From: Blastocystis sp. Blastoise
Lineage: Eukaryota > Sar > Bigyra > Opalinata > Blastocystidae
Assembly (NCBI GenBank): GCA_039096225.1
Contig: JBBPEB010000014.1
Span: forward strand, 2,306,501-2,370,500
DNA: 64,000 nucleotides
Direction of reading: 5' to 3'
Position numbers and translations under genes: made by a program. Positions 1-64,000 of the stretch are shown one piece after another. A model generated the notes under the pieces. The model made no database searches. It was given only the letters and a program-made list of their open reading frames with translations, and had not been told where the DNA came from. Numbering within the stretch: position 1 is the first letter of the stretch; each line of letters opens with the position of its first letter.

Positions 1-2545
<2,545 letters not shown>

Positions 2546-2768
2546 ATCTCTATATTTATATTTTTTTTTCTCTATATTATTATTTTAATTCTTTTTTATT
2601 AATTTCATTAATTATCCCTATCTCATTAACTTTATATTTTTCTCTATTTATTCTCTTTTCATTTTTCCCTCCTATATTTAGCATCGTTTTCTCTTATACA
2701 TATATTTTTTTTCATACTTATTTTCGTATTATTATATATCCCTTTATATTACTTTTCCTCTATATTAT

Positions 2769-2836
2769 CCTTAAGCTTAAATTGGTAAGTTTCAATCAAT
2801 TTATGATTGAAAACAGGTTCAATTCCTGTCTTAAGG
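2769..2836 (+). ncRNA. tRNA-like cloverleaf RNA, copy A
   Basis: 68 nt fold into a full cloverleaf. The acceptor stem is CCTTAAG with CTTAAGG (7 bp). The D-like stem is CTTA with TAAG around a 6-nt loop containing GG. The anticodon-like stem is an 8-bp TTTCAATC with GATTGAAA around the 7-nt loop AATTTAT. The T stem is ACAGG with CCTGT around TTCAATT. GGTTCAATTCC matches the pol III B box, and a T run follows at about 2852. It is not a standard tRNA: the 8-9 and 26 spacers and the variable loop are missing, and the anticodon loop lacks T33. Copy B at 60921-60988 has the same length, with base-pair-preserving changes in all four stems. Confidence 0.7.
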
Positions 2837-4680
2837 TCGTTTATATAACTATTTTATGTATATATAGGTTTTAATATTCATATTGTATAAGATTTTCAAA
2901 AAATATATATTCAGAGAGGTGAAGATCAATTATGTTAATTACTATTTTTTTCTTTATATGTGTATTTATTTAATCATTAAATGTATTAGTTGTATATAGA
3001 TGATTCATAGAAACATTCAAAACAGTTTATTCAATACAAAAATATTCCAACAATTATCAATTACTTAATTAAGTGTATTGTCGAACACAGAATCTTCTCA
3101 AAAGATTGTTCAGGAGATTTTATAATGTTTATACGTAAAATATTAGTTTAGTTCCAAAAAATAATTCTCATTTTCAAAAATAGATTATCAAAAGATTCTG
3201 TGCAATTTTTTTTTCATATGATCAGTGTATCCTTGTACAGTAGAAAAAAATCATTTAAATACATTTTTGACTTGATAAACAATAAATTAAGAATTTATTC
3301 TTGTTAAAAAACAAAATATTTTGAAAATAATACTAAAATCATACAGATGACTAATGAAACTATTCATTCATTTACTCTTAACATGATTTAAGACAAGTCA
3401 TAAAAATGGAGATTCTTTATATTTTATAATTTTTGATTAATTGATATCACTGTCATGTTTAAACTTCATTTAGACACTAAATATGCAATATGAGACGTTT
3501 CTGTTATTATTGAAAATAAAATATATATTTGAAATAATTTTAGTTTCACTAAAAATCACTGAAGATGATTAAACACGGTAAGTAGACAATGAATAAATCA
3601 TGAATATAACGATTAATGAGATTAAACATTTTTTTGATAAAAAAGTGATTTTTGCATTTGTTTTATAGTAAACTATCAACACGATTCTGACTTTTCAATT
3701 AAAAATATACAAAATATTATTTTTGCTTATTCATATGCATATTTGATAGCTATGAGTCCTTAGTTGATAGAAAAAGTTGTTCTTGAGTAATTATAAAATA
3801 ATAATTTGATTTGTTTTTGATATTATTGTAACAATAAACATTATTTTAACTGGAAAACACTCACTCTATACGTTTTGAGTTTATGAAGAGGTTTTAAAAG
3901 ACTTTTACTTGATTACAATTGTTGACTTAATTGACTTTAAAATGTTTTTTGTTTCTTTTCAGTCATATTATGATATTAAAATAATTGAAAATCTACACAA
4001 ATAGATTAAAAAGTTGATATTTCATAACAATTTTGACTCTAGACCTTTTTTATCATCTTTCTCTTTATTTAATCATTTTATTGAAAGTATGTGACTCAAA
4101 TTAATACTCTAAATGAAGATTCAGACAATCATTCTGAATTATATGAATCACTTTTGTTTTGGGATTAGAAGTCTCAGGGTCTTCTCTATAAGTCTGTATT
4201 ATAGCCTAGGTTTATTTAAAAAATAAGTTATACTTACAAAGTGATACTAAGAATAATTTTGATAATTAACTATAAAAATGACTCTTCTGTCGTCTAAACT
4301 AATTATAAAACATTATAATGATAAATAAATATATAATTCTTTAAAATAAAACATTTTTTATAGTATTAATAATAATTAGGATAAATTGAAAATAACAATA
4401 ACAATATCCATTTTCCTCATAGAAATAAAATTTCTCTTTCTCTTTTATTCTTAACCATTCATTTTATTTATGATGAAGATTCTCTATATTTAGTAGATAT
4501 GAGATTATTCATGTTTATTTTCATTATTTCAGCTATATCTTCTAAATTCCTATTACACCCTTTTATAACAAAACAAAATCCTACATGACTTATCACATAT
4601 TTATTTTATTATATCTTATATCATTATAATGATGTATTATTAAATTATTACTTTATTTCATATCATATGATACTATTATG
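2837..4680. other. AT-rich intergenic region
   Basis: No open frame with coding character and no clear splice-site series. An 11-bp inverted pair, CACAGAATCTT (about 3087) and AAGATTCTGTG (about 3192), is present. Nothing else is recognised. Confidence 0.6.
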
Positions 4681-5400
4681 ATGGTAGGTGTTTGCTGTTT
4701 CTTTATATTTTATTTTTTCTACTCTATTCATTCATTTTCTATAGTAGCTGTCTCTGCTTCTTGCTGTGGCTATTCCTGGTCTCCTTAAGTGTTCTGCTCC
4801 TTCTTGTGTGTGGTTATGGTTCTCTTATAGGTATATATATATATATTTCTTTTTCTAATTATTTTTATAGTTATGCTGCTTGGGTCTAGAATGAAGGGAA
4901 TCAACATGAATAAAAGGTACATATATATCTATATTATCTATTACATATTATATAACTAACCCCACTTTATATTTATATAGGAGTAATGTATATATTTATA
5001 TTTTATTATTCTATATTATTTTATTATATCATATATTATTATATTCTACAACTCACTCTATCTTTATATAGGTTTCCATAAGTTCTGTTGCTGTCGTTGT
5101 TGGCCAATTGGAGAATGGTTTATAAAAAGTATATATATATATTTAATTATATTGTTTTATTCATTATACTATTTATCATATATCTTTTATAGGATGGTTC
5201 TTTGTCTTTGATTCCTTGCCTGTCTTGTAATGATTAGAAAAGGTATATATTTTTTATTTTATTATTATTTTAAAATGTTATATATATATTATTATTAGTA
5301 ATACTTAACTAATATCATCTCTTTATATAGGTTGGTTAGGCTTAAATGCAAATTAAAGACTGAAACTGTCCTGGTTGAAATATTATAAATTAAATATTAT
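4678..5400 (+). ncRNA. Short-exon spliced locus, possibly encoding a tiny peptide
   Basis: GC-richer blocks of about 50-90 nt alternate with AT-only stretches that begin GTATAT or GTACAT and end TATAG, the same splice signature as the coding genes. Clear blocks are 5072-5128, 5193-5242 and 5331 onward. These later blocks do not hold a shared frame. The first blocks (4678-4890) can be spliced into a reading frame of about 35 codons, starting MMLSLLLAVAIPG and ending AAWV, which would look like a secreted peptide, but the acceptor choice is uncertain. It may be a spliced non-coding RNA, a small-peptide gene with a long 3' UTR, or a decayed gene. Transcript data would decide. Confidence 0.4.
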
Positions 5401-5683
5401 ATATATTTTATTATATTATTTATTATATGTTTTATTATCTTTTTTTTATATATTTATTATTATTGTTTTCTATTATTTGTTTTTATGATTATTTGATAAT
5501 ATTTAATTTGTTTGTTTTGTTATATCGTTTATTATTACACCACAAAAAGAATAAAAAAAGCCAATAAATGAAAAAATAGAGAATATTTAAAACCATTTTT
5601 ATTCGCCAATTATTGTTTTAAGGTGCGTCATACTTTTGCACTGCTTTTCGATTTTATAAAATCACTGAAACTCTGACAAAAAA

Positions 5684-5890
5684 TTTCACTGCTCACCACT
5701 GGGGAAACCAAAGCAAAAAAGTCGTTGGACCTTTTGTCAGCTACCCTTTAAAATTTTTTCACTGCTCCACCACTGGGGAAACCAAACAGAAAAATCAAAT
5801 AACCTTTTGTCAGCTACATATTTAAAAATTTTCACTGCTCACCACTGGGGAAACCAAAACAAAAAAGTCGTTGGACCTTTTGACAGAAAC
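5684..5890. repeat. Three tandem copies of a 73-bp unit
   Basis: Units start near 5684, 5758 and 5830, each with TTTCACTGCTC(C)ACCACTGGGG followed by AAACCAAA, a GTCGTTGGACC-like block and CTTTTGTCAGCTAC. Units 1 and 3 are nearly identical and unit 2 has diverged in the middle. The array is much richer in GC than its surroundings and lies about 200 bp beyond the 3' end of the TLDc gene at 6102. No counterpart lies beside the paralogous gene at 41.7 kb. Function unknown. Confidence 0.9.
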
Positions 5891-6101
5891 CTGAAAAAAT
5901 GTCCATAGTGTTGTTATTCTTGAAATTATTATATACTTATTAATATTAAAAAACTTTTAATTGTATGAATATTGTTAGAAAATAATTAGCAAAACTACTT
6001 TTTATATTTTATTAAAAATAATATATACATTGACAAAAAAAATTTCTCAAGAAAGAAAAGAATATATATAAAAAAGAGAAATCATAAATTATTATAATAA
6101 T

Positions 6102-7643
6102 TTAAACTCTTCCCCATACTTCATAATCTTCTACTGTAAACATATTAGCAGAATTTGCATCATCAGTATTTACAAATAATGATGATTTTTGAGGAGTATT
6201 CACTTCAGAATAAGAATGTGCATAACAATAAAAATTAGTATTACTATGACATTGATCAGATATATGGATACCATGACCATATCCAAATACTGGACCATAA
6301 GAAGAACTACAACCTATACCAAAACTACTATCAATAATTGCATAATCATATTTAGTAGGAGGAATACCATGTTCATTACTTAATGTAAACAAAAATTCTT
6401 TAGAATAAGATTTCCAACCTATATAAATTATACTGAATAATTATATACAATAACTAAACATGCAATTACTTGTTCTAGATTCCCAACTTTGATCAGTATA
6501 TCCTCCAAATATATTAATATGATTATTATGGCCTATATGCTTAATTATAGTTACTGTTTCTCCTTTATTGTTACAATATTTATGAAATTCACTTGCTTTC
6601 CAATCATGCTCACTTGCTCTAAATAATAATTTCCATTTCTTTTCTTTACCAAGCCAATTCACTAAAGGTATTTCCATTGAATAATTCATTATTATTTTTG
6701 TGCCCACAAAATATTGAGGAATCATCATTGCTTCTTTAACCTTTTCTTTTCCTTTATCACCAAATAAATTATACATTTCATTTTCTAATAATTCTCTATT
6801 TATATTCTTTGTTTCTTCGTCAGATATATAAATACAATTATATTGAATATAATCATGAATTTGATTAATATATGTATAATTAATCTTCATATACATTTCA
6901 TTATTCTCTTCATCATAATCTACATATCCATAGCAATATTCATTAACAATCTTATTCCATAATCCATTCTCCTTCCAATAATCTCTTAATATATCATCTT
7001 TCTGATCATTTATATAAAGAATAACATTATCACCTTCTTTATATGGTTTCACACCAAGATCTCTTTTATAATAAACCTTCATTAATTCTTCAGGAATAGG
7101 TAATTCACAATATTCAAATAAATCTAATAAATTCATTTGATCTCTTACTTTCAATTTATCAATATTTATTTTCTTATTCATTAAAGAATCAATTAATAAA
7201 GGAGCTACTGTTTCATCACCATGATAATCTAAATAAATGTCATCATCATTAGTTCTTTGATTTTCTTGAGAATTTTCATAAAGAAGACTACCTACTAAAC
7301 TATTTGTTATTCTTTTAGGAAGAGAATAAACTGGTCCTGCATTCGTAAATCGAATATAATCAATTCCATCATCATTATTATTCATAGTAGCATCATATTC
7401 ATTCAGAAAAGAAGATTCTTGGATAATTATTTGTGGATCATCACCATTTTTATCATTCATTGCTTCACAATATCTTATGGATTGTTTTACTAATTCATTT
7501 ATAGATTCACCTGAATGAATACAAAAACTTATTGACTTACTTAAAATACCAATCAAATCACTAATCAGTCTTTCAAAATGAATTACATCCTTCTGAATAT
7601 CACCTATCTTATCAGCATCAAATTTTACCTTCTCTTTCACCAT
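6102..7643 (-). CDS. BTB/T1-like plus TLDc domain protein (left copy)
   Basis: Two exons (7643-6470 and 6418-6102) join in phase 1 to give 496 residues. The N-terminal region begins MVKEKVKFDADKIGD. Residues around 100-190 resemble a BTB/T1 tetramerisation fold, with FTNAGPVYSLPKRI, then YLDYHGDETVAPLLIDSLM and a LLDLFEYCELPIP end. The C-terminal third is a TLDc domain: WKLLFRASEHDWKASEFHKY, a CNNKGETVTIIK strand, NIFGGYTDQSW, then KEFLFTLSNEHGIPPTKY and a final VEDYEVWGR. The intron falls inside the TLDc GYT-SW-KSYSKEF segment, exactly as in the paralogue at 40119-41656. TLDc proteins are linked to oxidative-stress resistance and V-ATPase regulation in other eukaryotes; a role here is not shown. 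A TAG just before the ATG could be an acceptor, so an upstream 5' UTR exon is possible. Confidence 0.88.
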
Positions 7644-8720
7644 TCCTAACAATAAAAGGAATAAAAGAAAAATGAAAGCCTTTTTGAATTAAAATTATGA
7701 AACTTTATTCTTTTATAGCCAAAAATTTGATAATAATCGCAAACAATTATAAAAGAACATATCTTTCATAAATTCACGATTATGTTTGATTTAATGACTT
7801 GAATTCAAAAACTAATCATGATTTTTATTTAATTAACATTCATTCTTTTCATTTCCTTATTATTCAATGAATTTGAATTTATAGTAAGAATTACTTTATT
7901 TTATTACTTATAAATTGTTATGATTTACAAGAATAGCATTAAAATAAATCAAAATAAACACTTATTATCATTCTTCATTCCATTAGTTGTGGTAATAAGT
8001 CTATTCTATATTGATTACTAATCACGATACTATGAGTGTTATTGATTCATATAGATGACTTCTGAATTCCTTTCTTTTATTTACATTTTGGTTTTTCATC
8101 TTCTTTATAAAATCTGTTTGATCATCAATTTATATTCAGTATTACTCAAATAATTTTAATTCACATGAATCACTTATCTAGGTTATGATAATGATGCTTT
8201 TTGATAATTATTCCAATTGATTCCTATATTTGTGTTTTTATATATTTAATATATATAAATTATGTTTATAATGAATTTCTCTATTCATTAAATATGACTT
8301 TATTTCCTGCAATGTTAATGTCCTTCACATTATTCGAAAATTCATTATCTTCTCTTTTCTTTTTTTAAAAGTAATGAATCATGATATATGGTATACTGTT
8401 AGAATTATTATATGAATAAGTATATTATCTCTTTCAAAACAGTTACTATAATCTATTTTTTAGTGTACCATTCAAAAGTACATAATAAACAAAATAAAAC
8501 CATGAATTCATAACAAATAATAATAAGACATTATATTAAAAATAAAAAAATATTAAAAAAACTAACATATATAATTAATAATGGCTACTATTCCATTATT
8601 GTCAAATCAAATAATACATTTAGATATATATAATTAATTGAAATTTAAATTGATATTTTTTAAAAATAATAAAATAAATATATACTACAAATAGCAACAT
8701 AAAAAAACATATAAAAAAAT
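7644..8720. other. AT-rich intergenic region
   Basis: Gap between two minus-strand genes. No coding signal, RNA structure or repeat longer than short AT runs was seen. Confidence 0.6.
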
Positions 8721-11700
8721 TTAATATATTTTTTTGAGTTTATACTTTACTTGATTTTCCTGAATAAATGAAGAATTTTTTAATTGTTGCTCATATATAT
8801 TTATTAATTCATCTGAAATATCATTACGGTTATAAATGATAAACTCCCTCAATTTTGGGATTTTTCCAGTAGTTATAAAGTCGATCAATTTTGATAGGCT
8901 TTCCTTATAATGAATATTTATTTTAAAACTTTTTAAATATTTAGTTTTATTTTCATTTATGCAATCAAATAATGTCTCTATCTCATATTTATTCATCACT
9001 TTATCTATATATATATATATAAATATAAATATGCTACTACAATAGTTATACTTTGAGAACCAACTAATGTATCTATAAATGAATTCTTATCATATTTACA
9101 TCGAAGAATAGAAGTATTAGAATCATAAATATATTTAGTATAATTAATATCTATAGAATCATAAAATTAATGAATATGATAATATTATTTATATTAACTT
9201 ACCAATTAATTGAATACTAGTTGATAATGGAAAGTTATTATGATTAATATACGTACATATCGTTTGAAAAAAATCTTTCAGCCAATCTTTATTCAAGTTA
9301 CCTATGAATATATATAATATTTAACAAAAACAATTATTATATAATAAAAATATTAAACAAAAAGATTCAGATGTATAATATATTATTATTACTATTAATA
9401 TATACAAATATCGATAGATTTCAATTTAGGGAAATTATCTTTAGTATATAGTTCACAAAAGTTTTCATCTGGTATATCATTAATGTCTAGAATAATATTT
9501 ATTAAGAAATAAATAGATATAGTATATTGTATAATTAAAACATATACATACTTAAATATAATTCAGTTATATTATGAAAACAACCTTTGAGAATTAATCG
9601 ATTTATAGCAGTCATATAGAAACCTAATAAAAATAATAAATTCAATTAATTAATTATTAGTATAAAAATTATATATATATATAATATACCTTTTATTCTA
9701 ACAATAGAAGCCTTTGAAATTATTTTGTCCAATATATTCTCGAATACAGGTAAATATTCAGAGGTTAAGAATACGCTAATAGAATTTACTATATATAAAT
9801 ATATTATAATATATATTAAAATATACAATCAATGGTTAATTCATGAAGAGAATTAATTTTATTATTGTTAAAGATATTTGATATCCATTCTAAAGATTCT
9901 AAATTCATCATTCCATTAACTATATATATTATATAAAGTATAGTAATAATAATATATAAATAAAGAGTATACATGTAACACTTAAAAAGTTCAAATGTTG
10001 TAATATATTACTCTTTAAAAAGTTTTCTAAAGATTTTTTTGTATCTTCATTTATATAGTCTATAAATAAGTATATATATATATATATATATATATTAAAT
10101 GAATACATCCGAATGTAATACGTAAACGATCAATATTTTGATAATCATTCTCAAAATTATCTAATTTTTTGGTATTTATAAAATCAGAACTATCAACTTT
10201 ATAGTATATGAATATATTTAATATATAACATATAAAAAAAAATATTAAATATAAATAATAAACATTTATACTATCAAGTTTAGAAATAGAAATAAGATTC
10301 TTCTTAAGTAATGTCTTTAAATGTGGTAAAGAATAGATAAACGTATCTATATAAAAAAAGAAGAATTATATAGAGAATGTGATATTATTAACTACATATA
10401 TACTATATAACTGTGTAGAAACTTCATCAATACGAATTGATTGAGTATAAACTAGATTATCCAAGAGATTAACTATTTCCTCCTTATCGTTGATACCAGG
10501 TCTATTTAATTTAATAGTATCAATTATAGACATTAAATCCATAGGAAACAAAAGCATAAAATTGTCAGTAGCTAGAATAAAATGAATATATAATTAATTA
10601 ATATATAAATATACTTATTTCACAATCGTAATTGATAATATGTAATTTTGGGAAACATTCTTTCTTTAACTTAGATAATAAAAATGATCCTATAATTATA
10701 TTTACAATTATATTATATTACATTATATTATTCATATATTTACGATTATCATAGATGAGTTCAGTAACATTTGGAAATACATGAGTTGCCATTATTTTAT
10801 TAAATCGATTATAATCAATTTTATCAGCTAATATTCTAACTATATTAAATAATAATATAGAGTAATAGTATTGTAATAATAACTAGACACAAATACTCCA
10901 CGTTAAACTTAATGTAGTTAAAGAATCAAAATTACCCACTTCTAATGATTTTATAATAATCATAGCGTCATTTTCAGAATATGAATAAACTAATGTTTAA
11001 TATTATATTTATAATGTATTTATTTACATCCATTAAACTCGATTTCTGAAAGAGATAAATAAGAACAAAGTTGTAATAATTGAGACATACCCAATTTTGA
11101 AGATATTTCATCAATACTAATTAGTATATATATATAGAAGAATAAATTAATGATATCAAAAAATATATTTATGAACATACTACATTTTTTTATGCTTTTT
11201 ATGATCTATATATATAAGAATTATTAATGAAAATATTTTATTCTATATATATATGTACTATCAAATGTAATTCTAGCCATATCTTTAAATTTATTATAAC
11301 AAGCCATGTCACTATTTTTAACTTTTGAATAATCATTTGTGTATATAGCTTCAGTAATAGTATTTCTATCCAATTTGGGTAATTGACTATTTTTTTTTCT
11401 TTTACTACCAGAAACAATCAAATCATTAGAATAATATATAGGATTGGTATCTAAAGAAGAAATATTATTATATTTATTCATTTCAGATTCTGTGTAATAA
11501 TCATATTCTTCAGGTTTATTTGTTTTAGAATCATCACTATAGGATTGACGAGCAGATTTTATTTTATATTCATCACTTCTTTGATTCAATAATAATCCAT
11601 TTTTTGTTTGTTTTGTTGTTACTATTATTATTAATAATAGTCATTATATGATATATATATATATATATATATATATACCATATATTATTAATTCTTCTAA

Positions 11701-11788
11701 TGAAGGGAATATATCTTGAATACATGATGGACATATATATTCTAATGGAATATTTGATGCATAATCATCTATATTATTATTATTTATA

Positions 11789-11819
<31 letters not shown>

Positions 11820-12445
11820 CATTCAATTCTAATATTAGTAATATTTATCATCTTAAAAAGAAGAGAATAATAAAATAATTTATCTTTTCGTTGAGGTGTC
11901 AATAATCCTATATATATATTATTTGTAAAGAATAATATAAAACTACCTTTCATGATTATTTTTTTCTTAATTGTGTTAAATAGATCTATAGGAGTATCAT
12001 ATAACAGTCTTTTAGTTGTATCTCCTTCAAATATCTCATAATTATTTTCTTTAAAATATTCAATAAATAATTCTTTAATATGGAAGACTAAATCACTTTG
12101 AATTTCATCATCAAGTCTAGCTGAATATTCATAAAGTGTTTTATATATATCATAACTTTCTTGTAGATTTAAAGAAGAAATATCTTTATTTTCATCATTA
12201 AAAAAGGAAACCACTTTTTCCATATGAAAAGGAAGCATATCTATATAATAGCTGCCATCATCATATTTTTCAGAGTGTTGAATAATATCATGAAATAATG
12301 ATTGAGTATTCTTCTTAATAAATTCTCCAGGAATCCACAACTGCGTCTCATCTTGAAATGTAAATAAATCTATACATAAATTAATTTTTTTCATTCATAT
12401 TCAAATACATTTTTCTTCAGTTAATTCGGCTACACTTTCTGACAT
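8721..12445 (-). CDS. BTB-like plus LRR-like repeat protein (left copy)
   Basis: The gene has many exons with introns of about 40-60 nt. Exon 1 is only 37 nt (12445 down), starting MSESVAELTEEK, and joins in phase 1 to a block beginning LFTFQDETQLWI. Residues about 13-110 look like a BTB/T1 fold: FHDIIQHSEKYDDGSYYIDM, then KVVSFFNDENKDISSLNLQE and SYDIYKTLYEYS. A conserved segment YASNIPLEYICPSC follows, then a hydrophilic linker at 11224-11589. The rest, to the stop at 8721, is a series of short exons each carrying one leucine-rich unit of the FPKLKEFIIYN type. Intron positions match the paralogue at 35118-38805. I checked frames through the first introns and the last exon; middle exon limits are approximate. 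Binding partner unknown. Confidence 0.72.
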
Positions 12446-13400
12446 GGCTTTTTAAACTAAATAAATATGAGGATCACAAAATGATATAGAAAAATAACAA
12501 TATTTTATATATATAATATGTAGATTCATGGAATTTACGGTGTTAAATAAGAAAATAATATTTATTTCAATTATTTAAGAATAATAAATAAAAAATTAAT
12601 GTAGAATAAGTTTTTTCTCTCTTTTATCTCACTATTAGCTTTCTTCTAGTATTTCTTTTTTTTATAGTCACAAAAATAAATCATGATTATTCTAAAATAT
12701 ATGCTTTATAATTATAGATTTCCCATGATTTAAAACAAAAATAATCATGATTTTTAATTTTTATTTATTATTTAGTTTAGATGTTAATTCAGTTGTTAAA
12801 ATAAAAAATAGTTTTCATTAATTGAATTTATTAGGTTATATTGATTTCTCCTGATTTATTTAGAATATAATGAGGCCATAACAAGGTAATTATTGAGAAT
12901 CAGCTTCAATTATATTTATTTCCAGTTAATTTATTATTTACATTATGTTACTATAACTATAATAAATAATATCGCATTATTTTAAAATCAAATTATTCTT
13001 CTTTATTTCCATTTGGAAGAATTAACTTATAATAAACCAAGATTTTAAGCATCTAAATTGTTTAGAGAACTTAATAAAGTAGAATCAATATTTCTTTTTA
13101 TTATTCTAATATAGAAGAAGTCAAAATTATCAAAATGATATCTTCAAAATATAATTATAATAGAATCTGATTGTAATTATAATGATATAATAATTGTCAT
13201 TTAGTCTAATACTGTTATTTTTAAATAAAAGAGTTTTTTGTCTTTAAAACTATAAAAACAAGGAATAGTATGAACAATGTTTTTTTATTTATTAATATAT
13301 ATAGATTTGAGAAAAACTTAATTAATATTTATATCATAAAAAAACAATTCTTAAGCAACTAAAAAAATAAAATATAATTATATAGATAAAAAAATTTACT
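12446..13400. other. AT-rich intergenic region
   Basis: Upstream of the BTB-LRR-like gene and downstream of the giant gene. No coding signal or structured element was recognised. Confidence 0.6.
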
Positions 13401-15968
13401 TTACTCTTTGTTTTCATTTTCATCGATAGTTGAAATAGAAGAAATAGAATCATTTTTCTCTACACCTTCTTTATATGTTTTTATATCATTTTGTAAATGA
13501 GGAATAAATAGAGGAGGACTATAAGCTTTGTTGTCAAGTTCCTGTTGAATATCGAGATCCGAAGGAATAACAGTTCGACTAATACGATTTATAGGAGATA
13601 TACTATTATTTCTATTAGAACTTGTTAATAAAGTATTCTTATTTTTTTGTTTCTTTGATTTCTCTTTATGATTCATTCTTTTTGTTTTTTTATTTATTTT
13701 TTCATCATTATTTATAATATTTTCAGTATTATTCTTATTACTTTCAATAATAGTTTCATTATTAGTATGAGAATGAGACAAAGAAATAGGATAGATTAAT
13801 GGATTAGGAGAGGATAATGGGTTTTGAGATGAATATCCTGAAGAAGAAATAGAAGAAGTTCGATGTCCAGAATAATAGCCAAAAGAAGAATTTCGATGAG
13901 AAGGAGAGACAAGAGAAGGAGAACCATTTGAATTATATCTATTTGATGAATTATTCCATAAAGGAAGAGGAGATTGACTGAAATCTAATCGATAATTATT
14001 ATTTGTATATATAGGTATATGAGATAATGTATTATTAGAAGAAATAGGAATTTGATTTGATATATTGATTGATGAATCATTCAATAGTTTAGCTTGATCT
14101 ATAGTAGATAGTATAGGTATAGGTATATTTGAATTATTAAGAATAGGTGAATGACCATTAGTATAAGAATGAATACCTGATCGAGTAGGAGATATAGTTG
14201 AATTAGATATAGGATGAGGAGATGTAGAAGAATTATTATGATTATAATTTAATATGATTTGAGGAGGAGTAGTTAGATTATTATTATTATTTTCTTGATT
14301 TATAGATTGATTATTAATAGAAGATTGAGGAAGAATAATCATAGATTTCACACGATTTGAATTATTATTATTATTTTTATTCTTATTCATTTGATTCATT
14401 TTTGATGCATTTAGAGCATCTATATTAAGAGATCTTCTTGTTAATAATGATTTACGATCTATTATTATAGTATCTGGTAATTCATTATTTTCTTCACAAT
14501 TCTTATTTATAGTTGATGAATCGACTGGATCATGAGGAGATTTAGAATTATTATTATTATTATTATTATTATTTATAATCTTTGAATCTTCTTCTATTGG
14601 ACTTTTAGATCCTTTTTTAACTTTACGAATAATAATTTTCTTTACTTTCTTCTTATTCTTATTATCTTCATTTAAATTATTATTATTATCATCTTTTATA
14701 TCTTCAATAGTTTCAGAAACAGGAGAATTACTATTTTTCTTAACAATCTTCTTTACTATACGTTTCTTAATAATCTTCTTTACTTTACGTTTAGGTTTCT
14801 CTTCTGTTGATTCTATAGGTGTATTGGATTCATTATTATTCTCATTATTTTCTTTATGAATAATATCAACAATATTGTCATCATTATTAATAATAATATT
14901 ATTTTTCTTTGATTTATAAGAATCTAAACTACTATGTTTTGATGAAGAATTAGAATTAGAATTTGATTTTGAATTTGATATAGAAACACTTGAATTCATG
15001 GATTGATGTTTAGAATCTACTATAGGTTCATGAGATATATTTAATATAGACATAGAAGCTCTAGAAGGATGATTCTGTTTTGGTGAAGATAGTATATTCA
15101 TAGAAGATCTCATATTTCTTATTGTAGAAGGATCTATAGTTTTTGATAAAAATTCTCTTCTAGAATTTAAACTAAAAGTATTCTTTGAATTATTGTCTTG
15201 AATATCATCATTATTATAATTATTATTCTTTCTTTGATTCATATTCAATAGAGTTCCTCCACGTAAGAAATTAGGATTTCCTACAACAGAATCTGCTGTG
15301 ATTATCATCTTTTTATTATTATTATTAGAAAATGAATTATTATGACTATTATTACGACTATTATAAAGATGAGAACTATCTCCACTTCCATCAATATCTA
15401 ATCCCATAGATAAATCTTCAGTATCATTACTATATAAATGATATCGATCTCTATCTTGATCTCTAGAATTGAATTTATGATCAAAACTATTACTATTCTT
15501 ATGATGATATTGTGAATAGGATAAATATAAAGATGGTCTATGAATAGAATCTTGATCATAAGTACTACAAGTACTACTCGTACGATGGAAATTATTCATT
15601 GAATAAGATCGAGTTATATTTGCATTATAATATTCATTAAATGATATTGTATGAATACTATGACTAAATAATGAATGTTCTAAATTCATATTCATAGTTG
15701 CTTGTAATAAAGGTAATAAACGTTCTTTATCATTATTATCTGTTGATTTTAAAATAGGAGATGTAGATCCTATTGTTGATGAAGGAATACTATGAGAATC
15801 AACATTATTTATATCTATTCCTTCAGGTATATTCATATCTGTATTACTATTAATAGAAGAAGAACGTTCATTATGAATAGAAGAAGAATCACTTGAAGGA
15901 AATTGTAAGGATATATATCCAGGAGAACTAAATGAACGAGTTAAAGATTGAGGTTGTAATTGTAATTG
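13401..15968 (-). other. Last exon of the giant gene: Ser/Asn/Lys-rich cytoplasmic tail
   Basis: About 855 residues in one exon, low in hydrophobic residues. Two related basic blocks lie at about 14745-14800 (KRKVKKIIKKRIVKKIVKK) and 14590-14650 (KKKVKKIIIRKVKKGSK), each followed by Ser-Pro. Many S-P and R-x-S sites suggest phosphorylation (inference). Asn runs are encoded almost only by AAT. The acceptor could be at 15969 (TTACAG) or 21 nt upstream (TATAG); both keep the frame. Confidence 0.75.
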
Positions 15969-18019
15969 CTGTAAATAAGTATAATATAACTATAAAAAGA
16001 ATTTTTTAATGTTATTATAATAATATAATAATAATAATAAATATATATATACCTGTAAAGCTTTTATACGTTTAATTCTTCGTTTAATTTCTTGTTCATT
16101 TTTATTTACTATAATAGATTTTTCTTTCCATAATTCATCTTGTTTCATTTTCTGTTGAGTTTCAAAAGCATATTGATTTTCTGTTAATCGATATTTACCT
16201 CGATCTCTTAAATCAATACCACTATTGATCCATTCTTGTGTTTCACTATGCCATTGATCTTCAATTCGATCACTTTCTTTTGTTGTCTCTAATTTCACAA
16301 AGGTCTTATTCATAAAATCCCATCGAAATTTATATCGTAATAACATAAATAATAAATATCTATAGAAAGATAAATATTATTTTTATAAATAATTTAAAAT
16401 ATAATAAATAAAATAATAAAAATAATAAATAATAATAAAAAAAAACAACTTACAATAAAATAATAAAACAAGGAAGATAAACAAAGCAAATAATCATTGT
16501 AATTGTATTAATTTGAAAATTTTGATTTGTATATATATAAGGATACGATCCTTTTGATAATTTTGGTCTTATAATAATACCATAAACACCACTTTCTTTG
16601 ATATTACATAGAATCATACTTTTTTCAAATCGATATTGAATTTCATCTAAACATTCAAATTCATTTCGTTTCTCATTTAATTTAGCAATACAATGTTCAT
16701 CTTCTGTAATATCTAATGGATGACGATAATAAGTATTATTTTGAAGTACACGAGGTAATAACCATACTTTACGAGGGAACATTAAATCGATCTCTATTGC
16801 ATTGATTAACGATTCTACACGTTTATTATAAATATCTATAAAAGTTAAATTTAATATTAATCCATGTTGAATTACAGGTAAATGTAAAGATAATAAAGAA
16901 GAATCATATCGAGGAGGTTCATATATAGCTATAGGTTTTCCTGAAATAAAACGTAATTCTTGAAGACGTGTATAATTATTAGCTTTATATGTATATTGAT
17001 TTAATTGTGAAGATGATAATGTTGTTATAGATAAAAATATAGGTAAATTTGTAGAATGTAATTGAGCTATATAAAAATAATATATTTTTTAATTAATTAA
17101 ATAATTAATATATATATATATATACCATGAGGTGTATGTATATAACCATAAAAATCATTCGTTTGAGTATATAGAATAATTTGTTTTGATTCTTGACCTA
17201 ATAAAGTAATACGATAATCATAAGGAAGTATATCTCTTGGATTTAAATATAAACATTCTGATATAGAATAATGACAACTACCATCAAAACATCTATAAAA
17301 AAATATTATTATTATTATTATAAAATAAATAAAATAAAAATAAAAAACAACCATACCTATACATATTATTTGGACAATTATACAATCCTTTACACGATAA
17401 TGTAGATTCTGTTTCTGAATTGAAAGATATACATGTAGAATCAGGACATCTTAATTGATTCTTCATACATCCATAAGTAATAGGACATGTTAATCTACAA
17501 ATACCATCTGAACATAATTGATATGTAGATATAAAACAACTATATGTATTATTATTTGAATATAAAATAGGAATAAAAATAGATAATGTTGTAGAATCAT
17601 AATGAATATTAATTTGATTTGATTTTTCTTTAGAATAAATAGAATAATCATAATAATGATAAGGTGAATAAATAGATCTTCCTACTTGTTGTCCTGATGG
17701 TGATATAAATATAGAATTACAATCGATATTGATATCTACACAAATACCATTAGGACATCTTTTAGGAGATGTAGTAGGACAAGGAGGAATAGGAGGACAA
17801 AGAGAAATATCACGAAAAGACCCATCAGGACATAATGTAATCGAAGAAAAAGGAGAAGGAGAAGGAGAAGGAAGAGATGAAAATAATGTTATATTTAATG
17901 TTTCACAATAAAGAGGAGAAGATACACATAAATCATTATAACAATGATAAGGAAGATTCTCAGGACAATTTGATAGTAATGGACAATCACCTTCATTTAA
18001 TACACATGTACCTATAAAA

Positions 18020-18051
<32 letters not shown>

Positions 18052-21000
18052 CCATCAGGACATTCTACAGGTAAATGTGAAGGACAAAAAGGAAGTCTTT
18101 CTGGATCTTGCTAAATATAGATATTATTATTATATTAATAAAATAAAAATAAAAATAAAAATTAATAAAATAAAAAATAAATAAAAAAACAAATAAAAAA
18201 ACAACATACATTACAATTTATACACGGTTTACATAAACTATAATGAGCTACACAACTCATATCATCACATAGAAACGGAATATCTTTTGGACAAATAGGT
18301 CTTTTTGGACAACTTCTATATATAAAACTAATTTCTTGATCTGTTTCTTTTCCTTGTATTAATGTATAATTTTCTATAGAATTATAAGGATTATCAGATT
18401 GATCTTCATTTATAATATTTAAAGATAATAAAATAGGTGAATATCGCTGACCATGTAAAGGAATACAATCTCCAGAAGCACATGCTTGAGAATGATATAT
18501 AGAACATCTATTTAATAATAAACATTGTGAAGGATGAGAAACACATTGACCATTTGGACATATATAAGATTGATTAATAGGACAAGAATATGTATTAGAA
18601 TTTAGAATAGAAGAACATTCATTTCTTGTAGAAACACAAGTACCATTAGAACATAATATAGGATGAAGAGGAGAACAACCATTAATAAATGTACATTCAT
18701 TAGCATTCCTTACACATTCTCCTCGAATACATTTATAAGGTCTTTCATGAGGACAAGAATGATAGGTATATTCAGTTGTACAATTATAAGAATATTTCAC
18801 ACAACGACCTGTTGGACATTTATAGGGAGATGATAATGGACAACCTATATATATTATTATTATTATTATTATTATTTATTTATTTATTAATTAATATATA
18901 TATGTAATAATAATAAACTTACCATTATCACTAAGACAATCTTCTTCTTTTTCAACACATAATCCATTATATAATCCTGTTTTACACATATAATTATAAG
19001 GAGATGTACATATAGTTCGATCAGTACATAAAGAAGAAGAAGCACGACAACTACCATCAGAACAACGAATATAATTTGTATTATAATTACTTGTATTACA
19101 AGGCATAATCAAAGGACAATCTGTATACGATTTCACACATATACCTATAGCACATCGAATTGGTTTATCTTCACTACATAATGAAGGAAGACTAGAAAAA
19201 TAAGAATATAAATATTGACGATCTACAAAATAAACTAAAGGAGATTCAAAGAGTTCTGAAGAAAATAAGGATAGTTTATTATTAGTATTATTATTTTTGT
19301 TAAATAATTTATGTTCATATTCATTTAATAAAGGAGATGATTTCTGAAGATTATTTTCTGTAAAGAAAGATTTATCCATATATTTCATAAAAGAATCGAT
19401 TATTGTATTATATAGAGTATTTATTATAGATTTTATATTATTCATTATTTTATTAAGATAACTATTATTATTTATATCTGTATTCAATAATGAATTAACA
19501 AATAAAGAAGGAGAAGGAGATGTATCTTCAGGAATAAATGAATAAGAAGAATAAGGACAATAAAAAGTAGATATCATACATAAACCATTCTCACATTGTT
19601 TATATGGAGCAACACATAAAGCTAGATAATATTTATTTATTATTATAAATATAAATATTATTATTATTATAAATAAAATAATAAAATAAAATATAATAAA
19701 ATAAAATAAAATAAAATAAAAATAAACAAACATACGACTACATTCTTCATCTTCTTTAATACATTCACCATTATAACATGATTTAGGTTTAGAAGAAGAG
19801 CAACCATTCGAAAGAGGACAATCTTCTATAGATTGACGACATGTACCATCTAAACAACGTATATATCCATTAGTATTACAAGTCCAATCACACGAAGAAT
19901 GATAAATATCTATATTATTCTTTGAACTATCTTTTGTATAACATATTAATGTATTATGACACCATCCACTAAATTGATCATTATTACAATTATCATTCGA
20001 TATACATTCTTCTTTTGAAGATACACATAATCCTGAAATACATTTATAAGGTTTAAACATAGGACATAAAGGTTCAGAACATAAAGAAGAATCACGAACA
20101 CATGTACCATCAGAACATAAATATTTATCATAACTACAAAAACCAGTCACATAATGATCACTTTCCATTGAATATTTATCTAAAAAAAGATATTTATTAT
20201 ATTATAAAAAAATATATATTATTATAAAAAGATATATATATAAAATAAAATAAAATAATAAAATAAAATAAAACAACAATAAACACCTACTATAATAACC
20301 TTCATATCCATTAATACAATCACTTCGATCTTTAACATACTCTCCATGAATACTACAGAAACTAGTAAATTTAGTAACTTGTCTTGCTCCTGTAGTAATA
20401 CATTTTCCATTAAGACAATTCGAAGGTACATAAGGAGGTATAGGTGGACAATCATCTTCAGAAACATGACATGATTGATCCCAACATAATATAGGATTTG
20501 TAGTTGGACAATATAATAATGGACATTTCTTTGTTATAAATACACAACTACCATCATTACATAATTTATAATTAATAGGACAATGAATAGTATTAAGACA
20601 TTGATTCTGATGATAATGACATAATCCATCACTACATAAAATAGGTTTATTTCTTGGACATATACGATAAGAAGGACATTGTTCACTTTGAGATATACAA
20701 CTACCCTCTATACATCGTTTACTACCTTTAGGACAAAGAGGAGGAGGAATAGAATTCGATAAGATATTCGATTGAAAGGATGTATCTGTAGATAATGGAT
20801 CCCAATAATATTTATTTATAGAAGTTAAAGATCCTTCTATAGAAGCAATAGGATCTCCTGTAGGTATAAAATAGGGAGATATACTATATATATAATAACT
20901 ATCATCACTATAATGTATATTATATCTTCTACAAGGATAAAATTGATAATTACGTGAACATAAATGTTGATATCGATCTTTTATTTTATTTATACAATTA

Positions 21001-24000
21001 TTTATATCTTCTTTATTATTATATACATTACATACATCGATATACATTTCTAAATATTTACTAACACATTGTTCTATTGTATGTTTTATATTTAAATCTG
21101 ATTTATCATGATATTCTGTTATATCTAAATATTCTTCATTATATTCTTGTAAAGAATTATAGATATAAGGGAATATATTGGTAACACCATAAGTACTATC
21201 TTCAATCATATAACAACCTCCATCTTCACATCTCATTTCATTATCTCTACATACAGATATAGTAGGACATAAATAAGAATGTTCTACACATATTTTTTGA
21301 TAATCACACATATAGAATCCTAATGGACAATGATAATTAGATTCATCAGTACATAATGAATAAGAAGATACACAATAACCAGTATCACATAATATAGGAC
21401 TCGTAGTAGGACAAATAACAGGACTTGAACATAATAAACTATTTCGTACACATGTTTTACTAGAAGAACAATAATATGGATAAGCAGAAGGACAATGAGA
21501 TGTTAATAATATTGAAGGAGAAGGAATAGTTATATTTGTAGTTGTTTCTAAAGATTTATTTTATTATAGTTTTTATTATAGTTTTTATTATATAATATAT
21601 ATATATACTTCCTTGTTGATTTCTTTCAATAAAATGAATTTGTGAATAACAATCTTGACTATTTTCAACACAAGTACCATTATCACAAAGAATAGGTTTT
21701 TCAAAAGTACATAAGATACTAGGTCTACATTGTTGATAGAATAAAGCACATCCTCCATTAGGACAATTTATATAAGGAGATCGACAAAGAGGTGTTTGAG
21801 AACAATAAAAAGATGAAGGTTTACATGTATTATCAGGACATAATACAAGAGGAGAAGGACATGTAAATTTATTAAAGAAAATATATAAATATATAAATAA
21901 ATATATAAATATAAATATATAATAATATTATAAAGGATATGTAACATGTGTTGGACATTCAAGCATAGAAACAACACAAGTATTATCATTACATTTATAA
22001 AAGTTTTTTGGACAATTTGTATAGATATTAATGATTGTAGATTCATTTAAAGATTTTTCATAAATAATATTATTATAAGCATCTTTATGATAGAGAGGAT
22101 AAGGAAATAAAGTAGTTTCTTCATTATTATTATTATTAATAGTTTTAATAGAAGAAATAGTTTGAATATTATTATTAAGAATAGAAGAAGATGAATATAA
22201 ATTCATATTTTTTGATCTTGTATTCGGTGCACTTTCAGATAAATTTAAATATAAGAATTTATTATCATATTGATAATTATAAGTTTCACCAAAAATAAAT
22301 ATAGAATCCGAAATACATTGATTTGAAGGAGATAAATGATAATATCTTGGACATGTAATTGAAGAAGGACATAAAGTAGCATTCTTAACACAATATCCTT
22401 GAGGACATCGATAAGGATAGGTTAATGGACATGTTGTATATATACATTCAGATATACTATAATTATAATATTTATAATATTTATTATTATATATATACTT
22501 ATGTGTACACATTCCATCAGGACATAAAATAAGTGGTTTAGGACAAAAACGAAGAGAAGGACATTCAATTGGATCAATAACACAACTTTTCTATTTATAT
22601 ATTTATTATTAATATAATAAAAAAATTAAAATCATAAAATAAATACTTTATCCCAACATAAAATAGGAGCATAAGAAGGACATTGAATAGAGTTTTTATA
22701 TTGATTACATTCTTCTACAGATACTGCACAAGTAACTAGATCTCCACAAGTAATTGTAGAAGGTGGACAATGAACTTGTTGAGGACACATTTGTTTATTT
22801 ATAGCTATTGCTCCATCAACACATATTACTTTATTTGTATCATGTATAGGAAAAGAAGGACATCTAAAAATATATTATATTATATTAATTATAAAAAATA
22901 AAATCAATATATATACTTCATATAATTATCAACACAAGCTCCATTTTCACATATATATCCATGACAAGTACAATTATGAATATCTTGTTGACAACCTATA
23001 TGAATATCTTCAGATTCACGATTCATACAAGCTTCCATTCCTAGAGGACAAGTAAGACTATTATGACAATCATTCCAATCAGAAACACAATGAATATCTT
23101 GTCCATTATCAAAGAATTCTATAGGATTCTTTATGTAATTACCATTCATATTATTATAACATATATAAGGACTAAGAGAAGAATGCTGTTTACATAAAGA
23201 AGGAAGGAAAACAAGATTTGGTTGAGTACCTAATAATATCTTTGTATAGATTTCTGTATTTGTAAGATCATCCCAAGTAATATCTGTTAAATAAAAATCT
23301 ATAGATCCATAACCATATAAAGGAGATAATATAGTTAAACTATGTATATAAGGAGTCTGAGATTTGAAAGGAATAGTCAATCGAAGCTATATAGAAATAT
23401 TTATAAATAATAATTATTAAATATATATATAAAATCATACAGATCTTTGTTTTCCACTTGAATCAAGAGTAATAATAGCAAATAGAGTTTTATTGGATGT
23501 ATTAATATCTAATAAATTCCCTAATGCATCACGAATCTTAATAATCATAGTCACATCTGTATATAGAGAAGTACTCTCTGAAATAAATGATATATATGTA
23601 TTTGTATATTCAGGTTCTAAAGGAGAAAGAGAAGTAAGTTTATTAAGAAATATATAGATATATTTTTATAATTATATTATATATAATATAAAGGATATAG
23701 ATAATGATATTGAAGATATTGATGATTATTAATAATAGGATAATATATATAATCACCAGAATAGATTAATTTATATTCACAAGTATAGGAATCCTTTATA
23801 AATATACAAGGGAATAGTTCAGTATGAAGAATAGGATTTCCATCACCCTCTATATCCAGTGATACATCCATTTCAATAGAAATAGAATAGGCATCGAATT
23901 CTATTGGACGTTCATATATATCATAAAGATATACATATATAAAACAAGTTGTATTCACACGTTCACATTCATCATTCTTAAGGACTATATTTATATTTAT

Positions 24001-25484
24001 ATTCATTTATTTATATAATAAGAATACTTGTAGATTGATATCTGATTTGTGCTGGATAGAGTTGAATCTTTAATAATGGAAAAGGAGAAGTTGAATTATA
24101 ATATAATTGAAGTGTATATTCAGTTAGTATATTTATTAAAGAAAATAATTTTTATTTTTTGAATAAATATTTACTTATATATAAATAGGATATAATTTCC
24201 AGGATGAGTAGAAGTTAAATCATTATAAATTATCAAATATTGACCTATATATAAATATTATTTTATATTATATTATTATATATATACCAAGTTCTTTATC
24301 ATATAATTGAACATTCAAATGAGGTGGAATAAACATTGTATTCGACTATATAGAATACTAATAATACTATATATATTATATAATAAATATACAGAAGATG
24401 TAATAGCCATAGAGAATAGATTTGTGTCAAAATAGGTATATACAGGATTCCCATATATATCTACAGTAGATAATAAGAATGATCCTTTTGTCTATTAATA
24501 TATAATATAATATATAATGTAATATATAAATATATACATTTTCTCTTAATCCATGTATACTACATAATCCATCAGGTAACTTATCTTCATTCTCTAAGGG
24601 AGAACAGGAATATATATAGGAAGTAGCTTCTGATGGTTTTATAATAGCTTGTATTGGAGAATTCTATTTATATATATATAGAATATAATAATATAATAAA
24701 TATACTAATAAAGCTACTCCTGATAGTTTTACATATATATCATAGTTTCCAATTGTATATAAATATAACGAAAATACATATACATTTCCATAAATTAATA
24801 TTGCATAACTATATAATAATTATAATAATAATAAATATATATACCTATCTGTTTCTATACGAGTTTCATTCTTATATATTTCTATATATAATTCTTTTGA
24901 TATATCTTCTTCTATTGTATTATTAAAGGAGTGATTATTAAGAAAATATTTATTTATATAATATATATAAATAATAATAATATAAAAGATATATCAAAGA
25001 GATGAACATGAATGAAAATTTGAGTACCAGCTATATAAGCTATATATATAAATAATAATGATAATAAATATATATATATACTTTTATTGATTCCTTCATC
25101 ATCTAATAATTCTATATATATAATAATAATAAAAATACATATAATAAATACCATTTTTTCCATAATCTTCATAATTAGGAACAGGAATAGGATTATTATT
25201 AGAAGGGAAATGAATAAATGATTGTTGAGGGTCCATAATTGATGGAGAAATAATCAATTGAAATTGTTGTTCATAATGAACTTGCTCAAGAGAAAATGTT
25301 ATAGTATATGTATCAGCATCAATATAATACATTCTATATAATAATAATAATAATATAATATATATAATATATACTTTGTATAAATAGTATTATGATCAAA
25401 AATAAAGATAGCTGGTTTATTCCCTGTGCAATAAGGTAAATCACATACATTGAGATTATTACCCTTAGAATCAATCACTTTATA

Positions 25485-25516
<32 letters not shown>

Positions 25517-28354
25517 TATATACATGTTGATTTTAAGAATGGTTGAATATAAGTAGGATTAATATCATTACCATAAATATCTCGTGGATGAAATGTACAA
25601 TTAAATTCTATTCCTGTAGTTAATTCATCAGGACAAAGTAAATAAGAAGGAGATCCAAGAAGATCTATATAATTATATTATTATTATATATTATATATTA
25701 TATATATACTCATATTAGGATAAGCATAAGTAGTAGTAGTAAGTATTTCTATATAGGGTTGATCTTCAAAGGATGTAGAAATAGTAATAGTATATAGATC
25801 TCGATAAGAAGAAAGATGAAGAGGAGAATCTATTAGAAACTATATAAATATTAATTATATATATATTATTATATATACATGAATATGATTATTGTTGAGA
25901 GTATAAGAATAGAGAAGAGGAGGAGAAGAAGTTAAATTGAATTGTTGATTTATAGGAATAGGACTATATAATAATAATATTAATAAAAAAAATAAATATA
26001 CATTTCATTATTATGAATATCTTTAACAATAACATCTAATTCTCTTCTTATTTCAGGTACAAATCCCATACTGAATGTTCCTGAATAGGTTGATGATAAA
26101 GAATACTTTAAACATGTGAATGTAGTAATTGTCACTGATGTATCCAATATAGGCATATTATTATATAATAATATAAACGTATAATTACGAGCAGTAGGAA
26201 GATGAGGTATAGTTGTATATAGATTAAAGAAAATAATAGTATTTAATTAGTATTATTAATATATATATATAAAAGGATATTTATAAGTACCAAGTGATAT
26301 AGTTTCAACTATATACATAATTCCATCATAATAATCTTCATCTATATTTATCCTATATATATATTTATATTTATATAATAATAGAATACCATTTAAGATT
26401 AGATTGTTGACCCGTAATAATATGTTGATTTTCATCAAATATTTGAAATGAAAAGAATGGATCAGTTTCTAAATTGACATTTAATATCGATGATACATGA
26501 AATTTAAGAGGAGATGTTAATCTATAAATATATTGAAAATAATTAAAAAAATATATATACATGAATAAAGAATAAGGAAGAGAAGATAGAGTAACAGGAA
26601 TATCTTTAGAGAATAGATTATCTTGTTTATTTTGAAAGAATAGACGTATATATAAATAAGGATATTCTGATTCAGTAAGACCAATAATAGAAGACATTTC
26701 AACAATATAATGAATATGAATACTATAAATAAATATAAATAATAAATAATAAATAATATTAACATACGTATTATTGAGTATATGTTTATCTACAGTAAAA
26801 GGAGTATCTTCTAAAGTATCAGCTCGTCGAATATCTATATCAATATATTCTCCTTCATGATTATATATAGAAAAAGAAGGATCTTCTTTTGAATATCCAC
26901 CTTCTTCAATATAATATGTAGCATTCAATGAATTAAAATATTCATCCTATTATAAATATATAACAATAATAATAATAATAAATAAATACTTTTAAATTCA
27001 TATAGATATCTCCACAAATAGAAATATTAGTAGAATCACAATAAGAAACAAATTCAATTCCAGTCCCATGAATATCAGTATGAGCAATATAAAGAGTACC
27101 AGGAACAACAGCTATTATATATATTATATTATAAATATAAATATATATACTTAGATAAGAATCATAGATATTTCCAGAAACTAATGTAATCAATGAAATC
27201 TTATGGAATCCTGATACTTTAGCAGGTATAGAACATGTACTAAGAAGACTTATTGAATCTGGATTCATAACATCATAATAAGTATTTCGATCTATATAAA
27301 ATTATATTCAAATTATATATATTTATATATACCTTCTACATAACTATAATCACATATTTTATATACACTTTGTAAATTAATTACTGAATTATTATATCTA
27401 TAAATAATATATATATAAATAAAGAATAATAAAATAATTACATATCAAAGAATTTGATGTTTATAGGAATAATATCACCAGCAGTATAAAGAGAATCATG
27501 AGTTACTTTTATTGTAGATGTACTATATATATATAAGAGAATAATAATAATTAATATACATTTCAGTAGAAGGTATAGTAGTGATATTCAATTCTAAAGA
27601 GGACCAAATATTATCTTCAGATAAACAATCTATTTTCACAGTTATATTTCTAACTTTTGAAGGTAAATGAATAAATGTATAAAGAGGACAAATAGAAGTA
27701 TATTGATATTCTTGTGTATATATATCAAGAGAAGGAGATGTTGAAAATGAATAAAAAGATTTCTGAGTATACTATATAATAATAATATATTATAATATAA
27801 ATATATAAATATACTTCTCCATCACCTTTAATATACACTTTATATTTATCTCTTCGATTATCTAAACAATATCCATCATCATATATATCTCTTGTATATA
27901 TATACATATACGTTAATGTACCTGCAAAACTAATAGGACTGTAAAAAGTAGAATTAAGAAATATATATAATAGTATTAAGAGAATATAATATAAAATAAA
28001 ATAAAATATAAAAAGGATATATAGATTTCAGTTTTCGAGCAATCATTAGGACTAATTCTACTTTGAATAGTACAATATATATAAGAATTAATTGTATCAA
28101 TATCTTCTTCTTCTTCTTGATTTAGAAGACGTACATATAAATGACCATTAGAAATCTCACGAAAGAAGCGAATGGATAATGTATATTGTGAAGTAGAATC
28201 CATAGTGATTCTATAACTAAAGAATTGATCGGATTCACCTGGAAATAAAGGAATATCAAATCCTTCTGAAGATGTTACATATAATTTTATTATAAAATTA
28301 TTCTGATTCACTAAATTATAATAACGATCTCTTACTATTAATGTAAACTATATA

Positions 28355-28391
<37 letters not shown>

Positions 28392-31300
28392 CAACACTTC
28401 TATATAAAGGAATAATTGAATAGATAGTAGAGATAGAAGAGTAGAGATAAGAAGGAACATCACTATATACTGATAATTGGAATGGAGTATTAATCACACA
28501 TAAACCATTCACACTATAGAAAATATTATTATAGATTTATATATATTTACATCCATCTAAAATAAACAGATTCTGAAGTATAAGAAACAAATTGATATAT
28601 TAATTTTTCATGTAATGGATCTATATATATATAATAATCATAATAATAAATATATAAAATACCTTCTTTTGAAGTAAAGAAATAAGATTGATCTGTATTT
28701 AATAGAATTGTTCCTGTAAATAATGTTGTAGGAACTGTATTATTATATTCATCACGAAAATATATTTCAAAATTATCTATATATATATGTTATTATTATA
28801 TAAATATAAAATAAATATAAATATATACGAATAACACCAACACTAGTAGTTTTATTTGGTGGTATAAAAATAGTATTTGAAGGAAGAAGAGAACCATGAG
28901 TTACTGTCCATGCAGATAAAAATGGAGAATAATGAATAGGAATACCATCTACTGTTATATAAATATCATATATAGCTACATAGAAAGCTTTTAAATATAA
29001 ATAAAGAGAAGAAGAAGAAAGATAGGAGAAGGTATATGTAGGAAGAGATGGAACTATATATATATATATAGAATAATAAATAAATAAAATATAAATATAC
29101 CCTTTCGATCACTAATAAAAGTGACTTTAATTCGTTGTTCGAGATCGATATCTATAGGTATTTGTCCACATCGACTATTAAGGAATAATTGAAGTGGATA
29201 TATAGATCCTGCAGTACTCGTGAAGAAGAGAGGATATTCAGAAGGAGTAATAGTAGTAGAAGTCAAAGGAATCGTTGATACTGTAGGAGATATCAATTGG
29301 ATACCCTATTCAATATAATTATATTATTATTATTAATATATACATGTTCTGGTGAAATAATTTCTAAATAATATCCTGATGATAAATGAGAGACAGAATC
29401 CTATATATATAATAATAATAATGATTATATATAGAATAATACAAGATTGATATTGAGAGTATGTTTATTAGAGAGATAGAGATGAAGTTGATTATATCTA
29501 GAGATCAACTGTAGAGTTAATTGTCCATTATTATAGAAGGAATAGGATACTGAAGTAATTATAGAAGGAGATTTTATTGTAGGAGGAGTATCACCAGGTA
29601 AATATACTTGAAGAACTATATATTTATTATTTAATATTATTATATTTATATACTATTTTCATTAAAGAAGAATATATAAGAATTAGATTGAGAGAAACAT
29701 CGAGATTGAAGTATATTATTATAGGGAATATCAGGGTTTATTACAGGAGTAGAAGAAGAATATTGTATATAAGGATGAAGAAGAATACAAAAAGGAGATA
29801 TGGATTCTATATATATATAATATAATATATAGTATATATATACCTAAATAGATATTTGATTTAAATTGAAGTATTTCATACATATAAATATGATATCCAA
29901 ATATTGATGTTTTATTAAGAGATACAGTCTAAATATATATATTAATAATAAATATATATATATACTTGTTGTTGAATATGAATATTTTTGAAATCTCTTG
30001 TACAATAATAAGGATTTTCTCCTTCACTGTTTAAAGTACTACTATAACTATTTCCAGAGAGATTAATACTACTATTCATATTCGGTATAGTTGTAGTATC
30101 TTCTTTATCAATAATCATAAAAACTACTTTAGAGAGAAGAGGAGCATCACAGAGAAATGTCAAATTCGTTTGAGTTATAAAACGAGATATAGAATCTATA
30201 GAATAATATTATTTTATTATTATTATTATGTATACTTGATTGAGTTCCACATGTTCTAGAAGCAAAGAATATAGATATAGAATAGGTGATTCCAGGAATA
30301 AGACCTAATTTATCTGCATAATTCGTTATATTAATATGAGAACCAACTGGAGTGTTATAACTATATATATAATAATATATAATATAATATATAATATAAA
30401 TACCCTCCATAATCTAAGAATAAATGTTTATTAATAAAAACCCATAATCCATTATTGGTTTCAAAATCTATAAATTGATCTGTTCTATTCTCATATCTAT
30501 ATATATAATAATAATATTTTATAAATATAAAACAATAATAATATACAAGAAAAATAAATTTGTTTTCATAGTAAACCAGCATTTCTTACCAATATATTCT
30601 TCTATTGGACTTAATGCATATCCTCCTTTTACATCTGTTAAAGGAAAATAAGTAGGACTAGAAGATATAAAATATTATAGATATATATATACTAATTAAG
30701 TGTAAGAAGGTTTTTGGTACCCATAATACCAATAAGAGGAAAAGAGAAAGAATATGAATTATTACTTTCTGTAAACCATGTATTGAAGGTAGAATATGTA
30801 GAATTCATAGATGCACTATAAAAAAGAAGAATAAAAATAGTATTATAAAAATATATATATACACAGGAAGATCATAATCATTGAGTTCTGATTCAACGAA
30901 TCCAGTTTCTTTAGAACTTCCCCATTTCTGAAAGTCAGTATTTCCTTGGGGATCTAAGCAACATAATCGAGAAATCACTTCATTATTATGGAAATCATCA
31001 GTAATATCCTCTACGAAACAACATCCATCTCCTGCAGCAGTATAATCATAATAGGTACTCATTGTATATATTATAGCTATAAAAAATTATATTCATTAAT
31101 TATATATAAATATACGAGAAGTAGCAACAAAAATTCGAATATTATTATCAGCATAATCATTCACTTTATCACATACTGTTTCTACTCTATCTTCTTTTGA
31201 ATATAAATTTGAATATATATATCTATATATAATATAATAATACAAAAATAAATAAATATATACTTTGGATAATTTGAAGGTTGTTTTGTAATAAAATTAT

Positions 31301-32160
31301 CTGTATAATGAATAATACAATCACGAATACCAAATCCTTTCTCATCAACATATAATGCATATACTCTATATATATTAATAATAATTAATAATATATATAT
31401 ATACTTATAAGTGACTGATTTTGTTTGTATTTCAATATATTCACCTCCAGGAAGTGATTGACAAGATTCATAAGGCCATTGATTTGTTATGAATTCATTA
31501 AATGTAGAATACTTTTGAAAAGTCATTATGAAATATTCATCATCAGACCAACCATTTATATTCAATATTAACAACTTTAACGAGGTTCCTGGCAATAACG
31601 AAATAGGAAGGGAACCTATAAATATATTTCAATTTATATTTATTTTAATAGATAAATGTGATGATAAGAATCATAAATTTCATATTTTTAGAAATAAATA
31701 AATTATAAAAATCATACCAATTACGTCGTAATCTCTGAATGAATTATTCTCTATGTTCTTAAAGCCTGTAGGATTCGATATATGTTCTATATAACTTCGT
31801 TTATCTGTTATAAAGTCATTATTGGAATTCGAATAAAACATTTCCCACATTTGACCTTGAAAATGATAACAATAAGTCTAAATAAATTTATAAATGATTC
31901 TAGAATTCTATTTATGTATCATTACATACAAGATAAACTTCATTACGATCTTTTCCTATCCAAACATACTCAGAATCAAAATAATAATCACCTCCTTGTT
32001 TTATCATACAATCTTGTACAGGCAATTCTCTTGATTTACCTATTCAATTATGTGGAATATTATGGAATTAAGAGAATAGAAAAAACAAACCTAATTTCTT
32101 TCCAGAATTAACTGCTAAACATGTAGTATAGATGAATAAGAGTAGATATAATATTCTCAT
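13401..32160 (-). CDS. Giant modular type I membrane protein, about 63 introns
   Basis: One continuous gene. It starts MRILYLLLFIYTTCLAVNSG, a clear signal peptide (32160), and ends at a stop at 13401. I traced about 57 GT-AG introns (33-114 nt) and six AT-AC introns. The summed exons are a multiple of three, about 5,140 residues. Order: unique N-terminal region (30.6-32.1 kb); a long run of beta-sandwich units resembling filamin/Ig repeats (about 23.4-30.6 kb); a Cys-rich array with at least 25 motifs of the CxxGxC type, such as CSDGTC and CIEGSC, spaced 40-50 residues (17.1-23.4 kb); a membrane span across the intron at 16360-16453; then a cytoplasmic region with a charged stretch (16.05-16.35 kb) and a Ser/Asn-rich tail containing two Lys-rich KKVKKII-type blocks. 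Likely a surface adhesion or receptor protein (inference). Family not recognised. Confidence 0.82.
16360..16453 (-). other. Intron splitting the transmembrane segment of the giant protein
   Basis: GTAAGT donor at 16453 and CTATAG acceptor at 16360, phase 2. The two exons join INTITMIICFVYLPCFIILL to YLLFMLLRYKFRWDF, giving one hydrophobic stretch of about 28 residues followed by basic residues. That fits a single-pass protein with its C terminus in the cytoplasm. Confidence 0.75.
17357..23387 (-). other. Cys-rich repeat array of the giant protein
   Basis: Exons here encode tandem units of the form C-x3-x6-C-x2-G-x-C-V-x5-C-P. Examples are CSDGTCVRDSSLC, CISGLCVSSKEEC, CIEGSCISQSEQC and CNDNTCVVSMLEC. 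They recall LDL-receptor class A or EGF-like modules in spacing but lack the LDLa acidic calcium motif, so I do not assign them. The repeats continue without a break across the U12-type intron at 21863-21940. Confidence 0.7.
21863..21940 (-). other. U12-type AT-AC intron (78 nt)
   Basis: Donor ATATCCTTT at 21940, branch site TTTTCTTTAAT, acceptor TTTAC at 21863. Joining in phase 2 gives HVTCPSPLVLCPDNTC, which continues the Cys repeat. No GT-AG alternative here keeps the frame. Confidence 0.88.
23634..23698 (-). other. U12-type AT-AC intron (65 nt)
   Basis: Donor ATATCCTTT at 23698, branch site TTTCTTAAT, acceptor CTTAC at 23634. Phase 2 join gives QYHYLSLSPLEPEYTNTY with an open frame onward. 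Confidence 0.87.
24127..24193 (-). other. U12-type AT-AC intron with variant donor (67 nt)
   Basis: Donor ATATCCTATT at 24193, branch site TTTTCTTTAAT, acceptor ATATAC at 24127. Phase 1 join gives STHPGNLTEYTLQLYYN. The donor departs from the others at position 8, but no downstream AG exists for a GT donor nearby. Confidence 0.68.
24931..24992 (-). other. U12-type AT-AC intron (62 nt)
   Basis: Donor ATATCTTTT at 24992 (one change from the consensus), branch site TTTTCTTAAT, acceptor AATCAC at 24931. Phase 0 join gives HVHLFDSFNNTIEED. Confidence 0.8.
26215..26280 (-). other. U12-type AT-AC intron (66 nt)
   Basis: Donor ATATCCTTTT at 26280, branch site TTTTCTTTAAT, acceptor ATATAC at 26215. 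Phase 2 join gives LGTYKTIPHLPTARNYTF. Confidence 0.87.
27941..28020 (-). other. U12-type AT-AC intron (80 nt)
   Basis: Donor ATATCCTTTT at 28020, branch site TTTCTTAAT about 13 nt before the acceptor TTTTTAC at 27941. Phase 0 join gives CSKTEIYSPISFAGTLTY and opens the next exon. Reading AG just downstream as the acceptor would break the frame. Confidence 0.88.
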
Positions 32161-35117
32161 TTAATTAAATAAGAATTATAGGATGAATTATCAGAAAGAA
32201 ACAAAAGTGTTTTGAAAACAAGAAGATTCTCTTAATTATTTGTTAGAATCTGAGTGAAAAATGGTTTGTGTTGTTTAAAATGAGTTTGGCTGAATTTTCT
32301 TTGATTTCTTTGTTGTTGTAGAGGTTGTGTGTTATTTATAGTGTTAGAAGATTTTATATTTGAATGATTATGTTGATTGTTGCTTATTATTTTAAAATAA
32401 TTAATTTAATTTGGAAATAATTCATTTAATATTTTAGTTAGATGAGTATTGTGATGAGTATATAAAAGTCTATGTGATGAGTTAAATAGTATTATAGTAA
32501 TTAAATAAGAGAAAAGTCTTTTAATTCAATTTTACTTTTTAATTGTTTGTTTTATTGAATTATTTTTTGATATATTGTATTATTTAAAAAATTTTACATA
32601 TTATTTGAAATCAATTAATTTATTTTAATGATAATTATTGTTAAGAAAACTGAATGATTATCATAAATCTGAATCATATGAATAATATAGCATCTATACA
32701 TTTTACAGTTCACTTTAAAGCCATTCAATACTTTATAATTTTTCTTATTGAATAAAAAAATGAAGAAAACAATAGAATCGTTTTTTCCCATATTTGTACT
32801 ACTCTTCTCCATGATTTGCAACACAATATTTTTTGGGTATTTCTACCAATTTTTCTTCTTTTTTCCTTATCGTTTCTTTCCATCAATTCACATAATGATA
32901 TGAGCAATTAGCAGATATCATAAAACTGATAACTAAAGTCGGGAAAGAAACACAATTATTAGAATGTCTATATAGAATATCAATGAATAGAAACTCTCGT
33001 ATTTTACCACTATTTCTCTTGTATTATACATAAATTGACTGATTGTAAAAAAGTTGCTAATTCAACTGTTTTGAAAAAAGTATAAAAATCGTTATAGCTA
33101 TAGTTTCGGTATTTCCCAAGAAATCAGTAAAAGTGATCTTACTAGTCAAGAGAGAATTCTATAGTGTCTACAGTCAAGTCTAAAAACAATGAAAACCTAT
33201 TGGAGTCAATAAACAAAGAATTCTTATAAGAGTCTCTCGCTATTAACCTAGTTTTTAAATAAGATATTCTTTATAAGCTATGTTATCAAAACGAGTCATA
33301 AAAAATAGAAAAATTTGCTTTATTTTCTATATAAAAAGATTGCTATCTTATGTCAATACGACTTTTCCCATAAATCAGCAAACAGTATTCAGAAACTCTT
33401 CATTCATTTGTATTCGTTGCTTTTTGCAAAATACTTTGGCTATCAATTTTTATTTTTCATTTTATTCTATGAATATGGAATATAATTATATAATTTATTA
33501 TTTTCTAATGAATATTTTATGTGTATTCTTCACTAGTAGATTTTAAAAAACATAATAAAGACAATTATAGTGATTCCATTTCAATAATGTTGTCAATTTT
33601 GAGTATAAATTGTTATATAATGTTTATCAATATTAGAGATATACATAAATGAATTTTATAGGATTAAAAGAGGAAATGTTAAAAAAATAGTTTATAAAAT
33701 TGTATTAAAAGCGTTATATAAATATTTTGTGAAACTCTTCTTCTTAAAATTTATTTTTTTAATTTTTGAATGATAAAACGTATTAAATCATTTATAAATG
33801 TATTATTCTATTCTATCTACTTGCTAACTTGTTTAATTGATTAAAATGAATACAAAAAAATCACCGATTCTCAAAGATGAGTATATTTTTCTTATTAATA
33901 AGTTAAAAATAAATGTTATTCACAATGTATTGAATATGTATAATAAGAAATAATAAAGAATAACGATGAAAAAACATCAAAATTGATTATTTATAAAAAT
34001 ATATTTGAAAAGTCTTTACATATCAATATCAGTGTCATAAAGAAATATAAACTCATAGATTTAAATTTATAAATGATTTATTATATGAAGAGGATCTTTA
34101 TGTATTTAATAATGTGAACTATTTCAAAATACTTTATACAATAAAGAGTAACAATGAAATGTTTTTAGAGAATTTAGTAGATGAATCAACTTCATACTCT
34201 TCAACTGTTTTCAATCTATATATATAAATAGATTCTTCATAAATATTAATTTATATATAATATAATAACTACATAAATACCATGAATATCAGGAAATAAA
34301 GATGAATTGCTTGTTTCAATTGGTATACATAAGGTATATTCATGTTATAATATACAGAAATGTGATAGAATAGTTTTTTATAACTTTATAGAATATAATA
34401 TTGCTATTATTTCAAAAACAAGAAGAGAATCACTGTTAATTATTTCTATCTTGTTGAAATTCCAGTAAAAAATAAATAATTGACACATCATGACATCATA
34501 AATCATTCTAGACTTCTTAAATAGCTGCTCATGAAGATCAATATAGGATTTTGAAAATAATTTGTTGAAGAATTGTGAATATTTGACTTTTATTTGAAAT
34601 ATACTTTGCTAACATGTGATTAAAGCAGCCAATAATACGTTCATTTATGTTTATTTAGTAATTTTGATTCTTATATTTCTTTTTTTGATTATAATAATGA
34701 ATTCTTTGAGTATATCCATGTTCTTTATGTATTTTAATAAACATATTCAACTATATCGAATTGAATAAGTTATTTTAACGATATAAAATGATTAAAAAAG
34801 ATTTAAAAGAAATAATATTTTTCACTTTTTATTTTCCGCTTTAAAAAAAAATATAATCGTGATTCTTTTTTGATACTTGTTCATTCACTTTGAAATGCGA
34901 TATAATTACCCTTAATATCAATGAGTAACTAAGAGTAATTCCATATATATCTTTTCTAAAAATTTGCAAGTTTTAATTTTTCTTGCTTTCACTGATTCAT
35001 TATTTTTATTCTAGGATACAACTATTTTCAAAGTATTTATTGAATATACTATATAGAAATTTGTTTACAAAGCAAGACACTCTATGATTATGTTATTTTT
35101 ATAGTTGAATTCAAGTG
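32161..35117. other. AT-rich intergenic region between divergent genes
   Basis: About 3 kb between the 5' end of the giant gene and the 5' end of the right BTB-LRR-like gene, so promoters for both should lie here. Short open frames on both strands show no domain or splice series. No specific promoter element could be named. Confidence 0.55.
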
Positions 35118-38100
35118 ATGTCAGAAAATAAGTCAATATTAACAGAAGATAAATGTATGTGAGTATGATTACAATCAATTTATATGTTTTTAGATTTATT
35201 TACGTTTCAGGATGAAACGCAATTATGGATTTCAAGAGAACTTTTGGAGAAATATCCTCAATTCCCCTTTCATGATATTATTCAACACTCAGATAAATAT
35301 GAAGATGGTAGCTATTATATAGATATACCTTCAATGAGCATGGATAAAGTTATTTCTTTATTTAATGATAAAAATATAGATATTTCTTCTTTAAATCTAC
35401 GAGATAGTTATGATATATATAGAACACTTTTTGAATATTCAGTTACACTTGATAAAGAAATTCAAAGTGATTTATTATTTCATGTTGAAGAATTATTTAT
35501 TGACTATTTGAAAGCGAATCATTATGCTATATATGGCAATAAAAAAAAGAAGCATCAATTAACTATTCCTATGGAAGTATTTAATTCAGAAACTAAAATT
35601 CTTTTTATTAATGGTAATTATATTACTATTTAAAGAAAAACTAAATATATATAGGATTAATTACTTCTTTACAAATGGAATTATTATTCTATTATTCGCT
35701 TCTTATTAAAATGATGAATATTAAACAAGTAGATATAAATTGTATTTATATATTTATTTATTATAATACTAATGATATTTATAAAATATAGATGAATATG
35801 CCTCGAATATTCCATTAGAATATATATGTCCATCATGTATTAAAGATATATATCCTTCATTAAGAAAATTAACAATTTCTGGTATATAAATATATAAATA
35901 TATAAATATATAAATATATAAATATATAAATATATCAATATATAAATACATAATATATAAAAATATATAGAAACTATACATTATAATAAAAGTGATGAAT
36001 TATTGAATCCAAATACCGAGGAGTATTTGAAAGAATACACTGTGTTTTGTAATAAATATGGATATGAAATGAAAAATAATGAGACTTATGAATATTACAT
36101 GAAATCTGAAATGAAACGATATAATGAAGTTTCTCCTTTTAATAAGACTGTTGCTGAATCACAAAATTATGAATTAGATTCTTATTTTGAAAGAGTAAAA
36201 ATGAATGCTTTGCCTAAATTATATAAATGTAATATTGATGAAACTTTATATGTAAATGACTTTTCACAAATAGAAAGATCTCAAAATAATGATAGTTATA
36301 TACTTATGAATAAAATTGGTATCGAATATGATAGTATGTATTTTTGTAATAGTTTATTAATATTTCTTTTTATAGTTAAAACAGGAAGTGAAACATTATA
36401 GTATGTATATCATTTAATTATTAATAATTTGTTATGAGTAGTATTTATGAACTGAATTCTGAGTATGGTATAACTCAACTATTAAGTGTTCCTTTATATT
36501 CTTCTATTTCAGAAATAAATATATCTGGTTGTATTTGAATTTATATATTTTTAATTAGAATAACTATTATGTAGATAAGTCTATTCAAAAACGGTTTACT
36601 ATTCCTATTGTGAATGCATTTGAAAATGGTGTTTTTGATTCTATCAAAACTATAAATGCTCTATGGTGTATTTTTATTTATATTCATTAATAAATAATTA
36701 TATATATTAAAGTTTTAGAAATGCTAGAGGATAATAAATGGATACAAAAACATATTTTTCCTAATGTCACTAAATTTATATATGATGATCGTGATAGTAT
36801 ATATATATATATATAATGTATATATAATATATAGAATTTATGTCAATGTCGTTAGTCAATAAAGAAAGATTTCCTGGACTTCATATAATTCATTATGGTG
36901 TAAATTTTGGTATAATTATATAATAATTATTATTTCAAATATAGAACTAATATATTCTAGATGAATCTGATTTACAGAATTTGTTTCCTGGGAGATTCAT
37001 ATCTATGATTGATACTATTATATTGAATGATTATGATGAACGTTTAGAGAGTGTAACTCCATTTTTAGATGATTTAGCTTTTAATCATTCTATTCATATT
37101 GATGGACTCTGTATATTAAGTTTTACAAAATATACTATTTATGTTTTTTTTTAATGTTAATAATTCTTTAATCTCGATATATGATGTTATATATATAATT
37201 ATATAGATGATAACATAAATGATTTATCTCATCGTGAAGAACTATTAGAAAAGAACATAATTTCTTTGCCTGATGATCTTGAAGGTATATTCTATTTTTA
37301 ATATATATATTATTTTTAAAGTATATCTATATATTATTTTTAAAGTAAATGCTTGTGAGGAATATTATTATGATAGTTTGTTAAAGTATTATAAATATGC
37401 AGAGAATCAAAAGTTAAAGACATTTAATATTATTTTTTTATGTATATATATATGTATATACTTCTTTTTTATATTATATATAGATATATGGAGAAGAGAT
37501 GATGATTATGATATTGAATATAGAGAAAGAAATGGACTTGATAAATTTGAAGAAATAACTAGTGACAATGAAGAAATAACTAGTGACTATGAAGAATATG
37601 AAGAAGTTCACGATACACCTATTGGTGATGACATGGAAGATGATTTAGAATTACTGTTTGAAAGTAGCTCATTAGATCATTTAGATAGTTTTTCTTTTGA
37701 ACGTATGCTATTTTTAGTATTATTATTAGAATTAGAATAATTCTTACTTTGATATAGTAGAGCAAATATGTACGAGAAAACTAAGATGGATAAGTAATCT
37801 TTTTAATCATAATACAATAGGATGTAACGAATTGAATGTTAATTGTATATAAATTGATAATATTTTCTATATATATATATAGTAAAACAAATAGGTTCAG
37901 AGTCATCATCCGAATATTTCTCAATGATTCAAGATATCCTTAAAAAAATCATTCCTAAATCCTCTGATGTGTCTCTAAACGGTATTTAAATTTAAATCAT
38001 ATTGTAATTACTTTATATATAAAGGGATACCCCATTATAATATTATTGAAGGTTTAATAGAGAATGGCTATTTTCATAATACGGCACAATTAAAACTAGG

Positions 38101-38805
38101 TATAATAAATATATATGATTATTATTATTATAAAGATTTCTATTGTTATTATTGATAAATATAATGAAATTCATTATAGAATTACGTAATTTTTCAATTA
38201 GTTCCTTTTTTGAACTATATACAAAGAATAATTTTCCACAATTAAAGAATATTGATATCTGTATATATCTATAAGAATTTTGTGTTTGATAGATTAAAAT
38301 ATATATTATTTACTTAAGTATTAACAATAATATATATATAGCATGTAGTAAAATATCATTTGAACCTTTTATGGAAACTTTATGCTTATGTTTAAGAAAA
38401 GACAGCTTTTTATCTTCAACTACAGTTTCATTAAATGATAATATATGTTATAATCCAAGTTATTCCATTCTTCAATGCAAATATTCTTTGATGACACCAA
38501 TGGAATCTATTATTATTGACAATAATGAAGATGTATCTAAGTATCAGATAGCTATATTATTAGATTGTATTAAAGAAAATAAAGTTCAAGATTTGAAATC
38601 TTTGAAGATATACTTTTATGAAACTGAATTACTTACAAAAATCATTGATATTGTTACTACTCAAAAGATTCCAAAATTGAAAGAGTTTCTTTTTATTTGT
38701 AATTTCAATATTTCTGAACAATTAATTAATACATGCAAGCAACAATTAAAAGACTCGCCATTTATACAAAACAATCATTTACGTTATAAGCTTTTAAAAC
38801 TCTAA
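35118..38805 (+). CDS. BTB-like plus LRR-like repeat protein (right copy)
   Basis: Paralogue of 8721-12445. Exon 1 (35118, MSENKSILTEDK) joins in phase 1 to LFTFQDETQLWISRELLEKY. The BTB-like region runs FHDIIQHSDKYEDGSYYIDI to SLNLRDSYDIYRTLFEYS. The block YASNIPLEYICPSCIKDIYP follows after introns at the same places as in the left copy. The linker (36003-36401) is followed by many short exons with LRR-like units such as FPGLHIIHYG, FPQLKNIDI and IPKLKEFLFICN, ending RYKLLKL. An acidic stretch at about 37490-37700, rich in EEITSD and EEYEEVHD, has no evident match in the left copy. Middle exon limits are approximate. Confidence 0.72.
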
Positions 38806-40118
38806 TTTTTTTCATTAATTACGTTTTTTATTTATATTTATTATATATATATATATTAATTATTATGAACTTTTTTAAACATTATATTTAAATGGTATAT
38901 TTTTATATTATTGATGAAATACTATTAATATGGTCTTGCTTATATTATATAATACTTATATATACTCACAATTCCAAAGAGATCTTTTTATAAGTGTAAA
39001 TTATCAAATCAATTATTTTTCTATTCATTATCCATTGTTTTATGTAAAAGTATAAATTAAATATTTTATTAATATTATCATAAACACTTAATAATGAAAT
39101 ATAAACACATAGATAGGCGTGAAACTTTAAAAATATATATATAATATCATAATTGTTTTTTTATTTTATATATTTAGTTGAATGTATAAGTTTCTAAACA
39201 TCATATAGTAGGCTTTTAAATATAGATAATAAATGTGAACAAAATGGTTATTATTAGTATGTATTTAGAGTCAAAATTATGGTTTTATATATATTTTTTA
39301 ATTCTTGATTGTATTGAAACATTAGAAATAATATATACAAAAGTAATTTGTAATAATCAAATTATTCTATTGCTTTTAAGACAGCTGTCTTGACAATAAC
39401 TGAATGATACTTTCACATAAACTATACTTGACTTTATATAAACCAAAATACAAAATTAAGATTTCAAAAATACACATTTGATCACCAATCTCAGTGAAAA
39501 TTGTCACACAGCAATTCCATCAACTGATTTAAGAAGTAACTGGAAATAATTGGAATGATTATAAAAGGAAGTAAGGCAATCATAATATAGATAGGTGATT
39601 CACACGAATAATAATTGTTTAAAGAATAATAAATATCAATTGAAGCTCAAATAGATCATATGAAGAAGACTTGACACAAAATGCTAATAAAAAAAGATAT
39701 TTAAAAAGGATTCATGAAGATTATTAATATTCAGAATACTTAAATTAATCATAAATATAGAACAGACTTACTACTATAGCTAACGAAAAAAAGAATGACA
39801 ATGAGTTGTTTATTGTAATCTGTTTTAATGCTATTTTTGTAAATCACACAATTTATAAATATTATGATTTAATAATCTTATTAAAAATATAAATTAAATG
39901 AATAATAAAGATATTTAATGAATGAATTAAAAAGTTGATTAAAATCATGATTTATTTTAAAATGAAAGCTATAAAATGAAAATAATTATATAATGTTAAA
40001 ATAAAAGTGTTTAAAAATATTTACGATTATTATTAAATTTTGAGTTATAAAAGAAAATAGTTTCATAATTTAATTAAAAGAAGCTTTCATATTTATTTTA
40101 TTTCTTTTATTGTTTAGA
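38806..40118. other. AT-rich intergenic region
   Basis: Between two plus-strand genes of the right duplicated pair. No open frame or element is recognised, and it shows no obvious similarity to the matching gap at 7644-8720. Confidence 0.6.
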
Positions 40119-41656
40119 ATGGTGAAAGAGAATGTAGGATTTGATGCTGATAAGATTGGTGATATTCAGAAGGATGTAATTCATTTTGAAAGACTGATTG
40201 GTGATTTGATTGGTATTTTAAGTAAGTCAATAAGTTTTTGTGTTCATTCAGGTGAGTCAGTGAATGAATTAGTGAATCGATTAACAAGAAATTGTGATGG
40301 AATGAATGATAAGAATGGTGTTGATCCACATATAATTATCCAAGAATCTTCATATGTTCATGAAAGTGATTTAAATATGAATAAAAATGATAATGGAATT
40401 GATTTTATTCGATTTACGAATGCAGGTCCAGTTTATTCTCTTCCTAAAAGAATAACAAATAGTTTAGTAGGTAGTTTTATTTATGAAGCTTCTCAAGAAG
40501 ATCAAAGAGCTAATGATGGTACTATATTTATTGATTATCATGGTGATGAAACAGTTGCTCCTTTATTAATTGATTCTTTAATGAATAAGAAAGTGAATAT
40601 TGATAAATTAAGTTTTGATGATCAAATTGATTTATTAAGAATGTTTGATTACTGTAGTTTACCAATTCCTAAAGAATTTGTAAAATATTCATATAGATTT
40701 AGAAAGAATCATATTATGAAACACTATGAAGAAGGTGATGATGTTATTCTTTATATAAATGATAAGAAAGATGATATACTAAGAGATTATTTAAAGAAGA
40801 ATGGATTATGGAATAATATAGTAAATGAATATAGTGATGGATATGTAGATTATGATGAAAAGAATAATGAAATGTATATGAATATGAATTATACATATAT
40901 TGATCATATTGATGAATATATTCAATATAATTATATTTATATATCTGAAGAAGAAACAAAAAATATAAATAGAGAATTATTAGAGAATGAAATGTATAGT
41001 TTATTTGGTGATACAGGAAAAGAAAAGGTAAAAGAAGGAATGATGATTCCTCAATATTTTGTTGGCACAAAAATAATAATGAATTATTCAGTGGAAATAC
41101 ATTTAGTGAATTGGCTTGGTAAAGAAAAGAAATGGAAATTATTATTTAGAGCAAGTGAACATGATTACTTAGCAAGTGAATTTCATAGATATTGTGATAA
41201 TAAAAGAGAAACAGTAACTATAATCAAACATACAGGTCATAATAATAACATTAATATATTTGGAGGATATACAGATCAAAATTGGGATAGTTCAAGTTGT
41301 ATATTTATTTTATTTAATCATTCAATATGATTTATATAGGTTGGAAACCTTATTCTAAAGAATTTCTATTTATATTTAGCAATGAACATAATATTCCTCC
41401 TACTAAATATGAATATATAAATAATGATAAAAAATATGGTATATACTGTTATTCTTCTAATGGTCCATCATTTGGAAATGGCCATGATATCTATATATCT
41501 GATCAATGTCATAGTAATACCGATTCTTATTGTTCTGCATCTTCTTATTCTGAAGTGAATACTCCTCAAAAATCATCATTATTTGTAAATACTAATAGTG
41601 ATAATTTTACGAATAAATTTACAGTAGAAGATTATGAAGTCTGGGGAAGAGCATAA
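40119..41656 (+). CDS. BTB/T1-like plus TLDc domain protein (right copy)
   Basis: Exons 40119-41295 and 41340-41656 join in phase 1 to give 497 residues. The organisation is the same as the left copy: N-terminal MVKENVGFDADKIGDIQKDV, BTB/T1-like FTNAGPVYSLPKRI and FIDYHGDETVAPLLIDSLM, then TLDc with WKLLFRASEHDYLASEFHRY, NIFGGYTDQNW, KEFLFIFSNEHNIPPTKY and VEDYEVWGRA. By eye about three quarters of residues match the left copy, and the intron lies at the identical codon, while intron and flanking DNA differ. The start at ATG 40119 is chosen because the same MVKE start is shared by both copies. Confidence 0.88.
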
Positions 41657-42251
41657 AATGGGATAATACATTATGATTTCTTTTTGTTTTATTTTTTAAT
41701 ATATATTTTTTTTCTTTTCTTTCTTTAGAAAGGTTTTTTCAATATATATTATCTTTTTTTAATGAATCAAATACATAAAATAGTTGTGTTAATTGCTTCT
41801 TAAATATGATTATAATAATAAAAGATAATCAATATAATTAATACATAATTTTTTCAATCATAACAAATAGATAAAAATTTCCAAACATTTTGTGGCACTT
41901 GTTGTGATTGTCATAAAAAAACTACTGTATATTAATTTATATAGAAAATGTAAAAATTTTTCATCATCAAAAAGTTACGAAAGTGTCACATTTTGTATGA
42001 TAATTGTACCGCCGAAAATAATATTATTTTGAAAGACACTGTATTAAAAAACATTTTTATTAAAAAATATTTTAAAATAATATTTAAATAATATGAATAA
42101 TTATTTGAAAAAGTAACTAAACAATTTTCTCAATGTTTAATATGACTATTATAAAACAAAACCAATAAAATATTATTATTATATTAATCATGAATAATTA
42201 TTAAAAAATAATAATATATATATATATGAAATTATATATAAAGAAAAAAGA
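41657..42251. other. Convergent intergenic region
   Basis: Separates the 3' ends of the TLDc gene (+) and the large membrane protein gene (-). AT-rich; no feature recognised. Confidence 0.6.
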
Positions 42252-45200
42252 TTATAATGTAACATTTTTTTCAACTTTAACAGTTTCAACTTCTATTTTT
42301 TTGTGAGGTTTTAATTTCTTTTCTTTCTTTTCTTTCTTTATATTTTTTAGAACAAATATTAATATCAAAAGTATAACAAGAATGACAATAACAACAATAA
42401 GAATAATTGTTGTAATTGAAAGAGAATTACCTGTTGATACTATTTTTCCATTAATTGAAGTATTAGTAATATTTTGAAGATTAGAATCATTACTTGTTTT
42501 ACATGCTTTAAGAAGAATAGAATCAATACCAGTAAATAGTGTATTTATATCATTCTTTATATTATCTTCATCAGCTTGATTAGCAGTTATTCTTACATTA
42601 ACTGAAACACCATCAGTATAAGTAGATATACTAGAAACACTAATAATCTTTACAGCAGATGAAGGAATAGAATAACTAGTAAGTGATTGAACAATAAGTG
42701 TTCTAAATGTTTCAGTAGTAGAAGGAGTATTAAAAGCAGCTTCAGTTAATCCTTCAAGTTTTATAGGAATAGCAATAAATACTTTATTATCACCTGGATT
42801 TTCGCTGGCAGCAAATACATAACATTCAGAACTATCAGCAATTTGCCAAGAAGCAGTACCAACACCTGTATTTTGACAAACACGACTTTGAATACCTAAT
42901 TGACCAGAAGGACATTCAATATAAGCAGTTATATCTCTTTCTGTAATAGGCCAATTATCATCAGAAGGACAATAAATAATACTTATCGTAATAGTAATAG
43001 TAGCAGTAGATTCTCCTCTAGCATTAGAAGCAGTAATAGTATAACTATTAGAAGAAGCTGAAGTAGGAATACCATATATAAAGCCATTTTGAGTATTAAA
43101 TATTAATCCATCAGGAAGAGAAGGAGATATAGTTAAAGGATTAAGATTACCACCTGTAATAGAAGCCATAATTGGAGTAATAATATCATTCTTATAGCCA
43201 GTAATAGTATTTGTATTATAAGAAATGGTAGGATTCTTTAATTCACAATTATTAATAATAGTATCCCAAACAGCAGGATATTCAAGTTTACATAATCTAG
43301 TTCTAAATCCTTCATAATTAATAGGATCTTCACAAGGTAATGTAATTTGGTTACCAATTTCAGTCATAGACCAACCATTTTCAGCAACACAAGAAATAAT
43401 ACTTATCGTAATAGTAATACTAGCAGTAGATTCTCCTCTTGAATTAGAAATAGTAATAGTATAACTATTAGAAGAATCAGAAGTAGGAATACCATAAATT
43501 AATCCAGTAGTAGGATTAAATGATAATCCATCAGGAAGAGAAGGATTAATAGTTAAAGGATTCAAATTACCTCCTGTAATAGAAGCTATAATAGGAGTAA
43601 TACCAATATTTTTATATCCAGTAATAGTAGTAGTTATATAAGAAATTGTAGGATTCTTTAGTTGACAATTATTAACAGCATCTTCCCAAACAGCAGGATT
43701 TCCTAATAAACATAATCTTGTTCTAAATCCTTCATAATTAATAGGATCTTCACATGGTAAAGTAACTTGCTCTCCAGCTTCTGTAACAGGCCATATATCA
43801 TCCATTATACAATTATAAATATTAATAATAATATTAATAACAGCATTATCTTCTCCTCTTGGATTTGATACAGTAATAACATAAGAACCAGAAGAAGAAG
43901 AAGTAGGTGTACCATATATTTGACCATTTTCAGTATTAAATACTAATCCATCAGGAAGAGAAGGATTAATAGTAATAGAATTCAAATTACCACCAGTAAT
44001 AGTAGCATTAACAGAATTAATAGCAATATTTTTATAACCAGTAATAGTTGTTATATCATATATAATTGAAGGCATTTTTAGTTGACAATTATTAATAATA
44101 TCTCCCCAAACAGCAGGATATTCAAGTTTACATAATCTTGTTCTAAATCCTTCATAATTCATAGTATCTTCACAAGGTAAAGTAATTTGTTGACCAGCTT
44201 CTATAGATGGCCATATATCTTCCAAAGGACAATTAGTTGTGTTTATAGTAATAATAATACTTGTAGTAGTTTCTCCTTTTTGATTAGAAATAGTTACGGT
44301 ATAAGAACCAGAAGAAGAAGCAGTAGGTGTACCATATATTAATCCAGTAATAGAATTAAATGATAAACCATCAGGAAGAGAAGGAGATATAGTTAAAGGA
44401 TTCAAATTACTTCCAGTTATAAGAGCAGTAATAGGAGTAATAGGAATATTTTTATATCCAATAGTTGTAGGTACTGTATATATTATACTTGGCATTCTTA
44501 ATTGACAATTATTAACAACAGAATCCCAAACAGCAGGATAACCAAGTTGACAAGATCTTGTTCTTGATCCTTCATAATTAATAGGATCTTCACAAGGTAA
44601 TGAAGCTTCTTGACCAATTTCAGTAAGAGGCCAATTATCTTCAGAAGTACATAAAACTAATTCTATAAAAATCATGATAGTAGTAGAAACAGAACCAGCA
44701 GTATTCATAGCAGTGATAGTATATGTAGTAATATCAGAATTTGTAGTAGGTGTACCAGAAATAACACCATTAATTTGATTAATAGTAAGACCATTAGGAA
44801 GAGCTGGATCAATAGTATATGTCAATTCAGCACCAACTATATCAGGAGAAAGTGATACAGGTATATTTTTATGATAAATAAAAGGAGAACCAGTATAAGA
44901 AAGATCAGTAGGAGCGACTACAGTACAAAACTGTTGAATTTCACCAAATATACCACCAGTACATAGTCTTCTTTGAATACCAGTATATTCGATAGAACAT
45001 TTTTGAAATGAATAACTTCCTTCAATAGCAGGCCCCCAAATACCATCAGCTACACAAGAAACAACCTTATTATTAATGTATAAACCAAATTCAGATAATT
45101 GAAAATAGGTATCACCACACAGAAGAGTATCAAGATCAGAATTATCACATTCAGTAGTGATAAATCGATAAGAATTATAAGGTTGAAAAGAATAGAAATC

Positions 45201-48200
45201 ATAAGAGAATGTTTTTCTGTGTAAATTAAAAAATTGTTGGTGTTGAAAGTCTAATAATATCCAAGTAGCACCATTATCATTAGAACCTTCAATTCTCCAA
45301 CTAGAAGGAGATCTCCGATTACAATATTCACCATTAGTAACCTTATAATGATTGATAAATTCTTTACGACCATTATTGAAAGTATATTGATAAATAGCAC
45401 CAACGCATCGTGGACCACTAACAACTGAAGTATCTATTTTATTATCAAATAACATATCAGTACCTTCATCGCCAGTCTTTTCAATATCAGACCAAGCAAC
45501 ACCATCAGATACTCTGTATTCACCAGAAGCAATAAAAGAAACAACACTTGTGAAATTATTGGTAGTAGAAAGAGTATCTTTCTTATGAATCTCAATAGCT
45601 ATAACATTAGTACCAACAACAAGAATAGGATTAATAAGTGTAGAAACAGAACTAATAAATACAGTACTAGAAGTATATTCAGCAGTAGCAGTAGTATTAT
45701 AATTAACAAAACCAGTAGGCATATTAATTCTTCTGATTTCATTACCATTAAGATAAACAATCATACCAGCATAAGTACTAGCACTAATATCAATTCCAGC
45801 AAAATCAGGATTAATAGTAGAAAGAGTGAAAGTAGTTCTATAATATTGAGTATTACCAGTAGGAACAGGTAAAGATCCAGAAATACCAGAAGTCCAAGCA
45901 ACATCAGAGAAAGAATCAAGATTCCAACCAGAAGGAACCTCACTATCAGAATCCAAGTATTTCCAAGTATTAGAACTAGAAATAATTCTACCGATGCTTA
46001 GAATAACTGTCTTAGGAGATACACGTTTAGTAACAGTACCAGAAACGAGAGGAGTTGTATCATCTTCAATATAAACAGAATAAGCACTAGCACCAAAATT
46101 GTCATTCTTTATATCAGACATAACTAAAGAATAAACACCAGTAACTTTACAATAGACGAAATCTTGTGTAGAATAATCAACACTAGTAGATCTTGAATCA
46201 ACAACTACACCAGTAGAGTCTTTAAGAATCCAAGAAACTTTATTAGCATTAGTTTTATAATCGAAAGATAATTTGAATAGGTTATTAGGGAAATTACAAG
46301 TAAGTACAGAGATAGTAATTGTAGCAGTTACAGGAGTACCTTGAATACTCTTAGCAGTAATAGTATATACAATAGGAGATTGGAGTTGAGTAGGAATACC
46401 GTTTAAGTAGCCATTGGAAGAATCCATAGTAATACCAGTAGGAGGAAGAGGAGTAATACTAAAATCATAATAATATTCAGAAGAAACTAAAAGATCAGGA
46501 ATTATAGCATCCTTATAAGCAACAAGATTAGAAGGAGTGAAACTAAAATCAGGAATAACAAGAGAATTAATATCTTCAATTAAAAATTCCCATTCAGAGA
46601 AAGCATATTTATTATTCTCTTCAATAACAACAGCTTTAGTAACAGCAATCTTATAATTAGTATAAGCTTTAGTAGAACCAAGAGCATAGAAACATTTTTT
46701 TTGTTGTCTTTCTTTCCAAGAATTATTAGTTTGAGAAGTAATAGAAGTCCAAGTAATACCATCCATAGAACCATAAATAGTCCAATCTGCAGGATCATGA
46801 CTAGGAGCATCTCTGTTGGAATAAATACAATATTTATTCATATAAATAGCTCTCTTATTATTAAATTGAACGGAAACCCATTTTTCACTTACAGAATCAT
46901 GAATAGGAGTAATCCAACGAGTATAAGGATTAGAATCAAAAAGATTAGCAGGATCACCATCTGTAAACACACCACTAGAAGCATAATAGCCATCAGAAGC
47001 ATTTTGAATGACATTAGAATCGCCAAGAAGATGGAATATACCATCGAAATCAAGTTTATAAGAACCAGTACCAGAATTAACAAGAGCAATAGCTATAGTA
47101 ACACTATTGTCATTAGAAAGAGTAGTCATAGGACCCGATACTGATCTCCATAAGAAAGAAGAATCACCATCAGTAGCAACAGTAGTTGTAGTAATTTCAC
47201 CAGCAGCAATATTATATCTATAGACTTCATTACCATTTACATAAATAACACAGCCAGCTTTAGATTTAAAGAATAATTCCCAACCAACCATATTCGTCTT
47301 AGAAATAATAGTAAAAGTACTTCTAAGAAGAATAATACTTTGAGTAACAGAAACAAGAGGATTATAGTAAAGTTGAGACCAAGATACATCAGAGAAAAGA
47401 GCAGTCTTCCAATTAGCATCAGTAGGAGCACCTTGTTGATATCTCCAAGCAGATTGAGGAGCAAGATCAAGACGAGTATTAACATAATAAGTAGTAGTAG
47501 TACCAGTTAATAAATACAAGCGAGCAATTCTATGTTCAGTAGTAAGATCATATTTTATAGAAACATCAAGATAAGCACCTTTTTCCCAGCCATCATTATT
47601 ATCATCGAAAAGAACAAATTTCCAACGACCAGCAGGTTGACATTCATTTAATAATTGATTAGCACCATTATTAACACCAGTAACAGTAATAATTTGAGTA
47701 TTATCTTCAGTATAAATAACAACACGTTCATCTTTAGAAGTCGATTTATTCACTTTAGTAATAACTACTTGAGCCATAGAAGGTTGTTGACAAACAATAA
47801 CACTAATAGTCATAGTAAAAGAAGTAGCAGCATTAGTAGCACCATCAATAGCACTAATGGTATAAGTTTTAGTGGGTGAAGTTGTAGTTACAGAACCATA
47901 TATAATACCATTATTAGAATTAAAATTTAATTCAGTAGGTAAAGCAGGAGTAATAGTATATGTATGAATACCACTCGAAATAGGAGCAATAGATATAGAT
48001 GGATCATTAGTATGAATATTAAGAGTATGAGAAGGATATTGAAGACCAGGAGTAACAAGAGGTTGATTTGTAACAAAAGTACGAATTTCAGATAATTGAG
48101 TAATACTTTCACCATTATTAGATAATATATCCAATTTAATTCTATTATAAGATTTTCTATTAGAAGGAATATTAAATATATAATTAGTACTTCTAGCAGC

Positions 48201-49846
48201 AAATTTGTTATTAATAACATGGTCTAAGAATATCCAGGTAATACCATCATCTTCAGAACCATAAAATTTCCATTCTTTTGGATCTCGTCCAATATAATCA
48301 TTACCAGAAGTAATTTGATAAGCATTAAACCAAGTTTTAGATCCATTAGGAAGAGCAATAATAATAGTACTTGAAGTACCTTTAAATAAGTATTTAGTAG
48401 AATCAGAATTATCAGCAACATTACCACAAATTTCACTTGTATTATGGTTTTCAGCAGAACAAGTAGCAGTACCACCAGAAGTAACAACTTCACCAGCTAA
48501 AATAAGGAAATTAGAAACTTATTATGATGTTTTTTAAATATATTAAAATATTCGTTTAATAAAAATAGATTTATATAAAAAAGGTAATACACTACTAATA
48601 ATATACTATTAGAAGAAATAGGAATAGCGAAAACATCAAATACATCAGCAGTATTTAATTGAGAAGAGTGAGAGTGAATTTCAACAGCAACTGTAAAAGC
48701 AGTACCTGATGTGACATAATGAGAGGGAGGAATAAAAATTCTGTTTTTATAAATGATTATAAATATGAATTATTTCTAATAATATAGAAAAATATATACA
48801 TTTTCCAGGTAGGTTCTGTTTCAGAAGTTAATGAAGTTGTATTAGAATTCGATACACTATAAATAATATATAATAATAAATCATTATTATCTTATATATT
48901 TATTGATACAGATAAAAAATAATAATATAAATATGTTGTATTTAAATAAGCAAAAATATATATACATAGGTAAGCCAACACGAGACGCTTCAATACCATT
49001 TATATAAACGACAAAACCAGAATTGGTTTTAATACCAAAATGAATTGCATAAGTATTCATATCAACGATAGTAGTAGTAAATCTATAATAACGAGTAATA
49101 GTAGAAATAGGATGGAAAGAACCAGGAGCAAGAGAAGTCCAAGTAGAATCATCAAATGATATTTGTGTCCAAGAAGTATCAGCTTGAGCAGTAGTTGAAG
49201 TCTTCCAAGTAGCAATAGGACTAACAACCATTTTTACTATATAGAATAGCATACGATAGTAATTGTTTAGAAATGAATAAAAATGTATTATTATTATATA
49301 TAAATAATTCTTATATTTGTAATAATAATGTATACAAGTGAATTGTTGTAATTTAGTGACACCTGAAGAAATTTCACCATTACTGAGTGTCGTGTTAAAG
49401 AAGGTAATGCCGTTATAATTAATTTGAAGATAAGAACCAGCAGACCAACCATCACCGTAACTAAAATTAATATATAATTATCATTAATTTGTTTTTTATT
49501 ATATAAAAACAAAACACAATATTATTTTTTAAACTTCAAAAATACTAATGATTGCATACCTATCGTACATAGAAAGAGTGTAGACAGTATTCAATTGAAG
49601 ACAAACATCGTATTCTTTGGAAGAAATATAATTAGTCTCAGTAACTTTTCCTTCATACAAATAAGTACCAGTTGTATCAGTACCTTGAAATATTTTCCAG
49701 GATTCTTCATAACGAAATAGGCCAAACTTTCTTTTAAGAATAAAACACTGGTAGGCATTTTCACGGATATCAAAAAAACGACAAATGAGAAAAAGTAAAC
49801 AAAAAATTTTAAGACACTTTTCAGTCATAGCGAAAAGAGTAGCCAA
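42252..49846 (-). CDS. 2,372-residue modular type I membrane protein
   Basis: Six exons: 49846-49560, 49460-49336, 49236-48966, 48856-48800, 48740-48607 and 48496-42252. All junctions agree in phase and total 2,372 codons plus stop. The N-terminal signal sequence contains KIFCLLFLIC; M7 is an alternative start. A module occurs three times: a YGDGW-type sandwich, a beta-galactosidase-like jelly-roll strand set (FDDSTW, then YYRF, then GFVVYING), and an F5/8 C-like domain. Copies start near residues 95, 590 and 1085; the first two end in a He_PIG Ig-like domain (LPxGL, GxIxGxPT). Residues about 1438-2190 hold an array of sushi-like and He_PIG units. A SEA-like region (about 2192-2282), a membrane span (about 2318-2342) and a Lys-rich tail follow. 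Probably a surface carbohydrate-binding or adhesion protein (inference). Confidence 0.88.
42790..45060 (-). repeat. Tandem Cys-rich plus He_PIG repeat array within the membrane protein
   Basis: About five units of roughly 420 bp (140 residues). Each has a C-x4-W-P-x-TEIG-type start, LPCEDPINYEGFRTRLC, YPAVW and NNCQLK, then an Ig-like part with ITGGNLNPLTI, PSLPDGLSFN and a GxIYGTPT turn. Repeats are close even at DNA level: the same stretch of about 20 bases near 'ctaaatccttcataatt' recurs near 43300, 43720 and 44140. The first and last units are degenerate. Confidence 0.85.
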
Positions 49847-50121
49847 AAAATAGGTTATTTTTGTCGGATATGGTCTTTCTTTTCATTCGTTCAGAATTCT
49901 TTTAGAAACGTCATTTTTTATTTATTTATCGTTGTGTGAATGATAATAAAAATATATATAACAAAAGACAATAGATAATAATAAAAAAATAATAACAATA
50001 ATAAAGATAATAAAATAATAATTATTTATAATATTTTTGAGTAATTTGATATCATTTTGGATCACTATATATACATAAATGATAGAAATGATAATAATAT
50101 AGATAACATATAAATATATAC
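49847..50121. other. Intergenic region upstream of the 2,372-residue protein gene
   Basis: AT-rich, with microsatellite-like ATAATA stretches. The promoter of the minus-strand gene should lie here; no specific motif is identified. Confidence 0.5.
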
Positions 50122-50496
50122 CTTTATGTATCACTTGTAGAATACCCCTTGAAGAAAAACCACAACTATAAAAATATAATTTATAAAAATAAATATATTA
50201 TAATAATATACCTTCAACCACCAAACAGACTAGACCAAGAGAAACCTCATGAAGGACCTAGAACCTATATAAAAATAAAAGTAGTTAATTTTAAAAAAAT
50301 AAAATATAATAAAATACCTTCAAAACCAGGGAGTTGTTAACCAAGGAGACCGACAACAACACCTGAACCTATAGAAGATGATAATAATAATAACAAAGAG
50401 AATGCTAAAAATATATACCTTTAATAGCACAAGATTTCTAGTTACATAGACCCCACAACTCATTGTTTAACTTTAAAGAAGAAGACCAATTAGGAC
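50122..50496 (-). ncRNA. Short-exon spliced locus without a long reading frame
   Basis: Four exon-like blocks on the minus strand (50496-50419, 50368-50318, 50264-50212, 50165-50122) are bounded by TATAG acceptors and GGTATAT or GGTATT donors. Most begin GTTC, GTCC or similar and most end AAG. All three frames of the first block are closed, but an internal ATG opens 15 codons (MSCGVYVTRNLVLLK). These continue in phase through the second block and stop in the third, giving about 37 codons. It may be a spliced non-coding RNA or a micropeptide gene. Confidence 0.4.
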
Positions 50497-51372
50497 CTAT
50501 TTGAATCTATTTGGATAGATCATGAAGACTATAAAGTTTAAAGCAAATAAAAAATATTATATACATCTTATAATATATAAAAAATATCTGAAAAATAAAT
50601 AAAAATAAAAATAAATATGTGAAAATATTAAATCTTAAAAATAAAGAGAAATTCCCCCTTATAAAATCTTTTTTTCTATAATAAAAGTTTGTGTAAATTC
50701 GTTGTTTCCAGGGGTTAAAACATTTTAAAATTTTCCCTTTTTCTCTATATAAAAGTCTATTTGAATTTTTAATTGATATATAAATGTTATATGTGTCTAT
50801 TAAGCTTAATTATTTAATTATAACAGATTTCCGGACTTAATTAAACAAGAAAATTGTTATTTTAATAAACTATAATTACAATTAAATATATTTGTTAGTT
50901 ATTTTTATATAATACTATTCTATTTATAATAAGAATGCAATAGAGAATCAAAATATATATTTAGTATAGCTATTGATGAAGATATAATTCGCAATTGACA
51001 ACTTTTGTTTTATAGTATGTTTTAGTTCAATGCATCATATATTATTATTAGTGAATAAATAAACTGAGAATGTCTGAGAGGTTTGTAAGTTGTTTTAGGC
51101 ATTATAAAGAAATCATAAAATATAAATAGAAACTGTATTTATGTTAAACTCCTTTTTATGTTATTCCAAAAGAATTCTTTTAAAATATTTTTATTCTCAA
51201 ATACTACAAAACAAAATGTATATAAAAAATAAATATAACACAATAAAAAATAGATAAAATAGATATTAGATAATATATATAAATATAAGTAACATATCAT
51301 TATAATACATATAATATGTATATGTAAGGAACTTCTTTCTATCCTATATATATATATGACTATAAAACTATG

Positions 51373-51411
<39 letters not shown>

Positions 51412-52451
51412 ATAAAGAGTAGATTAGTTGCGGCTGTGGGTATACCTGTTCTTTAAGGAGTATGAGAGAGTAATATATAGGGAGAAAGGAAAGGAGGATA
51501 CTAGGGATATAACGAGAAGAGTTAAGGAATAGAAAGGAAGGGAGAGACACTATGAAGGGATAGAATAAGATAAATAATATAATACAAACTAATAAGTATA
51601 ATAACTATTATATACAGGATACATAATAACCATGCTTCTGATAATCATGGTTATCAAGGAGAGAAATAAAACGCTGGTATTATAGGAGGTATATAGTAAG
51701 TATATATATATTGATGTATTTGTGGTTTATAAATATATAATGTCATATCTATCATATGTATAGCATTTTGATATCTATATATACATTAATTATAAATATA
51801 AAATAGTTAATACTATGTATAATATTTTATATCAAAAGTTTTATAGTGTATAATTAAATATACAATTGAGAAATACTGGAGAAGTAATATTCCCCGCGAT
51901 TAATGATTCATAAAGAAAACACCCACAATAATACTGGAAGATGAAGAAGGAGAAATATGGAGAACTGTACATAACCACGGGGATAATAAGTATATCCTAT
52001 AAAATATTTAATAAGAAGATCATGTGATGTAAGTAGCTGACAGAGGGATTCACACATCCATAGAATACATAGATTCTATATAATAATAATAGTAATATAT
52101 AATAATATATAGATTCTATATAAAATAATAATAATAAATATAATAATAATAATAATAAATATCTATATATATATATAGCATACATAAGGGAAGTACATGA
52201 CTATAGAGCTATATATTCCTTTATATTTATAAATTATTCCTAATGCTTGTTATGTATATTTATGTTTATGTATATATATATTAAGGAATGAATAAGAAGG
52301 AAGAATAAGAGGGATACGAGGTAATAAATAAGGATGAGAAGGAGTTAAGAGCGTATAATTTAAATCTTTATTTTTTAACTGGACAAATACATATCAATTT
52401 ATATATATATATATAATTCTGCACAATAACTACATTCAGATGCTAATATAA
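50497..52451. other. AT-rich non-coding region
   Basis: Contains a (TA)n run near 51375-51410 and isolated GC-richer patches at 51410-51560 and 51890-51980 next to TATACC words, which could be further minus-strand short exons. No reading frame can be supported. Confidence 0.45.
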
Positions 52452-53804
52452 TTATTTATATTTGTGATATAGGGTATCATAAACTATATATTTATAAATA
52501 TAAATAATAATTATAATTATAATAAATATAATAATAATAGATATAATAATAATAATAAATATAATAATACTAATAAATATAATAGTAATAAATATAATAG
52601 TAATAAATATAATAAATATAAATATAATAATAATAAATATAATAAACATAACAATATATACCTTTTTTATTAGGTTCAAAATTAAATCCAAAATTTCTAC
52701 TGGCAACTCTCATTCTCCCTCCAGATCGAAAAGCGGGAAGTGGGGTAATGCTGACGAAGATACACTCAGTTTATTATTATTAGTATTATTAATATTATTA
52801 TTATTATTCTTTCCTAAAGTAATAATATTATTATGATGAGAAATAGCTATTCTATCTATATTTGTAGGAGTGAATAATATATTACTAGCACAATTATTAT
52901 GTATATCATATGTATAATCAATACAAGTATTAAGATCTGAAGATTGTAACTTTAAGTTGATTTGATTGGTTATCGTTGAAGATAAATGTGCGGATAACGT
53001 TCTGTTAACATTCTGAGGAATAATATTTTTTATCATTATTATCATTAGTATTATTACTAGTATTATTATTATCATTTTCAAATAATTCACCATTACTAAT
53101 ACTATTGATTCTCTTTAGAGGAATAGGAGAAGTACTTTTCAACAAAGGTGATATTTCTATATCATTATCTGCTTCTTTATATATAGTATCCATACTTAAG
53201 GGACAGACTTCAGAGAATGAAGATGAATTTCCTTGTGTAGTAGTAGTATATATTTCATTTCGATCACCATCAAATACTATTTCATTAGTATTATTTACTT
53301 CATAAGGAGAAATTGATGTAGATGAAGGCATAAGAGTAATAGAAGCTTTTGGAAAAGGTATTTCAGAATCATATTCTAAGGGCTCTAAAGAATTTCTATT
53401 CGAACCAGAAGGATTATGAGAGAAAGAATGTATATTATTATTAGTAGTAGTATCAACATATAATTCATTATTATTTATTATAATACTATTTGATGTAGAA
53501 GAAGGAGAAGCCGAATTCGATATAGAACTATCTACAATAGGAGACGAGACACAATCATTATTTTCATGATAACTACTATTTGAGTTTTGTTTCATCAGAT
53601 GGTGTTGACTATTATATTGTAAATTTGAGAGAGAAAGAGGAATAGAAGAAGGTGGAGTTGCTGATAAAGATGGAGGTATATATATAGATGTACCTATATG
53701 AGTAGAAGGAGTAGATATACGTATTGATGAAGGATAAGAATGGCCTAATAATTTATTAGCTATTATATTATTATTATTATTATTTATAGAAGATATAAAA
53801 GGCA

Positions 53805-53902
<98 letters not shown>

Positions 53903-53903
53903 G
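53805..53903. repeat. (ATT)n trinucleotide run encoding poly-Asn on the minus strand
   Basis: About 33 uninterrupted triplets read AAT on the minus strand, within the frame of the Asn/Ser-rich gene. The perfect codon homogeneity points to recent replication slippage. Confidence 0.9.
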
Positions 53904-54302
53904 CATTAGTATTAATACTATTCATACTAATACCATTAATATTAATTTTCTTTTCTAAGAATAGTTTATGTATTACTTCTGGTTTATAGAAAGGAGTTAA
54001 TATATAGAAAGCATCAAGTAATGTAGAGGTAAATAATTGCTGTATAATATAAAGATTTGAAAAAGATGGAGTTAATAAAGAAAAATAAATTTCTATTATC
54101 ATTTGTATAGATGCAGAATCTATATAATAATAATAATAATTAGATATTATATATATTAAAAAGAATGAAATTATATATATACCATTATGACATATATTGT
54201 CTAATATATATATATATATATATATCTCTTTTCCACCTTTGTAACATCTTAATATATATTTCATCCGATATATGGTCATCCACCAAATTATCTAAATCCT
54301 TA

Positions 54303-54303
<1 letters not shown>

Positions 54304-54370
<67 letters not shown>
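54304..54370. repeat. (TA)n dinucleotide microsatellite
   Basis: A perfect TA run of about 65 bases lies in an intron of the Asn/Ser-rich gene. Shorter TA runs flank it at 54480 and 54630. Confidence 0.95.
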
Positions 54371-54372
<2 letters not shown>

Positions 54373-54611
54373 TAAGTATAATAATAATATATAAGTAAAA
54401 TAATAAGTATAATAATATGTAATAATAAGTATAATAATATGTATAATAATATGTATAATAATATGTATAATAATATATATATATATATATATATAATAAA
54501 TATATATACTTCTTTTAATATCTAAAGATAATGTTGTTAAATAACCAGTTAATTTATCTTGATCATCTATATATATATATATATTATATATATAATTATA
54601 TATATAGTATT

Positions 54612-54643
<32 letters not shown>

Positions 54644-55028
54644 TATATATATTAATATATATATATATATACAATTTAGTTAAAGCAGCAAGATAAAGTA
54701 ATAGAATATCTTTAAATAAATAAATATTATCATCATTTTCATATCTTAAACATTTATATATATAATCACATATTTTTGTATCCATATAATTAGTGATATG
54801 TATAATATCATATATAAAGTTGATAATAGAACGATATTGCTTTGTTATTGTAGTATCTTCAGAATTATTTCGATATATATATATATATCATATAAATGTG
54901 TTCCTTGTAGTAGCATATATATATTATGGAAACATCCTATATATTATTATTATTATTTTTAATATAATAATCTTTATTAAATAATAATAAATTAAAATTG
55001 GAAACTAAAAATTAAAAAGAAAATCAAA

Positions 55029-55030
<2 letters not shown>

Positions 55031-55092
<62 letters not shown>
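55031..55092. repeat. (AAT)n trinucleotide microsatellite
   Basis: About 20 perfect AAT/ATA triplets lie between the small secreted-protein gene and the broken Asn/Ser-rich gene. Confidence 0.9.
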
Positions 55093-55094
<2 letters not shown>

Positions 55095-55121
55095 GACATA
55101 CCATTTTAATTTGAAAGAATA

Positions 55122-55644
55122 TTACCAACAATCGGATTTGTAAATGGGAAAGAAAAATTCATATTCTATATATAATATAATAAAATTAGCATAAAATAAT
55201 ATAAAATTAAGATAAATAAAAATTAAATAAATATTTTATATAGGAAAATAAAAAAAAAGAAAAATGTTAATGCAAACGAAAAAAAATATATACGATATTT
55301 ATATACTGTTGATAACATGTTTGGTTGTGGTTTGACATTGATTTGAGTAAGAACCCAAAAAGAACCTAAAAATAAATAAAAAAGAAATGGAAAAAAATAC
55401 CTTAATAGATAGAGCGAAGCATCAACCCGTTTTTGGTAAACACTTCTAATAATGACTGAGGAGACTGTTTGAATGCAGACTGGAAGCCAGAATGAAGGAC
55501 CTAAAAGAATTATATAAAAAAATAGGAAATATTCAATAAATAAATTATGATATAATATATACCTGTATAGAAAACACCTAAGATATGCATAGCAGTCACT
55601 AGATCTGCTTGTATGCAACAAATTAAAAATAAAGATAAATTCAT
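55122..55644 (-). CDS. Small secreted protein of 97 residues, four exons
   Basis: Exons 55644-55563, 55500-55401, 55375-55308 and 55165-55122 have consistent phases (1, 2, 1) and total 98 codons including TAA. The protein starts MNLSLFLICCIQA, a likely short signal peptide, followed by DLVTAMHILGVFYTG, PSFWLPVCIQTVSSVIIRSV, YQKRVDASLYLLR and FFLGSYSNQCQTTTKHVIN, and ends SDCW. Every intron begins GTAT and ends TTTAG or TATAG. No family is recognised. The consistency of three junctions is the main support; a chance match is possible for so short a gene. Confidence 0.55.
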
Positions 55645-58480
55645 ATTTAAAGTCAATTTTTTAGTCAAATACTAAAAATTCTCATAAAAATTCATTTTTA
55701 AATTTGTTTTTTAATTTTTATGACTCAGTACTAAAGTAACAAGTTTTAACAATTATATATTACACTATTGACACAACATTATTGTATCCCACTACTTTCA
55801 GGTTTTAAAAAATTACTCATTTTTGTCGACTCTCTGATCTGTTGACTAACTCGTCTAAAAACTATTGATTATAACTTAAAACATTTTTATAATACATAAT
55901 TAACTCTGAAAATCACTTTTTAAAAGATTTTTATTTGATTCTGAGGAAAAGTAGTTTTTTTAGAAGTTTTGACATACTCTTTGTATGCGGAACTTTAAGT
56001 CATGATAGAATAAAATGAAAAAAGTCTTTTAAAACTCTTATGTCGTCTGATATATAATAAAATAAAAATAGACTCAGTTTTGAACAATAAAATTATTCCC
56101 GTAAATATTTTAAAAAATCAAAACTCTGGTCTGACTGCCCATGGAATAAATAGGCTCGGTTCAATTTTTCAGTGTAAAAAAAATATAATTTTTTGACTTT
56201 TTGGCTGAATTTTGGTTCTGAGCCATAGAGGTCAGCTGATTGACTTTTAATTACATTTATGACTCTGAGAGGGTCTTCACTTCAAACACAACTATAAAAT
56301 ATTTTAAAATATTGACCCCATTATTTGTCGGAATTGCGACTTTAAAATAAAGAAAAACGTTTTGGATATTGTGTGACCCTCAATAAACAAAAAATAATGT
56401 CAATTCTTTATTAAAATATGTCTAATAGGGTTTTTAAAGTCTAATAGAACGTCGTCTTAAAAATTTTGTGAAAATTTTCATTTTTTTGCCTAAGTCTTTT
56501 TTTTATTCAAATTTTATTGGCTGAATAAGTTCTGAACGAAAATTAGCCAATCAAAAACCTTCAAAAACTCAAAAGTGCCTACCAGTGAAATGTAAATTAG
56601 GAACTGTACACTCTGATTTAACTAAGTTTATTATGAGTTAAGATCAATCATATAACAAAATATACCTAAAGATATCAATCCTAAAATACAAAAAAGAGCA
56701 ACAAACTGTTTCATTTCCTGTTAACAAAAAAAATACTTAAAAAAAGTAATTTTTGTTAGTTTTTAGGCTTGACATTATTTAACTAAAAAAAATGGTCTTA
56801 GTTGTTTTGCTTTTTAATCGAATGATATCCACAATACGACTGGCTCAAATATGTCAATGACATAGAGTTTCACATAAAAAAACATATATGTTTCTTAGGT
56901 AAATTTTTAGTACTTTCTTTTAGTAATGTAAGTTTTTTTAAAAGAGATTTCTTCAATTCTATTAAATTAGTATAACAGACTATTAATCCATTAATATATG
57001 TGATTCAATATTTCTCTATTAAAAAGATAATTTGTTAAAACCATCAAAATGATGTTTATAATAACGAATGATCCTGAAGAATAACTATGACAGTTGGGTT
57101 TTTTGTAAAGTTTAATTCACTTAAAAAAGATATATATAGCATATTATATTTTGAACATTAAATTTCTTATGCAAAAATGTTAAAAAGGATTCCATAAAAA
57201 GAAACTTTTTTAGTGAAAACTTTTTTTAGTTTTTCTTTATTCTTTTGTATAGAGTAAATATTAATATTTTTTACAATATGTTTAGTTAATGAAGGCCTCA
57301 AATGATAGAGTAGAGTTGATTGTAGTTGTTCTTGTTAAACATTTAAGTAGATAGGAAATGTTGACTTTCGGTTTATTAAAGGGTTGTAAATTGTATTTAA
57401 AATAATGTATAGAGATAAAATATAAAGAAAATAGTTTTATTATAATGATAATTATAAAAGAATATTAAAAAATAGAACACAGATTGTTGTTAAAAATTGA
57501 TTTACGGTAAAAGTTAACTGAATCAGAATAATTTTGTTGAATTTCTTGATTAAAACTTTTGTTTTTTAAACTTTCTCTTTTAATTATTATTTTTTGCTGT
57601 AATGATTTAATTAGATTTAATAGATTGAATTACATTAAAGCAAGATATCCCTCTTCAATGTCTAATGTTTATTTTAGACTTTATTTGAGTTAATTGCATT
57701 GGTGTTTAGAAGTCAAATTTATTTGAGATTGGATCTTTTGTTATGTTCTGAAATTCTTCAGTATAACATTTCAAATGAGATATTAAATCAAAAAATACTT
57801 TTAGTATATATTAGTTTTCTTAATTAGTTATATTTATTTAATATGCGTTTATTTTATAGTATTTAAATGAATACAGATCATTTGATGTATTTATTATGAT
57901 TATTAATTGATATTAGTATTGATTCTTTATGAATTAGCTATAAATTTTTTTTATATTTTATAAATTTTTATTTCATTGATTTTATTATTAATCTTTTGTA
58001 ATTTTATAATAATAATATTATATATATGTAGATTTATGATTTAAAAACAAATAGAAAAATATAAAAGTATATATATTATTATACTCATTAAATATATATA
58101 TGTATTTCATGATAATATTTGATTCTATATAAAGAAAGATATAAGGTTTAATTCCGAATACGTGTTATATATGGAGTTAAAAGATAAAGTAGTGTCGGTT
58201 TTCTATATATTTATAACTAGTCATGTATTATTAAATGTAGAAATAGTAGAAATTACAAAATGTCTTTCTTAAATGTTTTTTTTAAATAAAGTATATATAT
58301 ATACTATTTATTAGTATTATTGATATAGAACTTTAATGAAAAAATTAAGCCCTGTTAAAAAATTTTAAATCTAAACTTTATAATAATAAGTATATATATT
58401 GGAAATATAATAAAAATATATATTATATATATTATATATACATATTATATTTATTGATAAATTTACAAAAATAATAAATC
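55645..58480. other. AT-rich intergenic region
   Basis: Somewhat GC-richer between 55.7 and 56.7 kb, with repeated words like GACTC and TTGAC, but no open frame, splice series or RNA fold could be supported. Confidence 0.5.
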
Positions 58481-58489
58481 TTATAGTAT

Positions 58490-59220
58490 ATATATGCAGG
58501 TTTGTTTCAAATCATTTGGGTTATAATATGTTGAAGATGGATATTGATTTATATGAAGAAGAAGAAGAATAAGAAGAAGATCGAAATAAGAGAATAGAAA
58601 TTTGTATGAAAAGAAGAGTAATATGAGTAGATGAAAGATCATAGATGGAAATAAGAATGAAATGAGAATGGAACAGAGATAAGAATAAGAAATATATATG
58701 TAATAGAAGAAGAAGGAAAAAATGAGAATAACCAATTTTAAATGAGAAAGATAAGGAATGGGCAAGGATAAGAATAAAGATAATTTCATAGAAAAGGAAA
58801 GGAGATGAAGAAAGAGAAGTAAAAGTAGAAAGTGTATAGAAAGAACATGTAGATGAAGAAATAAAAGGAATGGAATGAAAATATATATAATTGGAAGGAG
58901 ATGAGAAAGGAAGTAATGATATAAAAAGGAAATGAAAAAGAAGAAGAATAAAGTGATGAAAATGAAGAAGAGTAGGTAATGATAAGAGAAGAAGAACCAG
59001 TAATAATTAATAGAAAGGAAAGAAGAAAGAGAATGAAAAAACTGGAATATACTATAAAGGAACATGAAATAAAACAGAGTATTAAGAATAACTATAACTG
59101 TTTTATGTAACATAAGAATATAAAATAAGTAGAATTAGGAGAGAAGAGTGAATAGAAGAGTGAAAGTGAGAAAAAGACAAATATAGGACAAGAGGAGAAA
59201 ATAAGAATGAAGAAAAATAT
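58490..59220. repeat. Purine-rich low-complexity tract
   Basis: The + strand is dominated by GAA, AGA and ATA words for about 700 bp, the complementary skew to the tract at 1-2545. A minus-strand open frame of 210 codons here is Phe/Leu/Ser/Tyr-rich by composition only and is not called as a gene. Confidence 0.75.
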
Positions 59221-60920
59221 ATATAAAAATTTTGGATATATATATATAAATAAAAATGAGAATAATTAAAAATAAATTTGCTCAATAAATATATTGAATG
59301 ACACTAATCACAAAGATAAATAAAAATGATTCTCAATAATAAAGAAAATACTACGACGTAAACAAAGTATAATAAGGTAATGTTATATATATATACCATA
59401 TAAAAGAGAAACCAAGAATATAGTGATCCGAAAAGCAAGAATTAGACTCTATAGCATTACAATAAATTATATAAAGTATTATATAATAATGGTTATAAAA
59501 AATATATAGAAATAAAAATATATATATTTACAATCTGAATATAAATCAAGCCAATCTATATCAATAATGAATATTTGAACTTTTTAGATAGTTTATTTGG
59601 CAAAGAAATTTACTTTATTATATTATTTAAGACAAATCTATCGATACAATTAAGTTCTTTTTTCCTAAAAGATTTAAAAGTCATTCAGTTAGCATGATGA
59701 GTCAATTATGACTATCTTAGGAAGCCTAAAGAAATGGTTTTGTGTAGTGACGTCACATCATCCCATTTATAACAACAAAACAATAGCTGATCATCTAGTT
59801 CAACCAAACTGCATCACCTAGATAAGCTCATATTAGAAGATGGAGACAGACCAATGCAGATTAATTCAACAATGGAGACTGCAAGACACTCTAATATACT
59901 TCTAGGGCCTATATAAAGATAAATATATGCTTAAAGCATACAAAAACGAGATTAATCATATTTTTATGGGATTATTGAAACTTCACAATAAATTAATTTA
60001 TTAAATTCTATTGGGATCTTAATAATTCTTCTTTTTATTGATTATTATTTTATTTAAATACTTTAAGCTGTTTTTCTTTCTCTTGATGTCTTGTTGTTAT
60101 TGTTGGAATATATATTTAAGTAAATAAGATTAGTTAATTGGTTAATTATTTATAGAGTATTGAATACAATAAAACTGATAATTTCAGTCATAAGGAAATC
60201 GTTATACTTGATGAAATTAACAAGAATGAGTTGCATATACGATAGTCATTTGATTGAGTAAATTAGTGGAATTATGAGAAAAACTAGGTTTATGTGTGTT
60301 TAAATTTAAATTCTATATTGTTTTGAATAGGTCTTTTAGTAAACAAATCATTTATGATAGAGTTACAAGCAAAATTGATTTTTCTTATTGATATGTTGAG
60401 TTAGAATATCGTTATTTTATTTTTCTATAAATAATTTGAATTTTCTTCTGACATATTTATCCAGATGCTAATTAGAATAGTTTTCTAGGTAATATAAATC
60501 TGTTTAAGTTCTTCAAAAGTATTAAAAAGTAGTTTATAAATGTTAGAAATGATTATTAATGTCAATCATGTTAATACTAACAATTAAAATCACTTCTAAG
60601 AGTATAAACAAAGAATGCATTGTTCGTTTATAGTCTTCAAGCTATTATTGATGAATATTTATATTTTATTTGTGTCTAGAATGGATCAATAAGATGATAA
60701 ACAGAATGAATTAATGAAGAGAAGATTCTAAGTGAATGTAATTGTGAATGTGTTGTGTGTTAAGTAAACGTATCTAAAAACATTATATACAAATGACAAA
60801 CGATTCATAGAGTTTATTTAATTACTTGAAACTCAACATAACGAATTAATTTGATACATATGAATGAAACTATCTATAGAGAAAAAATATTTATAATTTT
60901 CCAAAAAACATAATAAATGA
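59221..60920. other. AT-rich intergenic region
   Basis: A GC-richer block at about 59690-59900 on the minus strand begins after a TATATAG acceptor-like end and could be an exon of a non-coding transcript. Nothing firmer is visible. Confidence 0.4.
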
Positions 60921-60988
60921 CCTTAGATCAGGAATTGAACCTGATAACAATCTATGAATGATTGTTACTGACCATATTCAGTCTAAGG
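60921..60988 (-). ncRNA. tRNA-like cloverleaf RNA, copy B
   Basis: 68 nt with the same fold as copy A. Acceptor is CCTTAGA with TCTAAGG, D-like stem CTGA with TCAG, and an 8-bp anticodon-like stem TAACAATC with GATTGTTA around ATTCATA. The T stem is TCAGG with CCTGA around TTCAATT. A B box (GGTTCAATTCC) is intact and a T6 run follows on the transcribed strand at 60908-60903. Read literally, the loop would place TCA at the anticodon positions, but T37 and the lack of a variable loop argue against a normal tRNA. Confidence 0.7.
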
Positions 60989-63900
60989 AATATTAATTAT
61001 ATGAATATAACTCTATGTACATTTAACAGAAAAGAAACTATAAAAAAAATTATATATATTGTATATAAACGATTACTAAAGAACCTATATAATGAAAGAC
61101 TGTAGAATAAAAAGATTTAGTAGAATATATAAGGAATATAAGTATAATAAAGAATATAATAAAAAAAAGCGATTAACATAAAATCAATATTGTATAATAT
61201 ATACATATATATATATAGACAGGAAAAATGTAAGAGATATCTTCTATAATAGACAGTAAGAGAATGAAAAGAATAAAAAAAATATATATATGTCTGAATC
61301 GGCTATAATTAAGTTTAGAATATATATATTATTATAAGAGAAATAAAAAATATAAAGTAATATTTATATATAGAATACTTAATCAACAATATAATAATAG
61401 TTTTTATAAATAGTCTAGATTTTATTGGTATAATTAATAATATATATAAAGAAAAAAAATCTTATTGTAAAATAATAACTAGAGAATATATAACAAGGAT
61501 TAAATATATATTAAAAAAGGTTGAATTCTATATACAAAAGAGTATTTGTTTTAGATCAATCCTATATATATATAAATGTGTATGCAGAAATAATAGTATT
61601 AAAAAAGAAACCTATATATATATATATAATTCTAATCTTATCTGAAATCAAATGAAAGCCACTGTTAAAGACTATATATATGAAATCTAGATAAAAAATA
61701 TTAACAATTCAAAATTAATTAAAAAATTTTTATATACGAATTATGTTACGATTATATAAACATAAGAATATATATATATACAATAATAATAAACAAAAGA
61801 GTTCAATATATAGCATACCTTAGAAACACGAAAGGATAACTTCTCTATAAATGTCATTATATACACATTATATCATCATTAACTATAAATAATTATATAA
61901 GATTATTATCTCTAATATCTATATATAATAGTCAAATAATAAGTGTATATGAAATATAATAGTCATATAAATATTAAACTATATAAACTATTTGAATAAT
62001 ATAAAAAAAGAATCCTCTAAACATTTATAATAATAATAATAATAATATATATACTAATAACAATATCACACTATATATATATAACTATATACCTTCTATA
62101 CATTGAAATTAATAAGTATAAATTTCATAATATAAGAATAAAATATCATTCTATATATAAATAAAATTAATATATAAACATATATATATTATAAAATAAT
62201 AAACACCACAATATATTTGATAAAAAATAATATATTAGAAATATATGAATGTAATATATATATACCTAATCACGTAGTATTATTGATGTAGAGTCACTGA
62301 TTAAATATCTATAATAATAGTATATATACATATATATAGAGTAAAAATAATATATAAATTAATATAAAATATTTAAAAAATTGATGAGTCATAATATATG
62401 TTTATATATAATAAAAAATTTATTTTATATTTATATTGAATTGTTTTGTGTCTATACATTAATAACCAATATATATATATAAGAGAAAGAGTGTAATATA
62501 TATATACCTTTTGTAAAGTAACTAAATAATCTAATTTAATCATTATTATGTCTATATAGTAATTATAAAATATATAAATATAATATATATATATAATAGA
62601 ACCTCAGTCATAAGGAAATAAAAACTATAATAAAAATTTAATTTAATAAATATATATATAAATTTAATAAAAATAAATAAATAGATACTCTTCAAGTATG
62701 TATATATATTAAGATTTTTTCTATATATAATCATTATTAATTCACATATTAAATATAAAGAATAATTCTTAATATATATATATATACACTCAAGGAGTCG
62801 ATGATGGTGATAAAACCAAATAGTTTCAAGAATTCTAAACCAATAATCAGTCACCATTTTTCTAATAAAATATAAAACCACTTGAATATCTAGAAGGACA
62901 TAGACATCATTTTCTTAGTAATGGAGACCAATTGTTTTTTTATTTTTAATAATTTCCTAAAAATAATTGAATATTAAAATAAGATATCACGTAACATATC
63001 ACTAGAGCATTCACCAAAGAATGTTCTCAACGATGAAATGTCCATCATTACGTTTTCTTCCAATATCGAGTAACCAATGCTATCAGTCTATTTACACCAG
63101 TTTTTTAAACCTATATAAATAATATTAAATCAAATAAACACATACTTTAAAGAATGAATCACCAATTGGTTTATTATTTAAATTCATTTCAATTCTAATC
63201 TATCATAATATACCGAATAAAACATACTATAAATATAAATAATAAAATAACACTCTATAAAATTAAATAATCCACATAATAATATTTAGATAATATTTTT
63301 TCTTAGGAATTCATTTAAGCTGATGCTGAAAATTGCTTTCACGGATTGAAAGCAATCTAAAAGACTCCAAGAATAAGGACCATATCAAAGAAGACTTTTT
63401 TTCCCATACTTTGAACGTGGAATTTAAAAAAAACCCATTTTTTAAATTTGCTTATATCTCTATCCATATTGTGTATTCATACTTATTAAATATGTATATT
63501 TATATTTAATTATAATAGCAATACAAAACAACTTTAGAACAGAGAAAGAATTTCTTTTATTAACATTATTAACAAAATACTATCGAATTTATTATTTATT
63601 GAATTTCAGTAATGTTTATTATAATAGATATATAAATAAAAAGATAGCACAGTCGAATTAGTGCTTATTGATGTATTGATTTTAGTGTAATTCCTCATTA
63701 AATCTGATATATTTTTTCTCAAAGAAGGATGATATATTCATATACGTTTTTAAAACAATAAATCTCTATTCAAATAAAAAAATAGAAGAAATATCTCTGA
63801 AAATGTCTGAATAATTATAATCATGAAAATTCTTTAATATCTTACTAACAAATACAATAAATTCACGAATTTATTATATAAAAAAAATACAATTTTTTTT

Positions 63901-64000
63901 CTTTGTTATCTCAATGATTTATTATATTTTTATTATATTATAGTCATTAAAAAGGTGTTTATACGTTATTTATATAGATTATCGTATTTTGAGTATAATA
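60989..64000. other. AT-rich non-coding region with splice-like boundaries
   Basis: Several 25-90 nt blocks are flanked by TATAG and GGTATAT on the minus strand, for example near 61815-61840, 62268-62312 and 63010-63112. They hold no shared reading frame. A 9-bp hairpin, ATTGCTTTC with GAAAGCAAT around 7 nt, lies at 63332-63356. No gene is called. Confidence 0.4.

Follow-up and report, generated by a model that had tools for sequence, protein, structure and literature searches.

Can six AT-AC introns with the signals of the minor (U12-type) spliceosome stand in a single protist gene, and if so, how did they come to be there? The question is raised by a window of 64,000 nucleotides, the whole stretch of DNA analysed here, from contig JBBPEB010000014.1 of Blastocystis sp. 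Blastoise, in which a sequence-only reading had placed six such introns between 21863 and 28020. All six were found there, on the minus strand, each opening with the claimed ATATC(C/T) donor, closing with AC and carrying TTTCTTAAT or TTCTTTAAT as its branch site, and we confirm that they are real as observed in the sequence (Table 1). The phases given in that reading (0, 2, 2, 2, 0 and 1) were correct as a set but not in order; with rising plus-strand coordinate the gene model has 2, 2, 1, 0, 2 and 0. The two branch-site spellings form one 9-mer family and lie 6-12 nt before the AC end, and the frame is restored in six of six introns. The U12-type branch-site consensus is TTCCTTAAY, located near the 3' end of the intron, and both spellings conform to it. 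The donors agree with the extended conserved sequence ATATCCTT(T): four read ATATCCTT, one ATATCTTT and one ATATCCTA.

Table 1. Features of the giant gene in the window (positions in window coordinates; copies are those of the gene family).
Feature	Position	Strand	Length (nt)	Phase	Start..end	Remarks
Giant gene	13413..32232	-				Dynamic-programming gene model; C-terminal end matches P0121 by eye
AT-AC intron 1	27941..28020	-	80	0	ATATCCTTTTT..TTTCTTAATTCTACTTTTTAC	Occupied in 14/14 assayable copies; L014 with an insertion inside
AT-AC intron 2	26215..26280	-	66	2	ATATCCTTTTA..TTCTTTAATCTATATAC	In 14/15 assayable copies; exactly absent in L005
AT-AC intron 3	24931..24992	-	62	0	ATATCTTTTAT..TTTCTTAATAATCAC	In 13/13 assayable copies
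AT-AC intron 4	24127..24193	-	67	1	ATATCCTATTT..TTCTTTAATAAATATAC	In 7/7 assayable copies
AT-AC intron 5	23634..23698	-	65	2	ATATCCTTTAT..TTTCTTAATAAACTTAC	In 7/7 assayable copies
AT-AC intron 6	21863..21940	-	78	2	ATATCCTTTAT..TTCTTTAATAAATTTAC	In 7/7 assayable copies
GT-AG intron adjoining AT-AC intron 2	26353..26389	-				Lost exactly together with intron 2 in L005

The model of the giant gene comprises 5,065 codons, 58 GT-AG introns and the six AT-AC introns; its start codon is uncertain. By eye, the protein shows repeats of Ig-like and of Cys-rich type, together with a hydrophobic stretch and a tail of low complexity, and the sequence suggests that it is probably membrane-anchored. Neither P0121, the public model of a paralogue, nor an N-terminal piece of 176 residues matched any Pfam family at E 0.001, and a length-limited protein search yielded a single cluster for the family, named for Blastocystis sp. 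Blastoise. The model scored 2183.8 when U12 introns were permitted versus 2044.9 when they were not. Breaking one donor at a time by script lowered the score, in gene order, by 13.9, 17.8, 4.5, 13.7, 1.8 and 50.1 nats; introns 3 and 5, with their small gains, are weakly fixed by frame alone. Because U12 introns were permitted only at the motif, recovery of the AT-AC introns by the model is not independent of it.

Motif pairs, defined as donor plus branch site plus AC end and counted as starts, number eight on the sense strand of the gene and none on the antisense strand; the rest of the window has one on the plus strand and none on the minus strand. Six of the eight are the introns, and one of the two extra pairs presumably comes from an alternative intron 5 donor, a second in-frame ATATCT at 23719, 21 nt upstream, which the model picked in four of the seven copies with this intron. 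In 1000 dinucleotide shuffles the mean was 0.086 pairs, the largest count 2, and none reached six; 1000 shuffles within 200-nt blocks gave a mean of 0.073 and again at most 2. The donor hexamer RTATCY alone shows no enrichment (257 occurrences in the window versus a shuffle mean of 357); the enrichment lies in the motif pair.

The gene is multicopy, with 16 copies counted including that of the window, the others mostly near contig ends. A probe exon downstream of intron 2 (26002..26213, minus strand) has 15 genomic places, its own included, at 97-100% identity. Over the 16 copies, 63 AT-AC sites could be assayed, counting the six of the window, and 62 of them hold their intron; the flanks are mostly 90-100% identical. 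What was duplicated is the gene, with the AT-AC introns inside. When distinct paralogous introns were aligned and gap columns scored as varying, the branch site was invariant in 54 of 54 columns and the AC end in 12 of 12, compared with 191 of 288 in the interior. The donor column count (47/61) was spoilt by gap columns; the donor 8-mer varies among paralogues only in intron 1, which has two spellings, the other five introns having one each. With 63 assayable U12 sites and 365 U2 sites in one 16-copy family, loss, drift and constraint can be read directly, and the family is a natural record of how AT-AC introns persist and vanish.

The single empty AT-AC site provides such a record. In copy L005, intron 2 and its U2 neighbour are both joined exactly, at 96% identity over 50 nt and at 100%, respectively. 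The L005 join is a DNA record of the predicted intron 2 junction, the only one of the six junctions with such a record. Empty U2 sites in the family copies amount to 16 of 365. The losses are adjacent, forming seven neighbouring pairs; shuffling over all assayable introns gave a mean of 0.96 with 0 of 10000 trials reaching seven, and shuffling within the affected stretch a mean of 2.2 with 3 of 10000. The exact absences could instead be the ancestral state, or a product of assembly polishing with RNA reads, rather than losses through cDNA. We regard this as unlikely, and it concerns one line of evidence only. Copies L004, L010, L011 and L012 keep intron 2 despite sharing the intron-1 and intron-3 sequences of L005, so the absence looks derived, and the large majority of sites still carry their intron, unlike what wholesale polishing would leave.

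The sequence-only reading had offered, as one origin of the cluster, that repeat units had been duplicated together with a U12 intron. Multiplication from a founder intron within the gene is compatible with the explanation that we prefer, and both the repeats in the protein and the similarity of the six introns' signals speak for it. It is not supported, however: the six introns are in three phases, and of 15 flank-versus-flank alignments only that of introns 3 and 6 beat all 200 of its shuffles, an alignment in which the two introns are out of register by 46 residues. We consider it very improbable. We give still less credence to the idea that the AT-AC stretches are retained, or that the major spliceosome excises them through GT-AG sites close by, their U12 look being a by-product of AT-richness: the paralogue model P0121 (WA158_002991) does, by eye, begin in the tail of intron 4, skip some 25 residues in the vicinity of intron 5 and translate intron 6, but it then runs for a few residues in another frame and skips again before the Cys-repeat sequence resumes, and the shuffles, the invariance of the motifs in otherwise drifting introns and the exact natural loss of intron 2 all stand against read-through. 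P0121 shows how an AT-AC-blind gene model errs in such a gene.

The motifs, the snRNA genes described below, the conservation among paralogues and one exact natural junction support a U12-type identity for the introns. Very probably, then, these are six genuine U12-type AT-AC introns, predicted to be removed by the minor spliceosome, older than the copying of the gene, kept by selection and occasionally lost. By analogy with the known minor spliceosome, U11 would pair with the ATATCCTTTAT donor, while U12 would pair with the branch site, TTTCTTAAT or TTCTTTAAT, both partners being visible in the sequence; U4atac.U6atac/U5 would then displace U11, and the exons would be joined at the AC 6-12 nt past the branch motif. 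The six introns would have stood at unrelated positions of one giant protein before copies of the gene arose at 15 or more further loci, and copying would have taken six introns to at least 62. The pattern of variation suggests that selection preserves the donor, the branch site and the AC end but leaves the interiors free to drift. Now and then copies would lose introns exactly and in neighbouring runs, at least once including an AT-AC intron, most likely by recombination with the cDNA of a spliced transcript.

The sequence-only reading had named the U11, U12, U4atac and U6atac snRNAs as a check on its interpretation. In an Rfam search of the genome, U11 (62.9 bits) and U6atac (63.8 bits) exceeded their gathering scores, and U12 was found at 46.8 bits (E 6e-7), below its gathering score of 53. 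For U4atac the default search was empty, and a relaxed search gave a weak match of 29.7 bits (E 0.045; gathering score 53), supported by its pairing with U6atac: stem I has 8 pairs (-10.6 kcal/mol), and stem II (-27.1 kcal/mol) combines an unbroken run of 13 pairs with 3 more. Since 2 of 1000 shuffled candidates equalled the total duplex energy in this rough control, the case for U4atac rests on the place and length of the two stems. A pattern built on U6atac complementarity had one match, unconvincing by eye, as many as its control. U11 is complementary to the donor and U12 to the branch site, with duplex energies of -3.4 to -6.6 for U11 and the six donors, versus -0.7 to -2.1 with four GT-AG donor sequences, and of -4.5 to -6.9 for U12 and the six branch sites. 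In the one U12-protein family searched, PF05253, three CHHC matches were obtained, none of them securely U11-48K; one lies in a gene that is TRM13-like by eye, and another has GTSF1 as its only solved-structure match.

The sole U6atac gene found deviates at the donor box: it reads AGCCGA where the Rfam consensus has the donor-pairing AAAGGA, and its own duplex with the donors reaches -0.1 to -1.6 kcal/mol versus -4.4 to -7.9 with the human element. The poor donor pairing counts against the U12-type reading; it is a feature of the machinery rather than of the introns, which still carry their own defining motifs. A second U6atac gene with a canonical box was sought with GAGAAGGTTAGCA at up to one mismatch, giving 17 matches, of which the one exact match is the known gene. 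The 16 others are no more than expected by chance because a reversed control gave 22, and none of the five that were read looked U6atac-like by eye. In a search for the U6atac of other Blastocystis, an exact 15-mer matched 117 times in genome_contigs and 48 times in viral_contigs; a context filter flagged nine, none U6atac-like by eye. It is possible, and we propose it only tentatively, that in the minor spliceosome of Blastoise the sole U6atac no longer makes most of its base pairs with the donor, the identity of the donor being read by U11 and proteins. Only the pairs adjoining the catalytic AGAGA would be kept, while U11, U12 and U4atac would keep their partners and donors would stay ATATCCTTT. 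If so, the six-intron gene family would be the largest substrate set seen here for a reduced-pairing U6atac. To judge by its title, a 1998 study by Incorvaia and Padgett reportedly found U6atac-donor pairing to be required in vivo; should RNA confirm the divergent box, it would put the universality of that requirement to the test.

How does the gene compare with known systems? In Physarum polycephalum, minor introns are said to have expanded in what Larue and colleagues reportedly described in 2021 as a significant genome-wide gain. Like Physarum polycephalum, the Blastoise gene breaks the rule of rare, single U12 introns; the gain there spans the genome, whereas here 32 of 71 strict-motif matches belong to one duplicated family. 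Within the genus, the report on subtype 1 (ST1) gives 346 U12-type introns in 319 genes, of 35,412 introns, with AT-AC ends and cognate snRNAs as here (Gentekaki et al., 2017; PMC5608401). The Blastoise gene is therefore a new, dense example of something already known, expanded through gene duplication. On these figures ST1 has about one U12 intron per gene (PMC5608401), compared with six in the Blastoise gene and 62 across its family. At the ST1 rate, which may not be that of Blastoise, 0.63 U12 introns are expected among 64 and the binomial probability of at least six is 4e-5, bearing out the claim that six per gene is unusual. According to a pan-eukaryotic survey, 77% of Blastocystis minor introns are AT-AC, their turnover in the genus is fast, and greater length and intron density mark the genes that have minor introns (Larue and Roy, 2023; PMC10639083). 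Blastoise resembles this picture in its mostly AT-AC minor introns and its long, intron-dense gene. It differs in intron length, 62-80 nt in the Blastoise gene against a median of 39 bp for the minor introns of ST1 (PMC10639083), and in that 11 of 12 aligned minor introns were lost between ST1 and B. hominis (PMC10639083) while close Blastoise paralogues keep 62 of 63 sites. Several U12 introns in one gene also appear in a 2020 report (PMC7367187), unlike which the present case has six in one gene, in a family with the single Blastoise-named cluster noted above.

The second origin offered by the sequence-only reading, an intron-rich lineage making heavy use of the minor spliceosome, is possible, and matches to the motif pair do occur outside the family. 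By our own count, 32 of the 71 strict matches genome-wide lie in the giant-gene family, and the other 39 compare with 16 for a reversed control; a broader pattern gave 77 matches, 20 of them in the family, versus 39 for its control. The only sign of U12 GT-AG introns was four GTATCCTT matches among these 77. Of five places outside the family modelled under the first rules, two had a U12 intron at the match. Relaxed acceptor rules, applied to 24 places chosen, non-randomly, by eye for an intron-like look from the strict and broader matches, gave a result that is only indicative: the model used a U12 intron at the match in 21 of the 24, and 14 of the 24 gained 5 nats or more, 9 of these ending in AC.

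The genome that holds the window (Blastocystis sp. Blastoise, taxid 3128533, a stramenopile) comprises 33.3 Mb in 34 contigs. In a gene model built from codon log-odds, GT-AG introns and optional U12 (minor spliceosome) introns, the giant gene has a putative start codon and 5,065 codons, interrupted by 58 GT-AG and six AT-AC introns. All six AT-AC introns were located at the positions claimed in the sequence-only reading; its phases (0, 2, 2, 2, 0, 1) were correct as a set but not in their order, which is 0, 2, 0, 1, 2, 2 along the gene. The donors start with ATATCC or ATATCT, the branch site is TTTCTTAAT or TTCTTTAAT, and every one of the introns ends in AC. Six such motif pairs were reached in none of 1000 shuffles (mean 0.086 per shuffle); the donor hexamer by itself was not enriched within the window. 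According to the model, introns 1, 2, 4 and 6 are well fixed by frame alone and introns 3 and 5 weakly, and an additional in-frame donor 21 nt upstream of intron 5 was chosen in four of seven copies. That six per gene is unusual, as had been proposed, was borne out by a chance of 4e-5 for at least six among 64 introns at the rate of Blastocystis ST1, which may differ from the rate here.

The kind of intron itself is already known in Blastocystis: 346 U12-type introns in 319 genes are given for ST1 (PMC5608401), and a later survey counts 253 minor introns, 77% of them AT-AC, with rapid turnover (PMC10639083). Clustering of U12 introns within genes has also been described (PMC7367187). For the intron density, the gene family and the U6atac box treated below, no published report was found in the excerpts of the literature searched.

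By eye, the product resembles a very large membrane protein in which Ig-like and CPDGTC-type segments recur; it also has a hydrophobic stretch, and its tail is charged. A protein search, covering relatives of similar length with short words in common, returned a sole cluster of 21 sequences named for Blastoise, that of the paralogue WA158_002991 (P0121); a Pfam scan of P0121 and one N-terminal piece gave no family. The contig of P0121 equals in length C13, which carries the copy L006. Residues 4-1212 of P0121 align at 94.7% with residues 1341-2592 modelled for L006, from AT-AC intron 4 onward. Inspection by eye indicated that its first residues derive from the tail of intron 4, that about 25 residues around intron 5 are omitted and that intron 6 is translated, all of which an annotation made without AT-AC introns would explain. 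Next to the intron-packed giant gene lies an open frame of 2,088 residues that includes domains of the He_PIG, F5/8 type C and HRM families, and two TLDc-domain proteins of a large family are encoded in the window; the plus-strand one has 152 relatives, the 120 listed all being from Blastocystis sp. Blastoise (best identity 98%).

Genome-wide, a strict motif pattern gave 71 matches against 16 for the reversed pattern, and 32 of these matches, as counted by us, lie in giant-gene copies; with a broader pattern there were 77 matches, 20 of them within the family, and 39 for the control. With a 70-residue exon probe, 15 genomic places including the window were found. Occupancy of 44 introns was tabulated for the window and fifteen other copies. 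AT-AC introns 1 to 6 were present in 14/14, 14/15, 13/13, 7/7, 7/7 and 7/7 copies, respectively, or at 62 of 63 sites with the window's own six counted; the region of introns 4-6 was unmatched in nine copies within the stretch fetched. Among distinct AT-AC intron sequences, branch site and AC were invariant, and 97 of 288 interior alignment columns (gaps counted) varied, as did length. The 16 copies are spread over contigs C8, C13, C14, C16, C17, C20, C23, C26, C30 and C31, and 12, including all seven that retain introns 4-6, lie at most 125 kb from a contig end. Within AT-AC intron 1 of the copy L014 there is an insertion of about 2 kb, encoding on the opposite strand a tyrosine-recombinase-like protein (PF00589, E 3.2e-5, 24.2 bits, below the cut-off of 27.1).

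Exactly empty sites numbered 16 of 365 for GT-AG and one of 63 for AT-AC introns; a further exact GT-AG join, in the copy L007, stands outside this table as the adjoining exon is too short to place. The AT-AC case is L005, which lacks intron 2 and the preceding GT-AG intron, the exons joining at the predicted bases. Intron 2 was most likely lost secondarily, since L004, L010, L011 and L012, all with the intron-1 and intron-3 sequence of L005, retain it. Exact GT-AG losses occur in L004, L005, L006, L007, L010, L012, L014, L016, L018 and L019, often at neighbouring sites. The losses include seven adjacent pairs, a number that none of 10000 shuffles reached when all introns were used and 3 of 10000 reached when confined to the affected stretch. 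Such adjacency is as expected if cDNA of spliced transcripts recombined with a gene copy, whereby introns would be lost in runs. Alternatively, the exact joins may be a product of polishing the assembly with RNA reads.

Coordinates of the features described
Feature	Location	Strand
Giant gene	window 32232 to 13413	minus
Exact GT-AG losses	window 27332 to 25374	
Extra GT-AG join (L007)	window 27332	
He_PIG open frame	window 42252-48518	minus
TLDc protein	window 40074-41330	plus
TLDc protein	window 6441-7688	minus
Insertion in L014	C26:33000-42900, inside 1760-3800	
Intron in L020	C4:501000-509000, near 4041	
Intron in L021	C4:1311000-1320000, near 4258	
Twin motif pair	C17:250284-250318	
Twin motif pair	C21:687918-687952	

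The sequence-only reading had tied its claim to the minor-spliceosome snRNAs and proteins. In a covariance search, U11 (62.9 bits) and U6atac (63.8 bits) exceeded Rfam's score, but a U12 match (46.8 bits) and a U4atac candidate (29.7 bits) fell below it, and for U4atac the default Rfam search of the genome gave nothing. Despite its low score, the putative U4atac gene is convincing: between its 5' end and the U6atac of this genome, which departs from the consensus, there are 13 consecutive base pairs plus 3, and stem I has 8. It counts against the candidate that 2 of 1000 shuffled versions attained an equal total duplex energy. U11 pairs through its 5' end with the AT-AC donors at -3.4 to -6.6 kcal/mol versus -0.7 to -2.1 for four GT-AG donor sequences, and U12 pairs with the branch sites at -4.5 to -6.9 kcal/mol. 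PF05253, the sole protein family tried, gave three matches, one by eye in a TRM13-like gene and the others ambiguous.

The donor-pairing box of the U6atac gene is altered at three places, UGAGCCGAGAGAAGG standing opposite the Rfam consensus UGAAAGGAGAGAAGG. Donor duplexes reach -0.1 to -1.6 kcal/mol with this U6atac, whereas the human element would give -4.4 to -7.9 kcal/mol. Pairing of U6atac with the donor is reportedly required in vivo, to judge by the title of a 1998 study by Incorvaia and Padgett. A pattern search of the genome gave no second U6atac gene among the matches inspected. The altered box may be a genus-wide trait, an assembly error or RNA-edited.

Outside the family, a gene resembling by eye an amino-acid transporter (L020) carries a single convincing AT-AC intron (gain 32.8 nats), and one resembling by eye a glycerol-3-phosphate dehydrogenase (L021) a U12-like intron with an ATATCC donor and a frame that fits an AT-AA end. 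Identical U12-like motif pairs lie on two contigs, with a gain of just 2.6 nats in the one modelled.
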